Part shown: positions 1 to 64,000 of the stretch, one piece after another | How the letters are laid out: each line of letters begins with the position of its first letter | Numbering within the stretch: position 1 is the stretch's first letter | Assembly: GCF_001677435.1 (NCBI RefSeq) | Contig: NZ_CP016268.1 | Span: 310,001-374,000 of the forward strand | Reading direction: 5' to 3' | DNA from: Woeseia oceani | GTDB lineage: Bacteria; Pseudomonadota; Gammaproteobacteria; Steroidobacterales; Woeseiaceae | Length of the DNA stretch: 64,000 nt | Made by a program: the position numbers and the translations under genes | The notes under the pieces: generated by a model | What the model saw: only the letters and a program-made list of their open reading frames with translations | Database searches by the model: none | What the model was told of the DNA's origin: nothing

Positions 1-24
1 CACCGCGAGCCTGTGCAAGCTCAT
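1..24 (-). CDS. Start of a probable HipA-like kinase gene (partial)
   Basis: Only eight codons are visible before the window edge, reading MSLHRLAV. The ATG overlaps the TGA of the upstream HTH gene in the ATGA arrangement, which is typical of hipB-hipA type II toxin-antitoxin operons. A short hydrophobic strand directly after the Met is how HipA N-terminal domains usually begin. The identity rests on this context alone and is inferred; the kinase domain lies outside the window. Confidence 0.4.
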
Positions 25-299
25 CGATCCGTCGTTGCCGCCGCGGGAATGTTGGCCAGCCTGGATTTATCGGCGACCATCATTGCGAGACCCAGCCCAT
101 CGAGGACCTTGAGCAGACGAGCGGAACCTACGCCCGAGTGGCCGTTTTCAAGTCTCGAGAGCAGATCGACCGAGACTCCGCAGAGGGCGGCAGCATCGTC
201 AATGCGCAGTCCGCTGGCGTGACGTTGCTGCCGAACGATTCGGCCGAGGTCTGACAGGGAAGTGACCTCAATTTCGGAATACCGGAAATTATTTTCCAA
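21..299 (-). CDS. HipB-like XRE-family antitoxin / autoregulator
   Basis: This is a small HTH protein. The segment SDLGRIVRQQRHASGLRIDD followed by AALCGVSVDLLSRLENGH has the classic XRE helix-turn-helix pattern (recognition helix around SVDLLSRLENG), then the VGSARLLKVLDGLGL tail usual for HipB/Y4mF antitoxins. It would repress its own operon and neutralise the HipA-like partner whose ATG overlaps its stop. The start is uncertain. A TTG at 299 has an AAGGTGA-like ribosome site just upstream; an in-frame TTG at 365 would add 22 residues but would run through two operator repeats. No in-frame ATG exists near the HTH domain. Confidence 0.7.
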   Translation of the reverse strand: MENNFRYSEIEVTSLSDLGRIVRQQRHASGLRIDDAAALCGVSVDLLSRLENGHSGVGSARLLKVLDGLGLAMMVADKSRLANIPAAATTDR

Positions 300-387
300 T
301 GGATCACCTTTCGAGCCGGATTTCGGAATAATGGAAATACTGCCGGAACTGAGCCTCGCCGTCAATCGAGTTTCTGATATTCCGAAA
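271..387. promoter_or_regulatory. Three evenly spaced operator repeats for the HipB-like protein
   Basis: Two near-identical 19-mers, ATTTCGGAATACCGGAAAT (271-289) and ATTTCGGAATAATGGAAAT (320-338), are followed by a third copy in reverse orientation at 371-387 (TTTCTGATATTCCGAAA). Each is an imperfect inverted repeat with GGAA/TTCC-type half-sites. Their centres lie about 49-50 bp apart. HipB proteins are known to bind several spaced palindromes in their own promoter, so this array probably autoregulates the operon. Confidence 0.65.
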
Positions 388-617
388 GACTGGCGACGCC
401 TGGCGGCCGAGCGCCTGTTTCATGACTCCATACGTACTGGCATACCGGTTCGCACGCGGTTGTTCCTCCGACTAGTCATATACTGAAGCTGTTGCGTCTT
501 CCCCGATAAGGAAGCCCGAACATGGCGTTTCCACGCGCAGTCTATCTGCACAAAACGGCAAGTTTTGACGCTTGCGCCGACAACCCGAACCCGGGTTGTC
601 TATCGGGGGAGAAATTA

Positions 618-3407
618 ATGAACACTCTGCACCGGGCCCTGTGCCCGTCACCTTTCGCACGGCCACTCTCACGACTATTGTCTGTGATGCTGCTGTTCAC
701 CCTGGCAGCGGCCCTCGCCGACGATGCCGCGCTGGACACGAGCACCGTCCGGTTCAACATCCCGGCCCAGACCGTGCCCGCCGCCCTCGGCGAGTTTGCC
801 CGCCAGGCGAAAGTGCAGCTGTTCTTCATCTCCGACGGTTTCGAGAACGTGCGGGCGAATGCGGTGTTCGGCACGTATACCCGTCAGCAGGCGTTGAACC
901 TGTTGCTCGAAGGTACGGGCTTGCGGGCCAGTCTGACGCCGGACTCGGACGTAGAAGTCCGGCCTGTGACCTCGTCCATGAATTCGACGACAGGCGAGGG
1001 GACTTTACTGGTGGCCGCAAACTTGCCCGCGGAGGACGAGCCAGTGCAACCGCAGCGTGTGGGTGGTCACGGCGATAAAGCGAGTGGTGCTGATGCCGGG
1101 AGGGGTAAGCACGGACGTAAGTTGGAAGAGATAGTTGTCACGGGCACGCACATACGGGGCGTGGATAACGTAGGTGCGTCGTCTATAACGTTTAGCCGGG
1201 AGGAGTTGGACGCGACCGGCTATACGACGGTCGGCGAGGTGTTCGAAAGCCTGCCGCAGAATCTGGATGAGATAAATCTAGATGGCGCATTCGCGGATGG
1301 GGCATCCGCTGTTGCCAGTGCCAACAGCCAGCTCGCTTCCGGCATCAGCCTTCGCGGCCTTGGTCCTGGATCGACGCTGGTGCTTCTAAACGGAAAACGC
1401 CGTCCAGGCAGTGTTCGTGGACGCGCAGTCGACGTGGCGTCAATTCCATTCTCAATGGTCGAGCGCATCGAAATCGTGACCGGCGGCCGCTCGGCCATCT
1501 ACGGCTCCGATGCCGTGGCGGGTGTTGCCAATATCATCACGCGTACAAGCTTCGATAGTGCCGAGACTCAGGTTTCGTATGGCGCCGCATCAGAGGGCGC
1601 GGAGCAGTTCAATTTCAGCCAGACTTTTGGTCGCAACTTCAGCAAAGGCGGTTTCGTGCTTGGCTACGATTACCGCGACTCAGGAGCACTCGATGCAACC
1701 GATGCCGGCCTGGTGCACGCTCCGTCGCCACTGGGTATCACGCCGCTTCCCGGATTGTTCCGCATTCGTGTGCCGTCGGAACAACACGTTGGCCTGTTCT
1801 CCGGACACTACAAACTAAGCGACAAGACCGAGTTATACACCGACGCTCATTATTCGGCTGATCAGAATAAAGGTGGAATCCTCTACGACTTTGTCGGTTT
1901 GTTCGATAGCGGTGGAACCTTTGCAACGGACTCAAAACAATACAGCGCAGTGACTGGTGTGCGATCTGACATTGGCAGGAACTGGCAAATCGATGTGTCC
2001 GCGTTGCACGGGGTCGTCGACAACTCAACCGCCCGAAATGACGTTTTTGCGCCGGCCGGAACTTACAGGACGTTGGACCTTGAACCATTGCTCGTCCTTG
2101 ATCAGGAAACGCAATTGAGTTCCCTTTCGGTAATTGCCGATGGACCGCTGGGTGAGATACGGGGAAGAACCGTCTCGGGTGCAATCGGCGTGGACTTCCG
2201 CAAAGAATCCCTCGCGGGGACGAGCACTGATCTAATAATCGGACTTTCTGAAGCAGAAGAAGATCTGGACCGGGATGTCGCCTCCGTCTTTGCGGAAATC
2301 AACCTGCCATTGGCAACGGGCAACGGCCATGATCTCGAAATCTCATTGGCAGCGCGTTACGACGACTACAGTGATTTCGGCGATACCTTTAATCCGCAGT
2401 TGGGTATCGAGTGGCAACCGGCCGACGGTTTGACACTCAGAGGCTCGTATTCCCGGGCCTTCAGGGCGCCGGATCTATCTATTCTTTCGGGCACGGTGAC
2501 TTCCCGCGTTCGCACCGTCGACGATCCGTTGGCACCGGGAACAACGGTTGCTCTATTCAGTTTGCAGGGAGGTAATCCTGACCTGCAACCCGAAGAAGCC
2601 GATACCTATACCGTTGGTTTCGACTGGGCAATGGCGGGTAACAGCGGTCTGTCTCTGTCATGGTTCTCGATAGAATACGAGAACCGAATTGACCGGGCCC
2701 TGGCCAACGACCTCTCGGCACTGCAGGAAGAGGCCGTATTGGGCTCGCTGCTTGACAGGAATCCTACGCCCGATGACGTTGCCTGGTTGCTCGACAGTGC
2801 AACTCGATTCATCAATTCGACAGCAGTCGCTTTTGATCCCACCGTCGATGATCCTTTCGTTACCTTCTCGAATATCGCAACGTTTGACGGTCGCGCCAAC
2901 AATATCGGTCTGGAAAAAGTAACAGGGCTGGACTTCCAGGCAACGACTGCCATTGAGTCGGAAGCAGCCGATTGGGAGTTTGGTTTGACCGGCACGTACT
3001 ACTTCGATTACACGCGAAACGTCACTGCGCTGTCCCCGGAGATCGATCAATTGAACCGGCCCGGGCGACCTGTCGATCTTAAGCTGCGTGGGCAAATTGG
3101 CTGGAAACGCGAGGCGTGGAACGTCAACGCCTACGTTAACTATACCGACAGCTACATTGATACCGTCGCCGCGACGCCGACGAAAATCGACTCATGGACA
3201 ACGGTCGATCTGACAGTCAGCTTTGATGCGTCATCTCTTGCCGATGACGGCTTCTTCGAGGGTTTGGTTGCGTCTTTCAGGGTAAGCAACGCTCTCGATG
3301 AGGACCCACCCGAGTTCCTCAGCAATATCGTCGGCCTTGCCTATGACGGCGTAAACGCGAGTCCACTCGGACGCTTTCTCTCTCTACGACTGTCCAAGCG
3401 CTGGTAG
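618..3407 (+). CDS. TonB-dependent receptor with N-terminal STN domain
   Basis: This is a 929-residue outer-membrane receptor. A signal peptide (about residues 1-34) precedes a secretin/TonB N-terminal (STN) domain (about 44-117, FNIPAQTVPAALGEFARQA). Next come a low-complexity linker, a TonB box-like LEEIVVTG (about 169-176), a plug with the usual GGRSAIYGSDAVAGVANIIT segment in two parts, and a beta-barrel ending in aromatic RW. The ATG at 618 is preferred because GGGGGAG lies six bases upstream; an upstream ATG at 522 would add 32 residues before the signal peptide. The gene stops four bases before the S9 peptidase gene, so the two are probably co-transcribed. STN receptors usually signal through a FecR/FecI pair, but none is visible here. 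The ligand is unknown; the partner gene suggests a peptide. Confidence 0.9.
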   Translation: MNTLHRALCPSPFARPLSRLLSVMLLFTLAAALADDAALDTSTVRFNIPAQTVPAALGEFARQAKVQLFFISDGFENVRANAVFGTYTRQQALNLLLEGTGLRASLTPDSDVEVRPVTSSMNSTTGEGTLLVAANLPAEDEPVQPQRVGGHGDKASGADAGRGKHGRKLEEIVVTGTHIRGVDNVGASSITFSREELDATGYTTVGEVFESLPQNLDEINLDGAFADGASAVASANSQLASGISLRGLGPGSTLVLLNGKRRPGSVRGRAVDVASIPFSMVERIEIVTGGRSAIYGSDAVAGVANIITRTSFDSAETQVSYGAASEGAEQFNFSQTFGRNFSKGGFVLGYDYRDSGALDATDAGLVHAPSPLGITPLPGLFRIRVPSEQHVGLFSGHYKLSDKTELYTDAHYSADQNKGGILYDFVGLFDSGGTFATDSKQYSAVTGVRSDIGRNWQIDVSALHGVVDNSTARNDVFAPAGTYRTLDLEPLLVLDQETQLSSLSVIADGPLGEIRGRTVSGAIGVDFRKESLAGTSTDLIIGLSEAEEDLDRDVASVFAEINLPLATGNGHDLEISLAARYDDYSDFGDTFNPQLGIEWQPADGLTLRGSYSRAFRAPDLSILSGTVTSRVRTVDDPLAPGTTVALFSLQGGNPDLQPEEADTYTVGFDWAMAGNSGLSLSWFSIEYENRIDRALANDLSALQEEAVLGSLLDRNPTPDDVAWLLDSATRFINSTAVAFDPTVDDPFVTFSNIATFDGRANNIGLEKVTGLDFQATTAIESEAADWEFGLTGTYYFDYTRNVTALSPEIDQLNRPGRPVDLKLRGQIGWKREAWNVNAYVNYTDSYIDTVAATPTKIDSWTTVDLTVSFDASSLADDGFFEGLVASFRVSNALDEDPPEFLSNIVGLAYDGVNASPLGRFLSLRLSKRW

Positions 3408-3411
3408 TAAC

Positions 3412-5577
3412 ATGAACTTATCAAAATTCTTGGCCATCATCGGGATGGCATGGGCGACGTCCGCTTGTTATTCGCAGCCACAGAGCGCGAGACTGGAGAT
3501 CCCGGATAGCGTTGCTGCAGATCAACGCCTCGTCACCGCAACGGACCTCATCGAAATGAGGAATATCGGCGACATGCGTGGAGGCGCGCTCAGTATGTCG
3601 CCGGACGGAAACTATGTTGCCTTCATGATGCATCGGGCGAATATCGCTGCGAATGACTACGACGTAGGCTGGTTCGTTGCACCAACTGACCGGCGTAGTA
3701 CAGGCATATACGTCGAGGGCGCAGGTGACCCTACCCTGTACCGGCTAGGTCAGCCAGGCGGTCGAACAGTTGGTTCCTGGATATCAGAGTACGCCCAATG
3801 GTCGCCCGATAGTCGCGGCATCACCTACCGGAAGCGCGTCGACGGGGAAACACAGATCTGGTGGAGCAGCCGCGACGGATCGGAATCCCGGCAGCTTTCT
3901 CACAACGCGGCCGATGTCGTGGAATTCTTCTGGAGCGAGGACGGCACAAGCATTCTGTTTACAACCGATGCAGATCGGACCGAGTTTCGCGCAGCGGAGG
4001 AATCGCGGTTTCGGAACGGCCATGTTTACAACAGTGACAAGGAGTGGTCGACGATCGATGGGCAGCCACACTATCCGCGCTATCTGTTAACCGGGGGTGA
4101 GCCACGCTATTGGGCACTGAACATCGCAACGGAGTCTGAGCGGGCAGCAACTGACGCAGAACAAATCGAGTTCAGAAAATTACGGCAAGGCGCGCCGAAT
4201 CCGGATTTTGCGCCAATAGCCAGAAAGTCCGCGTGGACAACAAATAGACGCGGAGTGGCGTGGGTGCAGGCGGACGACCCGGAAAGGCAAGGAATGAACC
4301 CGCCGCTGACGTTATACGCCGCCACCCTGCATGATGACCAGAAACCCATTCGCTGTGCGGCCAAGGAGTGCACGACCAGGCTGGAGTTGTTCTGGGGCAA
4401 GTCAAGATTCCTGAGCCATTGGTTGCACTGGAGTTCCGTCGATGACGAGGTCTACTTCGTCCGGCGAGACGGAACGGGTTACTCGACGCAGAGCCTCTAT
4501 GGCTGGGACGTGAGAGAAAACCGTGTGCGCAGGATATACACAACACACGAGTGGATCTCCGACTGCTCGATCGCCCATGGCAAAGCCGTTTGCTTTAGTG
4601 AGACCGCGACTTCCCCAAGAACGATAGTTTCGATAGATCTGGATGACGGGTCCATCGAAACACTGCTGGACGCCAATCCCGAATTTCGCAATATCAAACT
4701 GGGCGACGCAGAGTTTCTTGAGTGGGACAGCGAACTTGGGATCGGGACGTTTGGCTACCTCGTCAAGCCACCCGATTATATTCCAGGTCGCCGCTATCCG
4801 CTTGTGTTTGTTGGCTACCGGGCAAGTACAGCATTACGCGGCGGAGTCGGCGATGAGTATCCCGTGCATTTGCTCGCCGCCAACGGCTTCGTCGTGCTCG
4901 TCTACGAAAAGACGAATCACTACGAGGCTGAACAGAAGTACAGCAATTCGTTGGATATTGGTCGGGCCAGATGGGGGGAGGATCTGTATGACGTTCGAGT
5001 ACCGTTTTCGCTATTCGAGTCAGCCATTCAAATGCTGGATGAACGGGGCCTCATCGATCCGGCTCGCGTGGCAATTACTGGGCTGAGCGCAGGCACAAAT
5101 CACGTAAACTACTCGTTGATCCACTCTGATCTGTTCGCTGCAGCGATAGCGAGCAGCGCTTCTTTCGGACCGAATAATGGCGTGTTGGGCGGCGTATCGG
5201 CGGAGTTCAGGAAGTATCGCGAGGCAATTGGGGCGGGACAATATCCGGGCCCGCGTGGAATCCTGCCGCCTCTTATGTCTCTTCAGCTCAATGCAGAACG
5301 CGTTAATGAACCGTTGCTCGTCAACGTCAGCGACGCCGAGCATCCCTGGGCGCTGGCTGAAGTCGCCGCGCTCGCGCGACACAACAAACCCGTCGAGATG
5401 GTCGTCCACCCGGACGAAGGGCACATCAAGTGGCATCCGGCGCACCGCTTCGCCATTTATGAACGAAACGTGGATTGGCTGAACTTTTGGTTGCGAGGTA
5501 TTGAGGACCTGAGTCCGGCTAAGGCCGAACAGTATGTTCGTTGGCACCGCTTGCGCGATGCCCTGCCGGCAAATTGA
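3412..5577 (+). CDS. S9 prolyl-oligopeptidase family protein, lasso-peptide isopeptidase-like
   Basis: A 721-residue exported alpha/beta hydrolase with a beta-propeller N-terminal half. The N-terminus has a signal sequence with a possible lipobox Cys (TSACYS, residue 19). The propeller opens with DLIEMRNIGDMRGG, MSPDGNYVAF and a NDYDVGWFV block, which resembles my recollection of AtxE-type lasso isopeptidases. The catalytic domain shows the nucleophile in GLSAG (Ser559), Asp641 in NVSDAEH and His671 in PDEGHIKW. AtxE enzymes cut the macrolactam bond of lasso peptides and are often encoded next to TonB receptors, as here. Biosynthesis genes for a lasso peptide lie 8 kb away. The stop codon falls inside a tRNA fragment. 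A general dipeptidyl peptidase is the alternative. Confidence 0.72.
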   Translation: MNLSKFLAIIGMAWATSACYSQPQSARLEIPDSVAADQRLVTATDLIEMRNIGDMRGGALSMSPDGNYVAFMMHRANIAANDYDVGWFVAPTDRRSTGIYVEGAGDPTLYRLGQPGGRTVGSWISEYAQWSPDSRGITYRKRVDGETQIWWSSRDGSESRQLSHNAADVVEFFWSEDGTSILFTTDADRTEFRAAEESRFRNGHVYNSDKEWSTIDGQPHYPRYLLTGGEPRYWALNIATESERAATDAEQIEFRKLRQGAPNPDFAPIARKSAWTTNRRGVAWVQADDPERQGMNPPLTLYAATLHDDQKPIRCAAKECTTRLELFWGKSRFLSHWLHWSSVDDEVYFVRRDGTGYSTQSLYGWDVRENRVRRIYTTHEWISDCSIAHGKAVCFSETATSPRTIVSIDLDDGSIETLLDANPEFRNIKLGDAEFLEWDSELGIGTFGYLVKPPDYIPGRRYPLVFVGYRASTALRGGVGDEYPVHLLAANGFVVLVYEKTNHYEAEQKYSNSLDIGRARWGEDLYDVRVPFSLFESAIQMLDERGLIDPARVAITGLSAGTNHVNYSLIHSDLFAAAIASSASFGPNNGVLGGVSAEFRKYREAIGAGQYPGPRGILPPLMSLQLNAERVNEPLLVNVSDAEHPWALAEVAALARHNKPVEMVVHPDEGHIKWHPAHRFAIYERNVDWLNFWLRGIEDLSPAKAEQYVRWHRLRDALPAN

Positions 5578-5622
5578 TTTGTAATCAGTAGGTCCCGAGT
5601 TCGATCCTTGGTGCCGGTACCA
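5573..5622 (+). other. 3' fragment of tRNA-Thr(TGT), probable att site of an integrated element
   Basis: The bases fold as the 3' half of a tRNA. The anticodon arm is ATTGA / TTTGTAA / TCAGT with anticodon TGT, then a short variable loop, then a T arm CCGAG-TTCGATC-CTTGG, then the acceptor strand TGCCGGT, discriminator A and encoded CCA. No 5' half lies upstream, where the peptidase gene is still coding. Such truncated tRNA ends are left by tyrosine-recombinase integration into tRNA genes. The peptidase TGA (5575-5577) lies within the anticodon stem. Confidence 0.8.
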
Positions 5623-5637
5623 TAAAATCAACGACTT

Positions 5638-5663
5638 AGCCCCGCCATCGTGTGGGGCTTTTT
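5638..5663 (+). terminator. Rho-independent terminator after the tRNA-Thr fragment
   Basis: AGCCCC (5638-5643) pairs with GGGGCT (5654-5659) across a ten-base loop and runs into five Ts. It sits where a tRNA terminator normally lies and would also end the receptor/peptidase transcript. From here to 5921 I see no gene, only probable leader sequence of the next operon. Confidence 0.7.
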
Positions 5664-5921
5664 CGTATGTAGACACTTTAGATTGGCACATTAAGGTGCG
5701 ACTTTCGATGCCGGGCCTACCTGCGGATGCCGGATCTCTCACGTCATTCCGCGCAAGTTGTATCGGGTCGCAGCCGCGCTCTGGCAGCGTCCGCATTACC
5801 TCGCTTAGCGGCCATCCAATTGGTATCTTGGTCAAAGATTGCAAATGACCGAATGTAGACATCATTAATGGCCGCATCTTGGCAATTCGTTCACGATGGA
5901 GTAAGACAAGGCTTTGCGTAA

Positions 5922-6833
5922 ATGATCGATAACGAGCTAAAGGCAATTGACCAGGCGCTAAGGCCGCAACGGCTATTGCAAGAGCAGCTGGATCACATCT
6001 TTGAGCCGCAACGTCGACTGCAGGAACAGTTTGAAAAGGCCTTAGCAACTTACGGTACGGTTCAAGAGCAATTCGAACGCGCATTTGAGCCTCAGCGTCG
6101 ACTTCAGAAACAGTTCGATAAGGCCCTTGCGCCTTACGGTACGGTTCGAGAGCAATTAGATCGCGCATTTGCGCCTCAACGTCGACTCCGGGAACAGCTG
6201 GATGGTGTTTTTGCGCCGTATCGTAGGATTCAAGAGGAATTTGAACGGTACTTTGGCCCGCTCGAGAGCTATCTAAATGAAAATTCGATAGCAGACATTG
6301 AAGTGGGCGATGACGGTTCTCTCGTAGTCTCCGGCGAAGCTGTAACGTCTGATGAAATCAATAGCGCGCTTGTCGATTTTCCGCGCGAGCATTCCGATCC
6401 TGAAGAGTTCTATGCACAGCTATTCCAGAAGCTACAGTCAGTTAGCGCGAGAGTAAGCCGCGCTATTGTTTTTCTACTTGTCACCTACATCTTGAGTGTT
6501 GCCGCCAATTTGACGACGCCCGTATATCAGGAGTGGTGGAAGGAGCTTTCAAGTATCGAGCCTAAGGCGGCCAAGAGGGAAATCATTAGTTCAGCTAAAG
6601 ACCTCTATACTTCTGAGGAATTGGCAGGATATCGATTCGTGTACGCGACAACTCTGCACGTAAGAAAGTCGGGTAATCGAAACGCGGAAATAATTGACGA
6701 GCTCTATCTTGGTAGGGTGGTTCGAGTTATTGAAAAGTCGCGACGCTGGACGCTTATCGAGTACCACGATTCCGTTGCTGGTGAAAACAAGCAGGGCTGG
6801 GTTTTTACAAGATACCTAAGGACATTTCGATAG
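5922..6833 (+). CDS. Coiled-coil repeat protein with one TM segment and a C-terminal SH3-like domain
   Basis: A 303-residue protein of no recognised family. Residues 12-109 are seven tandem 14-residue repeats of the type AFEPQRRLQEQFEK / ALAPYGTVREQLDR, predicted to form an amphipathic coiled coil. A charged segment (about 110-175) follows, then one hydrophobic helix (about 181-197, AIVFLLVTYILSVAANL). Residues 238-303 resemble a bacterial SH3 (SH3b) fold: YATTLHVRKSG, IIDELYLGRVVRVIE, and WTLIEY...GWVFTRYL. It is the first gene of a four-gene, AT-richer operon. A membrane-anchored scaffold or sensor is a reasonable guess, but no function is known. Confidence 0.75.
   Translation: MIDNELKAIDQALRPQRLLQEQLDHIFEPQRRLQEQFEKALATYGTVQEQFERAFEPQRRLQKQFDKALAPYGTVREQLDRAFAPQRRLREQLDGVFAPYRRIQEEFERYFGPLESYLNENSIADIEVGDDGSLVVSGEAVTSDEINSALVDFPREHSDPEEFYAQLFQKLQSVSARVSRAIVFLLVTYILSVAANLTTPVYQEWWKELSSIEPKAAKREIISSAKDLYTSEELAGYRFVYATTLHVRKSGNRNAEIIDELYLGRVVRVIEKSRRWTLIEYHDSVAGENKQGWVFTRYLRTFR
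5955..6248 (+). repeat. Seven tandem 42-bp coding repeats
   Basis: These repeats encode the 14-residue units of the coiled-coil protein. Units alternate between a PQRRLQ-type and a PYGTVQ-type core. This suggests an 84-bp two-unit duplication on top of an older 42-bp duplication. Such repeats can change copy number by slippage. Confidence 0.75.
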
Positions 6834-6867
6834 TGCGCCGCGACGCCGCTAAAACGCAAATGATCTC

Positions 6868-7473
6868 ATGAATCCCGAATTTCAGGCAGATGTTTGGGCT
6901 CCGATTGTCGTAAGTGTTCTTGCGCTTGTATTCGCTGTGCTCGGATTCTGGTGGATGAATTGGCGACCTGGAAAACTAAACGTTGGAAATATTCGGCTTT
7001 TTGCGGCGGGGAAAGCGACCGAGGGAAGTGAATCACATAATGTCGTTATTGTAACTCTGCCGTTAATACTATGGAACTCAGGTGCGCGACCGCTTGTAGT
7101 AGATGACTTGCGGTTGGTTCCTGATCAAATACACAAGCTGCCAAATTTGCTATTCGAGGCTGTTGATGAACCGCTCACGACATCCATATTGGAACGCGAA
7201 GGAAAAATCGATCGCAACTATTTCTTCCTTCCACTAGCGCTGAGATCAAACGAGATTCGACAAGCAAATTGCGTCTTTGAAGCGCGAAATTGCCTCTATA
7301 CTTTTGAAGATAGACAATACCGTCTTAAGTTAGAAGCAAGGCTTACTGGCAAGTCAAATTGGAACAAAATCAAGAGTATTGAGCTTGACTTTTCAAACCT
7401 CAACGACATCGAGATGTTGAACCTCAACGAAATGTACACGGTATTCCCTTACCGAGTTGAGAAGAGTGGATAA
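6868..7473 (+). CDS. Single-pass membrane protein of unknown function
   Basis: A 201-residue protein. The N-terminus has one strong transmembrane helix (about residues 11-29, APIVVSVLALVFAVLGFWW). The remainder looks like a beta-rich cytoplasmic or periplasmic domain with strands VVIVTLPLILWNSGARPLVVDDLRL and the YRLKLEARLTG segment, reminiscent of an immunoglobulin-like sandwich. No catalytic motif is visible. It lies 34 bp after the coiled-coil gene and 35 bp before the PIN gene on the same strand, so it probably belongs to one operon. With its neighbour it would give the module two membrane-anchored components. I do not recognise the family. Confidence 0.7.
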   Translation: MNPEFQADVWAPIVVSVLALVFAVLGFWWMNWRPGKLNVGNIRLFAAGKATEGSESHNVVIVTLPLILWNSGARPLVVDDLRLVPDQIHKLPNLLFEAVDEPLTTSILEREGKIDRNYFFLPLALRSNEIRQANCVFEARNCLYTFEDRQYRLKLEARLTGKSNWNKIKSIELDFSNLNDIEMLNLNEMYTVFPYRVEKSG

Positions 7474-7508
7474 GACCTGCAAATCATCAAAGTGCGGCGG
7501 TTATTGGA

Positions 7509-8531
7509 ATGAGTGACGCTCAAGAAAGGCCGGTTGTGTTCATTGACACCTCATATCTGCGCCAAAAGGCGAAGTCACAGGCGGCGGAATGGAACAAACT
7601 ATTACGGCTGTCTCGCGACAGGCAAGTTGATCTGCATATTCCGCATATCGCGATTGAGGAATACAGAACTCAATGTCGTGATCACCTCGTTGCGAAGATC
7701 GAGAAATCCAAGGGTGCATTGCAGAAACTCGAGGGAGAATGGGTGTCGAATCCGGTGACGGAAAAACTAGGTGACCCTATAGAGTCAGATATCTTTCCAG
7801 ATAGTAGTCGGATTGAGGATGAATCGGTTAGGACGATTGAGAGGTTGGTCAAAGACAATCGAATCAACATTCTTATGCCCGCAGAGTCGCACGGGGTAAG
7901 GGTTTGGAAAAAATACTTCTCTTGGACGTCGATATTCTGCGTAGCTGTTCCCAGAAATCGAGATGAGAGATCAGTACGCGATAGTAGAAGAAAGCAAATT
8001 CCCGACGCCTGGATCTACGAAGCCGCTGTTGACCTGGCAAATAACAATGAGCTGTTGCTTTGTCTTTGCACTGATGACGGATTGTCCGACAGATTGCAAG
8101 AGCATCAGATCAGTATATTTTCGAGTGCTGAGAGCGTTGTCAAAATCGTGGAGGGCGATGACACTAAGGTCGTTTTGACTGAGCAGACACCAGAAGAGGG
8201 CGAAGTTGCGGAACGGCACCCAGAAGAAATAGCCGAGAAGACGCCACTGACAGACCGGTTGTCCAAGATAGCCGAGAGCGAATGGCAAATTCAGCGACGA
8301 ATTCTCGGTTACGCGCATTGGTTCGCGCCCATATCAAAGGAAAATCTAAGTGATCTACTACAAGAGAAGGGCCACGCGGCGCGCGAGATCGAAAACGCTG
8401 CACATAGGCTGGTGATCGCTGAGCTCCTTGAAGACAGCGGGACCCACTATTTGTTGAAGGACCTAATCATCGGGAAAGAAGCTGCCGGCGCGGTAATGGA
8501 CGAGGTTATCGACAAGATAATTGCCGACTAG
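7509..8531 (+). CDS. PIN-domain (DUF4935-like) ribonuclease
   Basis: A 340-residue protein. The N-terminal half matches a PIN-like nuclease: VVFIDTSYL (Asp13), HIAIEEYR (Glu50/Glu51), IPDAWIYEAA (Asp166) and LCTDDGLSDRL (Asp189/190, Asp194) supply the acidic metal-binding set in the right order. The PDAW spacing and long insert before it resemble the PIN_12/DUF4935 group. The C-terminal part (about 250-335) reads as a winged-helix-like segment after an acidic linker. It would cut RNA with Mg or Mn ions. It sits two bases before the 805-residue gene, implying translational coupling. In a mobile region, a PIN nuclease of this size suggests a defence or toxin role, which is an inference. Confidence 0.72.
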   Translation: MSDAQERPVVFIDTSYLRQKAKSQAAEWNKLLRLSRDRQVDLHIPHIAIEEYRTQCRDHLVAKIEKSKGALQKLEGEWVSNPVTEKLGDPIESDIFPDSSRIEDESVRTIERLVKDNRINILMPAESHGVRVWKKYFSWTSIFCVAVPRNRDERSVRDSRRKQIPDAWIYEAAVDLANNNELLLCLCTDDGLSDRLQEHQISIFSSAESVVKIVEGDDTKVVLTEQTPEEGEVAERHPEEIAEKTPLTDRLSKIAESEWQIQRRILGYAHWFAPISKENLSDLLQEKGHAAREIENAAHRLVIAELLEDSGTHYLLKDLIIGKEAAGAVMDEVIDKIIAD

Positions 8532-8533
8532 TT

Positions 8534-10951
8534 ATGGAATTTGAACTCAAAAAGCGTGCATTAGAGCAACTGGTTCGTACAGAGGGTCCGACTGTCGAAC
8601 AAGCACTTGAAAAGGAAAGTCGGAGGATTAAAAAAGCGTTGGAGAGTGAAACGCTCTTCGATACGCTCAAGGATCAACTGGATTTCCTTGCTGTCATTTC
8701 ATTTCGTTTGGCTGCAGAGACGGTATTGGTACTTAAGGGCTTCTTAACTCGCATAGAGTCGTTAGAGACTACCCACAAGGACGTAATGGGGATGTCTGCG
8801 GAAAGAATTCAAATATATCAAACCAAAGAAAGCCTAATAGTCAAGGCACTCGAAATACTTGGCCAAATCCGGTACCACGAACCGGACGCAATATTTGCAT
8901 TATTGCTTAAGTATTCCAATAACGACAACGACGAAATCTCGAATAAGGCAATAGACGAACTAGAGAGCCTCGCAGAATTCAATATTGATGTTTTTTATGC
9001 GAAGGATGATTGGCAAGGACTTGGAACTTACCCTCAACAGAGGGTAATCGAGAATACAAAAAAACTCAGCGTTCGAGATCAGAAAATCTACTTTTTTGCG
9101 CTTCTGAAGCTGTGCGAGAAGATTCTATCGCCAACCATGCAATCGACCTCATCAGACTACAAAACGTTTACGTGGACGACAAGTGCAGTACCAGGTATTG
9201 AGCCGATAATTCAAGTTCGAAACGACGCACTGGCCATCCTTTTCGATCTTTACGAACTAGGAGACGCAGTTCCGAATCGGATTGGAGTTGTAAACGCGAC
9301 GTACAACGTCAGTCTCTTGCCAAACAATGCTCAGTACGGTGACGACACAGTTACCATGATCGACGAAAATACGTTGTCGGTACTGGAATTCTGGAAGTCG
9401 GTTCTTAAAACAGCTGAACTCGAAGTGCTCCAAAAGATAGAGCACCACTCATATTGGATTCATCGGCGCAAGTCAGAGGGCCCTGTACGCGCTGCAACTA
9501 TTGAGATCAAGAACGAGCTCGACGGCAATAATGAGTATCAAATTTACAAAGCTCTGATTGGATATGAGGGTGTATTTGCGGAATGGCAAAAAGATGTAGG
9601 CCAAGAATCAGACGAAGACTTTCATCGGGAAATCAAGTCAGAAGACGAATACCGCGACGCAAAAGCTCGAGAATTTGCACTATCGATCGACGACGAGAAT
9701 TATAAGGAATGGACGAACCGTATTGTTCGATACGCAACTGTGCAATCAGATGATCTTGCCACCTTCCCCGTATTTGGGAAGTTCTTGGAATATCTCGGAG
9801 AACTCTCACCGACTACAGCTTTGAGAATGGTCACTGACGAGAGTAACGCGCTTGAACGGTTTTTCGCGGCGATTTTTTGCGGTATTTGGAAGACAGATAA
9901 ACGTGAGCCCGCGGAGGAACTATTGCAGACCTGGATAAGCGAGGGGAAATTCCTATATGTGATTGCGCGAATATTTGAATACAACAGCGATCCAGAAAAC
10001 CCAATTGTTTCTCAGATATTCAAGAAAGCAACGGAGACAGAAGATAGTGCCGCGGTCGTAAGGATCATGGCGGTGGTCGCAGCAAACTACACGGCAGAGC
10101 GAAAGCACTTGGTTTCAGACCTTTTCGTTCCAGCGGTGTCGTGGCTTACTGAAAGGGAGGAGTTCCGATGGGTGTTCGATTTCTGGTATCGGAAGCAGAT
10201 TCGAGAGCTTGTCCGAGGCATGGCCTCTCAAGGACATGCGGTGATTCTGGAGAACCTCCTAAACATGCCAGACATTGACTATCACGCCGAAGAGATTCTT
10301 TTGCCTATTGCAGAGTCAGAGCCACAAATGGTGCTGAAGTTTTTCGTATCGCGAATTGATCACCGGAAGAACAAGAAGGAGTTCGACCGATATAGCGCTG
10401 TACCATTCAGCTTCCAGAAACTCGCCGAACCGCTGTCGCGTCATCCGGATTTAGCCGTGGACGAATTGTATAGCACCTATGACGACAATTACGGAATGTT
10501 TGTATTTGAAGGCGGTAAGCTTCTTAAGATCATCTTTCCTCATTTCTCGTCTGAGCTAGAGAAAAAACTAATCGAATTTGTAAGTACAGGCAAAGAGCGA
10601 CGTATTCGTTTTTGTATGGCTATATTGCGCAACTACGAGGGAGAGAGTTTCTTGCACAATATCTGCAAGGAGCTTGTCAAAGTACTTCCAACTGACAGCA
10701 GATTATTGACCGAAGTAGAGATCATTCTCGAGAGTACGGGGGTTGTATGGGGTGAGTTTGGCATTGCGAACGCTTACATGCGAAAAAGAGAAGAAGTCTC
10801 CGGGTGGACAAATGACTCGAATGAAAAAGTACGGCAATTTGCGAAGCGCTACACATCAAATCTCGAGAAAATGGAAGATGCCGAGCGGAAACGGGCAGCA
10901 GAAGATATTGAGTTGCGGAAGTTGAAATATGGATCGAATGATGAGGAATAG
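8534..10951 (+). CDS. Large helical protein of unknown function (805 aa), partner of the PIN nuclease
   Basis: An 805-residue, charged, almost wholly alpha-helical protein with no Walker, nuclease or protease motif that I can find. Helical pairs such as SLIVKALEILGQIRYHEPDA followed by IFALLLKYSNNDNDEISNKA and AIDELESLAEF suggest HEAT- or ARM-like repeats in the N-terminal 150 residues and again around 380-620. Starting two bases after the PIN gene, it is almost certainly co-translated with it. Such solenoid proteins often act as a scaffold, sensor or inhibitor for a toxic effector. Base composition is clearly more AT-rich than in the flanking receptor genes, as expected of acquired DNA. Confidence 0.75.
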   Translation: MEFELKKRALEQLVRTEGPTVEQALEKESRRIKKALESETLFDTLKDQLDFLAVISFRLAAETVLVLKGFLTRIESLETTHKDVMGMSAERIQIYQTKESLIVKALEILGQIRYHEPDAIFALLLKYSNNDNDEISNKAIDELESLAEFNIDVFYAKDDWQGLGTYPQQRVIENTKKLSVRDQKIYFFALLKLCEKILSPTMQSTSSDYKTFTWTTSAVPGIEPIIQVRNDALAILFDLYELGDAVPNRIGVVNATYNVSLLPNNAQYGDDTVTMIDENTLSVLEFWKSVLKTAELEVLQKIEHHSYWIHRRKSEGPVRAATIEIKNELDGNNEYQIYKALIGYEGVFAEWQKDVGQESDEDFHREIKSEDEYRDAKAREFALSIDDENYKEWTNRIVRYATVQSDDLATFPVFGKFLEYLGELSPTTALRMVTDESNALERFFAAIFCGIWKTDKREPAEELLQTWISEGKFLYVIARIFEYNSDPENPIVSQIFKKATETEDSAAVVRIMAVVAANYTAERKHLVSDLFVPAVSWLTEREEFRWVFDFWYRKQIRELVRGMASQGHAVILENLLNMPDIDYHAEEILLPIAESEPQMVLKFFVSRIDHRKNKKEFDRYSAVPFSFQKLAEPLSRHPDLAVDELYSTYDDNYGMFVFEGGKLLKIIFPHFSSELEKKLIEFVSTGKERRIRFCMAILRNYEGESFLHNICKELVKVLPTDSRLLTEVEIILESTGVVWGEFGIANAYMRKREEVSGWTNDSNEKVRQFAKRYTSNLEKMEDAERKRAAEDIELRKLKYGSNDEE

Positions 10952-10972
10952 AATACCGTGGCACTTCCAAGG

Positions 10973-10998
10973 CTGGCGCGGGCCGAAGCCCGCGCCAG
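10973..10998 (+). terminator. Strong GC hairpin after the four-gene operon
   Basis: CTGGCGCGGGC pairs perfectly with GCCCGCGCCAG around a CGAA tetraloop, 21 bases after the stop of the 805-residue gene. There is no T tract, so it may be a 3' stabilising hairpin or a weak terminator rather than a standard intrinsic terminator. Confidence 0.5.
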
Positions 10999-11507
10999 GG
11001 TAGTTAGGTGTAATAGTTGCGACCCGATCTGACAGTTATCGACTCTGACAGTCGTGCATGTGTCAGATCAGTTTAATTTACTGACTTTTGCCTCCCACAG
11101 TTCGCGCCCTTCGCGCAAAGTCTGCATCGGAGTTCTGCCGCAGCACATCTTACCCTGATGTGAGCGTTCGTTGTTGTAGTCATCGACCCAGGCGTCCAGA
11201 TCTGCCTGCAGGTCTGCGAGTTCCGAGTACACTTTTTTGCGGAAAGCGATTTCGTAGAACTCCTCTTTCACCGTTCGGTGGAAGCGTTCGCAGATCCCGT
11301 TGGTTTGCGGACTGTAGGCCTTGGTCTTCGTATGCTCGATGTCGTTGACGGCCAGGAACAGCTGATAATCGTGACGCTCGGGACGGCCGCAGTACTCGGT
11401 GCTGCGGTCCGTCAGGATGCGGATCAGGTCGACGCCGTTTTCCTCGAGCATTGGCAGCACACGATCGTTGAGAAGATCCGCTGGCAAGCCCGAGATTTCT
11501 GGTCCAC

Positions 11508-12368
11508 TCACGCCGTTAGTATTTCCGGTTGTTGATTCGTATTTTCTTCATTCCATCGCTGTAGGTAATGCTTCGGATTCATTCCGCCCAGCGATCCGTG
11601 CGGTCTGATCGTGTTGTATTCCTCAAGCCACTGGTTGATCACGACCCGTGCTTCAGTCATCGAGCCAAATAACCAACGATCCAGGCAGGTACTGCGAAAG
11701 ATGGAGTTGAAGCTTTCGCAGTAGGCGTTCTGCCACGGACTGCCAGGATCGATGTAGTGCGTGTCGACGTGTTTTTCCTTGAGCCATGTCTGCACTGCCT
11801 TTGAAACCATTTCGGGGCCGTTGTCGCTGCGCAGACAGACCGGTCGTCCGTGTTCTTCGAACAGCTTTTCGAGAACCCGAATGACATCCGTTGCCGTCAG
11901 ACTGCGACCAACCGTGATCTCAAATCCCTGCCGAGTATACTCGTCGACCACCGTCATGCACTTCAGTTGCCGCGCATCCTCCGTTTGATCAAAGACAAAG
12001 TCGTAGCTCCAGACGTGGTTCGGATACCGAGCCTGGTTCACCCACTGTGTCGTCATGCCAAGTACCTTGCGTTTCCGGCGCTTTTTAATGACCTGCAGCC
12101 CTTCTCGCCGTCGAATCAGCCGCACCGTCTCCCGGCTGATCGACCAGCTGCCCCGCATCAGGTCATAGATCTTGCGGTAGCCAAAATACGGGTAGCGTTC
12201 CGATAACCGGACCACTTCCTCGTAGGCCGCATCGACCAACTCCTGTTGGCCAACGTAGCGGTAGCTTGAGCGGTTCAGCTGTATCGCCTGACAGGCGCGT
12301 CGTTCGCTGATCTCGTACTGGTTGCGTAAGTACGTTACACAGCGACGTCGCTCTGCCAGGCTCACCAC
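11508..12368 (-). CDS. IS3-family transposase OrfB (DDE integrase)
   Basis: A 286-residue DDE transposase with an HTH_21-like N-terminus (YLRNQYEISERRACQAIQLN), then the rve core. Catalytic residues are visible as WSYDFVFDQ (first Asp), LRSDNGPEM (second Asp) and WQNAYCESFNS (Glu). It ends with the EEYNTIRPHGSLGGM block typical of IS3 OrfB. Its GTG start overlaps the end of OrfA by 7 bp, consistent with coupling or programmed frameshifting to make an OrfAB fusion. The reading frame is full length. Confidence 0.93.
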   Translation of the reverse strand: MVSLAERRRCVTYLRNQYEISERRACQAIQLNRSSYRYVGQQELVDAAYEEVVRLSERYPYFGYRKIYDLMRGSWSISRETVRLIRRREGLQVIKKRRKRKVLGMTTQWVNQARYPNHVWSYDFVFDQTEDARQLKCMTVVDEYTRQGFEITVGRSLTATDVIRVLEKLFEEHGRPVCLRSDNGPEMVSKAVQTWLKEKHVDTHYIDPGSPWQNAYCESFNSIFRSTCLDRWLFGSMTEARVVINQWLEEYNTIRPHGSLGGMNPKHYLQRWNEENTNQQPEILTA

Positions 12369-12628
12369 TTTCGGCTGTTGACGTCCTTCAACATCCGAAT
12401 GTCCAGCGTCTGTTCCGCGACGACCTTCTTCAGCTCGGCATTCTCGCGTTCGAGTTCCTTCAGTCGCTTGGCCTCAGAAACAGCCATGCCGCCAAACTTC
12501 GACTTCCACCGGTAAAACGACTGCTCCGAGCAGTTGTGCTTGCGGCAGACATCGGCTACCGACAGCCCGGCCTCAGCTTCCTGCAAAATCCGGATGATCT
12601 GTTCTTCTGTAAATCGCTTGCCTTTCAT
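12362..12628 (-). CDS. IS3-family transposase OrfA (HTH protein)
   Basis: An 88-residue protein beginning MKGKRFTEEQIIRILQEAEA, with the HTH segment SVADVCRKHNCSEQSFYRWK and then a leucine-zipper-like stretch (LKELERENAELKKVVAEQTL). This is the standard OrfA layout, which recognises the terminal repeats and pairs with OrfB. It lies entirely within the inserted element. Confidence 0.92.
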   Translation of the reverse strand: MKGKRFTEEQIIRILQEAEAGLSVADVCRKHNCSEQSFYRWKSKFGGMAVSEAKRLKELERENAELKKVVAEQTLDIRMLKDVNSRKW

Positions 12629-13322
12629 TGGTGCCTCCTGGGTCGGGAAACACTAACATAGCAACTGGACCAATTATGACGGGGCTAGCCACCGCCGCCG
12701 TGATCGGCGTCTTGGTCGTATACAACTTGCAGGCCGCGACTTTGGCGTAGGTGTCCACGAACGTCTGCTGGTAGATGCGACCGATGCCTTTGATCGTGCC
12801 CACGTAGTACGTGTCCTGCGATCCCAGGTAGCCCGGATGCTCGGTCTCGATCTCGCCGTGGACCTCATCGGTGGCACGTTGCCGCTCCAGTGCGACGACC
12901 TGTACCTCGGTCAGTACGATACCCTCCTTGGCGACTTTCGCTTCCAGAGCCTTGAGCCGGAGCTTGCGGCTCTGCAGCGTGTGGCGGAGCCAGATGCTAC
13001 GCACACCGCTGGGGGACACAAACACGCCCGCTTTCCGTAGCTCGTTACTGACGCAGACCTGGCCGTGCGCCGGGTACTCCAGGGCAAAATCCAGCACTGC
13101 CTGCTCGATCTGCGGCTCGACCCGGTTCTTCGGGTTGGGCTTGCGCCGGTTTTTTTCCAGCAACGCTTCGACGCCACCTTCATCCCGAGCGGACTGATAA
13201 CGATAAAACGTGTCCCGAGACACGCCCATCATCTGGCAGGCTTTCGACACGTTCCCCAGCTCTTCGGCCAGGTTCAGCAATCCGATCTTGTTTCTTATGA
13301 TCCTCTGTGTAGACTGATTCAT

Positions 13323-13382
13323 GAGGGTTATCCTTATGGTTCTGTTTGAAAGTTCGCACTTCCATCAGAACCGATAACCCTC
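13323..13382. repeat. Imperfect inverted repeat upstream of the IS481-type transposase
   Basis: GAGGGTTATC (13323-13332) and GGTTCTG (13338-13344) pair with CAGAACC plus GATAACCCTC (13366-13382). The two arms form a stem of about 17 bp with a five-base bulge, directly before the transposase ATG. Hairpins here often block translation from transcripts that read in from outside. Confidence 0.5.
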
Positions 13383-13426
13383 GCTTTGATCAAGCCAGGT
13401 GTCAGATCAAGTCGAAACTATTTCAG

Positions 13427-13738
13427 TTAGGAGCGCTTCTCGCCCGCGATTGCGCCTTTCGTTTCGCTCGCGGTCTTCAAGGCTTCTTCAATACCAATCA
13501 AGGTCGGAAACACCAACTCGATTTTGTCATATTGGTTTGGACGGAATGATTGACCAGATAGCGTATAAAGACCCTCGCCATATTTCGTATTTGTTTTTGG
13601 CACAGAGATTTCAACTAGACGCGGTCGACGCTCGCCCCGCAGAATCTCTGCTTCTTGAAACCTAACTCTAAATTCGATTCCGTCTTTCCTTACTGCTGTC
13701 CTCTCATGGACAGGCCCGTGTACATTGAGTATTAACAT
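13427..13738 (-). CDS. Inovirus G5P-like ssDNA-binding protein
   Basis: A 103-residue protein starting at ATG 13738, which has an AGGTG ribosome site; a GTG at 13747 is an alternative. The block KYGEGLYTLSGQSFRPNQY followed by DKIELVF resembles the YxPGxYTLxxxSFRVxRYGxLEL region of filamentous-phage helix-destabilising proteins (gene V protein family), and the preceding strands (VRFQEAEILRGERRPRLVEISVP, in two halves) fit the same OB-fold layout. These proteins coat phage ssDNA. No other inovirus genes are evident nearby, so this looks like a remnant. Similarity is judged by eye only. Confidence 0.5.
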   Translation of the reverse strand: MLILNVHGPVHERTAVRKDGIEFRVRFQEAEILRGERRPRLVEISVPKTNTKYGEGLYTLSGQSFRPNQYDKIELVFPTLIGIEEALKTASETKGAIAGEKRS

Positions 13739-13775
13739 CAAATTCACCTATTCCTGATTACGTTTATGTCGGGCA

Positions 13776-13806
13776 CACTTTGCCGGTCAAGTATCGGGGC
13801 AAAGTG
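13776..13806 (-). terminator. Hairpin downstream of the lasso operon
   Basis: CACTTTGCC (13776-13784) pairs with GGCAAAGTG (13798-13806) around a 13-base loop, about 45 bases past the stop of the transporter gene on the minus strand. No T tract follows in the direction of transcription, so it is only a candidate terminator. Confidence 0.4.
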
Positions 13807-13850
13807 CACCCTGTGATCTTGACGTGTCTTACAATCAACGTAATGGCTAC

Positions 13851-15674
13851 TCAACTGACTCGGCCGGGACGCTCTTGAACGGCGCCCGACTGTTGGCCCC
13901 ACCATAACAAAGAATATGAACCGCCAGACTGCAAGAGGATATCGTGCGTTCCTTGCTCAACTATCCGGCCTTCTTCAAGCACGACAATTTCATCCGCTCG
14001 TGTGACCACGGACAAACGATGGGCAATGATTATGGTTGTTGCGTTTTCCGTGGCGTCAACAAGGCTGCCGAGAACTTCGCGCCTGGTGTTGGAGTCTAAT
14101 GCCGACGTGGCTTCGTCGAAGACGTAGATACCTGCTTTGCTGATGACGGCTCGCGCTATCGCGAGTCGTTGCTTTTCTCCACCGGACAGTCGAACTCCGC
14201 GTTCGCCGACCTTAGTCTGGTAGCCGTCCGGCAGCCCGAGAATGAAATCGTGAATGTTGGCGATCTTTGCGGCGGCGACGATGTCATCGTGATCGCATTC
14301 CGCTCTCGCGAAAGCTATGTTGAATGCAATAGAGTCATTGAACATGACGGGTTCTTGCGGAACTACGGCTATGTCCTTTCGCAGATAGGCAAGCGGAATG
14401 TCCGTGAGGTCCGTACCGCCAAGAAAGATCCTTCCGTTGTTGGGCTCGACCAAACGCAACAGCAGCCGGATTAGCGAGGACTTGCCGGAACCACTGGTGC
14501 CGACGACGGCCAGCGTCCCTCCGGGTGGCACGTGAAAACTCACGTCGCGCAGTATGGGCCGATCAGGGTCATAGCCGAACGAGACGTGATCGAACACCAA
14601 CGCCTTTGGTCCGGAGCCTGATGCCGTGTTCTTCGTGATTCCGTAGGGTTCCGGCTCTTCTTGGAATAGTTCAGCCAGTTTGCCTACAAAAGCGATCCCC
14701 TGCGCAATATCTCTGAATGCGAAGCCGATTCGCTCAAGGGGCATGACCAGTTGAATAGCATAGGCGTTGACGAGGACGAAATCGCCAATGCTCATCGTGC
14801 CATTCACGACGGCGATGGTTCCGACAGACAAAGACATCCCGAGCGACAGGGTGAAGATGGCAGCGACGGTGAGTCCGTTTCGCATTTTCTGTTTGTAGAC
14901 TTCTGCCCAACAACCCTCCGTATCGCGCAGGGCATCGCGAAATCGTCCACGGACTCTGGCCTCGCCGTTGAACATCTTGATGGTCTCGTAGTTCAGCAAT
15001 GAGTCAGTGAAGACTGCGCCAGCGTTGACGTAGGAGCTTGATGCGGCTCCGGCCGGACCGCGGATACGCACCGCACCGATCCGGAAGGCCAGTGCGTACA
15101 GCATTACGGAAACGCAGAAAATAACGAGAAAACCGCTGTGCCCAAGGAATACCAGCACAACACCCATGCCGGCCGCCTCGACCATGATTGGGAGTACGCT
15201 ATTGATGAGATGGAGCAAAATAACCCGGTAACCGATTAACCCATTGGACAGTATCCGATCCAGTGCACCGGTCTGACGCCTTAAGTGAAAACGTAGAGGC
15301 AGTGACAAGATATGCCGGAAGCATTCGTCGCTGAGGAGACGGTGTATGCGTTGCTCAGCTCTGCCCAGTGCCGCTGCGCGTAGTTCCGTGAACGATCTCG
15401 CCAGGTAGTGTGCCAGTGCATAAGCAAAGACTAAAACTATCGGCGCCACACCAATGTAGTCACCGTGCGGCTTACTGAGTGCATCGACCAGAGTTTTCAG
15501 CAGAACCGGCGAGAGTGCGGTGGTGATCGAACCACCGAGCATGAATATCATTGCGGCAACAGTGAATCGCTTTGCCTTACTGTCGGAGGTTGACCAAAGT
15601 CGGCGAATCGCATCCGATAGGACGGCCTTCGAAGTTCGCTGCGGCCCATCCAACTCCCCGGAATCCGACATCAC
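13851..15674 (-). CDS. Lasso-peptide ABC exporter (Atm1-like ABC-B family), lasso D protein
   Basis: A 607-residue half-transporter with six membrane helices (about residues 35-330) and a C-terminal ATPase domain. Walker A is GTSGSGKSS (392-400), the signature is LSGGEKQ (496-502) and Walker B is IYVFDE (516-521). The NYETIKMFNGE segment is typical of Atm1/HMT-type ABC-B proteins. Its ATG overlaps the stop of the cyclase gene in an ATGA arrangement, so it is the last gene of the ABCD lasso operon. By analogy with McjD it should export the mature lasso peptide across the inner membrane and give the producer immunity. Confidence 0.9.
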   Translation of the reverse strand: MMSDSGELDGPQRTSKAVLSDAIRRLWSTSDSKAKRFTVAAMIFMLGGSITTALSPVLLKTLVDALSKPHGDYIGVAPIVLVFAYALAHYLARSFTELRAAALGRAEQRIHRLLSDECFRHILSLPLRFHLRRQTGALDRILSNGLIGYRVILLHLINSVLPIMVEAAGMGVVLVFLGHSGFLVIFCVSVMLYALAFRIGAVRIRGPAGAASSSYVNAGAVFTDSLLNYETIKMFNGEARVRGRFRDALRDTEGCWAEVYKQKMRNGLTVAAIFTLSLGMSLSVGTIAVVNGTMSIGDFVLVNAYAIQLVMPLERIGFAFRDIAQGIAFVGKLAELFQEEPEPYGITKNTASGSGPKALVFDHVSFGYDPDRPILRDVSFHVPPGGTLAVVGTSGSGKSSLIRLLLRLVEPNNGRIFLGGTDLTDIPLAYLRKDIAVVPQEPVMFNDSIAFNIAFARAECDHDDIVAAAKIANIHDFILGLPDGYQTKVGERGVRLSGGEKQRLAIARAVISKAGIYVFDEATSALDSNTRREVLGSLVDATENATTIIIAHRLSVVTRADEIVVLEEGRIVEQGTHDILLQSGGSYSLLWWGQQSGAVQERPGRVS

Positions 15675-17479
15675 CGTGTGGCCGGACGGTCATTGTTGGA
15701 CCAGGACCTCGCCCAGATCTCGGCACGGAATGCGATGAGTACAGGGAACAACACATTGTGACTACGGATAAGAGAGCGCTCGGTCAAAGCGTCTTCGAGT
15801 GCGGGCTTGTTGAGGAGCCCCTGCGAAACCAAAACTCCTTCAAGCAGGAACTCACGAAGCACGGTGATATTCCTCACCAGCAGGCCAATGAAGTAGCCCG
15901 TTGTCGCGCCTTTTGTCGTTCGCCTGAGAATGCTCGATGGAACGAGGCCTTCGAATGCGTCCCGTACCAATGCGCGGTCGATACCACCATAGGTCAGGAG
16001 GTAGGAGGGAATCTGCAGGCAGAGTTCGATGATCGGCTGGGATATAAGTGGATGCACGATGTCCGCGCCGCAGTTGGGCATGTGGCGGAACACCTGGCTA
16101 TCGATGACGTTGAAGATTTGTTCTTGTTTGCTGCCCGGCAGGTCCCGTGCAGCGTCGACCCATGGGTGGCGAATCTCATCAAAGTTGATTGCATCGAGGG
16201 CTTCGCGACTCACCAAAGGAGACCGTTTCACAATGTCGTAGGGGTTTGAGGGCTTTCGAAAGAGGCCGGACGAAACGGTTGTCGCCGCAACCGACCAGAT
16301 TGGTTTGTTCGTGAATCGCGACGTGTCCGAGATAATGCGAAAGAGGTCGCCGTTAAGACCATGGCGCCGGATGTACTCTGCGGCAATATGGGTGTTTCTG
16401 CTGCGTTGAAAAAAATGGTCACCACCCTGGCCGGAGAATACGGCTTCAATTCCATGAGACTGAACCCGTTGCTTCTTGGCCGCATGAGTTTCAGGCAGGA
16501 AAACGCTGTGGGCTGGCGTTGCGACCTTGGCAGTCTCGAAGCAGTGATCAAGCGGCCGCTCGGACGGTGGAATCTGCGTCTCGATAAGTTCAACACCTGC
16601 CGCGTTCGCAGCCTCGCGCGCGAACAATCGTTCGTCACTCTCAGTATTGTTCGCAAAGTGATTCTCGCAAACGATGTGGACTGGGTCTTTGATGCGAGCG
16701 AGGCAGGCAAGAACGACCGCAGAGTCGAGTCCACCTGACAATTGGTGCAGTACGCTGCTGTAGCTCGATGCCCACGTACCGACACATTGTTCAATGACGC
16801 CGCGGAGCTGCTCTCTCGCGAATTGCCGATCCTCGACGAATGGCTTTCGGCAGAACGAATCCGGACGCCATAAATAGCTGGCAGTCATTCCTTCCGGGCC
16901 GATCTCGAGGCGTTCGCCGGCCTGCACCTGCCGTACACCTTCAAGGCCTGTCTCTGAGGTAACTAGGTGGTCAAACCAGAGATAGGCTGCAACGTGATCC
17001 CAGTTAATAGAGGCGTCGATGAGCTGTAGTGCAACGCAGTCGTCTACATGCGAGAAGATGACGTGAATACGGCCAAAGTCAGTTACGAAGCAAGGCAAGT
17101 GACCAGTAGGATCGCGCAGAACCCATACTCGCGGCCCATGGTCTTCTTTCAAGATCGCGACGTAACTTCCCCAAAACTGCTCGACCAGGCATTCGCCTTT
17201 CGTTGTTTGCAGATTCTCGGGAGAGGGGCGGTTGTCGGTTCCATCACGCCGGAAAATACTGCCGAGCACTGTGCCACAGCCGTGATTCTGTTCGTACACC
17301 TGCGATTTTCCGGTAGTGGTTGCTGAGTGAAATACCTGAAGGCCAGATGTGGCGAGACAACTGGACCAATCCGGGAATACCGTCCGGACACGGTGTGCGA
17401 GTGTGGTGGCGAGCGAGCTAGCCTCCGCAAGTTCGGGGTTCCACGCGAATGCAATGTACCGGAGCAATGCGCGGCCCAT
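15671..17479 (-). CDS. Lasso peptide macrolactam synthetase (asparagine synthetase B homologue), lasso C protein
   Basis: A 602-residue AsnB-like enzyme. The C-terminal synthetase domain carries the ATP PPi-loop SGGLDS (248-253) and a later FSGQGGDHFF block. The N-terminal glutaminase-like domain lacks the Cys nucleophile that should follow Met1 (it begins MGRALLRY), as is known for lasso cyclases, which use the free N-terminal amine instead of ammonia. It should activate the acidic side chain at core position 8 as an AMP ester and close the macrolactam with Gly1 while the tail is threaded. It lies five bases after the B gene and overlaps the D gene by four. Confidence 0.92.
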   Translation of the reverse strand: MGRALLRYIAFAWNPELAEASSLATTLAHRVRTVFPDWSSCLATSGLQVFHSATTTGKSQVYEQNHGCGTVLGSIFRRDGTDNRPSPENLQTTKGECLVEQFWGSYVAILKEDHGPRVWVLRDPTGHLPCFVTDFGRIHVIFSHVDDCVALQLIDASINWDHVAAYLWFDHLVTSETGLEGVRQVQAGERLEIGPEGMTASYLWRPDSFCRKPFVEDRQFAREQLRGVIEQCVGTWASSYSSVLHQLSGGLDSAVVLACLARIKDPVHIVCENHFANNTESDERLFAREAANAAGVELIETQIPPSERPLDHCFETAKVATPAHSVFLPETHAAKKQRVQSHGIEAVFSGQGGDHFFQRSRNTHIAAEYIRRHGLNGDLFRIISDTSRFTNKPIWSVAATTVSSGLFRKPSNPYDIVKRSPLVSREALDAINFDEIRHPWVDAARDLPGSKQEQIFNVIDSQVFRHMPNCGADIVHPLISQPIIELCLQIPSYLLTYGGIDRALVRDAFEGLVPSSILRRTTKGATTGYFIGLLVRNITVLREFLLEGVLVSQGLLNKPALEDALTERSLIRSHNVLFPVLIAFRAEIWARSWSNNDRPATR

Positions 17480-17484
17480 CGACT

Positions 17485-18195
17485 TTAAAACGCCATGATC
17501 GGCGTGAAGCGCCTGACGAAGTCGACAGTGTCATTCAGAACCATGTTCCCTTCCTGAACCCAGCAGTGCGCAGCGAATGGTTCGCCCGTGACACCGAAAA
17601 CCCACTCCGGGAAGTGACGATAGTGCGCAAGAAATTCAATGAGCGCGAGTGAGTCGAACCGGCAAAGGTATTCCCTCACGTAATACGGGCGCAGTCGATG
17701 AAATACAGCTACGAGTTCCAACAATTTTTCTGGGTCATTGTGGTCTAAATCAGCTTGCCTGCTCTTGCGCCTGTGCACGCCTTCGATGATTCGTTGCAGT
17801 GACAGAAAGCGGTACTTCGCTGATGCAGAAAGAGCTGCTTTCAAAAACGCCATACAATGGCTCGCTTGAGGGCACCCGTTATTCTGCCGCAGGTCGAAGC
17901 TCTTCTTTGGAGCGGCAATCCGAACTGGAACTGATAACTTGCCGTCTGAGTTTCCATCGACCAGAAGCCCGGCTCCCTTGAGTGCAAGATCGATGCGCTT
18001 CACCTGCTCTTGATCGGAATCCGATGATCCCAACAGATCAAGAGAACGAATCTGCGGAAAAAGTCGTAGTGCAGTTTGTGTATTGCGAAGGTCCAGGCAC
18101 TGATACCGATCATGGCGCACGTCTGAAAAGATGAGGCGCTCGTCGGCGAGACAGACGTAGGCGTGCTTGGCCAACTTGGCAGGTGATTCGGTCAT
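17485..18195 (-). CDS. Lasso peptide leader peptidase with fused RRE (McjB-type), lasso B protein
   Basis: A 236-residue two-domain protein. Residues 1-85 (YVCLADERLIFSDVRHDRY onward) form the PqqD-like recognition element that binds the leader. The C-terminal transglutaminase-like domain has the Cys-His-Asp triad at Cys178 (REYLCRFDS), His210 (FAAHCWVQEG) and Asp222 (VLNDTVDF). It should cut the precursor after the Thr-Asn pair. The ATG at 18195 fits the family's usual N-terminus; an in-frame ATG at 18246 would add 17 residues. Neither start has a clear ribosome site, so coupling to upstream translation is possible. It sits between the precursor and cyclase genes. Confidence 0.9.
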   Translation of the reverse strand: MTESPAKLAKHAYVCLADERLIFSDVRHDRYQCLDLRNTQTALRLFPQIRSLDLLGSSDSDQEQVKRIDLALKGAGLLVDGNSDGKLSVPVRIAAPKKSFDLRQNNGCPQASHCMAFLKAALSASAKYRFLSLQRIIEGVHRRKSRQADLDHNDPEKLLELVAVFHRLRPYYVREYLCRFDSLALIEFLAHYRHFPEWVFGVTGEPFAAHCWVQEGNMVLNDTVDFVRRFTPIMAF

Positions 18196-18263
18196 GTGAG
18201 CTGATGATCCACAGGACGTGCGCGACCTCTTGGCCGCGCACGTCATTTGGACAGGAACTATTC

Positions 18264-18365
18264 CTAGCCCTCGTACAGCGGCTGCTCGGATTCGGCTACC
18301 TGGCCGATCGTTCCATTCGTCTTTTCCGAGATCGCACCCAGATCAATCAATACATCTTCGTTCAT
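18264..18365 (-). CDS. Lasso peptide precursor, lasso A protein
   Basis: A 33-residue precursor that begins at ATG 18365 behind a strong AAGGAG ribosome site. The leader reads MNEDVLIDLGAISEKTN, with the conserved Thr at position -2. The predicted core reads GTIGQVAESEQPLYEG: 16 residues, Gly1 as ring amine and Glu8 as ring acid, giving an 8-residue macrolactam and an 8-residue tail. It lies directly upstream of B, C and D genes on the same strand, as in mcjABCD. Likely steric plugs are Gln11, Leu13 or Tyr14, which is speculative. The frame is open further upstream to 18467, but only the ATG at 18365 has a ribosome site and lasso-type leader length. Confidence 0.88.
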   Translation of the reverse strand: MNEDVLIDLGAISEKTNGTIGQVAESEQPLYEG

Positions 18366-18396
18366 GACGTTCTCCTTACGCTTTGGTTGGTAGGGT

Positions 18397-18416
18397 CGCC
18401 ACAACCTGATGTGGCG
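18397..18416 (-). promoter_or_regulatory. Hairpin in the 5' leader of the lasso precursor
   Basis: CGCCACA and TGTGGCG form a 7-bp stem around a six-base loop, about 30 bases before the precursor ATG. It lies just upstream of the AAGGAG site and could shield the 5' end of the transcript or regulate translation. Confidence 0.4.
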
Positions 18417-18455
18417 CATGCAAGTTAGTGCCGATGGTTCGGTGAATTCAAAAAT

Positions 18456-18480
18456 ATCTGTTTCCAAAGCGCGAACAGAT
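18456..18480. promoter_or_regulatory. 25-bp inverted repeat in the lasso promoter region
   Basis: ATCTGTT (18456-18462) and AACAGAT (18474-18480) are perfect 7-bp arms separated by 11 bp. The repeat lies in the 168-bp gap between the GntR gene and the precursor, about 90 bp before the precursor ATG. It is the best operator candidate here. Half-site spacing does not fit a lux box. Confidence 0.45.
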
Positions 18481-18532
18481 TTATTCGGAGAGTAAGCCGC
18501 TGTTTTCTATCACCGATCAGCTGAGTCTCAAC

Positions 18533-19201
18533 TCACCGCTGATCGCGTTGCTGCGCAAGTTCCAACAACGGGGACAGCAGCGCGATGCGTGTGTCGTGGT
18601 AGTCGTGAATTCCTCTTAGCAAGTCGTCGCACCGCCGTGCCAGCAGCAACTCACACAAGCGCACAAGCTCTTCCTGCACTTCCGGCAGTAAACGGCATTC
18701 GAGCGTGCGCGGGTAATGCAGCCGGTCGTTGGCGCGGCGGATGGCACAGACGATGTCGGCATTGGTGCCGAGTTTTGCGATGGCAAGAAACATCTCGCCG
18801 GTACAGGCCGCCAGCACGCGGTCATCGGTAAGGTGGCGTCGGTTCAGCCTGTGCAGGGCGGTGGCAATCGGCTCGAACACCGGTAAGGTGCGGCGCGTTT
18901 GCGTGTCGAGCCGTTCAAGCGTGTGCGTGAGCAACAGTCGCGTGATGTCGTAGTGCCCGCTGAGTCGCTGCCGGGTCAGTCGCAATGCTACGAAGCCTTT
19001 GCACGGTGCCTTGATTACCAGCTCTTCGGCGGCCAGCCGGTTCATGGCCTCGCGCACCGGGGTGGTACTGACGCCGAGCGACCGCGCAACGGGTTCGAGC
19101 AGTATTCTTTGTCCCTGCGGAAACTCGCAGGCGATAACGCGCGCCTTGACGGCAGCGTACACACGTTCAGAGCGTGCAAGGCTTGCTACCCGTGTGTCCA
19201 T
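18533..19201 (-). CDS. GntR-family (FadR/FCD-type) transcriptional regulator
   Basis: A 222-residue protein. The N-terminal winged HTH is clear: VYAAVKARVIACEFPQGQRI, then LEPVARSLGVSTTPVREAMN and RLAAEELVIKAPCKGFVA, which is the standard GntR pattern. The remaining all-helical part (about 80-215) looks like an FCD effector domain with scattered His and Asp residues. The gene lies upstream of the lasso operon on the same strand, 168 bp from the precursor, and is divergent from the luxR-type gene with a 50-bp gap. It may regulate either neighbour. The effector cannot be read from the sequence. Confidence 0.87.
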   Translation of the reverse strand: MDTRVASLARSERVYAAVKARVIACEFPQGQRILLEPVARSLGVSTTPVREAMNRLAAEELVIKAPCKGFVALRLTRQRLSGHYDITRLLLTHTLERLDTQTRRTLPVFEPIATALHRLNRRHLTDDRVLAACTGEMFLAIAKLGTNADIVCAIRRANDRLHYPRTLECRLLPEVQEELVRLCELLLARRCDDLLRGIHDYHDTRIALLSPLLELAQQRDQR

Positions 19202-19251
19202 GCGCGACCCACAGACTATTGACGATGGAATAATTCTAAGGAAGCGGCATC

Positions 19252-20058
19252 ATGGCCGGAACTGACAGAACAGACAGGGATGGTCAAATCGTCCGGCGCC
19301 GTGCGTGCGACATCGCGGTATCAGGGGACGCAATGCGACTATCCGATTTCATCGATGCGTCCAACCGGGCTGGTTCCACACAGCCGATACTCGCTTTGAT
19401 GGAACATGCCGCCGCTGATCTCGGTTTTGATCGCTACGCGTACTGCGCGCTTACCCGACACCACCGTTACGAGGCCGGCGAGAATGCGGCACCGGCGGTC
19501 GCGCATAATTTTCCGGCCGCGTGGATCAATTACTATTTCGAGCGCGACTACCAGACCCGCGACCCCGTCGTATTACTGGCCCCGGAAATCGAACGCCCGT
19601 TTCTGTGGGACGCGCTGGACGGTGCGTACCGCCTGGACCGCGCCCAGCAGACCCTGATGCTCGAAGCGGATGACGCCGGTCTTAAAGACGGTGTCGGCGT
19701 GCCGCTGCACGGACCGCGCGGCAATGTTTGCCTGGCCACTTTTGCTGCCGGTGACGGCCACCCGCGTCCCGCCGCCGAACTGCCACGACTGGAACTCCTC
19801 GCCACTCAGTTTCATGCAGCCTACAGTGCCGTTGGCCGCGCCGGGAGCAACCGCCGCACTGCCGTGTTGTCCAGGCGCGAACGCGAATGCCTGCAGTGGG
19901 TCGCGGCCGGCAAGTCGTCGTGGGACATCGGCGTGATCCTCAACATCAGCGAACGCACGGTCAATTTTCATGTCCGGAACGCGCTTCGCAAACTCAATGC
20001 AAACACCCGCGTCCTCGCGGTGGTGAAGGCGATTCGTTACGGGCTTATCAGTCTTTAG
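19252..20058 (+). CDS. LuxR-type quorum-sensing regulator (autoinducer-binding plus HTH)
   Basis: A 268-residue protein. The autoinducer-binding domain (about residues 45-190) includes the typical block AAWINYYFERDYQTRDPVV, the FLWDAL region and the GVGVPLHGPRG motif. The C-terminal GerE/LuxR HTH reads LSRRERECLQWVAAGKSSWD followed by IGVILNISERTVNFHVRNAL. ATG 19252 has AAGGAAG seven bases upstream; ATG 19333 (MRLSDFIDAS), with AGGGGA four bases upstream, would give the more usual 241-residue length. It should bind an acyl-homoserine lactone and act on the lux box before the adjacent synthase gene. Confidence 0.93.
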   Translation: MAGTDRTDRDGQIVRRRACDIAVSGDAMRLSDFIDASNRAGSTQPILALMEHAAADLGFDRYAYCALTRHHRYEAGENAAPAVAHNFPAAWINYYFERDYQTRDPVVLLAPEIERPFLWDALDGAYRLDRAQQTLMLEADDAGLKDGVGVPLHGPRGNVCLATFAAGDGHPRPAAELPRLELLATQFHAAYSAVGRAGSNRRTAVLSRRERECLQWVAAGKSSWDIGVILNISERTVNFHVRNALRKLNANTRVLAVVKAIRYGLISL

Positions 20059-20093
20059 CGGGAGTTTCTGTCAAGTATGCGATCGGCGTTACC

Positions 20094-20139
20094 AATGCGA
20101 ACACCCGTACCCTCGCCGGTCGTGCAAGCGACCCGCTAC
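20094..20139 (+). repeat. Decayed partial duplicate of the 3' end of the luxR-type gene
   Basis: The stretch AATGCGAACACCCGTACC through CCGCTAC mirrors 19996-20040 (AATGCAAACACCCGCGTC through TTCGTTAC), which codes for NANTRVLAVVKAIRY. It has several substitutions and at least one inserted base, so it is non-coding. It probably arose by tandem duplication in the region between luxR and luxI. Confidence 0.5.
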
Positions 20140-20255
20140 AGCCGCATCAACAATGTGCAGGGACTCCCGTCAGGAACCGGTTCTGCAAACACGCTGTACA
20201 TACCCACATCCTCGCGATCGTGGCTCCTGCGGCCACATCCGCCTTTAATGGACAT

Positions 20256-20275
20256 TCCTGTCAGTTTTGACAGGT
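20256..20275 (+). promoter_or_regulatory. lux box upstream of the LuxI-type synthase gene
   Basis: TCCTGTCAGTTTTGACAGGT is a 20-bp element with perfect 7-bp arms CCTGTCA/TGACAGG. It matches the known lux box layout (ACCTGT, eight bases, ACAGGT) except for one outer base. It lies 59 bp before the chosen TTG start, a normal place for LuxR-dependent activation and autoinduction. Confidence 0.85.
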
Positions 20276-20334
20276 GTGCGCGTGCGACGTTCGTGGTTTA
20301 TTTCCGGCTGTCTGGTTGCCGCCGGAGTCCGGAA

Positions 20335-20934
20335 TTGACCGTGGTGTGCCTCAACTGGGAAACCGCCAGCCGGCATGGCGAGCGGTGGATCGATCATCAT
20401 CGCTTGCGGCACCGGCTGTTTGTCGAGCGTCAGGGCTGGGACGTGCCGACCTACCGCGGCATGGAATACGACCAGTTTGACACCCCCGCCGCGCAGTACT
20501 TGCTGTGGCTCGACGAGCGGGGCCGGACCCGTGGCGCCGTGCGCCTGTTGCCGACCGTGCGACCGTACATGTTGCAGACGCTCTGGCCGGAGCTGATCAA
20601 TGGCACGCCGCCCGCGACCGATGCGGTGTGGGAGGCCACGCGCTTCGGTTGCGACCGCACGCTCGATGCAAACAGGCGGCGTATTGCGGTAACCGAACTG
20701 CTGTGCGCGATGCAGGAGTTTGGCATGCGGCGCAATATCGACCGCTACCTCATCGTGATGTCCTTGCCATTGCTCAAGCGGGTTGTCGTGAACGCCGGTT
20801 GCGAGGTCACCGTGCTGGGACCGGAACGCATACTTGGCAAGCGGCCGGCGGCCGCCTCGTACCTGACGGTGTCGCGGGAAGTGCTGGCCGAGATGCACCG
20901 GCGCGCGCCGTTTACTCGTGTCCTGTCCGATTAG
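20335..20934 (+). CDS. LuxI-type acyl-homoserine-lactone synthase
   Basis: A 199-residue autoinducer synthase. Conserved residues appear in order: RHRLFVERQGW (Arg25, Phe29, Trp35), EYDQFDT (Asp46, Asp49), RGAVRLLPT (Arg70) and VWEATRFGCD (Glu100, Arg103). It makes an acyl-homoserine lactone from SAM and an acyl-ACP or acyl-CoA. The TTG start at 20335 is chosen because GGAG lies seven bases upstream, the protein then starts at the normal LuxI N-terminus (TVVCLNWE), and longer frames would run through the lux box. GTG 20341 is an alternative. It pairs with the luxR-type gene just upstream. Confidence 0.93.
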   Translation: MTVVCLNWETASRHGERWIDHHRLRHRLFVERQGWDVPTYRGMEYDQFDTPAAQYLLWLDERGRTRGAVRLLPTVRPYMLQTLWPELINGTPPATDAVWEATRFGCDRTLDANRRRIAVTELLCAMQEFGMRRNIDRYLIVMSLPLLKRVVVNAGCEVTVLGPERILGKRPAAASYLTVSREVLAEMHRRAPFTRVLSD

Positions 20935-20956
20935 TTCACGTCGCAGCTTGTTCTGG

Positions 20957-22579
20957 CTAGTGACGAAGAGTCAGCGTGCGTAGATTATCCTCAAACTGCC
21001 TGATCACCGGTGAGTCACAGTCATGCTTACCAACGAGGTCAGCAAGTGCCGTGAGCGAGTTGATTGCGCCCTTGTGTTTTGTGTAACGAATAAAATCTGT
21101 TTCAATCCTTCCACCCAGATGGTCACACACCTTGTCGCACAACTCCTCCATATCCTGCCCGATCAGGTATGTATGACGGTAGACTTCACCCCCACCCAGA
21201 CCTTCGTAAAACCCCTGATAGTCGTACATTTCATAGTAAGGATTGCGATGCGTAATTGTTTTCGTGATGAGGTTGTCCTTGCAGCCGGTTCCGTAGAGAT
21301 CACCGTACTGAGCCAGGTAGGCATTGGCCAAAATCGGTAGCATGGAAAATGCTTTGTGAGCCTCACCAAGATCTTCCGCCAACGAAATGATTCCACCGAA
21401 TTGTTGTTGAGCGGATTGATCCAGCGAGGCATCAAGTGCTTCTACCAGTTGTATATTGTTGTCCAGGATCGCTTGATAGTAGGTTCCGCCGGCGACGCTG
21501 CAAAACATGCCTTCGCACGTATCTTTACCTTTGCGCCAGCCGTTAACCTGGTCGAGATTGGCCATTCGGATGCGTGCTGCATGCGCCTCCGGCGTATCGG
21601 CTTGTGAAACCAGAAGCCCTCGATCGTGCTCCTTCCATTCATCGTAGGCGAGATCCGTAATGAGGGAGATGCGGTCATTGTCCGACACCGCAAAGTTCAG
21701 CCTGTGTGGATTGGCACGCTCATCGTCGATGCGCCCCTCCTTGGGTCGGAACTTGAACTGGATGACTTGCCGTGCGTGCTTCGCCGCATTCGGAAATTCG
21801 GGGCAGATTTTCTTTATCCCCGGAACCACGTTCTGTTCCAAAAAGGTCGAGTGATCGGGTGCCAGCAACGTGCGCCTTGCTGCCACATCGTCATACTCAG
21901 CTATCACTGATACATAGGCATGTTCGCACCATGCCGGGCCGCGCTGATCGAACCAGGACACCACTTTGACGCCGTCATTTACATACAACTCATACTCATT
22001 GATTTCGTTTCTTCTGTACTGTTCTTCTATCTGATTCTTGCTGCGGGGGTCGAGAGCGCTCAGCTGTTCTGGACTCATGTGGTATTGGGCGTCGTGGACA
22101 GTGTGTTTAACCACTTCCGATTGGCCGGCAGCCACTTTGAGCGTGACGCTGTCCCAGGGACGAGGTTTGTTGCTCTTGAGTGCCCCAAGCAGTTCACCTG
22201 GCGGCATATTGTCGGGCTTGCGATACATGGCGACGTTGACGTAGCCGATCGCCGGTTCGAACCCACAGGTTCGAATAATCGCCGGAACAACCTTCTCTGT
22301 CACCCAAACGTCTAACGGTTCGCCGATACGATCCCAACGCTCCTCATGCGGGACGTCATAGAACAGGTTTACGGGGAATGACCGGTTTGGAAAATTGTAA
22401 TTCTCACACCATTCCTGGCTGGTTTCCCATGCCGCCGACAGGAGCCACAATCCTTCTTGCTGATGGATGAGCCTGTCGTTGTCCTGTGCAAACACATTCA
22501 GTGTTGCGATCATGCCGACTAAGCTAAGAATCCCACTCAGGGTGGCGCTGGTACGCCGCACGGCTGTTGTCTCGTGCAC
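20957..22579 (-). CDS. Secreted protein of unknown function (540 aa)
   Basis: A 540-residue protein with a signal peptide (about residues 1-31, LSGILSLVGMIATLNVFAQD). The mature part is hydrophilic, with scattered Cys residues (for example WCENYN, TCGFEP, CEGMFC, CDKVCDHLGG) that may form disulphides, and a C-terminal block with many Tyr and Gly (NPYYEMYDYQGFYEGLGGG). I do not recognise a family or catalytic motif. It is convergent with the LuxI-type gene, their stop codons being 22 bp apart. It would be exported by Sec to the periplasm. Confidence 0.75.
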   Translation of the reverse strand: MHETTAVRRTSATLSGILSLVGMIATLNVFAQDNDRLIHQQEGLWLLSAAWETSQEWCENYNFPNRSFPVNLFYDVPHEERWDRIGEPLDVWVTEKVVPAIIRTCGFEPAIGYVNVAMYRKPDNMPPGELLGALKSNKPRPWDSVTLKVAAGQSEVVKHTVHDAQYHMSPEQLSALDPRSKNQIEEQYRRNEINEYELYVNDGVKVVSWFDQRGPAWCEHAYVSVIAEYDDVAARRTLLAPDHSTFLEQNVVPGIKKICPEFPNAAKHARQVIQFKFRPKEGRIDDERANPHRLNFAVSDNDRISLITDLAYDEWKEHDRGLLVSQADTPEAHAARIRMANLDQVNGWRKGKDTCEGMFCSVAGGTYYQAILDNNIQLVEALDASLDQSAQQQFGGIISLAEDLGEAHKAFSMLPILANAYLAQYGDLYGTGCKDNLITKTITHRNPYYEMYDYQGFYEGLGGGEVYRHTYLIGQDMEELCDKVCDHLGGRIETDFIRYTKHKGAINSLTALADLVGKHDCDSPVIRQFEDNLRTLTLRH

Positions 22580-22883
22580 AGAAGTCTCCCGAACATTTTT
22601 TTATTAACCGTAAATTGGAAAAGCAAGCACGTACGATATTTCCTGCAATCCGCTTTGGCAAGAAACGCACTCGCCGTAAACGAGTATGAATAGACTTTCC
22701 CGAGTCGACTTGGCACTGAACTGAAGCACGAGTGCATCACAAAGCACTGGCAGCTGATGATCTATCTCTGCCCAATGTTGTGATATTGCTTGTGTTTGCG
22801 GAGCGATTGGCGTGGAAGAAAACAGACGGCAAAGGCGCGACCTAATCTGGACGGTCTGGTAGCTCAAATGTTCTCTGCCAAGA
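22580..22883. other. Intergenic stretch without a recognisable gene
   Basis: This 304-bp, fairly AT-rich stretch holds the promoter region of the secreted protein gene on its left. I see no RNA gene, clear terminator or operator. An 87-codon minus-strand frame within it has no convincing protein character. Confidence 0.5.
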
Positions 22884-23390
22884 TTAGTCAGGTTCGATGT
22901 AATTCAGTTTGACCAGGCGCAGGGTCATGGCCTGTTCGCTGACGGCGAACAGCGTGGCCAGGCGAAAGACGTCGATATCCGTAATGCCTTTTTTGGCATC
23001 GACGTGCTGGCGGATCAGCAGACCCGGCATGAGTAACGCCGCGGCAAAGGCGTTCGCTTCGATTTCCTCGCGCAGTTCGCCCTTGCTCGACCACTCGTTT
23101 CTGAAAAAGCGCCGGTCAACGAAGACCCGGTCACCGGTCACGTGTAACAGCATGTGGCCGATCTCGTGCGCGAGCGTAAACCGCTGGCGGTGCCGGTGGT
23201 GTGCGGCGTTGATGGCCACTTTCACATGGCCGTCTTCGATCAGCATCAGGCCCGATACGTCGCTGTCGAGTTCCTCGAAGTTGACTGACATACCGAGCGT
23301 GCGGGCGAGCGCCTCAACGTCGACCGGTGGTGACAGTGCGTCATGATCGCGGAGCAGTCGGGTCGCGCGTCGTTCGAATTGTTGTGTCAT
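22884..23390 (-). CDS. ImmA/IrrE-type metallopeptidase
   Basis: A 168-residue M78-family protein with the zinc motif HEIGH (75-79) in RFTLAHEIGHMLLH and the downstream acidic EIEANAFAAALLMP block that supplies the third ligand. It ends with a VFRLATLFAVSEQAMTLRLV segment usual for the family. Such proteases cut or inactivate a partner XRE repressor in phages, ICEs and stress modules. The partner is probably the HTH gene eight bases upstream on the same strand. Together they may form a regulator-protease switch or a toxin-antitoxin-like pair. Confidence 0.88.
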   Translation of the reverse strand: MTQQFERRATRLLRDHDALSPPVDVEALARTLGMSVNFEELDSDVSGLMLIEDGHVKVAINAAHHRHRQRFTLAHEIGHMLLHVTGDRVFVDRRFFRNEWSSKGELREEIEANAFAAALLMPGLLIRQHVDAKKGITDIDVFRLATLFAVSEQAMTLRLVKLNYIEPD

Positions 23391-23398
23391 CGCTGTGC

Positions 23399-23722
23399 TT
23401 ACCCTTTACGCCGCAGCTTTTCGAGCACGGGAGTCAGGCTGGGATCCACGCCCGTGTAGCGGATGCCGGCCGACCGCCGGCGCATCTCGCTGACGCTCGG
23501 CAGCAGGTCCGCGAGTTCCAGATTGTAATGCGCACACAGCTCGTAAATGTTGTGCAGGGAGGCGCGTTGTGCGCCAGATTCGATGTTGGCAATTGTGGAG
23601 CGATTCAGGTTAAGAACCTCGCCGAGTTCGGCTTGCGAGAGCCGGCTCTCGGTCTCGGCCGTACGTACGCTCTTGATTCGCTGGCGGATATTGTCGTTCA
23701 GCAATTTGGGGTTGATGTACAT
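23399..23722 (-). CDS. XRE-family HTH repressor
   Basis: A 107-residue regulator. The HTH core reads RLSQAELGEVLNLNRSTIAN followed by IESGAQRASLHNIYELCAHY, a textbook XRE domain. A short C-terminal tail carries basic residues. It is transcribed just ahead of the ImmA/IrrE-type gene. Paired 17-bp operators lie between this gene and the divergent gene at 23935, so it probably represses both directions until the protease removes it. Confidence 0.88.
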   Translation of the reverse strand: MYINPKLLNDNIRQRIKSVRTAETESRLSQAELGEVLNLNRSTIANIESGAQRASLHNIYELCAHYNLELADLLPSVSEMRRRSAGIRYTGVDPSLTPVLEKLRRKG

Positions 23723-23769
23723 AGGTGCCTCCCGTACCCGGCAGCGTATTCTACACAGCGGGAGCCTTT

Positions 23770-23866
23770 TGTCCTAATTAAGGACATCGGGAAAATTGCA
23801 TTGACCAATTCGGCCTCTTGTCGTATCTTATTGTTATCACTGCTAAAACTGTCCGAAATAAGGACA
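23770..23866. promoter_or_regulatory. Two 17-bp operators in the divergent XRE promoter region
   Basis: TGTCCTAATTAAGGACA (23770-23786) and TGTCCGAAATAAGGACA (23850-23866) share TGTCC/GGACA arms with the same spacing and start exactly 80 bp apart. They flank a sigma70-like promoter. This is the expected layout for an autoregulating XRE repressor. Confidence 0.75.
23801..23829 (+). promoter_or_regulatory. Sigma70-like promoter for the gene at 23935
   Basis: TTGACC (23801-23806), a 17-bp spacer and TATCTT (23824-23829) give a good -35/-10 pair. The second operator begins 20 bp after the -10 element, so bound repressor would block it. Confidence 0.6.
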
Positions 23867-23934
23867 ATTTCAGACATTCAGATTGCGCGGGCAGCGCATG
23901 CTTGCATGCAAAGTCCGGCCGGAGAGCAGCAACC

Positions 23935-24378
23935 ATGAACCAGCAGTTCAACGCCGCGGCAGTTGCCTGTACCCGCCGCCCACTATCCGCAATCCACCAC
24001 CTGCAGTGCGTTAGCCCCGCTGCCAAGTACGCCTCGCGACGACCCTCGTCGGTCATGTGGCTTGAAGAAGAGGGCGAGTTTTACGTGCCGGATTTTCTGT
24101 CCGATGGCGAACACAAAATAGACCCGGCGTTGTTCGCTGCCGCCGAAGAGCACGCCAGGTTCCTGCGCGAAGCCGAAGGCTACATCGATGAAGCAATGCA
24201 CCTCGCGGATGTGCTGCGAGCCGCAATGGGCGACGCCGGCGACCGCCGCGCGATGCAGGTCGACACAGTCCTCGCCATAGTCCGCGAAAAACTGACCGAA
24301 GCGCATGCGCGCCTGGACGACTACGACAGCAAGCACCTGAACCTGTTCATCGCCTGCGCCAGCCAGCAGAAGAAATAA
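23935..24378 (+). CDS. Small helical protein of unknown function
   Basis: A 147-residue protein that starts at ATG 23935 behind a GGAGAG ribosome site; the frame is open further upstream but without ribosome sites. After a variable N-terminus, residues 40-147 are acidic and helical (DPALFAAAEEHARFLREAEG, YIDEAMHLADVLRAA, VREKLTEAHARLDDYDSKHL). The arrangement suggests a helical bundle. It is divergent from the XRE/ImmA pair and lies behind the shared operators, so it may be the regulated output of that switch. I do not recognise the family. Confidence 0.7.
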   Translation: MNQQFNAAAVACTRRPLSAIHHLQCVSPAAKYASRRPSSVMWLEEEGEFYVPDFLSDGEHKIDPALFAAAEEHARFLREAEGYIDEAMHLADVLRAAMGDAGDRRAMQVDTVLAIVREKLTEAHARLDDYDSKHLNLFIACASQQKK

Positions 24379-24395
24379 GGTCGCTTCCTTAACAA

Positions 24396-25433
24396 CTATT
24401 CGTACAGGCGCCACTCTGGCATGTAGGACAGGCCAAGGTTGACGATGCGGGAAATCAGTTTGTCGTAGTTGATGCCTATCGATGCTGCTGACTCTGCCAG
24501 GTCCTCGCCTTGCGTGAGGTCCGGGTTCGCGTTGGCCTCGAGCAGGAAAACCTTGCCGTCTTCCCGCATACGTAGATCCAGGCGGGCGAAGCCGCACATG
24601 TGCAACGCGCGGTAAATGCGTTTTGCGAGCCGTGTCAGTTTGTCTTCATCCGCTTTCGATAAACCTGGCGCAGGCCCGGTTTGGATGCCGTGCTTTTTCT
24701 GGTACTTGCGGTCCCACTTGACTCTGCGCGTTGCGATACCGCCGCGCTTGCCGGCAAGTGTGCCGAAGTCCATTTCCCAAACCGGCAAGGTTGTCAGCCG
24801 CTTGTTGCCCAGTACGCCAACGTACAGTTCGCGCCCCTCGATGTATTCTTCCACCAGCGCATCGCTTTGCACTTTCTCATGAATATATGCCACGCGTTCG
24901 CGAAGGCTGTTCATGTCTTCGACGATGGACGCCTGTGATATGCCCAGCGATGCATCGTCGGTCGCCGATTTCACGAACAGCGGAAACTTCAGTTTGCCTT
25001 TTCTCGGCGTCCTGAACCGCGCCCCGTACGGAAAAAGGTGAAACGCCGGCGTTGCGATCCGGTGCGCGGCCAGTACCTGTTTCGTCAACACCTTGTCCCG
25101 CGACAGCAACAGGCCGCGCGGATTGCAGCCGGTATAACGCTGACGAATCATCTCCAGGTAGGCGACGACATACTGCTCGTAAGCCGGGATACCGTGAAAT
25201 TCATCGAGCATGTTAAACACGACATGCGGCTGCCACTCACGCACCGTGTTGCGCAATTCCGCAAGGTGATCGAGGATGCCGACAATGCGGACGTCGTGGC
25301 CGAGGTTGTACAGCGTCGAGTAGACGTTGTACTCGCTGCGGAACACATCGATCTGCAACTCGCTGAGTCCGTCGATGTCTTTCGGTGGAATCAGGTCCTC
25401 ATGCACCAACAGCAAGATGCGGTAGTGTTTCAC
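24396..25433 (-). CDS. ATP-grasp ligase of the D-Ala-D-Ala ligase/RimK type
   Basis: A 345-residue ATP-grasp protein. Visible elements are the N-terminal Rossmann-like part (YRILLLVHEDLIPP), the lysine-bearing strand FPLFVKSATDDASLGIS, the EEYIEGRELYVGVLG block, and the metal-binding FARLDLRMREDGKVFLLEAN plus ANPDLTQ. It probably joins an amino acid or peptide carboxylate to an amine using ATP. It overlaps the zinc-metallopeptidase gene by four bases (ATGA), so the two form a coupled pair, perhaps one making and one cutting an amide bond. The substrate cannot be told from the sequence. Confidence 0.87.
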   Translation of the reverse strand: MKHYRILLLVHEDLIPPKDIDGLSELQIDVFRSEYNVYSTLYNLGHDVRIVGILDHLAELRNTVREWQPHVVFNMLDEFHGIPAYEQYVVAYLEMIRQRYTGCNPRGLLLSRDKVLTKQVLAAHRIATPAFHLFPYGARFRTPRKGKLKFPLFVKSATDDASLGISQASIVEDMNSLRERVAYIHEKVQSDALVEEYIEGRELYVGVLGNKRLTTLPVWEMDFGTLAGKRGGIATRRVKWDRKYQKKHGIQTGPAPGLSKADEDKLTRLAKRIYRALHMCGFARLDLRMREDGKVFLLEANANPDLTQGEDLAESAASIGINYDKLISRIVNLGLSYMPEWRLYE

Positions 25434-26476
25434 AATGCATAGTTCTCCCTGTTGCGCCGCAGGATGTCCAGCACGATACGCTCATGCAGGCGCACGACGG
25501 GCCGCTTGGCGTCGCAGCGCGTGCTGCGCAGCACGAGGTCAAGCTGGCGTGTGCGTTGCCGGACCAGCCGGATGGCGTGATCGAGATAATAGGGATGCAG
25601 GCGGGCCCGCCGTTCCAGCAGTCGTCGCAGTTGCGGTTCGATCTCGCGTACGAAGCGGCTGGCCGCCGTCGCGCGTGGTCGCTTGGTGCGTGATATGAAC
25701 ACCCGCGATATCCAGCGATCGTAACGACGATCCTCGCCACCGTAGCGTTCTTGCTTCAGCCGGTAATGCTCACCCAGCGTATCGCCGACCTGGCGCAAGG
25801 GGTCGATGACTAACCGGTCACGATGCTTCGGCTTTTTTTCGGCGATCTCGGTCATCAGCGCATCGACGTACTCCAGCTTCCCGAGTGCCGGCCAACCGGC
25901 GTAGTCACGTCGCCAGCGTGCCTTCGGCTGCAGCCAGACCGCAAACGTCTCGGCAAAGTCCTCGGTCGGGTGGCTTTGCGCATACCAGTGGCCGAGGTGC
26001 AGCACGTGACGGTCGCTGCTCGGGCGCGGCGAATAGTCGTCGGGATAGGGTTGCGATGCGCGGCCGAACACGCGCCGAAAGCTGGCGAGCCGCCTGAGCC
26101 CGTAGGCAGTATCGATGGCATGCCCGGTTTCGTGGCGCAATATGCGCTGCCGCCATTTCCGGGCGCCCCCTTCAACCTCGCCCATCATGCGCCGCTCGAG
26201 CAGGCTTAATCGTGGATGGGCGAGATAGAACGGAATGGCTATGCCGGGAATGCCGTCCGGCGAAAACCACTCGGTCGAAAGCCAGGCGTGTGGCCTGAAG
26301 TTCAAGCCGCGGCGTTCGAGCTGTGCATTCAGCCGTTCGATGTCGAGTGTCAACGGGCTGTCTTTCAGAGTCAGTCCGAGGCTCCTGAAGCGCAGCGCCA
26401 GGAGTTGGTCGTCATCGTACTCCGCCCAGCGATACTCGCGTTGCTCAGTTGCCGGCCGTCTGCGCATGGAAGCCAT
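25430..26476 (-). CDS. Putative zinc metallopeptidase (Peptidase_Mx-like)
   Basis: A 348-residue protein with the zinc motif HETGH (115-119) in RHETGHAIDTAYGL and a later HLGHWYAQSHPTEDFAETFA block, whose Glu is a likely third ligand. The arrangement fits the putative zinc-binding metallopeptidase family PF15887. No signal peptide is seen, so it is probably cytoplasmic. It is the first gene of a two-gene unit with the ATP-grasp ligase. Its basic C-terminus (RRLLERRARLHPYYLDHAIR) is unusual. Confidence 0.8.
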   Translation of the reverse strand: MASMRRRPATEQREYRWAEYDDDQLLALRFRSLGLTLKDSPLTLDIERLNAQLERRGLNFRPHAWLSTEWFSPDGIPGIAIPFYLAHPRLSLLERRMMGEVEGGARKWRQRILRHETGHAIDTAYGLRRLASFRRVFGRASQPYPDDYSPRPSSDRHVLHLGHWYAQSHPTEDFAETFAVWLQPKARWRRDYAGWPALGKLEYVDALMTEIAEKKPKHRDRLVIDPLRQVGDTLGEHYRLKQERYGGEDRRYDRWISRVFISRTKRPRATAASRFVREIEPQLRRLLERRARLHPYYLDHAIRLVRQRTRQLDLVLRSTRCDAKRPVVRLHERIVLDILRRNRENYAL

Positions 26477-26669
26477 GCGTCAGAGGATACCCGCAAACCC
26501 GGGCAAAAGGTGGCCGTAAACCGCCTGCCACCGCAGGCCTTACCGACTGACCGGCTTGCTGAGCGCAGGTGCAAGCTGTGCAATGCTCACGGCCGCGGTC
26601 AGCGCTTGCAGCGCCGCATAAGCGCTAACTTCACTGAACACCCGGCCGTTGTTGCCGGCGCGAACGTAA

Positions 26670-27050
26670 CTAGGGCGACACGACCCGCAGCACGACCCGC
26701 CGGTTTTGCGCGCGGCCGGCGGCAGTGGCATTGTCGGCGACCGGTTCGGACTCGCCGTAGCCACGGACTGTCAGGTTGTTGGTCGCGCCGTTGGCGATGA
26801 GATAGCGACGAACCGTCTCAGCGCGTCGCTGCGACAGTTTCTGGTTGTACGCTTCCAGGCCCTGACTGTCGGTATGTCCAGCCACCTCTATCGCAAGGTC
26901 CGGCTTCATGCGCAGTGTTTCGACCGCAGCGTCAAGGGTGGCAGCGGCAGCAGGCAGGAGCTCATCCGAGTCGGTGACGAAGTTGACGAGCGGCAGTTCA
27001 ATTTCCCTGCCCAGCTCGCAACCCGTTGCATCAACCCGTGTCCCGGGCAC
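26670..27050 (-). CDS. OmpA-family C-terminal domain protein, probably 5'-truncated
   Basis: A 126-residue peptidoglycan-binding OmpA domain: ELPLVNFVTDSDEL, then LAIEVAGHTDSQGLEAYNQK, LSQRRAETVRRYLI and NRRVVLRVV. The Asp and Arg contacts for diaminopimelate are present. The same frame is open upstream to 27152 and includes DLCPDTVPGTRVDATGCELG, the end of a thrombospondin-type-3 calcium repeat, but then hits a stop with no signal peptide. Intact relatives have a signal peptide and several such repeats, so this is likely a gene remnant. GTG 27050 is a formal start only. Confidence 0.7.
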   Translation of the reverse strand: MPGTRVDATGCELGREIELPLVNFVTDSDELLPAAAATLDAAVETLRMKPDLAIEVAGHTDSQGLEAYNQKLSQRRAETVRRYLIANGATNNLTVRGYGESEPVADNATAAGRAQNRRVVLRVVSP

Positions 27051-27198
27051 AGTGTCCGGACAAAGATCCGGACGGTTGTCGGGTCTTGGAAGATAACTAT
27101 TACGCTGTCTGTGACTCGCCGGGCTTCCCGGTTGCTGCCAAAAGGCAGCGCCTTAGGACGAAGGTGCCAGCAGGCGCAAATTGGAGAGGCAATAAAGT

Positions 27199-27270
27199 AT
27201 GGCTATCGCCGCTGTTGTTCTTTTTATCGTCACGATTATGATGCAACCGTTGCGACGTGCTGATCAATGA
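27199..27270 (+). CDS. Possible 23-residue membrane peptide
   Basis: ATG 27199 follows a GGAGAGG ribosome site by about 10 bases and opens a 23-codon frame beginning MAIAAVVLFIVTIMM, then a short basic tail QPLRRADQ. One hydrophobic helix followed by positive charges is the usual form of small inner-membrane proteins. It lies alone between the OmpA fragment and the SLC13 permease. Chance is possible with so few codons. Confidence 0.3.
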   Translation: MAIAAVVLFIVTIMMQPLRRADQ

Positions 27271-27385
27271 CGCAGCGGGCCACCGAACAAGTTGTCGGTT
27301 CGACCATCGTTCCTCCAACACTTTTTATTGTATGTTCGTTCTTAACAGGCGGAATATACGTAGAGTCCGTTCCAGCGGAACCGGC

Positions 27386-29173
27386 TCAAAGATAAATTAT
27401 CGTCAACAACCCCGACAACGTCGCCCACAGGATCAGCTGCAACGGCAGGCCGCCACGGAAAAAATCGCCAAAGCGGTAACCGCCGGCACTCATGACCAGC
27501 AAATTTGTCTGGTAGCCAATCGGGGTCAGGTAGCTCATGTTTGCGCCGAACAGAATCGCGAGCACGAATGGCAGCGGCGGCAGTCCGAGCTCGGTCGCGA
27601 CGCTGACGGCGATCGGCGTGGCAATAACCGCGATCGCGTTGTTCGTAACAACTTCCGTTAGCAGTGCGGTCAGTAACAGGAGCACGCTAAGCACCAGCGG
27701 TGGCGGCAGGTCGGCCGCAATCTCGACGAACCCGTGTGCAATCCATGCTGCGGCACCCGTGCCGGACAGCGCGGTCCCAAGCGCGAGGCTGGCGGCGATC
27801 ACCAGTGCAAGCCGCGTATCAATCGCGGAGATCGCCTCGCGCCAGGTCAGACAGCCCGTTGCCAGCATCAGCCCCACCCCGGCCAGGGCGCTGGCGACAA
27901 TCGACAACAAGCCAACTGCTGCCAGCGCGACAACACCGGCCATAATGCCTATGGCCAACGGTGCCTTGGACACCCGCGGCATCGTTACCGATCGCGCCAG
28001 AATCAGCATCCGCGCCTCGCGCATCAGTGCCTCGATATCTTCCTCCGAACCCTGCATGAGCAACACGTCACCGGTACGCAGGTCCGGGTCCGTGAACGGT
28101 GCCATCGCTGCGGTTTTGCCGCGGCCGGGGCGGTGCCAGCCGACCGGTTGCAGGCTCCGCAAGGTGCCCGGTTGCAACTGGCTCAGGCGCTTGTTGTGCA
28201 ACGCGGAATCCGGGGTGACGACGATTTCCACCAGCTGTTCTTCTTCGTCGGCCTCGATTTTCGCCTCCGACTTGCCGCCCGCATGTTCCAGCGCGGTGCC
28301 GATGCTTTCAGGCGATCCACGCAATTTGAGGCGATCACCGGGCTGCAGTGTCAAGGTCGGCAGGCGAACGACTTCGAGTCCGGCACCGCGCTCGATCTTG
28401 CTGATCCGAATATCCGTGCCCAGCATCGACATCACTTCGGACAACGTTTTGCCGTCGAGAGGACTGTCCGGGCTGATGGTCAGTACGGAATCAAAAATCC
28501 GCGGCTCGGCGTCCTCGAGCAGCGTCGGGCGTTGCGGCAACAGCCGGGGTAGCGCCAGCCAGAGGTAAATGATGCCGAACAATCCGGCTACGAAGGCAGG
28601 CAATGCGAAGTCAAACATGCCGAGCCGCGGCAGTCCCATGTCCGCGGCGATAGACACTACAAGCAGGTTGGTCGATGTCCCGATCGATGTGCTCATACCG
28701 CCGACGATCGTGGCAAAACCGACCGGCATCAACATTTTCGATGGCGGCAAGCCGATGCGATGTGCCACACCGACCAGCACCGGCAACAGCATGACGACGA
28801 TCGGCGTGTTATTGGCGAAAGCGCTAACGAATGCCGCCACCAGCAGCGTTGCAAGCAATGCCAGTGAGCGGTTGTAAAGCCACAGGCGAGTCAGGAGTTT
28901 GCCGACTGGCCGCAATGCACCGCTGGCCTCGACACCTTTGGCAAGTATCAGCAACAGGCAGATGGTGATCAGGGCCTCGTTGCCAAAGCCGGCCAGAAAA
29001 TCCGCACCGCGCACGGCATCCGCGCCGCCGGCCGGGTAAAGTTCGAACGTGAGCACCATGACAACAAGTATCGCGACACTCGCGTACTCCAGCCGCACAC
29101 TTTCCCGCGACAGCAGAAACAGTGACCCGGCTGTCAGCAACATTGCCATGATGGCATGCGGTGTCAGTGTCAT
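27386..29173 (-). CDS. SLC13-family permease with two central TrkA-C (RCK_C) domains
   Basis: A 595-residue anion/sodium symporter-type protein. Membrane helices at both ends flank a soluble middle (about 205-385) with two RCK_C domains (LDGKTLSEVMSMLGTDIRIS, LQPGDRLKLRG; LHNKRLSQLQPGTLRSLQPV, LRTGDVLLMQG). The family motifs FANNTPIVVMLLPVL, GGMSTSIGTSTNLLV and the C-terminal TEVVTNNAIAVIATPIA are clear. Such proteins move sulphate, dicarboxylates or other anions with Na. ATG 29173 (MTLTPHAIM) is preferred over an upstream start at 29221, which adds a hydrophilic stretch. Confidence 0.88.
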   Translation of the reverse strand: MTLTPHAIMAMLLTAGSLFLLSRESVRLEYASVAILVVMVLTFELYPAGGADAVRGADFLAGFGNEALITICLLLILAKGVEASGALRPVGKLLTRLWLYNRSLALLATLLVAAFVSAFANNTPIVVMLLPVLVGVAHRIGLPPSKMLMPVGFATIVGGMSTSIGTSTNLLVVSIAADMGLPRLGMFDFALPAFVAGLFGIIYLWLALPRLLPQRPTLLEDAEPRIFDSVLTISPDSPLDGKTLSEVMSMLGTDIRISKIERGAGLEVVRLPTLTLQPGDRLKLRGSPESIGTALEHAGGKSEAKIEADEEEQLVEIVVTPDSALHNKRLSQLQPGTLRSLQPVGWHRPGRGKTAAMAPFTDPDLRTGDVLLMQGSEEDIEALMREARMLILARSVTMPRVSKAPLAIGIMAGVVALAAVGLLSIVASALAGVGLMLATGCLTWREAISAIDTRLALVIAASLALGTALSGTGAAAWIAHGFVEIAADLPPPLVLSVLLLLTALLTEVVTNNAIAVIATPIAVSVATELGLPPLPFVLAILFGANMSYLTPIGYQTNLLVMSAGGYRFGDFFRGGLPLQLILWATLSGLLTIIYL

Positions 29174-29279
29174 CGGCGAGTGCCTCCCGACTGCAGCGCG
29201 TGTGTCTCCACTGTACGCCATCCGACAGAAAGGGAGGGCAAAAAGGAGGCATTAAAGGAGCAGCGCCAGAGGCCGGGGC

Positions 29280-29309
29280 GGAAGGAGAAGTGGCTGTTCT
29301 TCTCCTTCC
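29280..29309. repeat. Perfect 11-bp hairpin between divergent genes
   Basis: GGAAGGAGAAG-type left arm (29280-29290) pairs perfectly with the CTTCTCCTTC-type right arm (29299-29309) around TGGCTGTT, and TTTGTT follows. It resembles a terminator, but no gene ends here on the plus strand. The rest of 29174-29548 shows only the Fur box and promoter region of the receptor gene. Confidence 0.5.
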
Positions 29310-29505
29310 TTTGTTCCTGTTTCCTAGTTGAACAATGACTTAACCGGCTTTGCCTGCAGAGCCGCCTGGTAAGCCTTCAGGCTGGCCATCGCCACTAGTG
29401 CCGCAGACGGTCGTACTCATGTGACAAGCGGGCCTGCCTGTTCTGCGGGCTGCCTGTGGTGAGACGTAAGCATCTTCGCTTCAAATCAGTGGACTTTAGT
29501 TTCTA

Positions 29506-29524
29506 AATGTGAATAATTCTCATT
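29506..29524 (+). promoter_or_regulatory. Fur box before the siderophore-type receptor
   Basis: AATGTGAATAATTCTCATT is a 9-1-9 palindrome with one mismatch, very close to Fur sites of the form AATGAGAATAATTCTCATT. It lies 33 bp before the receptor ATG, so iron-replete Fur should repress the gene. Confidence 0.75.
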
Positions 29525-29557
29525 CCGATTCGCATTTCGATTATTGAGGTGGAAAGA

Positions 29558-31912
29558 ATGACCAGCTGGTCTCGATTGGTAGGCGGGCTCAGGGCTATCG
29601 GCTTTAGTGCTTTGGCTTCGATGGCCACCACAGCGGCGGCGGACGAAGCCCAGCCAGAAGAAATCGTTGTCACGGCGTCCGGTTTCGAACAGAAAGTAAC
29701 GGATGCTCCGGCGAGTATTTCGGTCATCAGCCGGGAGGAAATTCTTACCCGGCCCAACGTCAATCTGCTCGACATGCTGAAGTATCAGGAAGGCATCGAC
29801 ATTGGCACGACGCGCGACAAGACTGGCCAGGGTAGCGTCAGCATGCGCGGGTTGACCGGCGAATACACACTCTATTTGATCGACGGCAAGCGTCAGAATA
29901 ACCACGGCGATATTTATCCGAATAACTTCGGTGGCAACGCATTTGGTCACATGCCGGCGCCGCAGGCTATTGAACGAATTGAGGTCATCCGCGGTCCTGC
30001 ATCGACTCTTTACGGAGCGGATGCGTTGGGCGGTGTGATCAATGTCATCACGAGACAGGACATTGACGAATGGTACGCTAATGTGAATGTTGCTGGCACG
30101 ATGCAGGACAACAGTGACTTCGGAAGCGACTACAAAGCGGACTTCTCCGCTGCCGGCCCGCTAATCGACAACAAGCTGGCGCTCGGTCTTCGCGGCACTT
30201 TTTACGAGAGTGAAGCGTCGTCACCGCAATTCGCACCGGCAGTCGATCCCGCAGGCGGTGTGCACTATCGCAGCTTGGGATTCGGCGGCGGCGGCCGCAC
30301 TGTTGACAGTGAAACTGCTGAATACGGGGTGACGTTGACGTACACCCTGGACGACCGAAACAGGCTGCGCTTCGACTATGACAGCTCCAGCCAGGTCTAC
30401 GACAACACACCGTTCATCAACCCGGATACCGGTGAATTGAGTTATCCACTAGGCACCAAAGACAATATCGAAGCCCTGTGGCGTACCAGCGGCGGGCAAG
30501 TCAGTCCACGCGCCGGCTATGCAGCGGACCAGGAATTCACCCGCGACTGGTTGTCGCTGGCCTACAACGGCGACTGGAACTTCGGAACGAGCTATGTCTC
30601 ATTGTCTTACGTCGATACCGCGAACGAGGGCCGCACACTACCGATGACCGTTGCCGAGCGCCTCCTACTTCAGGAAATTTATGACGGTACCGGTGCGTAC
30701 GCCGGCATGACCGAAGACGAGCGCAGAGACCTCGCGGAAACTACCTTTCTTCCCCGTCCCGCCCGTCCACTGGCAAGCAGCCAGTTCACACTGGATGCAC
30801 GCCTCGACATTCCCTTTGAAGCCAACGGCAATCATGTTCTGGTGATTGGCGCACAGGCTATCGACGGAGAATTGGAAGACGGCGTATTTGGTATGGAGAG
30901 TGGCAATCCTGGCGGTGTTCAAGACCAGACGATGTACTCATTGTTCGTGGAAGACAGCTGGACGCTGGCGAGCCCGTTTACGGTCACCGCCGGAGTGCGT
31001 TACGACAACCACGATATTTTCGGTAGTCAGGTATCGCCGCGTTTGTACGGCGTCTACACCCTCAACGACAACTGGACTGTCAAAGGTGGCGTAGCCACCG
31101 GTTACAAGACGCCGCTGACGACCGATTTGTATGACGGCATTACCGGATTTGGTGGGCAAGGAACGTCACCGTTCGCCGGAAACCCGGATCTGACACCTGA
31201 AACCAGTGTTAACAGCGAGATCGCGTTGTACTGGAACAGCGACGGTGGCCACCGATTCAATGCCACTTATTTCAACACCAGGTTCGACGACAAAATTGCC
31301 CGCGGCGACACGGTCTACAGTTGTGCCACCACAGGCGGGGCCCGCCCGTGCGTAAACCTCGGCAGCTACGAAGCACTGGGCTACGCGACCTACAGTCAGA
31401 AAATAAACATCGACAAAGTCTCCGTGCAGGGTGTCGAACTGGCCGGTCGCTGGTTGATCAGTGACAAGTGGTCACTCAATGCGAACTACACGTGGACCGA
31501 CAGCGAACAGGAGAGTGGCCCATCCGAAGGTCAGCCGTTAACAAACACGGCTGAGCACATGGCCAACACTACCCTGGAATGGATGCTGCTCGACAACCTG
31601 ACATTGTCACTGCAGGGCGAATTCCGCTCCGATCGCTTTCGTGACTGGGACAGTGTGCAGGACAGGGCGCTATTCTATAAGAACTACCAGCTGATCAATC
31701 TGGGCGTCAACTACAGCATCACTGAAAACATCACTATCAACGGCCGGGTCAACAACCTGTTCGACGAAGACTTCACGTCCTACACGACCGCCTTTGTTGA
31801 TCTTAACGGTGACAGTCTCTACACACTGGACGACGAAGTGATATTCACGGACGACTACAACGTAAAAGATGCCGCCCGAAACTTCTGGATGAGTGTGCAG
31901 GTTCAATTCTGA
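29558..31912 (+). CDS. TonB-dependent siderophore-type receptor (FepA/CirA-like)
   Basis: A 784-residue outer-membrane receptor. It has a signal peptide (about 1-29), a TonB box (EEIVVTASG), a plug with IEVIRGPASTLYGADALGG and VINVITRQ, and a 22-strand barrel ending NFWMSVQVQF. Barrel segments SPRLYGVYTLNDNWTVKGGV and GYKTPLTTDLYDG followed by NPDLTPETS are typical of FepA/CirA/ViuA-type iron-complex receptors. ATG 29558 is used because GAGG sits eight bases before it; GTG 29549 would add three codons. The Fur box upstream supports an iron role. An IS3 element begins 11 bp after its stop. Confidence 0.92.
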   Translation: MTSWSRLVGGLRAIGFSALASMATTAAADEAQPEEIVVTASGFEQKVTDAPASISVISREEILTRPNVNLLDMLKYQEGIDIGTTRDKTGQGSVSMRGLTGEYTLYLIDGKRQNNHGDIYPNNFGGNAFGHMPAPQAIERIEVIRGPASTLYGADALGGVINVITRQDIDEWYANVNVAGTMQDNSDFGSDYKADFSAAGPLIDNKLALGLRGTFYESEASSPQFAPAVDPAGGVHYRSLGFGGGGRTVDSETAEYGVTLTYTLDDRNRLRFDYDSSSQVYDNTPFINPDTGELSYPLGTKDNIEALWRTSGGQVSPRAGYAADQEFTRDWLSLAYNGDWNFGTSYVSLSYVDTANEGRTLPMTVAERLLLQEIYDGTGAYAGMTEDERRDLAETTFLPRPARPLASSQFTLDARLDIPFEANGNHVLVIGAQAIDGELEDGVFGMESGNPGGVQDQTMYSLFVEDSWTLASPFTVTAGVRYDNHDIFGSQVSPRLYGVYTLNDNWTVKGGVATGYKTPLTTDLYDGITGFGGQGTSPFAGNPDLTPETSVNSEIALYWNSDGGHRFNATYFNTRFDDKIARGDTVYSCATTGGARPCVNLGSYEALGYATYSQKINIDKVSVQGVELAGRWLISDKWSLNANYTWTDSEQESGPSEGQPLTNTAEHMANTTLEWMLLDNLTLSLQGEFRSDRFRDWDSVQDRALFYKNYQLINLGVNYSITENITINGRVNNLFDEDFTSYTTAFVDLNGDSLYTLDDEVIFTDDYNVKDAARNFWMSVQVQF

Positions 31913-31931
31913 CCAGGCAAAACTGTAGTGG

Positions 31932-32808
31932 TCAACAATTTCCGGACACTTTGTTAAGGCGCTCTTTGTAATTCATTGGCGTCATGTAGCCGAGTGTCGA
32001 GTGCAGGCGTTTGGCGTTGTAATACACCGCCACGTATTCGCGGACATCAGCGACTGCGTCCTGCCGGGTTCGGTATAAACGATTACCGGTCCATTCGCGT
32101 TTCAAGCTGCTGAAGAATCGCTCTACCGGCGCATTGTCCCAACAATCGCCCTTGCGACTCATGCTGCAGATCATTCGGTGCTGCTTCAATAATTTCTGAT
32201 AGTCGTGGCTGGCGTACTGGCTGCCGCGGTCGGAATGACAGATCAGGCCGGGTGGCGGTTTCCTGAGATTGATGGCCATCATCAAGGCACGGATCACCAG
32301 CGCCTTTTTCATGCGCCGGTCGATCGACCAGCCCACCACCCGGCGGGAGTACAGATCGATGACGACCGCCAGGTAGATCCAGCCCTGCCGGGTCCATAAA
32401 TACGTGATATCGGCCCCCCCAAACCCGGTTCGGTGCGTCGGGCAAAAACGCGCGATTCAACACGTTCTTCGCGACCGGCAGCTTGTGCTTGCTGTCCGTC
32501 GTTACTTTGTATTTGCGCTTCTGTTTGACCTTCAGGTTCAGCGCCTTCATCAAACGACGCGTCTTGTCGCAGCCAATTTCGAAGCCCTCGTCCCGCAGGT
32601 TCCGCATCATCGTGCGGCTGCCCAGGCTGTCGCGCGAAGCCGCGAACAGCGCTTTCATGCGGCGTCGCAGCGCCAGTTCGTGTGGCGGCACGACCTTGCC
32701 CGGCTGAGCTCGCCAGTCATAATAAGCGCTACGCTGAACGCTCAACATGTGACACAGCAATGTCACCGGATAATCGTTCGCATGACCACGAACAAACGCG
32801 TACTTCAC
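31932..32808 (-). pseudogene. IS3-family transposase OrfB with a +1 frameshift
   Basis: The frame from 32808 reads a normal OrfB N-terminus (HMLSVQRSAYYDWRAQPG) to PNRVWGG, then loses sense. The expected continuation ADITYLWTRQGWIYLAVVID and the DDE residues (HSDRGSQY, WDNAPVERFFSSLKRE) appear in another frame down to 31932. The shift lies in a run of seven G residues on the coding strand (32414-32420), where six would keep the frame. It could be a real mutation or a sequencing error in the homopolymer. No programmed role for the shift is known at this position. Confidence 0.85.
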
Positions 32809-33104
32809 TTCATTTCCTTCGCGAAGTATTGGCTGGCTTTTTTTAAAATTTCTTTTTCCATCCGCAACTGGCGGACCTCCTTGCGAAGGCGCTTCAGTTC
32901 TTCTTTCTCATCGCCAGCAAGCCCTGCGCCGGATGCTTGATCCTCAAACTGTCGCCGCCAGCGACCAATCAAATTGGCGCCAACACCCAGACTCCGGGCC
33001 GCCTCCGCAATCGTGTAGCCTTGCTCGGTAACCAGCGCCACGGCCTCTCGCTTGAAGTCTTCCGTGTAATTTCTTCGTGTTCTTTTTTGGTTGTCATCGT
33101 TCAC
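32805..33104 (-). CDS. IS3-family transposase OrfA
   Basis: A 99-residue HTH protein (RRNYTEDFKREAVALVTEQG, YTIAEAARSLGVGANLIGRW) followed by a coiled-coil tail (KEELKRLRKEVRQLRMEKEI). It overlaps the start of OrfB by four bases, as usual in this family. The frame is intact. Confidence 0.92.
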   Translation of the reverse strand: MNDDNQKRTRRNYTEDFKREAVALVTEQGYTIAEAARSLGVGANLIGRWRRQFEDQASGAGLAGDEKEELKRLRKEVRQLRMEKEILKKASQYFAKEMK

Positions 33105-33160
33105 CTCGTTACGGCAGTTTACCGCCTTAACTCGGTGTCCGGATTTAGTAGACCACTTTA

Positions 33161-33355
33161 GTCTGCGTGCTGCTGTTTTTTGGCTACGGCTTTGGCCTAA
33201 TGGGCCAGTTTCCCTTCTATTCCATACCGTTGGTCGCGGGCCTGTTTCTGTTGGTTCAATGGCGGCTCAGTCACCTTTGGCTGCATAGGAGACCTCAGGG
33301 GCCTTTGGAAGCAATATGGAAACGGCTTAGTTACGGCAGAGTATCAAGTCACTAA
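33161..33355 (+). pseudogene. 3' fragment of a DUF418-family membrane protein gene
   Basis: Directly at the right end of the IS3 element a frame begins in mid-protein: LLFFGYGFGLMGQFPFYSIP, then LFLLVQWRLSHLWL and GPLEAIWKRLSYGR. The GPLExxWRxLTYGR ending is the hallmark of DUF418 C-termini. The rest of the gene, with its other membrane helices, is absent on the far side of the element, where the receptor gene ends. So the 5' part was lost, not merely interrupted. Confidence 0.75.
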
Positions 33356-33683
33356 ACTCTGCTTGCACAAAACCGGCCGACCCGAATGTGCATGCGCGTA
33401 CGGGTCAGGTTACTGATTGCACCGGACGTTGCCCGTCCGGGCCTGCGGGGTAGCCGCCGCACGGAAACAAGCGCATCAGAGGTATTCCCCGCTTCGCTCG
33501 ATGAGTCAATGACAGTGGCAACGCGAGACGCCGCGAGTGCTTGCAGCGTCGTTGGCGAGGACTCGTTCGATATGCAGCGATGACCGTCGCATGCCAGCCG
33601 CTATGCCACGGCGGTTCCCTCCGGGTGATCGGTTCGACTTCGCTCCGTTCGCCCGCCGCGAATAAAATATGACACGGAAAATT

Positions 33684-33720
33684 TATAACTCTCGCAAATT
33701 TTGTGATATAACTCGCGCAA
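33684..33720 (+). promoter_or_regulatory. Tandem 14-bp direct repeats upstream of a TonB receptor
   Basis: TATAACTCTCGCAA (33684-33697) and TATAACTCGCGCAA (33707-33720) differ at one base and start 23 bp apart, near two helical turns. They lie in an AT-rich promoter zone about 80 bp before the receptor start. They are candidate activator or repressor sites. The rest of 33356-33683 shows no gene. Confidence 0.5.
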
Positions 33721-33796
33721 CAAAATTACAACGAGAAACAAAATTTATCGTTCGATCGGAAAAATAAGTTCTTGCAACCTGGGGGGAAAACCGAAG

Positions 33797-36751
33797 ATGG
33801 GAAGGGATGTAGTACGTCCGCCGTGCGCTCAAGCGTGGCAAATGAAATTTAAAGATGGACGTCAGGGCTTGAGAAAAGCCGGCGCCGGATTATTGCCGGT
33901 TGCGGTAATGCTTGCAATCGGTACGGCCGGTGCGCAGGAGAACACGGCTGGTCAGAGTGCCAACGATGAACCTCTGGAAGAGGTTACCGTTACCGGTACA
34001 CGCGTAGTACGTGATGGCTTCGAGTCGCCGACTCCGGTCACTGTCCTCGGCCAGGAATCGCTCGATGAAATGGGCGTAACCGTAGTTGCAGACGCAGTTA
34101 ACCGGCTGCCGATGTTCTCGGGCAGCGTCACCACTCGCAATGCTTCCACCACCATCAGCGGCGGTTCTGCCGGTGTTAATACCCTGAGCCTCAGGGGGCT
34201 CGGTCCGAACCGGACACTGACGCTGCTGAACGGCAAGCGTATCGTGACCTCGCAGTACCGTAATCGCGACAACAACGGCGGTGCCGTCGATACCAACGAA
34301 TTTCCCAGCGGCTTGATCGAGCGTGTCGAAGTGGTTACCGGTGGTGCATCCGCCGCGTACGGCTCTGATGCACTTGCAGGCGTGGTCAATTTTATTCTGG
34401 ATACCGACTACACCGGCTTTAAGGGCAGTGTTCAGGGTGGTGCAACGACTCACGGCGATGGTGAGAACGTCATGGGCACCTTCACCGCAGGCTTGCCGTT
34501 CGCCGATGGTCGCGGGCACTTTCTGTTCAATGCCGAACATGCTTATCAGGCGGCTATCCCGTACAACGACCGGGATTGGGCTCAGACATCGTATGCTTTC
34601 ATAAGCAACCCGGATTACGCACCCGGCAATGGCCAGCCGCGACACCTGACCGTCACGGATGCGGGCCTGTCCGTCGCCACCCGCGGTGGTTTGATTGTCG
34701 GCTGCGCGACAGCACCCGGAGTGGCGTGTCCTTTACGCGGCACCCAGTTCCTGGAAGGCGGGACACCCGCTTCGTTCCAGTTTGGCTCTCTTATAAGTGG
34801 TCCGGTGATGGTCGGTGGTGACTGGGAGCAGTCCCGAGTGAACACGGACATGAGCCTGGCACTGCAACTGGTACGCGATACAGCTTTCTCACACGTCAGA
34901 TACGATATTGGCAGCTCCACCACCGCTTACGCGACGGTGCACTGGGCGCATACGGAAGGCGAAAACAAGCAGTCTGCGCCCAATTTCAACCTGGGCAACG
35001 TCACCATCCTTTCGGGCAACCCGTTTATTCCCGCAGCTGTACAGGCGGAAATGACGGCAGCCGGTATCCCGTCGTTTACCCTGGGTACGACGAATTTCGA
35101 TTTGCCCAACTTCGGCGCACGAAACGATCGCACGTTGAAGCGTTACGTGGCAGGTATCGAAGGTGAAGTAAACTTTGCGGACAGCAACTGGCAGTGGGAT
35201 GCGTACTACTCGAAGAGTCAGCACGACATCATCTCCAGATCGACCAACAATGAGATCGTTCCACGCTACCGCTTAGCTGTAGATGCCGTCGAGTCTGGCG
35301 GCCAGATCGTTTGCCGCATCAATGCCGATGCTGACCCATCCAATGACGATCCGGCTTGCCACCCTTATAACCCGATGGGTATGGGTGTGAACTCGCAACT
35401 GGCGGTTGGCTATGTTGTCGGCACCGGCTGGGCCGATACGCTCCTTGAACAGGACGTCTTTGCCATGAGTGCTGCGGGCGAACCGTTCTCGAGCTGGGCA
35501 GGCCCTGTGTCTGTTGCCTTCGGCCTTGAGCATCGGACAGAAAAGCTGAGCGGCACCGCAAGTGACCTCGATGAAGCGGACAGCTTCCTTGTCGCCAACT
35601 ATCACGGTACCTCAGGTAAGTACGACGTTACGGAAGGTTTCCTCGAGACTGTTGTACCTTTGGCAAACGGTCAGCCTTTCGCTGATTTGCTGGACCTGAA
35701 TGCTTCGGTACGTTGGACGGACTACAGCACTTCCGGCAAGGTCACTACCTGGAAGGTCGGCACGAGCTGGTCGCCCGTAGAAGACATCCGCTTTCGTGTG
35801 ACCCGTTCGCGCGATATCCGGGCACCGTATTTGGGTGAGCTGTTTGACGCCGGTCTTTTCGGCGCGGCGACGCCTCTGGACGATCCGTTCAGTGGCACAA
35901 CGCACGGCGTATCGTCGCGGACAACCGGCAACCCGAATCTTAAGCCTGAAGAAGCCGATACGACCGGTATTGGCGCCGTATTCACGCCGTCATTCCTGCC
36001 CGGCTTTGCCGCGTCCGTTGACTACTACAGCATCGATATTGAAGGCGCGATCGCAACGCTGGGCCGCGACGGCTATGTCGCCCGGTGCTTCGCCGGTGAT
36101 CAGGCATTGTGTGACTTCATCGACTTTGCTCCCGACGGTTCCGTGGAGTTTGTCCATGTACAGCCGGCAAACGTTAACTCGCAATCAACAAGTGGTGTTG
36201 ATGTCGAGCTGAGTTACACGTTCCCGATGTCCGGCATTTTCTCCGGCCTGGACGGGGATCTGTCATTGCGCGCTTTGGCCACGTTTGTGGACACACTCGA
36301 AACGCAGGACAGTTTCGGTGTTGTCACTGACGGCGCCGGCGTTAACGCGGACAATATGGGAACCGGAGCCGGTTTCACGTTGTTTGGTCCGGACTTCCGT
36401 TATCTCATGTCCGCGACTTATGACAGTCATCCGCTCCGCGCAACTCTGACTATGCGGGGCATCGGTTCCGGCGTTTACAATAACAACCTTATTGAATGCG
36501 CTACGAATTGTCCGACGTCTACGGCAGCGAATCCGACAATCAACAACAATCACGTCGATTCAGTGACGTACTTCGATCTTTCGTTCAACTATTCAATGTT
36601 TGACGATTCAACCGAGGTATTCTTTGTCGCCGAGAACCTGCTTGATGAAGACCCACCGCTTATTGCGGGCGGCATCTTCGGACCGGGCAATGCCCAGTTT
36701 TACAACGGCCTCGGTCGGATGCTGCGTGCCGGTGTGCGCGTGAGCTTTTAA
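33797..36751 (+). CDS. TonB-dependent receptor, first gene of the DUF1592/DUF1552 cluster
   Basis: A 984-residue receptor with a signal peptide (about 27-47, GAGLLPVAVMLAIGTAGAQ), the TonB box LEEVTVTGTRVV, a plug with LSLRGLGPNRTLTLLNGKRI and VVTGGASAAYGSDALAGVVN, and a large barrel that ends GRMLRAGVRVSF. The plug motifs resemble those of the STN receptor at 618, but there is no STN domain here. ATG 33797 has a G-rich ribosome site; ATG 33842 is also possible. It heads a series of secreted proteins on the same strand, though a hairpin and 475 bp separate it from the next gene. The substrate is unknown. Confidence 0.9.
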   Translation: MGRDVVRPPCAQAWQMKFKDGRQGLRKAGAGLLPVAVMLAIGTAGAQENTAGQSANDEPLEEVTVTGTRVVRDGFESPTPVTVLGQESLDEMGVTVVADAVNRLPMFSGSVTTRNASTTISGGSAGVNTLSLRGLGPNRTLTLLNGKRIVTSQYRNRDNNGGAVDTNEFPSGLIERVEVVTGGASAAYGSDALAGVVNFILDTDYTGFKGSVQGGATTHGDGENVMGTFTAGLPFADGRGHFLFNAEHAYQAAIPYNDRDWAQTSYAFISNPDYAPGNGQPRHLTVTDAGLSVATRGGLIVGCATAPGVACPLRGTQFLEGGTPASFQFGSLISGPVMVGGDWEQSRVNTDMSLALQLVRDTAFSHVRYDIGSSTTAYATVHWAHTEGENKQSAPNFNLGNVTILSGNPFIPAAVQAEMTAAGIPSFTLGTTNFDLPNFGARNDRTLKRYVAGIEGEVNFADSNWQWDAYYSKSQHDIISRSTNNEIVPRYRLAVDAVESGGQIVCRINADADPSNDDPACHPYNPMGMGVNSQLAVGYVVGTGWADTLLEQDVFAMSAAGEPFSSWAGPVSVAFGLEHRTEKLSGTASDLDEADSFLVANYHGTSGKYDVTEGFLETVVPLANGQPFADLLDLNASVRWTDYSTSGKVTTWKVGTSWSPVEDIRFRVTRSRDIRAPYLGELFDAGLFGAATPLDDPFSGTTHGVSSRTTGNPNLKPEEADTTGIGAVFTPSFLPGFAASVDYYSIDIEGAIATLGRDGYVARCFAGDQALCDFIDFAPDGSVEFVHVQPANVNSQSTSGVDVELSYTFPMSGIFSGLDGDLSLRALATFVDTLETQDSFGVVTDGAGVNADNMGTGAGFTLFGPDFRYLMSATYDSHPLRATLTMRGIGSGVYNNNLIECATNCPTSTAANPTINNNHVDSVTYFDLSFNYSMFDDSTEVFFVAENLLDEDPPLIAGGIFGPGNAQFYNGLGRMLRAGVRVSF

Positions 36752-36797
36752 GACGGTAGCAATCGATCGAAGGGTCTGACTACGGCCAGACCTTCAA

Positions 36798-36834
36798 GGT
36801 GCCCCGTTCGGCCTGTCCGGCCGAAAGGGGCACC
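36798..36834 (+). terminator. Long hairpin after the TonB receptor gene
   Basis: GGTGCCCC and TTCGGCC pair with GGCCGAA and GGGGCACC, a 15-bp stem with one mismatch and a five-base loop. It starts 46 bp after the receptor stop. Without a T tract it may be a partial terminator or mRNA stabiliser that sets the expression ratio with the genes downstream. I see no gene in 36752-37226. Confidence 0.5.
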
Positions 36835-37226
36835 GCGATTGAAATCGCCGTTGTGCGGCCGGCCTGGCAGATCCTCGCTCATGGCCGGACCGTCACAGCG
36901 GCAACAATTGATAAAGCAGAGCAAAAATGCAGCTGGAGAAGTGAGGGGCGTTATGCCAAAAGCATGCGCACTTCGATGGCGGCAGAAGCGGGGGCTACTA
37001 CGCAACCTTGCTTCACACTTAAATATATAAGCGTATTCGCTGGGGGGGATCTCAGCCTTGTTTTTGCGCTTCGAGTATCCCGAACGGAAAGTTCAGGATG
37101 CTCCTTAGTCATAGGGAAAAACAATGCAGGCATTCGGTCAAATGACGTGTCACAGAACTTGCCAATCAGTCCAACATTTCTGTAACGTTTGATTCGGATC
37201 GGCCTCGCTAGCAGGAGAACAGACAG

Positions 37227-38936
37227 GTGCATTCGCTTTTGAAAACGACGGTCCGCGGGACCGCAATTGGACTGCTGGCTGCGGTCACCCTTGTCGCGTG
37301 TTCAGGTCCGGGCGAACCCGAAGCGCCGGGTACCGAGCCACGCATGCGGCTGATTACGACGGCCCAGTACATTAACTCGCTAAAGTACGTATTTGGACCG
37401 AGCGTTCACACTCAGGGTGAGTTTTCACCTGCAGCGCGAACGGATGGTCTGCTGGCGAACGGTGCCGCAATTGCCGGCGTCAATACTTCACAGCTCGAGC
37501 AGTTTCAGCGTGCCGCTGCCAGTGCTGCGGCGCAGGTGGTGAACGAAGAGCATCGCGATTATCTGATCCCTTGCAAACCGGCAGCGGAAGATGCAGCCGA
37601 CAACGCATGTGCAGAAAAATTCCTGTCGCAGACGGGACGACTGCTGTTCCGCCGGGCGTTGACGGATGAAGAAATCGGCGCGTACGTCGCCAGTGCTGAA
37701 GAGGGCGCCACCAGCTTAAACAACTTCTATACCGGTCTGGCAACCGCGCTGGAAGGCATGTTGATCAGTCCTGATTTGCTGTTCGTCGTCGAGAACGCTG
37801 AACCGGATCCGGACAACCCGGGCCAACTGCGGCTCGATGCTTATTCGCTTGCATCGCGCCTTAGCTATTTCCTTTGGAATGCCAGCCCGGATGACAAATT
37901 ACTGACCGCCGCAGAAAGCGGCGAATTGCAGACGGAAGAAGGTCGTGCCCGCGCTGTCGACAGAATGTTGGCAAGCCCTCGATTGGAAGCCGGTGTGCGT
38001 GCATTTTTTGACGACATGTTCGCTTTCGACGACTTCAACACACTCTCGAAAGATCCATTGATCTATCCAGCCTTCACCAGTGTGACGGCGGATGCCGCGC
38101 GCGAGCAGACCTTGCGCACGGTGGTCAAGCACCTGATCGATGATCAGAAAGACTATCGAGATTTGTACACGACCAGATCGACCTTCATTTCGCCCGAACT
38201 GGCGGTGCTGTACGAGATGCCCGCACCAGCCGGCTGGACGCCTTACACGTTTCCGGACGATAGTTTGCGGGCCGGTTTGCTGACACAGATCAGCTTCCTT
38301 ACTTTACATTCTCACCCGGGCCGCAGCTCTCCGACGCTGCGTGGTGCGGCATTGCGCGAAGTCCTGTTATGCCAGCACGTGCCGCCGCCACCACCGAATG
38401 TCGATTTCTCGGCGTTGTCGAACCCTGACTCGCACTACCCTACGCAGCGGCTGCGTGTCGAAGCGCATCTTGAGACGCCATCGTGTGCCGGTTGCCACCG
38501 CATCACGGATCCCATGGGCCTGGCGCTTGAAAACTTCAACGGTGAAGGTCGCCATCAGGAAACCGAGAACGGCGTACTGATTGATGCCAGCGGCAACCTG
38601 GATGGTGTGGAGTTCGAAAACGTTGTCGGCCTGGCTGCGGCATTGCGTGACAACCCGGCTTTGCCGAGTTGTTTGGTCCAGCGCGTTTACAGCTATGGTT
38701 CCGGTGGACCCGCCGGCGCCGAAGAAAACCTCCTGCTCACGTATTTCAACGAGAAATTCGCAGCGGAGGGCTACCGATTCCCGGATCTGCTGCGCCAAAT
38801 CGCGTTAAGCGATGCCTTTTCGAGAGTGGTGGCCGGTTGGACGCCTCCGCCGTTCGAAGAAGAACCGGATGGCGGCGAGCAACCGGATACCAGCGAACAA
38901 GAGATTCTTACCATGACGCGGAATACCGCGCATTAG
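37227..38936 (+). CDS. Secreted DUF1592/DUF1588-type protein with a CxxCH motif
   Basis: A 569-residue lipoprotein or secreted protein. The signal sequence ends with a lipobox-like TLVACSG (Cys25). Domains follow the order known from planctomycete-type cytochrome proteins: a DUF1587-like RLITTAQYINSLKYVFGP, a DUF1592 region (GRLLFRRALTDEEIGAYVAS onward), a DUF1588 region (SPTLRGAALREVLLCQHVPP) and a DUF1585-like end. PSCAGCHRITDPMG holds a CxxCH heme-c site (Cys420-His424). GTG 37227 is the start, with AGGAG 10 bases upstream. It probably works with the DUF1552 protein that follows. An electron-transfer role is suggested by the heme site only. Confidence 0.85.
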   Translation: MHSLLKTTVRGTAIGLLAAVTLVACSGPGEPEAPGTEPRMRLITTAQYINSLKYVFGPSVHTQGEFSPAARTDGLLANGAAIAGVNTSQLEQFQRAAASAAAQVVNEEHRDYLIPCKPAAEDAADNACAEKFLSQTGRLLFRRALTDEEIGAYVASAEEGATSLNNFYTGLATALEGMLISPDLLFVVENAEPDPDNPGQLRLDAYSLASRLSYFLWNASPDDKLLTAAESGELQTEEGRARAVDRMLASPRLEAGVRAFFDDMFAFDDFNTLSKDPLIYPAFTSVTADAAREQTLRTVVKHLIDDQKDYRDLYTTRSTFISPELAVLYEMPAPAGWTPYTFPDDSLRAGLLTQISFLTLHSHPGRSSPTLRGAALREVLLCQHVPPPPPNVDFSALSNPDSHYPTQRLRVEAHLETPSCAGCHRITDPMGLALENFNGEGRHQETENGVLIDASGNLDGVEFENVVGLAAALRDNPALPSCLVQRVYSYGSGGPAGAEENLLLTYFNEKFAAEGYRFPDLLRQIALSDAFSRVVAGWTPPPFEEEPDGGEQPDTSEQEILTMTRNTAH

Positions 38937-39004
38937 ACGCAATAAGCCAGAATAACTGAGCGAAACGTTCAAGAAGCAGCCAGCAACGCTGCAGGAGAGA
39001 TTAA

Positions 39005-40342
39005 ATGAAGAAGTTGAGCAGGCGCCGTGTGTTACGTGGAATGGTGAATGGGAGTGCGGTATCGATTGCATTGCCGCTCCTGAATTGCTTTTTGAACGAG
39101 AACGGTACTGCTCTCGCTTCCGGCGCGCCGATGCCGGTCCGCTTCGGGACCTGGGGTTACGGCCTCGGAATGACGGCGAATGTCTTCGTTCCCAAGAAAA
39201 CCGGCCCGGACTACGACCTGCCCGAAGAAATCGCTTCGTGGGCATCGGTGAAGCAGCACATCAATCTGTTCACGAATGCAACCGCATTCCCGGATGACGC
39301 GCCGAACCCGTGCCACTACACCGGCTGGGTGATTGGTCGAACCGGCGTGGCGCCAATGGACGGCAAGACCATCCCCGGCGAAACCATTGACGTGACTATT
39401 GCCAACCAGATTGGCCGTACGACGCGCTTCCGCTCACTAACAGCGACGGCCAACGCCGACGTCCGTACTACCTATAGTTTCGAAAACTCCACGACGCCCA
39501 ATTCTCCGGAATGGTCGCCACTGCAGTTCTACAACCGCTTGTTCGGCCCGGAATTCCCGGACCCGAATGCCACGACTTTCAATCCCGATCCACAGGTCCG
39601 GGTTCGCAAGAGCGTACTGTCCGGGGTTATGGATCAGACCCGATCGCTGATGCGCAACGTGGGCGCGGAAGATCGTCAACGCCTCGACCAGTATTTTTCC
39701 GGTCTGCGACAACTGGAGAATCAGTTCGCTCAGCGGCTTGAAAAGCCTGAGCCAATCGCAGGTTGCCGACCAGGCGAAGCGCCGATCTCGGATCCACCGA
39801 TGGACAAGACAGCGGAATCAGTCGCGCTGCGCCATCGTATGATGACTGATTTGATGGTCATGGCCTTGGCATGCGATCAGACTCGTGTCTTCAATATGGC
39901 TTACTCATCCGCCGCGTCGGCCATTATCAAGCCCGGCTATGAAAAGCCGCATCACACGACTACGCACGAAGAACCCATTGATGCGCAGCTGGGCTATCAG
40001 CCAAACGCATCCTGGTTCACACGTCGCGCGATGGAGAGCTGGGCCGAATTCGTGTCGGCCTTCACGACGGTCAAAGAAGGTGACGGCACGCTGCTGGATA
40101 ACGTTCTTATCTACGCGACCACCGACCACGGTTATGCGCGGATGCACAGCATGGACGGCATGCCGGTATTCACCGCCGGACGCGCGGGCGGCAAAGTCAA
40201 AACCGGTATACACGTCGATCTGGAAGGCGGCGCAGGTACACGGGTTGGTTATACCGCATTGCGCCTGATGGGTGTGGATACGCCGTCGTGGGGCACCAAA
40301 AGTAACCGGACCTCAGCTGAAGTCGGCGAAATACTGGCCTGA
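39005..40342 (+). CDS. Tat-exported DUF1552-family protein
   Basis: A 445-residue protein with a twin-arginine-type signal (SRRRVLRGMVNGSAVSIALP). The mature part matches DUF1552: RFGTWGYGLGMTANVFVPKK, the DAPNPCHYTG segment, LDQYFSGLRQLENQFAQRLE and the NVLIYATTDHGYAR region that recalls alkaline-phosphatase-like folds. DUF1552 genes nearly always follow DUF1592-type genes, as here, 68 bp downstream. Export by Tat implies a cofactor or folded partner. The reaction is not known. Its position behind a TonB receptor suggests action on an imported compound. Confidence 0.85.
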   Translation: MKKLSRRRVLRGMVNGSAVSIALPLLNCFLNENGTALASGAPMPVRFGTWGYGLGMTANVFVPKKTGPDYDLPEEIASWASVKQHINLFTNATAFPDDAPNPCHYTGWVIGRTGVAPMDGKTIPGETIDVTIANQIGRTTRFRSLTATANADVRTTYSFENSTTPNSPEWSPLQFYNRLFGPEFPDPNATTFNPDPQVRVRKSVLSGVMDQTRSLMRNVGAEDRQRLDQYFSGLRQLENQFAQRLEKPEPIAGCRPGEAPISDPPMDKTAESVALRHRMMTDLMVMALACDQTRVFNMAYSSAASAIIKPGYEKPHHTTTHEEPIDAQLGYQPNASWFTRRAMESWAEFVSAFTTVKEGDGTLLDNVLIYATTDHGYARMHSMDGMPVFTAGRAGGKVKTGIHVDLEGGAGTRVGYTALRLMGVDTPSWGTKSNRTSAEVGEILA

Positions 40343-40441
40343 CCTGAATCGCGGTAAATGAACCTCGCCGGGCAGCCCGCAAAGGGCCTGCGGCGCGCGC
40401 AACGTTCAGGGTAAGAATTACGCTATGAGTGATGAAAGATA

Positions 40442-41884
40442 ATGAGTAAAAAGGTGACCACAGCCAGTCGCGGATTCGCATCCGTATCGCAAAAAAGCGC
40501 ATTGCTCGCCGTGATCTTAATGGCCGGTACGGTGACCTCTGTTGCCGCCGAATCGGATCCGACCAGCCTGCAGGCCTGGGATTACTGGCAATCGCCTGCC
40601 AGCCCGGAGCAGGAAGAGTACGTTGCCTCCAAGATGCCGGCTGGCTTCCAGGTGGTCGTCACCGAACTTGAAGGCCCGGTGTTTGCCGACGCCAACGGTC
40701 GTACTTTGTACAAGTGGCCGTTGGAAAACCTGCGTAACGGCTCGACCGGCGATCGCAAGGACGGCAAGTCCGAGTGCACGGACGAAGTATTGACCGTCAC
40801 CTCGGGCCTGATGAGCCCTTATCCGGCAGGCCTGGTGTTGCCGAATATCGATCAGCGTCCCAGCTGCGTTGAGGTGTGGCCGCCGGTGATTGCCGCCGAA
40901 GGCGCTGAGCCCGTTGGCGACTGGACACTGGTCGAACGTAGCGATGGCTCAATGCAGTGGGCTTATGACGGTTACCCAATGTACGTTTCGATCCTCGATC
41001 AGAAAAAAGGCGACACGCTGGGCGGGACGAAAATCGAGAGCGGCGGTGATGCACCCGCGGTTCGAGTGCCCGTCGGCCCACGTTCGGCACATCCGCCGAT
41101 ATTCGAAGTAATTCCAATGGCGACCGGAAGAATGCTTATCACCGAGGATCGGTATTCCGTTTACAGTTGGGACGGCGACGAGCCGAACAAGTCGAATTGC
41201 TTCGACAGTTGCCTCGACAACTGGACGCCCGTGATGGCACCGGAGACCGCGGTAGGGCAAGGCAAGTGGACCGTCATCGAACGTTCCCCCGGTGTGGGTC
41301 AGTGGGCCTTCCGGGGCAAGCCGCTTTATACCTATAACAATGATCCGCGTACCATCAGCCTGATTGGCAGCGACGTGCCGGGCTGGAACAACGTTTACAC
41401 TCAGCGTGTGATGCTCCCGCCCGAAGACTTTACCGTTCAATCAACCCGCATAGGGCACGTACTGGCGGATGCAGACGGCAATACCCTTTATCTATACAAC
41501 TGCTCAGATGACGCTTTCGACCAGCTGGCTTGCGATCATCCCGATACACCGCAGGAATACCGTTTGGCGATCTGCGGCAACGGCGACCCGGAGATCTGCC
41601 GGAACACCTTCCCTTACGTTCCGGCGCCAACGGACGCCTCAAGCGAAAGCGGACTCTGGAGCGTGATGATCATCAACCCGAACACCGGGCATCGTGCCAG
41701 CGAAGACGAGGAAGGGGCGATGCACGTCTGGGCGTATCGCGATCGACCCGTGTACACATTCACCGGCGACGAAGTGCCGGGCGATGCCAACGGTGATGCG
41801 TACGGTGAATTCAACGGCTACCGAAACGGCTTCAAAGCGTTTTGGTTGCGCGACGATTACATGTCCAACGCATATTCACGATAA
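40442..41884 (+). CDS. Secreted Lipoprotein_15 repeat protein
   Basis: A 480-residue exported protein with a signal peptide (about 20-37). It contains several copies of the Lipoprotein_15 (PF03640) repeat: VFADANGRTLYKWPLEN, MLITEDRYSVYSWDGDEPNK and VLADADGNTLYLYNCSD each begin a unit, and PGVGQWAFRGKPLYTYNND or HVWAYRDRPVYTFTGD close units. Paired Cys residues (NCFDSCLDNWTPV) are typical. The family's function is unknown. It lies 99 bp after the DUF1552 gene and 39 bp before the next gene, within the same putative operon. Confidence 0.85.
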   Translation: MSKKVTTASRGFASVSQKSALLAVILMAGTVTSVAAESDPTSLQAWDYWQSPASPEQEEYVASKMPAGFQVVVTELEGPVFADANGRTLYKWPLENLRNGSTGDRKDGKSECTDEVLTVTSGLMSPYPAGLVLPNIDQRPSCVEVWPPVIAAEGAEPVGDWTLVERSDGSMQWAYDGYPMYVSILDQKKGDTLGGTKIESGGDAPAVRVPVGPRSAHPPIFEVIPMATGRMLITEDRYSVYSWDGDEPNKSNCFDSCLDNWTPVMAPETAVGQGKWTVIERSPGVGQWAFRGKPLYTYNNDPRTISLIGSDVPGWNNVYTQRVMLPPEDFTVQSTRIGHVLADADGNTLYLYNCSDDAFDQLACDHPDTPQEYRLAICGNGDPEICRNTFPYVPAPTDASSESGLWSVMIINPNTGHRASEDEEGAMHVWAYRDRPVYTFTGDEVPGDANGDAYGEFNGYRNGFKAFWLRDDYMSNAYSR

Positions 41885-41923
41885 TGCCGGCGTTTAAGCC
41901 ATCCACGCGCCGAGGAGTGACCA

Positions 41924-43030
41924 ATGAATAATTGTGGGAAAGTTACCAAGCCGGGCCTGTCGGGTTCGGGCCGGATATTGCTCGGCGCTGTTGCGGCTAC
42001 CCTGTTGGGTAGCGGTGATGTCGTGCAGGCAAAAGCGCCGCCCGATGGCCGGATCGGCTACGTACTGACATACAGAAACTTCGCTATCCACGAAACTGAA
42101 GAAGCCACAGAATGCCCTAACGGTCTGAACGATGGCCCGCGCGAGCTGTATGCCAAACTATTCCCCAATGACGGCAAAGTTCGAACCGTTATGGAAACGC
42201 AGCTGAAGCGCGAAGGGCAAAACTGGCATCCGAGTACCGAACCTGGCGAACTGCCGTTTTATGAGGCGCAAGGGGACATCTCTCTCGGAATGAATCTCGA
42301 TGGGGAGGTTGGCCCCAATGATTTCACGAGCCCGGATGGTGAAGAAGGCATCGATAACGAGTTGTACCGTGTGCTGGGTTGCACGATGAACTACCGGGCA
42401 GCAGGCTCGCTGCGGCATTTCATCAACGTGTTCATGTGGCGGTACAACAATAACCGCTGGATGATCGAGTTGTCAGAAGTCGACGACCTGAGCAACGACG
42501 ATGACGTAACGGTAACCACGTATCGCAGCGCCGACAGCTTGCTCGCAGATGCCACCGGCGAAGATTTTGTCGCTGGAGGAACTCAGAACGTCGATCTTCG
42601 TTGGGGCAGAGAGTTCATTCAGGAAGTCAAAGGCAAGATCGTTGACGGCGTGCTCATCACGGATCCGATTGACAAGATCAAGATACCCTGGGGCTCTACG
42701 TTCAATACCAACGGTTATCAGACTTTTCGGGCGCTTCGCTTCAATCTGAACCTGACGCCGGAATCGGCAGAAGGAATGCTCGGGGGCTACGTGGACGTCG
42801 AGAAATTCCATCATCACCTGAACACGACGTGGTCGACGCATCATCAGAGTTACGGGCAGGAATCGTCATCGGCCCAGTATCCGTCGTTGCGCCGTTTGGC
42901 AGATGCCTATCCTGACCCGGAAACCGGCGTCAACACCGCGATCTCTATGGCGCTGGAAGTGAAAATGACCCAGACCTTTGTGATGCGGCCGAATGAAGAT
43001 GTGAATCAGATGGCTCGGTCGTCTAACTGA
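41924..43030 (+). CDS. Secreted protein of unknown function, last gene of the DUF1592 cluster
   Basis: A 368-residue protein with a signal peptide (about 16-37, GRILLGAVAATLLGSGDVVQ). The mature part opens GYVLTYRNFAIHETEEATEC and holds an EF-hand-like acidic stretch (NLDGEVGPNDFTSPDGEEG), then a long beta-rich region with FHHHLNTTWSTHHQSYGQE. The His-rich end could bind metal. Two Cys residues (about 50 and 140) may form a disulphide. I do not recognise a family. Position and spacing place it in one unit with the three genes before it. Confidence 0.7.
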   Translation: MNNCGKVTKPGLSGSGRILLGAVAATLLGSGDVVQAKAPPDGRIGYVLTYRNFAIHETEEATECPNGLNDGPRELYAKLFPNDGKVRTVMETQLKREGQNWHPSTEPGELPFYEAQGDISLGMNLDGEVGPNDFTSPDGEEGIDNELYRVLGCTMNYRAAGSLRHFINVFMWRYNNNRWMIELSEVDDLSNDDDVTVTTYRSADSLLADATGEDFVAGGTQNVDLRWGREFIQEVKGKIVDGVLITDPIDKIKIPWGSTFNTNGYQTFRALRFNLNLTPESAEGMLGGYVDVEKFHHHLNTTWSTHHQSYGQESSSAQYPSLRRLADAYPDPETGVNTAISMALEVKMTQTFVMRPNEDVNQMARSSN

Positions 43031-43433
43031 TCGGCGTGAAAGTTTCTGTCATCTGGATTTGATCGGGGCCGACAGCCCGGACATCTGCCGATTACACTCC
43101 TGCAACCGCCGGGTACTGCCGCTGCGTATTGAGTGTGATCGAGCAGCCGTCCGGCAGACGGTCAGAATCGGGCAGGTCTGTTCGGTGCCGAATGAATAGA
43201 CCTGCTGGTTTCGTCTGCCGTGCCGGCGGTACTCGCCGAGCACGCAGATACCGGTTAGTTGCTTGGCGTTGCGCCAGCTCCCGACGAGCCGCAGTTGTCA
43301 CTTTGCCCCGGCCAATTCACCGACTGTCTTATTTGTTGTAGGCCTGACCTGCTGCAAGGCCGTGTTCGCGCGGCGCGCCGTGTGAATGACCCGCAAGCCG
43401 TCGCGACATGCCCTGCCCCCTGCAAGGCGCGCG
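43031..43433. other. Intergenic stretch without a recognisable gene
   Basis: This 403-bp stretch lies between convergent genes. I see no convincing coding frame, tRNA or strong T-tailed terminator; only weak GC-rich dyads are present. Confidence 0.5.
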
Positions 43434-45074
43434 TCAATGCAGCAAGCGGAACGCTTGCTTGATGTCTTTCACCACCCATTTGCGGTCGAGCACCTGGAGG
43501 ACACCATGGCGCTCAAAATCATTGACCAGCTCATCTTGAACGCCCGACAAGATAACCTGGATATCCTGCTTGTGAAAACTGTTGATAATATCTTTCAGAG
43601 TTTGATAGCCCGTGGCGTCAATCAACGGTATGTAGCGCATCCGCAAAATAATCACCCGGGTCGAGGATGGAATCTGCGTCAGCGTGTGTTGAAACTGCCG
43701 CGCCGCACCAAAAAACAGCGGTCCGTTGATTTCATACAAGGCGACCCCTTCCGGCATTTCCAGATCTTCTTCATCAAACAGACGTTCCATCCGCCCTTGA
43801 TCAATATTGATGTTATTGACCTGAACGGATTGGCTCATACGGTTCATAAACATAAAGCTCGACAACACTATGCCGACCTGAATGGCAATCACGAGGTCGA
43901 AAACCACGGTCAGGAAAAAGGTGGTGAGGAGAATGATGACATCAATCCTGTCGCCTTTCAGGATCGACCTGAACTGACGCCATTCGCTCATATGATAGGC
44001 GACAACAACCAGGATACCTGCCAGACAGGCCAGCGGAATCAGCTTCGCCAATGGTGCGAACAGCAGCATTACCAACAGCAAGACAACCGCATGCACTATC
44101 CCGGCGATTGGCGTCCGGCCGCCGTTATTGACGTTGGTGGCGGTGCGGGCAATGGCACCGGTGGCGGGTATGCCGCCGAACAGGGCAGAGGCAGAATTGG
44201 CAGCACCTTGCGCCACCAATTCCATGTTGGACCGGTGTTTGCCACCAATCATGGAATCCGCCACCACCGCCGACAACAGGGACTCGATCGAGCCCAGCAA
44301 TGCAATGGCAAATGCCGGCTGTATCAGTGATTTAACGGTCTCGAAGTCCATCGCCGGTAGACCCGGCATATTGATGGCATTCGGAATTTCGCCGAACTGG
44401 CTATAAATCGTCGCCACCGGAATGTTGAAAAACTGCACAAACAACGTCGATAGCAGGATAGCGACAATGGAGCCGGGGATCAGTTTGATAAATTTCTGCA
44501 AATAGAACGTTATCAACACAGTGGTAACTGCAATAGCCACTGCATAGTAGTTAACTTGATCCAAATGCGTGACGTACACCGACCACTTGTCGAAGAAATC
44601 AGCGGGTACCTCCGCTATTGGCAAACCCAGAAAGTCTTTGATCTGCGATGAAAAAATGATCAGAGCGATCCCGCTGGTAAATCCCACAATCAGCGAATAG
44701 GGAATGAATTTCAGAAAGTTGCCGAATCGCGCCAACCCGAATGCGATCATGATAAAGCCGGCCATGAACGTGGCGATGATCAAACCATCAACGCCGTGGA
44801 CCTGGACAACGCCGTACACAATGACAATAAAAGCGCCGGTGGGACCACCAATCTGCACCCGGCTGCCACCAAGCGCCGAAATAATGATGCCGGCCACAAT
44901 TGCCGTCACCAATCCCTTCTCGGGTGAAACCCCCGAAGCAATGGCAAAGGCTATCGCCAAGGGTAAAGCCACAATGCCGACAATCACGCCGGACATTACA
45001 TCCTTGAGTATCGTTTCGCGCGAAATGCCTGCTTTAACAAGAGAGAACAGCTTGGGTGTGAAATCACCCTTCAT
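43434..45074 (-). CDS. SulP-family anion transporter with STAS domain
   Basis: A 546-residue SLC26/SulP protein. The N-terminal half has the expected 10-14 helices with DVMSGVIVGIVALPLAIAFA, the GGSRVQIGGPTGAFIVIVYG signature and GLPAMDFETVKSLIQPAFAI. The cytoplasmic C-terminal STAS domain (about 440-546) includes YEINGPLFFGAARQF and RMRYIPLIDATGYQTLKDII. It probably carries bicarbonate, sulphate or another small anion with sodium or protons; the family cannot be resolved further by eye. It is monocistronic as far as can be seen. Confidence 0.93.
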   Translation of the reverse strand: MKGDFTPKLFSLVKAGISRETILKDVMSGVIVGIVALPLAIAFAIASGVSPEKGLVTAIVAGIIISALGGSRVQIGGPTGAFIVIVYGVVQVHGVDGLIIATFMAGFIMIAFGLARFGNFLKFIPYSLIVGFTSGIALIIFSSQIKDFLGLPIAEVPADFFDKWSVYVTHLDQVNYYAVAIAVTTVLITFYLQKFIKLIPGSIVAILLSTLFVQFFNIPVATIYSQFGEIPNAINMPGLPAMDFETVKSLIQPAFAIALLGSIESLLSAVVADSMIGGKHRSNMELVAQGAANSASALFGGIPATGAIARTATNVNNGGRTPIAGIVHAVVLLLVMLLFAPLAKLIPLACLAGILVVVAYHMSEWRQFRSILKGDRIDVIILLTTFFLTVVFDLVIAIQVGIVLSSFMFMNRMSQSVQVNNINIDQGRMERLFDEEDLEMPEGVALYEINGPLFFGAARQFQHTLTQIPSSTRVIILRMRYIPLIDATGYQTLKDIINSFHKQDIQVILSGVQDELVNDFERHGVLQVLDRKWVVKDIKQAFRLLH

Positions 45075-45617
45075 AATGATTGTCCATGAGTTCGCGAGGT
45101 ATCCGGAGAAGCGAATCCGGCACCTGCGTTTTTGAGATCGGGAGGTGAGGTCATCACCTGTATCTTAGTCCCCGGACGAGTAACGATAAAGTTCACCTTG
45201 TCCCGCACCCGGGATTATCCGCGACGGCAAAGTCCCTTGTCTGCCAATTGCAACGTGCAGGCCGAGTGGTCGCTGCCCTTCAATTGCTGACACGCAATCG
45301 TCCGTTGACACAGGTCAGTGGAAACCTGCGGCCTTGACCTCGAACAATCCTGTTGACTGCATTGTCAGCCATCAGAAGAAAACGCTGTACAGCAGTCATG
45401 CTTGTAGAACAGCCAACAAGTGCAACCGAGTAGCAGCGAGCTGCGTACTGACGACCGGCTGCACCGGAACTCGACTGCGGGCCGACGGGGGCCTTTTAGA
45501 ATTGACGCGACAGCGAGTCGCTTCAGTGACTGTGGGCTGGGGTGAGGGAGGCGGGCTGACTCGGGTGAGTCTATGCTCGCGGCCTATTGCGAAGCTCCAG
45601 CGAACCGCAATCAGTTT

Positions 45618-45654
45618 GGCGCCCGGGCGCGTGTTTCATCGCGTCCCGGGCGCC
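45618..45654. repeat. Long GC hairpin upstream of the cupin gene's 3' end
   Basis: GGCGCCCGGGCGCG pairs with CGCG-T-CCCGGGCGCC around an eight-base loop (14 paired positions with one bulge). It lies about 74 bp past the stop of the minus-strand cupin gene, so it may end that transcript, though no T tract follows. The remainder of 45075-45727 shows no gene I can support. Confidence 0.5.
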
Positions 45655-45727
45655 ATTACAGGGTTTGCAACGCACTCAACAGACCCGGCGGCTGCGCCCG
45701 AGTCAGAATGGCGCGAAGCCGCCGGGT

Positions 45728-46174
45728 TTACAGCCCGGAGCCGTCTTCGGAATAAATTACCCAGATTTTTGTATACCCGTCAGTTTCCCAGATGCCGGTC
45801 CATTCCTTCGGCAGGGTGACTGCTTCACCGGCATTGATGACCTGCACGGAACCGTCTGACGATGTCAGGGTGACGCTGCCCTCCAGGAAATACATGAACT
45901 CGTCCACGCCGTAAGGTTCGGTTGCCTCAAAGCGGCTCTTGCCGGCTTTGTACATGCCGGACGCAAACTTCTTGTCGCTTGATAACAGCGTTGTCACATC
46001 CAGAGTAACGCGACCGTCATCATGCTTCTTTTCAATCATATCCGGCCGCTTGAAGATATCTCCTGCTATGTCGGCCTTGCTCATCTTGGCAGGCAACACA
46101 ACATCGTTATTCGCAGCGACCAATGTGCCAGCGGCCAAAATAACGCCAGCAACCAAGGTTAGTGTTTTCTTCAT
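45728..46174 (-). CDS. Exported cupin-domain protein
   Basis: A 148-residue protein with a signal peptide (about 1-20, KKTLTLVAGVILAAGTLVAA) and a single cupin fold of the Cupin_3/DUF861 kind: GVDEFMYFLEGSVTLTSSDG, then INAGEAVTLPKEWTGIWETD. Glu and Asp replace some of the usual metal-binding His residues. It lies 21 bp after the NhaC-type transporter gene on the same strand, so the two are probably co-transcribed. It may bind or modify a small carboxylate or amine in the periplasm, but this is only a family-level guess. Confidence 0.85.
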   Translation of the reverse strand: MKKTLTLVAGVILAAGTLVAANNDVVLPAKMSKADIAGDIFKRPDMIEKKHDDGRVTLDVTTLLSSDKKFASGMYKAGKSRFEATEPYGVDEFMYFLEGSVTLTSSDGSVQVINAGEAVTLPKEWTGIWETDGYTKIWVIYSEDGSGL

Positions 46175-46195
46175 TACGTATCCTCTATCGTCAGG

Positions 46196-47560
46196 TCAGA
46201 TGTAGGCAATAGTGAGAAATCCGACGGTCGTTATTACCGCAGCAATCAACGCGTAGGGAATCTGGGTTAACGCGTGTTGCATGGGTGTACAGCCGGTGGA
46301 TTGTGCGGTCAGCACTGTTGCATCTGAGTAAAAACAAGCGTGACTGCCGAAAGTACTGGCAGACAAGGTGGCACCAATCACGAGCGACATGTCGGCACCG
46401 AGATTGTGTGAGAGCGTGGTGACTATGGGCAGAATGATGACGAATACGCCCCAGTTGGAGCCGGTCATGAACGACACCAGCCCCATGGTCGAGAAGATTA
46501 TGGCCGGCAGCAGCTCCGCGGTGAGATACGGTTGCATGGTGGCGACAACGTAGTCCGCGAGCCCCAACGCTTCGTTCACATCATTGAGTATGAACGCCGC
46601 AACCAGCACACCCAACGGCTCAACCATGGTCTTGAAGCCGTCGATGACCGTGTCGAAGGTATCGTTCAGGTCGAGAATCCGGAATGCGAGGATCGCAATG
46701 ACGGTACCCGCCAGCGTCACGTAGATGCCTTTGAGGAAGTCCTTGTCAAACCAGATGGTGAAGAGCACCAGCGCCAGCATCGGCACCAGGAACATTGCGA
46801 TGCGGGGTGGGATGCCTTCCTTTGGTTTTATCGCCTTGTTGGCTTTATCAATGTGCGCGGCTTCCGGTGGCACCATCACGCCGGTCTCCTTGGCGCGTCG
46901 TTCTGCGGCTTTCATCGGCCCGAGCGCGGGCACAATACCGGCAACCACGAGCGGTACCAGGAAGATGGCTACCCAGGCATACAACATATAGGGAATGGCG
47001 CTGATGTAGACCGTCAGGCCCTCGCCTTCTTCGGCAAGACCGTTCGCTACCAGCAGTCCTGCGAAAAAAGCGCCCCAGGTGGAGAAGGGAATAATGACGC
47101 TGATTGGTGCTGCGGTGGAATCCACGATGTACGCGAGCTTTTCTCGCGAGACTTTGTACTTGTCGGTCAGTTCCCGCATCGCGGCGCCGACAGCCAGCGA
47201 GTTCAGGTAGTCATCAACAAACATCACGATGCCGAGACCCCACGTGGCCATTAATGCACCTTTCTCGGAACGCACGCGAGCTGACAAGCGCTCGGTGAAG
47301 GCCCCCGTCGCGCCGGTGCGGATCAGGATGCCGATCAAGCTGCCCATGAAACCGCAAACCAGAATGACCCACGCGACATCTTCATTCGTCATGACGCGAA
47401 TGGAGGACTCGGCGAAGCCGTTGATAAATCCGCCACCGTGCAGAATTAGCAAACCGACGATGGAGCCACAGACCAGTGATTCGATCGGCCGTCGCGTCCA
47501 CAGCGCGAGCGCGAACACGCACAGCGTGGGTAAAAGGGAAATGAAACCGGATTCGATCAT
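46196..47560 (-). CDS. NhaC-family Na+/H+ antiporter-type transporter
   Basis: A 454-residue membrane protein with about 11-12 helices. Family landmarks are LCVFALALWTRRPIESLVCG, VDDYLNSLAVGAAMRELTDK (charged residues within the membrane), STAAPISVIIPFSTWGAFFA and the C-terminal GSNWGVFVIILPIVTTLSHN and LSASTFGSHACFYSDATVLT. NhaC relatives exchange Na+ and H+ or take up substrates such as malate/lactate. The coupled periplasmic cupin gene hints at a substrate transporter rather than pure ion exchange. Confidence 0.9.
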   Translation of the reverse strand: MIESGFISLLPTLCVFALALWTRRPIESLVCGSIVGLLILHGGGFINGFAESSIRVMTNEDVAWVILVCGFMGSLIGILIRTGATGAFTERLSARVRSEKGALMATWGLGIVMFVDDYLNSLAVGAAMRELTDKYKVSREKLAYIVDSTAAPISVIIPFSTWGAFFAGLLVANGLAEEGEGLTVYISAIPYMLYAWVAIFLVPLVVAGIVPALGPMKAAERRAKETGVMVPPEAAHIDKANKAIKPKEGIPPRIAMFLVPMLALVLFTIWFDKDFLKGIYVTLAGTVIAILAFRILDLNDTFDTVIDGFKTMVEPLGVLVAAFILNDVNEALGLADYVVATMQPYLTAELLPAIIFSTMGLVSFMTGSNWGVFVIILPIVTTLSHNLGADMSLVIGATLSASTFGSHACFYSDATVLTAQSTGCTPMQHALTQIPYALIAAVITTVGFLTIAYI

Positions 47561-48266
47561 GACTTCAGAAGCTCCTTCATTGCGCCATTGCTGTTAAGGC
47601 CAGGCGCGCCCGAGCGGATGTGAGATTGCACCATCTTGTGTCAGCGCCGGCTCAGCGGCAGTCGCAACGAGCCGCTTCCAGCCGATGACATGGATTGACG
47701 ACCGCAGGGCCGCCGCCCTGTCGGCAGAGAAATCAAATGCAGCGCGCCTGGCATTACGGCGGAATTCATTGTTGCCCGCACACCGCCGAATGCGATGAAC
47801 GAGCCGGACTGCCAGCGGCTGAGTGCCGTAAAACCCCGCATCGCTCATCATCAGGTGGCAATGCCGTTCGGCCGCCGGCTCCCGGTGGAGCCGTGCTGCC
47901 CCAGGGTTGGCCTGAGCGCGGAACGGTTAATGGAAAGTCGGCCGATTGCCATGCAAAGCAGTCTGTCTTACAGGGTAAGTCCGGTAAAGGCTGGCCAGCG
48001 CTAAGCATGCCAGACGTGTGCATCGAGCGGCGCCGATATTGCAACCGGCAGCACCGATACGAAAGGCGTGATGTGCAGAATTCGGCTTCTCGGTCATTCG
48101 CTATCCGGGAGACTTGCCCCGTTGGGCTATACGTTGTTGCATACTAGACGCTCGACGCGGTGGCCACAAGCGCAAGCAAGGGCGGCGCCGGCGCCGGTTG
48201 TAACACCCCGACTCTGCTTCTAGTATGCGTCACCCGTGTCAGAGCAGAACCTTTGAAGGATACGCT
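47561..48266. other. Intergenic stretch without a supported gene
   Basis: This 706-bp stretch lies between divergent genes. Frames on both strands of up to about 150 codons exist but are rich in Arg, Cys and Pro, as in GC-biased noncoding DNA. The promoter of the beta-propeller gene must lie at the right end. I see no riboswitch or tRNA. Confidence 0.5.
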
Positions 48267-49205
48267 GTGAATGAAGTGACCCTGCCCAAACTCATCGCCA
48301 CCTCCGTAGTGCGCGGCAGTCAGCAAGGCGAGAGTCATGGCGGCGTGTACACCATAGATTTTGCCAGGCAGGAGGCGGCGCAACGACTGGACTGGAACAC
48401 GGCCGACATCGACTGGGAAGGCCGCGGTGCTGACCGTGGTTTGCGCGGTGTGGCATTAGACGGTGATGACATCTACGTGGCCGCCAGCGATGAGCTGTTT
48501 GTCTACGATCCCGATTTCTCGCCATTGCGTTCATTCCGCAATCGCTACCTCAAGCACTGCCACGAAATCTGTCGCATGGAGCGGATGCTGTTCGTGACCT
48601 CGACGGGCTACGACAGTCTGTTGGCGTTCAACCTGGACAGTGGGCAGTTTGAGTGGGGCTTCCACCTGCAGCGCCATGGCGGTAACTGGTCCGGACATAC
48701 GTTTGATCCGCGTGGCGAAACCGGTCCGCGGCCGGTCAATGATTTCCACATCAACATGGTGCACGTCGATGGCACCGGCATTTATCTGAGCGGCCTCAAG
48801 ACCAGGGCGCTATTGCACATCAACAACCAGATGCAGGTGTCTGTCGTTTGCGATCTGCCGGCCGGCACGCATAACGCGAGGCCCTGGCTGAACGGAGTTG
48901 TCTTCAACGATACCGCCAGCGACTGTGTGCGCTACGTAAGCCGCGATGGCGGCGAAAAAGCGTTCAAAATCGTGTCTTATGATGAATCGCAACTGCAGTA
49001 CGCTGGCGTGGACGATACGAATATTGCACGACAGGCGTTCGGGCGTGGTCTTTGCCCGGTGGGCGAGCGGTTTATCGCGGCTGGTTCGTCACCGTCGACC
49101 ATCACCCTATATGATCTCGCTACCAATCAGGTCGTGGGGTCCGTCAATCTGTCGATGGATATCCGCAACGCGATCCACGGTCTCGAAGTCTGGCCGTTCG
49201 ACTAG
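48267..49205 (+). CDS. Beta-propeller protein (TIGR03032/DUF4915-like)
   Basis: A 312-residue protein that starts with GTG 48267 behind GAAGGA; a longer frame from 48225 lacks a ribosome site. The protein is a run of four-stranded propeller blades: GVYTIDFARQEAAQRLDWN, RGLRGVALDGDDIYVAASDE, KHCHEICRMERMLFVTSTGY, GPRPVNDFHINMVHVDGTGI, and GRGLCPVGERFIAAGSSPST. His residues in KHCHEI and DFHINMVHVD are conserved-looking and could be catalytic or structural. TIGR03032 relatives often accompany TPR-sulfotransferase genes, as here. The convergent sulfotransferase gene overlaps its end by four bases. Confidence 0.75.
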   Translation: MNEVTLPKLIATSVVRGSQQGESHGGVYTIDFARQEAAQRLDWNTADIDWEGRGADRGLRGVALDGDDIYVAASDELFVYDPDFSPLRSFRNRYLKHCHEICRMERMLFVTSTGYDSLLAFNLDSGQFEWGFHLQRHGGNWSGHTFDPRGETGPRPVNDFHINMVHVDGTGIYLSGLKTRALLHINNQMQVSVVCDLPAGTHNARPWLNGVVFNDTASDCVRYVSRDGGEKAFKIVSYDESQLQYAGVDDTNIARQAFGRGLCPVGERFIAAGSSPSTITLYDLATNQVVGSVNLSMDIRNAIHGLEVWPFD

Positions 49206-51160
49206 TCGGGCAGGATGGGCTGCAGGATCTGTATGAGCTCATCCAGATGGTCTTCGTAGTTGCGCCAGAGGTTGACGGAGCTGGAATAGATCGGCCGTCG
49301 TACCTGTTCCGAGCTGGCCGTTTTCACAGCACGATTGGTTTCGTGGAAACGTAAGCAGGCTTCCTCGAAGGGCAGACCGCAATAATCCAGAAGCCGCGCC
49401 ACCTGGCTGTCCAGGTCGGCAACGACGTCCTCGTACTGCACATCAAGTACAAACCCGGGCAACACGGCATGCCAATGATCCATCAGGCGTTGGTACTGCA
49501 GGTAGTATTCGCCGAGTTCGATCATGTCGTAGGTAAAGGGCTGCCCACTGGCAAACAATTGTTTGAAGGAGCCGAAGCAGCTGTCCAGCGGATGGCGTCG
49601 CGCGTTGATTATTCTGGCGTTGGGAAAAGCGAGTTTCATGACGCCGACGTAAACAAAATTGTTCGGGTTCTTGTCGATGAAGAAAGGCGCGCCGCTTCGG
49701 AATATTTCAGTCCGCTGTAAATACTCATCAGCGATTCCTTGCCAGTCCGCAGGCGTCAATTCGGCAAGCGTGTCCGGGAAGCGTGCTCGACGGTTCTTTC
49801 CGCGCCGCACGGATTGCACTGCGCGCGTCAAGTCACCGAGTTCGTGCGTGCCGTCCACCTGACTGTGGCTCGCGAGTATCTGTTCAATCAGCGTTGAGCC
49901 CGATCGTGGCAGACCAACCACCAGGACCGGCGTTATCTCCGACGCGGGTGCACCCGCATTTTTGGCGAAGAAATCTGCATCGAAGAGGTCAATGATCCGG
50001 TCGTAGGTGGTTTCCGTTTCGACGGGATCGTAGGATTCGCTGAGGCGCTGAATCTTGTTGCAGGCGGCGAAATTCTGAAATGCGGCGTCATAGTCCTTGC
50101 GTGATTCAAGCTCGAGACCAAGCGCGTTGTGCAACTGCGCCCGGGAAACATCGGGTAAGGACTCGTCGCGCAACAATGCCTGCATCGCGGCAACCTCCTC
50201 GTCTTCGAACCGAAACGTCTTGAGGTTGGCAAGGCTCCAATAGGCCTCCGCGTGATCGGGTTTGATCGCAATGGCGCGTCGATAGCTCGCGATCGCATCG
50301 TTCTGGTGACCGACAGTCTTCTGATGGTGGGCCATGGCGCACATGGCACCGGCTTTCTCCGGCGCCATCGCGATGGCGCGCTGATAGGCCTCAATAGCCT
50401 CTTCATGTGCGCCCGTCATGCCTATGGCGCCGGCGTAGGCCATGTACGATTCGGCATTGCCCGGTGCCAGCCGCAATACCTGTCTCGCGCTTTCCACGGC
50501 GTCGTCCAGCTGGTCCAGCTCCCGTTGCACGTTGGCGAGGTCGAGCCAGGCGCGCGCATGGTCGGGCGCGATTTCCAGCACTTTTTTCAGGAAAACCTCC
50601 GCATCACGATAGCGTTTGTGGTGCACGGCGATGCCTGCCAGCAGGCGGGCCGCCTCAACATGGTTCGGTTCCCGGGTGAGGATCTCGCGGTAAATCATCT
50701 CCGCCGATTGCAGGTCGCCATTCGTTTCGAAAGCCACGGCTTTCCTGAGCTCGTCCTCGAACGGTTTGCGGGTAGCGGCTGCCGGTTTCGCCGTTGCCGC
50801 CGCTTTTTCGAGTTGCCTCGAGCGCTCGAGTTTCTCGTGCGTCAGGTTCCTGCCCGGATCCAGTCGCATGGCGACTTCATAAGACGCGCACGCACGGCCG
50901 GGATCGCCCTTCAGCAGCATGAGATCGCCGTGAACCTCAAATGCAGGCGCAAAGTCGGGCGACACACGAATCGCATCGTCGATGTATTTTTCGGCGTTGT
51001 CGAACTGTTTCAGTGCGATGCTGGCTTGACCAGCGAGGCATAAAAAGCTGGCATCCTCTGGGGATGTGGCCAGAAATTGCTCACAAAGACGCAGGGTTTC
51101 GACAAAATTTCCAGTGCGGAGCTGCGAGAACGCAGCACCGAGTTTTTCGTTCTGACTCAT
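49202..51160 (-). CDS. TPR-repeat sulfotransferase-family protein
   Basis: A 652-residue fusion. The N-terminal 360 residues are about nine TPR units (for example AFEVHGDLMLLKGDPGRACA and HARAWLDLANVQRELDQLDD). The C-terminal sulfotransferase domain has the PAPS-binding loop GLPRSGSTLIEQILASHSQV, the 3'-phosphate region NARIINARRHPLDSCFGSFK and YEDVVADLDSQVARLLDYCG. It would move a sulphate from PAPS to an acceptor, perhaps a protein or glycan bound by the TPRs. A second paralogue is encoded at 52264 in the other direction, with a MetF-like gene between. Confidence 0.88.
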   Translation of the reverse strand: MSQNEKLGAAFSQLRTGNFVETLRLCEQFLATSPEDASFLCLAGQASIALKQFDNAEKYIDDAIRVSPDFAPAFEVHGDLMLLKGDPGRACASYEVAMRLDPGRNLTHEKLERSRQLEKAAATAKPAAATRKPFEDELRKAVAFETNGDLQSAEMIYREILTREPNHVEAARLLAGIAVHHKRYRDAEVFLKKVLEIAPDHARAWLDLANVQRELDQLDDAVESARQVLRLAPGNAESYMAYAGAIGMTGAHEEAIEAYQRAIAMAPEKAGAMCAMAHHQKTVGHQNDAIASYRRAIAIKPDHAEAYWSLANLKTFRFEDEEVAAMQALLRDESLPDVSRAQLHNALGLELESRKDYDAAFQNFAACNKIQRLSESYDPVETETTYDRIIDLFDADFFAKNAGAPASEITPVLVVGLPRSGSTLIEQILASHSQVDGTHELGDLTRAVQSVRRGKNRRARFPDTLAELTPADWQGIADEYLQRTEIFRSGAPFFIDKNPNNFVYVGVMKLAFPNARIINARRHPLDSCFGSFKQLFASGQPFTYDMIELGEYYLQYQRLMDHWHAVLPGFVLDVQYEDVVADLDSQVARLLDYCGLPFEEACLRFHETNRAVKTASSEQVRRPIYSSSVNLWRNYEDHLDELIQILQPILPD

Positions 51161-51314
51161 GGCGCGACTTCAGCATAACTGCCGGGTTAGCGCCAGACCC
51201 TGAGCAGAGTTGCCATCGACTGACATAATACGGAAGGTCAGAAGAAGCTGGTGTGGCATCGAAAACCGTTTCGTCGCACCGGCGGAATGCGAGTCACCGT
51301 AATCTTCTCCCAGT

Positions 51315-52271
51315 GTGTACACTGCGCCCTTTTGCCATCCTTGCCGGGTTAACACTGGCGACGTAGCAAACGGACTGTGGTCTGGTAAAACATTGAAGAC
51401 TTTCAAGAAAGCGGTACGAGAGAAAGACTTTGCAGTCACCGCGCAACTTTTTTTGCGGCCGGAGACCGACGCGCCGGCCATACAGCTGCAGGCCGACGTG
51501 CTGAAAGACGCGGTAGACGGCATTCTGCTGACCGACAATCAGTACGGCCAGTTGCACATGTCAACGACCGCGGCTGCGAGCATCTTGCTGGACTACGGTG
51601 TCGACCCGATCATTCAGTTGTCGAGTCGCAATCGAAATCGAATCGCGCTGATGAGTGATTTGCTCGGTGCGGCAGCGATGGGTGTCAGCAGTTTGTTGCT
51701 GGTTGCTGGTGAGCGAGCCCCTGACAGTTTTCAGCCGAAACCCAAGCCTGTCATGGACCTGACCGCGACTGAGCTGATACGCACCGCCGCGACCATGAAT
51801 GCGGATGAAGATCTCGCTCACAAGCCGGATTTCTATATCGGCGGCATCGTAACGCCCGTGATGCCGAAGCCGAACTGGGCCGCCAGAAATCTGCGGGGAA
51901 AGATTGAAGCAGGCGCGCAGTTTGTCCAGACCCACATTTGCATGGACGTCGATCTGCTGTCTCGATACCTCGGCTTCCTGGTATCGAACAAGCTCATTCA
52001 GCAGACCAGCGTCATCGGCGCGGTGGCGGTGCTAGGCTCTGTCGAAGACGCGATCTGGATGCGCAGCAACAGACCGAACACGATGTTGCCGGATAGCATC
52101 GTTACAAGGTTGCAAGCGGCGAGCGATCCGCGTGAAGAAGGTATCCGTATTTGCGCCGAGACGATCAAAGCGATGCGCGCTATTCCCGGAATCGCTGGAG
52201 TGAACATCATGGCGGCGCGGGACCTGACGACCATCCCGGCAGTAATTGATGCGGCGGAAATACATGGCTGA
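51315..52271 (+). CDS. Methylenetetrahydrofolate reductase-like protein
   Basis: A 318-residue TIM-barrel protein of the MetF type: DFAVTAQLFLRPETDA, VDGILLTDNQYGQLHMSTTA, DPIIQLSSRNRNRIALMSDL, GVSSLLLVAGERAPDS and GAQFVQTHICMDVDLLSRYL follow the FAD-dependent reductase pattern. The N-terminus is unsure: GTG 51315 is the longest start, while TTG 51393 fits the family start better. It overlaps the following TPR-sulfotransferase gene by eight bases. Such stand-alone MetF homologues may act on other one-carbon or methyl-transfer steps. The catalytic role in this locus is not known. Confidence 0.78.
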   Translation: MYTAPFCHPCRVNTGDVANGLWSGKTLKTFKKAVREKDFAVTAQLFLRPETDAPAIQLQADVLKDAVDGILLTDNQYGQLHMSTTAAASILLDYGVDPIIQLSSRNRNRIALMSDLLGAAAMGVSSLLLVAGERAPDSFQPKPKPVMDLTATELIRTAATMNADEDLAHKPDFYIGGIVTPVMPKPNWAARNLRGKIEAGAQFVQTHICMDVDLLSRYLGFLVSNKLIQQTSVIGAVAVLGSVEDAIWMRSNRPNTMLPDSIVTRLQAASDPREEGIRICAETIKAMRAIPGIAGVNIMAARDLTTIPAVIDAAEIHG

Positions 52272-54234
52272 AGACGTTCGCAGCATTCTCCGCAAAGTCA
52301 TCCGGCTGATGCAGTCCAACAACAGCGCTGCGGCCGAGCTTGAATGCCGCCGCGGGCTCGCAGAGTGGCAAGACGATGTCAATCTGATTGCGATGCTGGG
52401 TGCGGTGCTTGCCAGCAAAGGCAACACGAGTGAGGCGGAGCAGCGATTTCGCCAGGCGATCAAGCTGGAGCCCGCATTTCCCAAGCCCTACGAAGATCTC
52501 GCTGCTTTATTGCTCTCACGCCAGGACTACGAAGGCGCAATTCAATTTTATCGCAAGGCGCTCGCGCTGAACCCGACGCAGGTTTCGGCGTTGCAGGGTC
52601 TTTGCGCCGCGTTGGAGCGCGCGGGCCGTTCTGCCGAGGCGGGCAAACTGCGTGAGCAGTTATACCAGTCAATGCCGGTCGCAAGTTTGCTGCAGGAAGC
52701 CGAGACCTTGCGGGTACGAGGCGCAAGTGCTGACTCCGAGAAAGTCTGCGATGCGGTATTGCGCCGCGAGCCCGAAAATACCGACGCATTGAGGGTGCTG
52801 GCAAAAGTGGCGACGGACAGCGAGCGCTACGCGGTTGCCGAGGGTTACCTCAAACGCATCGTCAGGCTCGCACCCGACAGGGCCAGCGGGTTTTTCGAAC
52901 TGGGCCGGTTCCTGCGCGACCGGGGGCGTTACCCGGAGGCGATCGCCGAGCTACAGAACGCTCTGCGTCTCGCGCCTGACGACCCGGAAATTCACGCTTA
53001 TCTTGGCAATATGTTTGGTGTTGTCGGCCAAACAGAGGATGCCTTGCTGGCCTACGGGAATTGTTTGGCAAAGTCACCTGATCATCCGGCAGCACTTATC
53101 GGTCGCGGCCACATTCTGCGCATGGAGGGACAGACAGACAAGGCCCGGCAAAGTTATGCACAGTGCACCCGAGTTCATCCCGGGATTGGTACCGCGTGGT
53201 GGTATCTGGCGAGTTTGCACGGCTATGTGGCGAGTGATGAAGATTGCCAGTTCATGCAGAAGCAGCTTGCGACAGGGGTTGTCGACCCGGAATCGGAAGT
53301 CGGGTTTCGCTTTGCCCTGGCGCGCGCGCTGGAAAACCGTGAGCAATACGATTTGGCATGGCAGCAATACGTGTTGGGCAATGCGGCCAAGCGTCGCCTG
53401 GTAAGTTACGATCCGGACAGGTTTGGCAGCGACAATCGTCGGATCAGGCAGGTTTTCTCGCGCTCGTTTCTTGCAGACAGTGCGGCGCAGACAGCAACGG
53501 ACACGACCCCGATATTTATCCTGGGCATGCCGCGCTCCGGGTCTACGCTGCTCGAGCAAATTCTCTCGAGCCATAGCCGGGTTGAAGGTTGTGGCGAGTT
53601 ACCCGCGATCATCAACCTGACATCAGGACTCGCCGCAAAAACGCCGGCTAGCATTCACTACGCTGAGCGTGTGGCAGCATTAAGCGCCGATGAGCTGGCC
53701 GCTCTTGGCCGCCGCTATTTGCATAACTCACTGGCCAGCTGTAGCGCAGGGTGTGAGTATTTCACCGACAAAATGCCGGCCAACTTCCCGCACGTGGGCT
53801 TTATTCACAGCATATTGCCGCACGCGAAAATCATAGATGCCCGGCGCAATCCATTGGCAACCTGTGTGGCCAATTTTCGTCAGCTGTTCGCGCAAGGCAA
53901 GAATCAGTCCTATGACCTGAATGAGCTTGCTGACTACTACCTGCAGTACGTCGAAATGATGGCGCATTGGGATGACGTGTTACCGGGAAAAATACTGCGG
54001 GTGCAATATGAGGATGTCGTGGCTGACCTCGATGGGCAGGTGCGCCGATTGCTGGACTTCTGCGGTCTGCCTTTCGAATCGGCCTGCATTGAGTTTCACA
54101 AGAGCCGACGTGCCGTGAACACCGCCAGCGCGGAGCAGGTGCGGGAGCCGCTCTATGCCAGCGGTCTCGATTTTTGGAAACACTACGAGCCGTATCTGGA
54201 CGAGCTGCGGGCCAGGCTGGAACCCGTATTGTAA
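52264..54234 (+). CDS. TPR-repeat sulfotransferase-family protein (paralogue)
   Basis: A 656-residue protein starting at ATG 52264, which overlaps the MetF-like stop. TPR units fill about residues 1-355 (for example DYEGAIQFYRKALALNPTQV and RYPEAIAELQNALRLAPDDP). The sulfotransferase domain has GMPRSGSTLLEQILSSHSRV, HAKIIDARRNPLATCVANFR and VQYEDVVADLDGQVRRLLDF, almost the same pattern as the protein at 49202. The pair probably arose by duplication and inversion. Translational overlap with the MetF-like gene suggests a shared pathway. Confidence 0.88.
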   Translation: MAEDVRSILRKVIRLMQSNNSAAAELECRRGLAEWQDDVNLIAMLGAVLASKGNTSEAEQRFRQAIKLEPAFPKPYEDLAALLLSRQDYEGAIQFYRKALALNPTQVSALQGLCAALERAGRSAEAGKLREQLYQSMPVASLLQEAETLRVRGASADSEKVCDAVLRREPENTDALRVLAKVATDSERYAVAEGYLKRIVRLAPDRASGFFELGRFLRDRGRYPEAIAELQNALRLAPDDPEIHAYLGNMFGVVGQTEDALLAYGNCLAKSPDHPAALIGRGHILRMEGQTDKARQSYAQCTRVHPGIGTAWWYLASLHGYVASDEDCQFMQKQLATGVVDPESEVGFRFALARALENREQYDLAWQQYVLGNAAKRRLVSYDPDRFGSDNRRIRQVFSRSFLADSAAQTATDTTPIFILGMPRSGSTLLEQILSSHSRVEGCGELPAIINLTSGLAAKTPASIHYAERVAALSADELAALGRRYLHNSLASCSAGCEYFTDKMPANFPHVGFIHSILPHAKIIDARRNPLATCVANFRQLFAQGKNQSYDLNELADYYLQYVEMMAHWDDVLPGKILRVQYEDVVADLDGQVRRLLDFCGLPFESACIEFHKSRRAVNTASAEQVREPLYASGLDFWKHYEPYLDELRARLEPVL

Positions 54235-54273
54235 ATCGATCGGGGCTGGCGGTGATGTTGCGCCGCTTATCGG

Positions 54274-54843
54274 CTAGCTGTTACTTGCGACAGCAACCTG
54301 GTCTGCGGGTACGTAATCAAAAATAAACGTAATGCGATCTTCCGTACCTTTGTTCATGACGGAATGGGTTTTCTGGTTGTTGATCTCGTAGGCCTGGCCA
54401 ATTTCAAACCGGTACGGTCGGCCATCAATCATGAACCTGACTCTGGGGTTGGTTGTTATCGGGACGTGAATCCGGTGGCCAATATGGAACGAAGGGTGTT
54501 TGTCGTAATGCGGACTGATGACACTGCCAGCCAGTAATTTGGCGGCCATCGCGCGTATCACTGTGCCGCCGGGTGGATAGTGCTTCTCAATAAGCTGGTT
54601 CATCAGCGGCAGGGCGGTTTCAGCGAGACGCGGCCATCCCGGCTCCCGACTCACAACCAGTTCCGGCCATCGATCGAGATTGACGAACAACATGACGATC
54701 GACTGGGTTGCATGATGGACTTCGAACTCTTCCTGGCGGTACTTGTCCTCGTTCCAGGCGTCGTCGTCCTGGCTGAGGATAGCGTCGCGGAGTGCGCTGG
54801 AGTCAACGCTGCCGAGTTCGCGTAGGGGGGTGTCGATGTTCAT
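54274..54843 (-). CDS. Aspartyl/asparaginyl beta-hydroxylase-family dioxygenase
   Basis: A 189-residue Fe(II)/2-oxoglutarate enzyme. The double-stranded beta-helix has VISPHYDKHPSFHIGHRIHV (iron ligand His and a nearby second His), IPxx-like VPITTNPRVRFMIDGRPYRF, and the distal NNQKTHSVMNKGTEDRITFI with the second iron His. In the family, aspartyl hydroxylases act on Asp/Asn in proteins or peptides. It sits convergent with the TPR-sulfotransferase gene, and in many bacteria such dioxygenases lie beside TPR-sulfotransferases. The substrate is unknown. Confidence 0.87.
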   Translation of the reverse strand: MNIDTPLRELGSVDSSALRDAILSQDDDAWNEDKYRQEEFEVHHATQSIVMLFVNLDRWPELVVSREPGWPRLAETALPLMNQLIEKHYPPGGTVIRAMAAKLLAGSVISPHYDKHPSFHIGHRIHVPITTNPRVRFMIDGRPYRFEIGQAYEINNQKTHSVMNKGTEDRITFIFDYVPADQVAVASNS

Positions 54844-55007
54844 GGTTGATCAGACCCGAAAGTCTTGCCTGCTGAAGGTTGGGGTTCGACTGTGCTGGCC
54901 GGTTGCAACGTATGCATTGTTGTACTCCGGCCAGCGAGGCGTAGCAAATGGCGTGTCACCGTGTGCTGTGCCGCTGCCGTGCACACTGGCACAGCAGCGC
55001 CGCGGCA

Positions 55008-55469
55008 CTATTCGTCGTCGCTGCCCGACGTGTAGTGGACGTGCGAAATGCGCCAGCCATCGTCGGTCTTGAACCAGACATCGGTCTCGTGGGCTTGCTG
55101 GCTGCTCAACCTGTTGCCCGGGTACTCCGTTTGCACTTCGACCTGATAGGTTGCGATCGCGGCATCGCCGCCCGGACTCATCTGTATCCGGATATCCGAA
55201 AGCGTGTTCTTCCGGACGCCGCCGCCGGAACCGATCAGTTTGTACCAGCTGTCCCGGTAGGAGGTCAGCTTGCTCCGGCCGGAGTTAAACCACAAGGTTG
55301 CGTCGTCGGCGTAGTAGGCAAAGTACTTGTCCAGATCGTTCTGCAGGTACGCGTCATTGAACTCGACCACCAGCGCGCGGATCTCGTCCTCTGGTTCTGC
55401 CGCGGAAACGAAAGCAGGCAAGGCCATAAGCGCCAGAGCTGCAAACAAAGTCGAAACGGTACGGGTCAT
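55008..55469 (-). CDS. Secreted SnoaL-like/DUF4440 (NTF2-fold) protein
   Basis: A 153-residue protein with a signal peptide (about 1-23, LFAALALMALPAFVSAAEP). The mature part reads as an NTF2-like fold: EIRALVVEFNDAYLQNDLDK, YFAYYADDATLWFNSGRSKL, ATYQVEVQTEY and DVWFKTDDGWRISHVHYTSG. Such exported proteins are often found with calcium/calmodulin-kinase-association-type domains and act as small-ligand binders or enzymes. It appears to stand alone. Confidence 0.85.
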   Translation of the reverse strand: MTRTVSTLFAALALMALPAFVSAAEPEDEIRALVVEFNDAYLQNDLDKYFAYYADDATLWFNSGRSKLTSYRDSWYKLIGSGGGVRKNTLSDIRIQMSPGGDAAIATYQVEVQTEYPGNRLSSQQAHETDVWFKTDDGWRISHVHYTSGSDDE

Positions 55470-55640
55470 GTCAGGATTCCTGTCAGAGTGCGATGCAGTC
55501 AGGACATTGCCGTTGCGACAGTGGCTATGTCAACCGGGTTGTACGGGCCGGGGTACACTGCCTGAGAGTAGTGCCTTGCAAACAGTCGATGCCGGCCACT
55601 GCAATATAGTTTTTCGCAATTATTTAATAGTCGTTTGTCA

Positions 55641-55659
55641 TGGGTGAATAATTCTCACG
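55641..55659. promoter_or_regulatory. Weak Fur-like site
   Basis: TGGGTGAATAATTCTCACG shares the GTGAATAATTCTCA core with the strong Fur box at 29506-29524, but only six of nine half-site positions are symmetric. It lies between the SnoaL-like gene and the receptor gene at 55892. It may be a relic or a weak site. Confidence 0.3.
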
Positions 55660-55752
55660 CCACACAAGAGCACAACTTTTTTGAGTTACCTGTAGGGTTC
55701 GCTAAGGAACTAGAATTGAAGGGAATTAGTACCTTTGGTGATAATTGAATCA

Positions 55753-55793
55753 GTACAGAAACGGTTATCATGGGTTTGATTTGTTTTCTGTAC
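55753..55793. promoter_or_regulatory. Long inverted repeat in the promoter of the polyamine-cluster receptor
   Basis: GTACAGAAA (55753-55761) and TTTCTGTAC (55785-55793) are perfect 9-bp arms, spaced by 23 bp, about 100 bp before the receptor ATG. It is an operator candidate for an unseen regulator of the cluster. No gene lies in the rest of 55470-55891. Confidence 0.5.
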
Positions 55794-55891
55794 GTACCTA
55801 AGATACAAACATAAATTGCCCATACGGGCTATGACGACACTTCGGCTGGTTTTGCTGGTGCAACTCGCGCTGATCTCGGGGGAAACCATAA

Positions 55892-58522
55892 ATGAATAGT
55901 CCGCACAAACTAATCTCGCTCACACCGGTCGCTGCTGCTGTAACGGCTGCCCTTTGCCCCGGCCAGTCCGCCGAAGCGCAGGAAGCAACCGGCAGGACGG
56001 ACTTCCTCGAAGAGATTACCGTTACCGCGCGCAAGCGAACGGAGTCGGCACAAGATATTCCATCGGCCATTCAGGCTATCTCGCAGGAGTCGCTGGCGAC
56101 GATGGGCGCGAAGGGCATGGAGGACTACTCCCGATTCGTACCGTCCATCAACGTTGTCTCCTACGGCGCAGGCTCCAGTGTGGTGGTGTTCCGGGGCGCC
56201 ATAACCGGCCCCAGCTTCATCGGTCAGGCAACGTCATCGGTTTACCTGGACGAGATTTCTGTCACCCAGACCGGCTCGCAGCCGAATATCCGCACGGTCG
56301 ATATCGCCCGGGTAGAGGCACTGTCAGGTCCGCAGGGAACCCTGTACGGCTCGGATGCGCAGGCAGGAACGTTGCGCATCGTTACCAACCAGCCGGTACT
56401 GAACGAGTTCGAGGCGATGTTCGACAGCGAACTGCGTGGCGGCAGCCAGAGCGATGTCAGCTACCGGAGTTCGTTGATGTTCAACGTACCGTTGGTCGAT
56501 GACAAGCTCGCCATGCGCGTGGTCGGCTACAAAGATCACGACGGCGGTTATATCGACAACGTTTTCGGCCGGACGGCAGATTCGTACGGTTTTGGCGGCG
56601 AAAACAAGGCGCCGTCAGGGTGGGGCACGCTGGACAACAGCGCGTCGGTAAAAGACCGCTGGAACGACGCAGATGTCGTCGGCGGACGAATTCACCTGCT
56701 GTGGAACATGAACGACCGCTGGTCAACAACGCTGTCCTATCATCACCAAAGCACCGATTCCGGCGCGGAAAATTATTACGACCCCTTTGTCGGCGATCTC
56801 GAAACGGTCCGATTCCACCACGAGTGGCGTAAAGAAGATTTCAACATGGCGTCGATCAAGGTCGACGGCGATCTCGGCTTCGCACAGCTGGTCGCGGCCG
56901 TTTCCTACTACGAACGCAAGGCCGAGTCGCAGTTCGATAACACCAACTACGCGCACTACTGGGCAGCGCAGTACTGCCACGATTCCTCGTACACCCCGAA
57001 TCCGGCCATGCCGTATTACTGGACCAACCCGGAGACAGGCTACCTGGTGCTGTTCCCGGTTTACTGTCAGGGCCCTACCGTTGAATCCGACTACCTCACC
57101 AAGAGTGCTGGCAAGTCGGACGACGACAAGCTGACGGCCGAGATTCGCCTGTCCAGCGAAGGCGAGACCTTTGACTGGATCGTGGGTCTGTACCGCGAAG
57201 AAAGCGGCAACGGGGCTTTGGAAGGTACACCATTTGCCGTGCCCACCACCGGCGGCGACGGCAGCAACGAGATTTACCAGAATTCAGTTTCCCTGCAGTA
57301 CTGGGAAATGTACTGGTCGAATTACTACGGCACACCGACCACCTATCCGAATGCGCAAGCGCACTGGTACTCCGGCGGCCACACCGACTGGGAACAAACC
57401 GCCGTGTTTGGCGAAACCACCTGGCATATCAACGACCAGTGGGACCTTACTCTCGGTGGGCGCTATTTCGACCGGTCGAACGTTCGTCAAACCTGGGTGG
57501 ATCACCCGGGCGGCCCGACCTGGGCGGACGGCGAACCTGACACCACTTCAGGCGATCGTGATTACCGCGTGGCAAACAACGGTGCGCCGCCCAAAGTGTC
57601 CGGTGGCGAAACCCAGTTCATTCCCAAGATCAGCCTGAACTACAACTTTGCTGACAACAAGATGGTCTATGCCTTGTACACACGGGGTCTGCGTCAGGGC
57701 GGTGTGAACAACATCCGCGGCGAACCGTTCTTCCCGCGGGCGTACGAGTCGGACATCATGGATAACTACGAAGTCGGCTACAAATCGACCTTTGGTCAGG
57801 GCAGAGGTCGCTTCAATATGACCGCCTACAACATGGTCTGGGACAAGTACCAGCTGAGCCTGGTCGACCCTACCGATCCGCCATGTGAAGTGAATGGTGT
57901 TATTGACTATGAACTGAGCATTGCCGGCGTCTGCGGCCAGCCGTACCAGAACCTGATTGCCAATGCGGGCAACGCGCATATTGATGGCGTGAATGTCGAG
58001 GTAGATTACGCACTGGGTGAGAACTGGACACTCGGTATGAACTACGAGTGGATGGAAGCCGAGACCGATACCGATCAGGATCTGACCGGTGACGGTGAGC
58101 CGGATCTGGTTGCCGGTTTGCGCCTGCCGCTGGTACCGAGTTCGAAAGCTGCCTGGTGGGTTGGCTACAGCAAGCCAACGCAGATGTTCGGCGGCACTGA
58201 ATTCTCGGTTCGTACCCAGTGGTCTTACACAGGCGACAGCCTGACGATTCTGGACCCGAGAGGTCTCGAGGACCCGAACCCGCAGTTCAAGTCTCCTTCC
58301 TATGTCATTGGCGATTTGCGTTTCAGTCTTGATGCCGAAGACTGGGGTGTCAGCTTCTTTATCAACAACCTGACGGATGAGCGCGCGGTCTACACGACCG
58401 GCACCGGTACTTTCGAATGGGGAGCTGCGCAGACCGCCGAAGGTCGCGCGCATCACAGCACGCTCTACGTTGCCCGGCCGCGTGAAGCGGGCGTGCGTTT
58501 CTGGAAGGGCTGGGGAGAGTAG
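55892..58522 (+). CDS. TonB-dependent receptor of the polyamine cluster
   Basis: An 876-residue receptor. It has a signal peptide (about 1-30), TonB box FLEEITVTARKRTES, a plug (AIQAISQESLATMGAKGMED, VEALSGPQGTLYGSDAQAGT, LRIVTN) and a barrel that ends VARPREAGVRFWKGWGE. The GPQGTLYG and RKR...DIP motifs place it in the large family of general receptors used for small nutrients. It is 27 bp before a spermidine-dehydrogenase-like gene, so uptake of an amine or amine conjugate is plausible. This is an inference from context only. Confidence 0.9.
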   Translation: MNSPHKLISLTPVAAAVTAALCPGQSAEAQEATGRTDFLEEITVTARKRTESAQDIPSAIQAISQESLATMGAKGMEDYSRFVPSINVVSYGAGSSVVVFRGAITGPSFIGQATSSVYLDEISVTQTGSQPNIRTVDIARVEALSGPQGTLYGSDAQAGTLRIVTNQPVLNEFEAMFDSELRGGSQSDVSYRSSLMFNVPLVDDKLAMRVVGYKDHDGGYIDNVFGRTADSYGFGGENKAPSGWGTLDNSASVKDRWNDADVVGGRIHLLWNMNDRWSTTLSYHHQSTDSGAENYYDPFVGDLETVRFHHEWRKEDFNMASIKVDGDLGFAQLVAAVSYYERKAESQFDNTNYAHYWAAQYCHDSSYTPNPAMPYYWTNPETGYLVLFPVYCQGPTVESDYLTKSAGKSDDDKLTAEIRLSSEGETFDWIVGLYREESGNGALEGTPFAVPTTGGDGSNEIYQNSVSLQYWEMYWSNYYGTPTTYPNAQAHWYSGGHTDWEQTAVFGETTWHINDQWDLTLGGRYFDRSNVRQTWVDHPGGPTWADGEPDTTSGDRDYRVANNGAPPKVSGGETQFIPKISLNYNFADNKMVYALYTRGLRQGGVNNIRGEPFFPRAYESDIMDNYEVGYKSTFGQGRGRFNMTAYNMVWDKYQLSLVDPTDPPCEVNGVIDYELSIAGVCGQPYQNLIANAGNAHIDGVNVEVDYALGENWTLGMNYEWMEAETDTDQDLTGDGEPDLVAGLRLPLVPSSKAAWWVGYSKPTQMFGGTEFSVRTQWSYTGDSLTILDPRGLEDPNPQFKSPSYVIGDLRFSLDAEDWGVSFFINNLTDERAVYTTGTGTFEWGAAQTAEGRAHHSTLYVARPREAGVRFWKGWGE

Positions 58523-58549
58523 GTCCGGCCCGGACGTATTGAAGCTGCC

Positions 58550-60484
58550 GTGAAGCACAAGAACAAAGGCAGCGACGCCTATGACCGTGATCTCGGCATG
58601 GGCAGGCTGATTGAGCGCCGCGACTTCCTGCAAGGCGCGGCGCTCACCTTTGCCGCCGGTACGGGTATTCCGGCGCTGGCTTTCGGCGCCGACCTGGATG
58701 CCGCAATCGCGGCTCAGAATCAACCGGGGTATTACCCTCCAACCCGCAGCGGCATGCGAGGCAGTCACCCGGGCTCGTTCGAAGGCGCCCACGCGTTACG
58801 GGACAACCCCAAAGCCATTGCCGATGCTGACGACACGGGTGAACACTACGACCTGATCGTTGTTGGTGGCGGTATCAGTGGCCTGGCCGCGGCACATTTT
58901 TACCGCAAGGCTGCAGGCCCCAACGCAAAAATTCTGATCCTGGATAATCACGACGATTTTGGCGGCCACGCCAAACGCAATGAGTTCCATGTGAACGGCA
59001 AGCTCCTGATCATGAACGGGGGAACTGCCGGAATCTCCAGCCCGACCCCCTACAGCGCCGTTGCCGACGGATTGCTGCAGCGGCTCGGTATACATCCACT
59101 CGAATTGGCGGAAAGAACTTACGATCAGGACGTGTACCGGAAATACAAGCTGGGCTCCGGTGTCTTCTTCGATCAGGAAACCTTTGGCGCCGATAAACTC
59201 GTCTTGCAGCCTGGCGGGCGGCAACCCTCGGTCGAGGAAACGGCGGCTTTTCTCGCGCAGGCGCCATTGAGTGAGGCGGTCCGTCGGGACATTCTGGCCA
59301 TAGAAACCGGCAACACCGATTACCTGCCCGGTTTGTCCGACATGGCCAAGAAAGATCGCTTGTCGCGCATGAGTTATGCCGACTACCTGTTGAATGTCGT
59401 TAAAGCCGATCCGGCGGTCATGCCGTATTACCTGCACCACACTGACGGTTTGTGGGGTTGTGGGATCGATGCCGTATCGGCACTTGATTGCTGGGGCGTC
59501 GGCTTTCCCGGCTTCAATGGCCTGAATCTGCAGCGCACAGCCACATCACGTATGGGCTATACGCCGGGCAAAGACCTTGAAACGGGTGGGTCCTACCGCT
59601 ACGCGTTTCCGGACGGCAACGCGACCATCGCGCGCCTGCTGGTTCGCGACCTGATTCGGGGCGCCGTACCGGGAACGACAGTCGAGGATTCCATCGCCGC
59701 GCGGGTCAATTACGCCAAGCTGGATAACAACGGCAACGCTGTGAATATCCGGCTTTCGAGCACCGCTGTGCGCGCGATTAATTCCAAAGGCGGAGGGGTG
59801 AAGGTTACCTACCTGCGTGACGGCGAGGCGTACTCTGTCCGCGGCAAGCACAGCGTACTGGCTTGCTGGAACATGATGATTCCATTTATCTGTCCCGAAC
59901 TGCCTGAACCGCAGAAAAACGCGTTGCACTATCTTGTCAAAACACCGCTGGTATATACCTCGGTGGCGCTCACGAACTGGCGTGCATTCGCGAATCTGGG
60001 TGTATCGCGCATTCGCAGCCCCGGTGGTTATCACTCCAGTTTCAGTCTCGATACGGTTATGGATATCGGTGACTATCACAGCGCGAAATCACCGGACGAA
60101 CCCGTCATGGTGCACATGACTCGTGCGCCGGCACAGCCCGGTCTCAGCGAACGGGAACAACACAAAGCAGGCCGGGCAGAGCTGCTGACCACGCCATTCT
60201 CAACCTTTGAACGCAATATCCGCCGTCAGATGAACCAGACTCTCGGTTCGGGCGGCTTTGATGCAGCCAGGGACATCGCTGGTATTGCGGTCAATCGATG
60301 GCCGCATGGCTATGCACCCGAGTACAACTCGCTCGTTGATCCTGATGAAGGACTGCCGCTACTGACAGCGCGCGCGCGAGCCGGCGCCATTGCCATTGCC
60401 AACGCGGACAGCGGCGGCGGTGCCTATACGGATGTTGCAATCGATCAGGCGCATCGCGCCGTGACGGAGTTGCTATCGGCCTAG
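58550..60484 (+). CDS. Tat-exported FAD-dependent amine oxidase, spermidine-dehydrogenase-like (first copy)
   Basis: A 644-residue flavoprotein with a Tat signal (ERRDFLQGAALTFAAGTGIP). The dinucleotide-binding site reads YDLIVVGGGISGLAAAHFYR with an ILILDNHDDFGGHAKRNEF second strand. The opening DRDLGMGRLIERRDFL and the overall layout resemble SpdH-type spermidine dehydrogenases. Other marks are WPHGYAPEYNSLVD and the C-terminal IAIANADSGGGAYTDVAIDQ FAD loop. Expected reaction: oxidation of a polyamine at the periplasmic side with electrons passed to the respiratory chain. GTG 58550 is used; ATG 58598 would cut into the Tat region. It is followed 39 bp later by a paralogue. Confidence 0.82.
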   Translation: MKHKNKGSDAYDRDLGMGRLIERRDFLQGAALTFAAGTGIPALAFGADLDAAIAAQNQPGYYPPTRSGMRGSHPGSFEGAHALRDNPKAIADADDTGEHYDLIVVGGGISGLAAAHFYRKAAGPNAKILILDNHDDFGGHAKRNEFHVNGKLLIMNGGTAGISSPTPYSAVADGLLQRLGIHPLELAERTYDQDVYRKYKLGSGVFFDQETFGADKLVLQPGGRQPSVEETAAFLAQAPLSEAVRRDILAIETGNTDYLPGLSDMAKKDRLSRMSYADYLLNVVKADPAVMPYYLHHTDGLWGCGIDAVSALDCWGVGFPGFNGLNLQRTATSRMGYTPGKDLETGGSYRYAFPDGNATIARLLVRDLIRGAVPGTTVEDSIAARVNYAKLDNNGNAVNIRLSSTAVRAINSKGGGVKVTYLRDGEAYSVRGKHSVLACWNMMIPFICPELPEPQKNALHYLVKTPLVYTSVALTNWRAFANLGVSRIRSPGGYHSSFSLDTVMDIGDYHSAKSPDEPVMVHMTRAPAQPGLSEREQHKAGRAELLTTPFSTFERNIRRQMNQTLGSGGFDAARDIAGIAVNRWPHGYAPEYNSLVDPDEGLPLLTARARAGAIAIANADSGGGAYTDVAIDQAHRAVTELLSA

Positions 60485-60523
60485 GGGCCGGACTATCTTT
60501 GTCGTAAACGCACTGAGAAAAAC

Positions 60524-62404
60524 ATGTCTTCAAAACTGGATATCACACGCCGGGATTTCCTCAACGGTATTGCTTTGGCTACCGCGGCCGGCAGCATGCT
60601 ATCGCCCATGGATCTGCTTGCCGCGCAACTGCCGGCCGACTACTACCCGCCGCTAAAGACCGGCTTGCGTGGCAGTCACGCGGGTTCGTTCGAAGTAGCG
60701 CACGCCGTGGCCTGGGCGGGGCACAAGTACCCGACGCCCAAACGGCAAACCGATGATGTTTACGACATGGTCGTTGTTGGCGGCGGCATCAGTGGCCTGT
60801 CCTCGGCACTTTTTTATCATCAGCGAGCTGGCGCCGGCAAAAAAGTGCTGGTACTCGACAACCACGACGACTTCGGCGGTCACGCCAAACGCAACGAGTT
60901 CAATGTCGACGGCCAAACCCTGATTGGTTACGGCGGCAGTCAGTCGATAGATGGGCCGGGTCATTTTTCAGCGGCATCCAGTCAGTTGCTGAAAGACGTC
61001 GGTATTGTCACCGAGCGTTTCTACGACTACTTCGACCAGGATTACATGAAGAGTCGCGGTCTTGGCCGGGGGATTTACTTCAGCGCCGATGTCTACGGTC
61101 GCGACGTCACCGCGCCCAACCTGTTCCGCGGTGGATTCGGTGATGACTCCGCCGAGCTCGATGCAATCGTCGCGCAGTACCCGATCTCCAGTGAGTCCAA
61201 AGCCGCATTGCTGCGGCTGATGCGAAATGAGACAGACCCCAGGCCTGAACTCAGTCGCCAAGAGAAGATCGACTTTCTGGGCAGCCTTTCCTATACAACG
61301 TTTTTGCGTGCGTACCTCAGTATTCCGCGCGAAGTGACCGACGTTTTGCGGGATACCATACTCGGCTTGTGGGGTGTTGGCTGGGATTCGCTGTCCGCGC
61401 TCGAAGCCTACCGTTCGGGCATGCCGGGCCTGCAGCACATGGGTATCGGCGAGCTCGACGAGGAGGGCCACGAACGTGACGAGCCCTACATATTCCACTT
61501 TCCGGACGGCAATGCCGGGGTTGCGCGTTCACTGGTTCGAAGCTTGCTGCCCGAGTCGGTGCCCGGCAGTACGATGGAGGACCTGGTGACCGCGCGGGTC
61601 GATTACAGCCAGCTGGATCGCAAAGGACGGTCGACACGAATCCGCCTCAACAGCACCGCGGTCAACCTGAGCCATACAGTTGATCAACGTCATGTCGACG
61701 TGACCTACGTCAATAACGGCGATGTCTACCGCGTGCGAGCAAAACACGTTGTGTTCGCCGGGTACAACGCCCTGTTGCCGCATCTCTGCAGCGAGGTGCC
61801 GGCGGCGCAGAAAGAAGCCATCGACTACGCCGAGAAAGTGCCGCTCGTGTATACCTCCATCGCGGTCCGCAACTGGAAGGCGATGGCCGAATTGGGCTAC
61901 AGCAATGTGTTCATTCCGCAGTCGAAGTACATGTATTCGTTCGGCCTGGATTTCCCGGTCAGCATGGGCGACTACTCATTCACGCAGAACCCGAACCAGC
62001 CAACTATTTTGCACGGCTCCTGGGTGCCGGCAGCGCCGGAGCAGGGGCTTAGTGCGCGCGAGCAGCACGTTGCCGGCCGTCGCCAGCTCTACCAGTTGAC
62101 CTTCGATGACTTTGAGCAGGATATTATCGACAAGCTGTCGGGCGCGCTTGCGCCCGGTGGTTTCGACGCAGAACGCGATATTGCCGCGATCACTGTTAAT
62201 CGGTGGCCGCATGGCTACGCCTACGAGTACAACGATTTGAACGACCCGGCGGGCTTTACTCCGGAGAACGGACCGCACGTTGCTGGCCGGGCGCAAATTG
62301 GCCGAATCTCGATCGCCAATTCCGATGCGTCTGCGTATGCCTATGTCAACGGTGCGGTTGATGCGGCGGACCGGGCAGTCAACGAACAGCTGCACACGGG
62401 CTGA
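60524..62404 (+). CDS. Tat-exported FAD-dependent amine oxidase, spermidine-dehydrogenase-like (second copy)
   Basis: A 626-residue paralogue of the preceding protein. It has the Tat signal ITRRDFLNGIALATAAGSML, the FAD site YDMVVVGGGISGLSSALFYH, VLVLDNHDDFGGHAKRNEFN and the closing INRWPHGYAYEY-type and ISIANSDASAYAYVNGAVDA segments. The opening TRRDFLNGIA is very like SpdH. The copies differ much in the middle (for example 'GGSQSIDG' against 'GGTAGISS' near the substrate side), so they may prefer different amines or form a heteromer. It is probably co-transcribed with the first copy. Confidence 0.83.
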   Translation: MSSKLDITRRDFLNGIALATAAGSMLSPMDLLAAQLPADYYPPLKTGLRGSHAGSFEVAHAVAWAGHKYPTPKRQTDDVYDMVVVGGGISGLSSALFYHQRAGAGKKVLVLDNHDDFGGHAKRNEFNVDGQTLIGYGGSQSIDGPGHFSAASSQLLKDVGIVTERFYDYFDQDYMKSRGLGRGIYFSADVYGRDVTAPNLFRGGFGDDSAELDAIVAQYPISSESKAALLRLMRNETDPRPELSRQEKIDFLGSLSYTTFLRAYLSIPREVTDVLRDTILGLWGVGWDSLSALEAYRSGMPGLQHMGIGELDEEGHERDEPYIFHFPDGNAGVARSLVRSLLPESVPGSTMEDLVTARVDYSQLDRKGRSTRIRLNSTAVNLSHTVDQRHVDVTYVNNGDVYRVRAKHVVFAGYNALLPHLCSEVPAAQKEAIDYAEKVPLVYTSIAVRNWKAMAELGYSNVFIPQSKYMYSFGLDFPVSMGDYSFTQNPNQPTILHGSWVPAAPEQGLSAREQHVAGRRQLYQLTFDDFEQDIIDKLSGALAPGGFDAERDIAAITVNRWPHGYAYEYNDLNDPAGFTPENGPHVAGRAQIGRISIANSDASAYAYVNGAVDAADRAVNEQLHTG

Positions 62405-62623
62405 AGGCGGGCGCATTTCGACGGCGCCACCCCGGTTCGGGGCGTATCCCGACTCCAGCAATCACCCATAATGCCGGCTTTCCTGCCGCGCACGTAAAGC
62501 GGATAGCGCTCCTGGGCCGGGCGGCCGGACCTGATATGGCCGCAGGCAAGCCCCTCGAATTGTCAATTTCGTCCTGACGTGGCTAGAATGCGCCTATTCT
62601 TGCCCAGATAGGCTAATTTATTC

Positions 62624-63964
62624 ATGTCGACAGCCAAGGACTTTTTTGCGGCCAATCCGCATCTCGATTCCCTCGATCTGATGATCGTGGACGCCAACGG
62701 GTGCTTGCGCGGCAAGCGGCTACCCGCCGATGAGATCAGTGCGGCCATGGACAAGGGCGTCCTGTTGCCGCAGTCGCTGTACGCGTCGGATATCTGTGGA
62801 CATACGGTGTCCGGCACGGGTCTGGGCATCGAGTCTGGCGATCAGGATCGGCTTTGCTATCCAGACCCGAAAACCTTGCGCCTGGTTCCTGGCAGCGACG
62901 GCCGTGCCGCCCAATGCATGCTCGACATGCAAAACGATGCTGGCGGGCCGAACGAGGCCAGCTCGCGTCAGGTGCTGCGCAACGTCATCGCCAGGTTTCA
63001 CGAGCGTGGACTCAAACCGACTGTCGCGATCGAACTCGAATTTTACTTGCTACGCAGCCGTCTCGATCAGCACGGCATGCCATGCCCGTTGCTAGACCCG
63101 GTAAGTGGCACGACCACGACACAAACCCAGGTTCTCAGTCTGGATGACCTCGACGATGTCGCGCCGTTCATCGATGCGGTGCGCGATGCTGCGGCATTGC
63201 AGTCGGTGCCGGCTTCAGCCGCATCGGCCGAGTACGCGCCGGGCCAGTACGAAATCAATTTGCGTCATACCGATGATCCGCTGGCTGCCTGCGATGACGC
63301 CATCTACCTGAAACGCATTGTTCGCCGCGCAGCGAAACAACACGACATGCTTGCGACCTTCATGGCCAAGCCGTTCGAGCACCTGTCCGGTTCCGGTTCG
63401 CACATCCATATCAGTCTGCCGGATGACAACGGGGTCAATCGATTCGCGGTGGAGCCAGAAACCCTCAAAATGGCCATCGCCGGCCTGCAAAGAACCATGC
63501 GCGAGGCGATGTTGCTGTACGCACCGAATGCCAACTCGTTTCGACGCTACCAGGAAGGGTCGTACGTCCCCATGTCGCCGAGCTGGGGTTACAACAACCG
63601 TTCCGTGGCATTGCGCATACCCGGCGGTTCCGTGGACGCCACCCGGATCGAACACCGCACACCGGGCGCCGATTGCAATCCCTACCTGGCGATGGCCGCG
63701 GTACTGGGAGGAATTCTGTACGGCCTCGATGAGGGCAAACAGCCGCAACCGGCGATTGAAGGCAACGCGGCAACCCAGTGCGAAACATCATTGCCTACAG
63801 ACTGGCTGACCGCCATCAACGAATTCAACAACAGCCGCTGGGCGGCTGACTATATCGGGACAGAATTTCAAACATTGCTGTCCATCATTAAGCGCGCGGA
63901 ATTCGCCGAGTTCCAACGCCGTGTGCCGGCACTGGATATCGAGTGGTACCTGCATTCCGCGTAG
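62624..63964 (+). CDS. Glutamine synthetase-family enzyme, glutamylpolyamine synthetase-like
   Basis: A 446-residue type-I-like GS homologue. Landmarks are LMIVDANGCLRGKRLPADEI, the metal-binding VAIELEFYLLRS, SAEYAPGQYEINLRH, GSGSHIHISL and NRSVALRIPGGSVDATRIEH plus the R-rich nucleotide site. The start DANGCLRGKR and the ILYGLDEG end match PuuA/SpuI-type gamma-glutamylpolyamine synthetases more than GlnA. With two amine dehydrogenases upstream it fits a polyamine breakdown route in which free polyamines are gamma-glutamylated. It lies 219 bp after the second oxidase gene and may have its own promoter. Confidence 0.85.
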   Translation: MSTAKDFFAANPHLDSLDLMIVDANGCLRGKRLPADEISAAMDKGVLLPQSLYASDICGHTVSGTGLGIESGDQDRLCYPDPKTLRLVPGSDGRAAQCMLDMQNDAGGPNEASSRQVLRNVIARFHERGLKPTVAIELEFYLLRSRLDQHGMPCPLLDPVSGTTTTQTQVLSLDDLDDVAPFIDAVRDAAALQSVPASAASAEYAPGQYEINLRHTDDPLAACDDAIYLKRIVRRAAKQHDMLATFMAKPFEHLSGSGSHIHISLPDDNGVNRFAVEPETLKMAIAGLQRTMREAMLLYAPNANSFRRYQEGSYVPMSPSWGYNNRSVALRIPGGSVDATRIEHRTPGADCNPYLAMAAVLGGILYGLDEGKQPQPAIEGNAATQCETSLPTDWLTAINEFNNSRWAADYIGTEFQTLLSIIKRAEFAEFQRRVPALDIEWYLHSA

Positions 63965-63985
63965 TACCGCAATGGGAGAACTATC

Positions 63986-64000
63986 ATGACCAACCGCAAG
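63986..64000 (+). CDS. Start of the next gene (partial)
   Basis: ATG 63986 follows a GGGAGAA ribosome site by five bases and reads MTNRK before the window ends. In related polyamine clusters the next gene is often an aminotransferase or aldehyde dehydrogenase, but five residues cannot decide this. Confidence 0.5.

Follow-up and report, generated by a model that had tools for sequence, protein, structure and literature searches.

We consider it likely that Woeseia oceani, a marine-sediment bacterium, carries a rubrinodin-like lasso-peptide system that joins an exporter to an isopeptidase and is gated by quorum sensing, with a product that is probably exported, recaptured and linearised. The locus lies in a window of 64,000 nucleotides, whose first letter is position 1 and which was annotated beyond 26 kb as a list of open reading frames only. 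The new part of the finding is the link to a LuxR/LuxI pair. The available text of PMC6963729 calls the switching-on of lasso operons poorly understood, and that of PMC9266682 offers only hypotheses on what isopeptidase-type lasso peptides do.

Precursor, processing enzymes and exporter

The four-gene lasso operon (precursor, RRE-peptidase, cyclase and exporter) recognised by the initial annotation at positions 13,851–18,365 is confirmed, and a scan of the genome's contigs returned this single locus. Gene A (18,264–18,365, minus strand) has, as proposed, 33 codons and a strong ribosome site, AAGGAG, immediately 5' of the ATG at 18,365. It encodes the leader MNEDVLIDLGAISEKTN and the core GTIGQVAESEQPLYEG, with a predicted Gly1–Glu8 ring. 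The core is well supported because its nearest relatives share the lasso hallmarks already noted (Thr at −2, Gly1 and Glu8); the predicted cut site and 8-residue ring appear to have been placed correctly. The corresponding Thr16, Gly18 and Glu25 are invariant in 14 of 14 aligned precursors, a count partly imposed by the search pattern itself. The core is nearly identical in genome G148, while the precursor of G101 was not recognised with the pattern used. A chance open reading frame is ruled out, since the core signature is kept beside B in relatives. The precursor scores below the curated cut-offs of the benenodin (NF033522, 22.3 versus 33 bits) and Subterisin (PF24178, 19.7 versus 27 bits) models, and a literature search for the core sequence gave no match, in line with the suggestion that it may be new. 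The core, which is acidic and lacks basic residues, would give a lasso product with a computed [M+H]+ of 1659.786. Upstream of A, an inverted repeat, CGCCACA-N6-TGTGGCG (18,397–18,416, minus strand), was seen by eye, as were its counterparts in G148 and, with altered letters, in G236; we propose that it may act as an operator or a leader hairpin.

B (17,485–18,195, minus strand, with a longer frame from 18,246) is an RRE-peptidase fusion, as found in capistruin and microcin J25 clusters. Its peptidase part matches PF13471 (63 bits, cut-off 26) and NF033537 (64 bits, cut-off 33), and its RRE part was recognised by eye. Of the Cys-His-Asp triad ascribed to it, Cys178 and His210 stand firmly, being invariant in all 21 aligned B proteins; the Asp could be aligned, by eye, in 17 of the 21. 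C (15,671–17,479, minus strand) is by profile match an asparagine-synthetase-like macrolactam cyclase, above the Pfam cut-off for Asn_synthase and far under the cut-offs of the NCBIfam lasso-cyclase models. It begins MGRALLRY and therefore has no N-terminal Cys2, as the earlier reading of a cyclase devoid of the glutaminase Cys implied, and its SGGLDS motif is intact. Compared with solved structures, B and C gave as best match a designed protein at 4.6e-4 in one search and none in the other. D (13,851–15,674, minus strand), described before as an Atm1-like exporter, is indeed a full ABC exporter, with profile support and sequence similarity to Atm1-type and ABCB1 exporters. It was not found on the G236 contig, where only about 2.2 kb is left past C.

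The tight or overlapping spacing claimed for these genes applies to B and C (5-nt gap) and to C and D (4-nt overlap), but not to A and B, which are separated by 68 nt. This gap contains an RNA hairpin (18,207–18,252, minus strand) with a folding energy of −36.5 kcal/mol and a z-score of −5.0, and comparable stems occur in G148 and G236. An Rfam search and a tRNA scan each returned zero matches.

Isopeptidase, receptor and the DNA in between

The four genes had been taken for a complete cluster. The lasso assignment is sound, but the delimitation was too small: the locus also has an isopeptidase and a TonB-dependent receptor at 522–5577, a GntR regulator, a LuxR/LuxI pair and, at a greater distance, FecI/FecR-like genes. 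The isopeptidase gene rules out a plain ABCD cluster of the microcin J25 or capistruin type. Its product E (3412–5577, plus strand), of the AtxE2 family and with an N terminus that looks lipoprotein-like by eye, scores 670 bits against the lasso isopeptidase model (cut-off 400). It aligns with AtxE2 (PDB 5txc) over residues 37–715 at 8e-85, and the Ser, the acidic residue and the His that we take to be catalytic coincide in this alignment. In the receptor (522–3407, plus strand) an STN signalling domain is matched weakly, at 21.5 bits for a cut-off of 28.4. Beyond the left edge of the window, at 3.8–5.4 kb, lie FecI/FecR-like genes, with HipA-like genes in between, all named by eye; FecI/FecR relatives are found near the receptor in other loci of the family.

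E and D are 8.3 kb apart. The intervening DNA (5578–13,850) carries SH3 and PIN genes, two genes of unknown family, a nested IS and a phage-type ssDNA-binding protein. This separation, together with the HipA-like genes left of the receptor, is what a non-working cluster decaying after IS or phage insertions might display. We regard such decay as highly improbable, given that the frames of the lasso, isopeptidase, receptor and Lux genes are all open and that G148 retains, besides the near-identical core, counterparts of B, C, D, E and the receptor at 68–79% identity. In G065, G101, G105 and G117, E is close to C or D. Matches to D and to the isopeptidase share one neighbourhood in these four genomes and G148, and also in G048, G196 and G273, in neighbourhood tables filtered by length and E-value and, for the family, by query too.

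These genes also bear on whether the product is a lasso antibiotic of the microcin J25 or capistruin kind, with D conferring immunity by export and the Lux pair timing release. D is a full exporter, and several antibiotics are gated by quorum sensing according to the accessible part of PMC5872303. Such a bacteriocin is nonetheless unlikely: isopeptidase, receptor and GntR genes are present, the core is acidic without a basic residue, and the known isopeptidase-type peptides are described in the available portion of PMC9266682 as devoid of antimicrobial activity, except for the narrow activity of astexin-1. As an exporter-plus-isopeptidase system, the cluster would make a peptide with a non-antibiotic role.

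Linkage to a LuxR/LuxI pair and candidate promoters

Upstream of A and in the same direction lies the GntR-family regulator (18,533–19,201, minus strand), followed by genes for a LuxR-family AHL receptor (19,333–20,058, plus strand; frame open from 19,252, start placed by orthologues) and a LuxI-family AHL synthase (20,335–20,934, plus strand; frame open from 20,077, start placed by orthologues and promoter). With the LuxR autoinducer-binding (PF03472), GerE (PF00196) and LuxI (PF00765) domains all above their cut-offs, the two form a predicted AHL quorum-sensing pair; LuxR resembles LasR over its full length (1e-30) and LuxI resembles LasI (5e-20). An ImmA/IrrE-like peptidase and XRE repressor pair (22,884–23,722, minus strand) is a conserved neighbour: ImmA is close by in 6 of the 9 lasso-positive family genomes, and 12 of 107 family genomes have a match at E ≤ 0.001.

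B occurs in 9 of these 107 genomes. Counting high-scoring matches only, LuxR exceeds 340 bits in exactly those nine and reaches at most 79 bits in all others, and GntR scores at least 170 bits in the same nine with none of the others above 40; at E ≤ 0.001, LuxR matches 56 and GntR 51 of the 107 genomes, the weaker matches mostly with partial query coverage. LuxI is present in six family genomes, every one B-positive. In the order (296 genomes, assumed to be the same in both surveys), B was found in 32 and LuxI in 15; 14 of the 15 are B-positive, 11 have both on one contig, and in 10 of these 11 the two lie within 13 kb. Fisher P values for this co-occurrence ignore shared ancestry. The link is frequent, not obligatory, because the search used did not find LuxI in 18 of the 32 B-positive order genomes, and three of the nine lasso-positive family genomes (G065, G101 and G242) have LuxR and no LuxI. 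G109 carries LuxI and LuxR on contigs other than that of B, and its LuxI alignment contains one TGA, perhaps 5' of the start. Among 369 genomes of the class, B was found in 15, LuxI in 48 (38 above cut-off) and both in three, close together in this genome alone (separate contigs in G439, 1.16 Mb apart in G447), which rules out a general gammaproteobacterial habit.

A putative promoter precedes luxI and gntR alike. The proposed luxI promoter (20,258–20,302, plus strand) comprises the lux-box-like CTGTCAGTTTTGACAG (20,258–20,273), 23 nt and the −10-like TTTATT (20,297–20,302); the proposed gntR promoter (19,233–19,277, minus strand) comprises the lux-box-like CTGTCTGTTCTGTCAG (19,262–19,277), 23 nt and the −10-like TAGAAT (19,233–19,238). 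The 23-nt spacing is found at both promoters, in seven genomes each, and the half-site varies together with the LuxR recognition helix. The pattern CTGWCN6GWCAG, picked after the two sites were seen, occurs in 9 and 16 of 20,000 mononucleotide-shuffled versions of the two intergenic regions. Derived from these sites, it matches them alone in the 4.06-Mb genome without mismatch and two more places with one. With up to three mismatches, 185 matches barely exceed the 148 of the reversed control, which gives no ground for proposing a larger regulon. In G105 and G101, whose recognition helices (SAHTVRF and SYNAVNY) match neither class, the search did not retrieve the gntR-side element, and the LuxI-side boxes are poor palindromes (3/8) in G117, G105 and G109. 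Control of A through gntR is uncertain, since a sigma-70-like promoter directly before A appears possible by eye.

Integrase-like, phage-type and IS genes adjoin the cluster, and with the three LuxI-less family genomes they would suit a Lux pair that is a mere passenger, sharing a mobile island with the lasso genes and no functional link. We judge this distinctly unlikely: the linkage recurs in another family of this order, with LuxI proteins that are only 28–35% alike, the gntR box shares the luxI geometry, and both boxes switch type with the LuxR recognition helix, possibly in one event.

Proposed mechanism and comparison with known systems

In the quorum-sensing-gated system that we favour, LuxI would make an AHL and, past a threshold, LuxR-AHL would bind both lux-box-like sites, activating luxI in a positive feedback, and gntR. 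The A-B-C-D operon would then be set by GntR, acting in either direction, or by read-through transcription from gntR. B would cut off the 17-residue leader after Thr-Asn, C would link the Gly1 amine to Glu8, giving an 8-residue ring and the tail SEQPLYEG, presumably threaded, and D would export the lasso product. The TonB-dependent receptor may return the peptide, alone or with cargo, to the periplasm, where FecR/FecI would signal its uptake to the cell and the isopeptidase would linearise it. More tentatively, the peptide could itself be the second stage of a signalling relay between cells: density sensing by AHL would switch on the peptide, which would be exported and sensed at the outer membrane through receptor, FecR and FecI, with linearisation turning the signal off. 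In these sediment bacteria, isopeptidase-type lasso peptides would then act as signals or as shuttles for cargo instead of as antibiotics.

Wired, as we propose, to quorum sensing and to machinery that would export, recapture and unknot the product, these lasso genes hint at the purpose of such peptides, and the conserved pair supplies a specific inducer that can be added and a regulon whose response can be measured. Woeseiales, the group of this family, make up 1–22% of sequences from marine sediments in the available text of PMC7082342. A literature search combining 'Woeseia' and 'lasso peptide' returned, in the text accessible to it, nothing beyond a list of validated names.

From what is available on capistruin and microcin J25, their clusters share the A-B-C-D order of the Woeseia cluster. 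The capABCD description, as far as the available text of PMC6963729 extends, contains neither isopeptidase nor Lux genes, unlike the Woeseia cluster, lists the local regulator as unknown and describes only an indirect AHL influence, through ScmR. In the luxR-linked biosynthetic clusters of PMC5872303, a LuxR/LuxI pair adjoins the biosynthetic genes as it does here; the cluster types listed in the main text, in the form available, include bacteriocin, lanthipeptide and thiopeptide, and no word in it starts with 'lasso'. Astexin-, benenodin- and subterisin-type clusters have in common with ours a GntR gene before A, a TonB-dependent receptor, an AtxE2-family isopeptidase and a related leader, whereas in the descriptions at hand they lack the ABC transporter, and the Woeseia cluster has D and LuxR/LuxI. 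In the accessible part of PMC9266682, a 2022 review, isopeptidase, TonB-dependent receptor, GntR and FecI/FecR-like genes are described as the set that isopeptidase clusters always contain, and the ABC transporter is reported as absent from all of them but that of rubrinodin, a single exception whose exporter-plus-isopeptidase design recurs in this order. The rubrinodin cluster differs in core and host, and the available parts of PMC9266682 and PMC10926693 mention no Lux pair for it; both describe an ABC transporter with an isopeptidase, and it thus resembles the Woeseia cluster in having exporter and isopeptidase in one locus, here at a distance of 8.3 kb.

The lasso operon and its precursors

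The window lies on a single contig of 4,059,891 bases. The complete ABCD lasso-peptide cluster proposed in the initial annotation was recovered on the minus strand, with the genes for the precursor (A, 18365–18264), the RRE-peptidase (B, 18195–17485), the macrolactam cyclase (C, 17479–15671) and the ABC exporter (D, 15674–13851), but that annotation had overlooked the isopeptidase and receptor arm. The 68-nt gap between A and B contains a strong hairpin, and comparable stems, likewise 3' of A, are observed in the related genomes G148 and G236.

Gly10, Thr16, Gly18 and Glu25 are common to 14 precursors from eight Woeseiaceae genomes, the conserved positions including Thr −2, core Gly1 and the ring Glu, which is at core 8 in most of them and at core 7 or 9 in a few; since the search pattern already demanded the motif Thr-x-(G/A/S/C) together with an acidic side chain at core 7–9, the free evidence lies solely in the choice of Gly and Glu inside these bounds and in placement near B or C. 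The cores of G148 (GTIGQVAESDQPLYED) and G236 (GLPGVFYETDIPEREE) keep G1 and E8, the remainder being varied. No precursor was recognised by the pattern in G101. Short precursors at three loci (L036 7843, L065 3846 and L041 10717) carry one Cys at core 2 and another close to the C terminus (GCG...E..W...C), possibly yielding lasso peptides with a ring-to-tail disulfide.

Linkage of LuxR and LuxI to lasso clusters

Seen from the lasso operon, luxR and luxI are located past gntR. The fullest parallels to this locus are those of G148, G236 and G117. The order in G148 is XRE, ImmA, LuxI, LuxR divergent from GntR, then A, B, C and D; it is the same in G236, where D was not found on the contig. G117 has two GntR genes followed by A, B and C, with D adjoining its second cluster. 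Between luxI and immA, the window encodes a 540-aa protein (20957–22579) with a secretion-signal-like start, which gave no Pfam or NCBIfam match and no tblastn match in the searched loci of relatives. In G117 and G065 (loci L036, L037, L038 and L039), multiple lasso clusters occur within one contig region, their C genes oriented both ways and receptors interspersed, an arrangement that reads as a multi-lasso island.

B is present in 9 of the 107 family genomes, close LuxR and close GntR are restricted to the same nine, and LuxI occurs in six, every one B-positive. LuxR shares a contig with a B gene in all but one of the nine (G109). In the order (296 genomes, from which both counts are assumed to be drawn), B was detected in 32, LuxI in 15 and both in 14; G108 has LuxI and lacks B. 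The two genes share a contig in 11 genomes (G000, G148, G236, G105, G117, G196, G048, G235, G273, G271 and G215), at about 2–12 kb or, in G271, about 31 kb, and are on separate contigs in G109, G293 and G176. A tblastn search of five of the six linked genomes of a second family (all except G271), with the proteins of the window as queries, found LuxR, LuxI, B and C in each, D in four, and an isopeptidase match in four, one of them weak (4e-5). Among 13 B-positive class genomes outside the order, none had a linked LuxI; two had LuxI elsewhere.

Promoter elements resembling lux boxes

A 16-mer box, 23 nt and a hexamer T(T/C)(T/A)A(T/G)T lie upstream of luxI, or of its expected place, in seven of the nine genomes (G000, G148, G236, G117, G065, G105 and G109), and the same arrangement with TA(G/C)(A/G)AT precedes gntR in seven (G000, G148, G236, G117, G065, G109 and G242); these counts are descriptions and not blind tests, as spacing and hexamer were fixed in the regular expressions after recognition by eye. 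The spacing presumably fits a lux box near −42, as in LuxR-type promoters. In G000, G148 and G236, CTG..CAG boxes are found at luxI and gntR alike, and the LuxR recognition helix is SE(R/S)TVNF. Among the remaining genomes, boxes found at gntR read CTA..TAG and those at luxI terminate in TAG; the helix is SENTVNF in G117, G065, G109 and G242, and fits neither class in G105 (luxI box TAG) and G101. The two box/helix classes may result from a single evolutionary event. G065 (L038) retains LuxR and the putative luxI-promoter box, and a genome search found no LuxI, making its LuxR a candidate LuxR solo descended from a complete pair.

The isopeptidase arm and comparison with known systems

The region 3412–5577 matches the isopeptidase model NF033523 (670 bits, cut-off 400), and its closest relative of solved structure is AtxE2 (5txc). 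Upstream lies a TonB-dependent receptor gene (522–3407) and, left of the window, FecI-like sigma and FecR-like anti-sigma genes followed by two HipA-like genes, named by eye. At L072 (10356–14366), the FecR-like gene is separated from the receptor by two HipA-like genes with XRE-like partners, also assigned by eye. The isopeptidase scores above the cut-off in seven of the nine lasso-positive family genomes, the exceptions being G109 and G242. Its gene lies no more than 0.4 kb past D in G065 and G101 and no more than 1 kb past C in G117 and G105; in G236 it is on a separate contig.

In both the window and G148, D and the isopeptidase are about 8.3 kb apart, with IS and phage-type genes in the interval and, in the window, a further ~5 kb carrying SH3 and PIN genes together with unknown ones. 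Adjoining the exporter gene, a transposase in two pieces with an IS3-like frame pair between them (11068–13322; families by eye) appears to be an IS nested in an IS. A filamentous-phage-type ssDNA-binding protein (13427–13747; PF02303, 6e-9) has a 50% identical relative in G148, which together with an integrase-like gene (by eye) is found between D and the isopeptidase there (L032 13591–16904); from these genes, a phage-like element probably entered here.

In the portions covered of a literature including PMC6963729, PMC9266682, PMC4235733, PMC8776678, PMC13352647, PMC11006600, PMC10926693 and PMC5872303, an AHL quorum-sensing pair was not found as a conserved lasso-cluster partner, an absence limited to that coverage. 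The weakest step of the proposal is a non-antibiotic role, which would follow from a statement on isopeptidase-type peptides in the part consulted of PMC9266682 and from the acidic core. The combination of lasso peptide, isopeptidase, receptor and GntR is already known, and an exporter together with an isopeptidase is known once, for rubrinodin, according to the same part of that 2022 review (PMC9266682).
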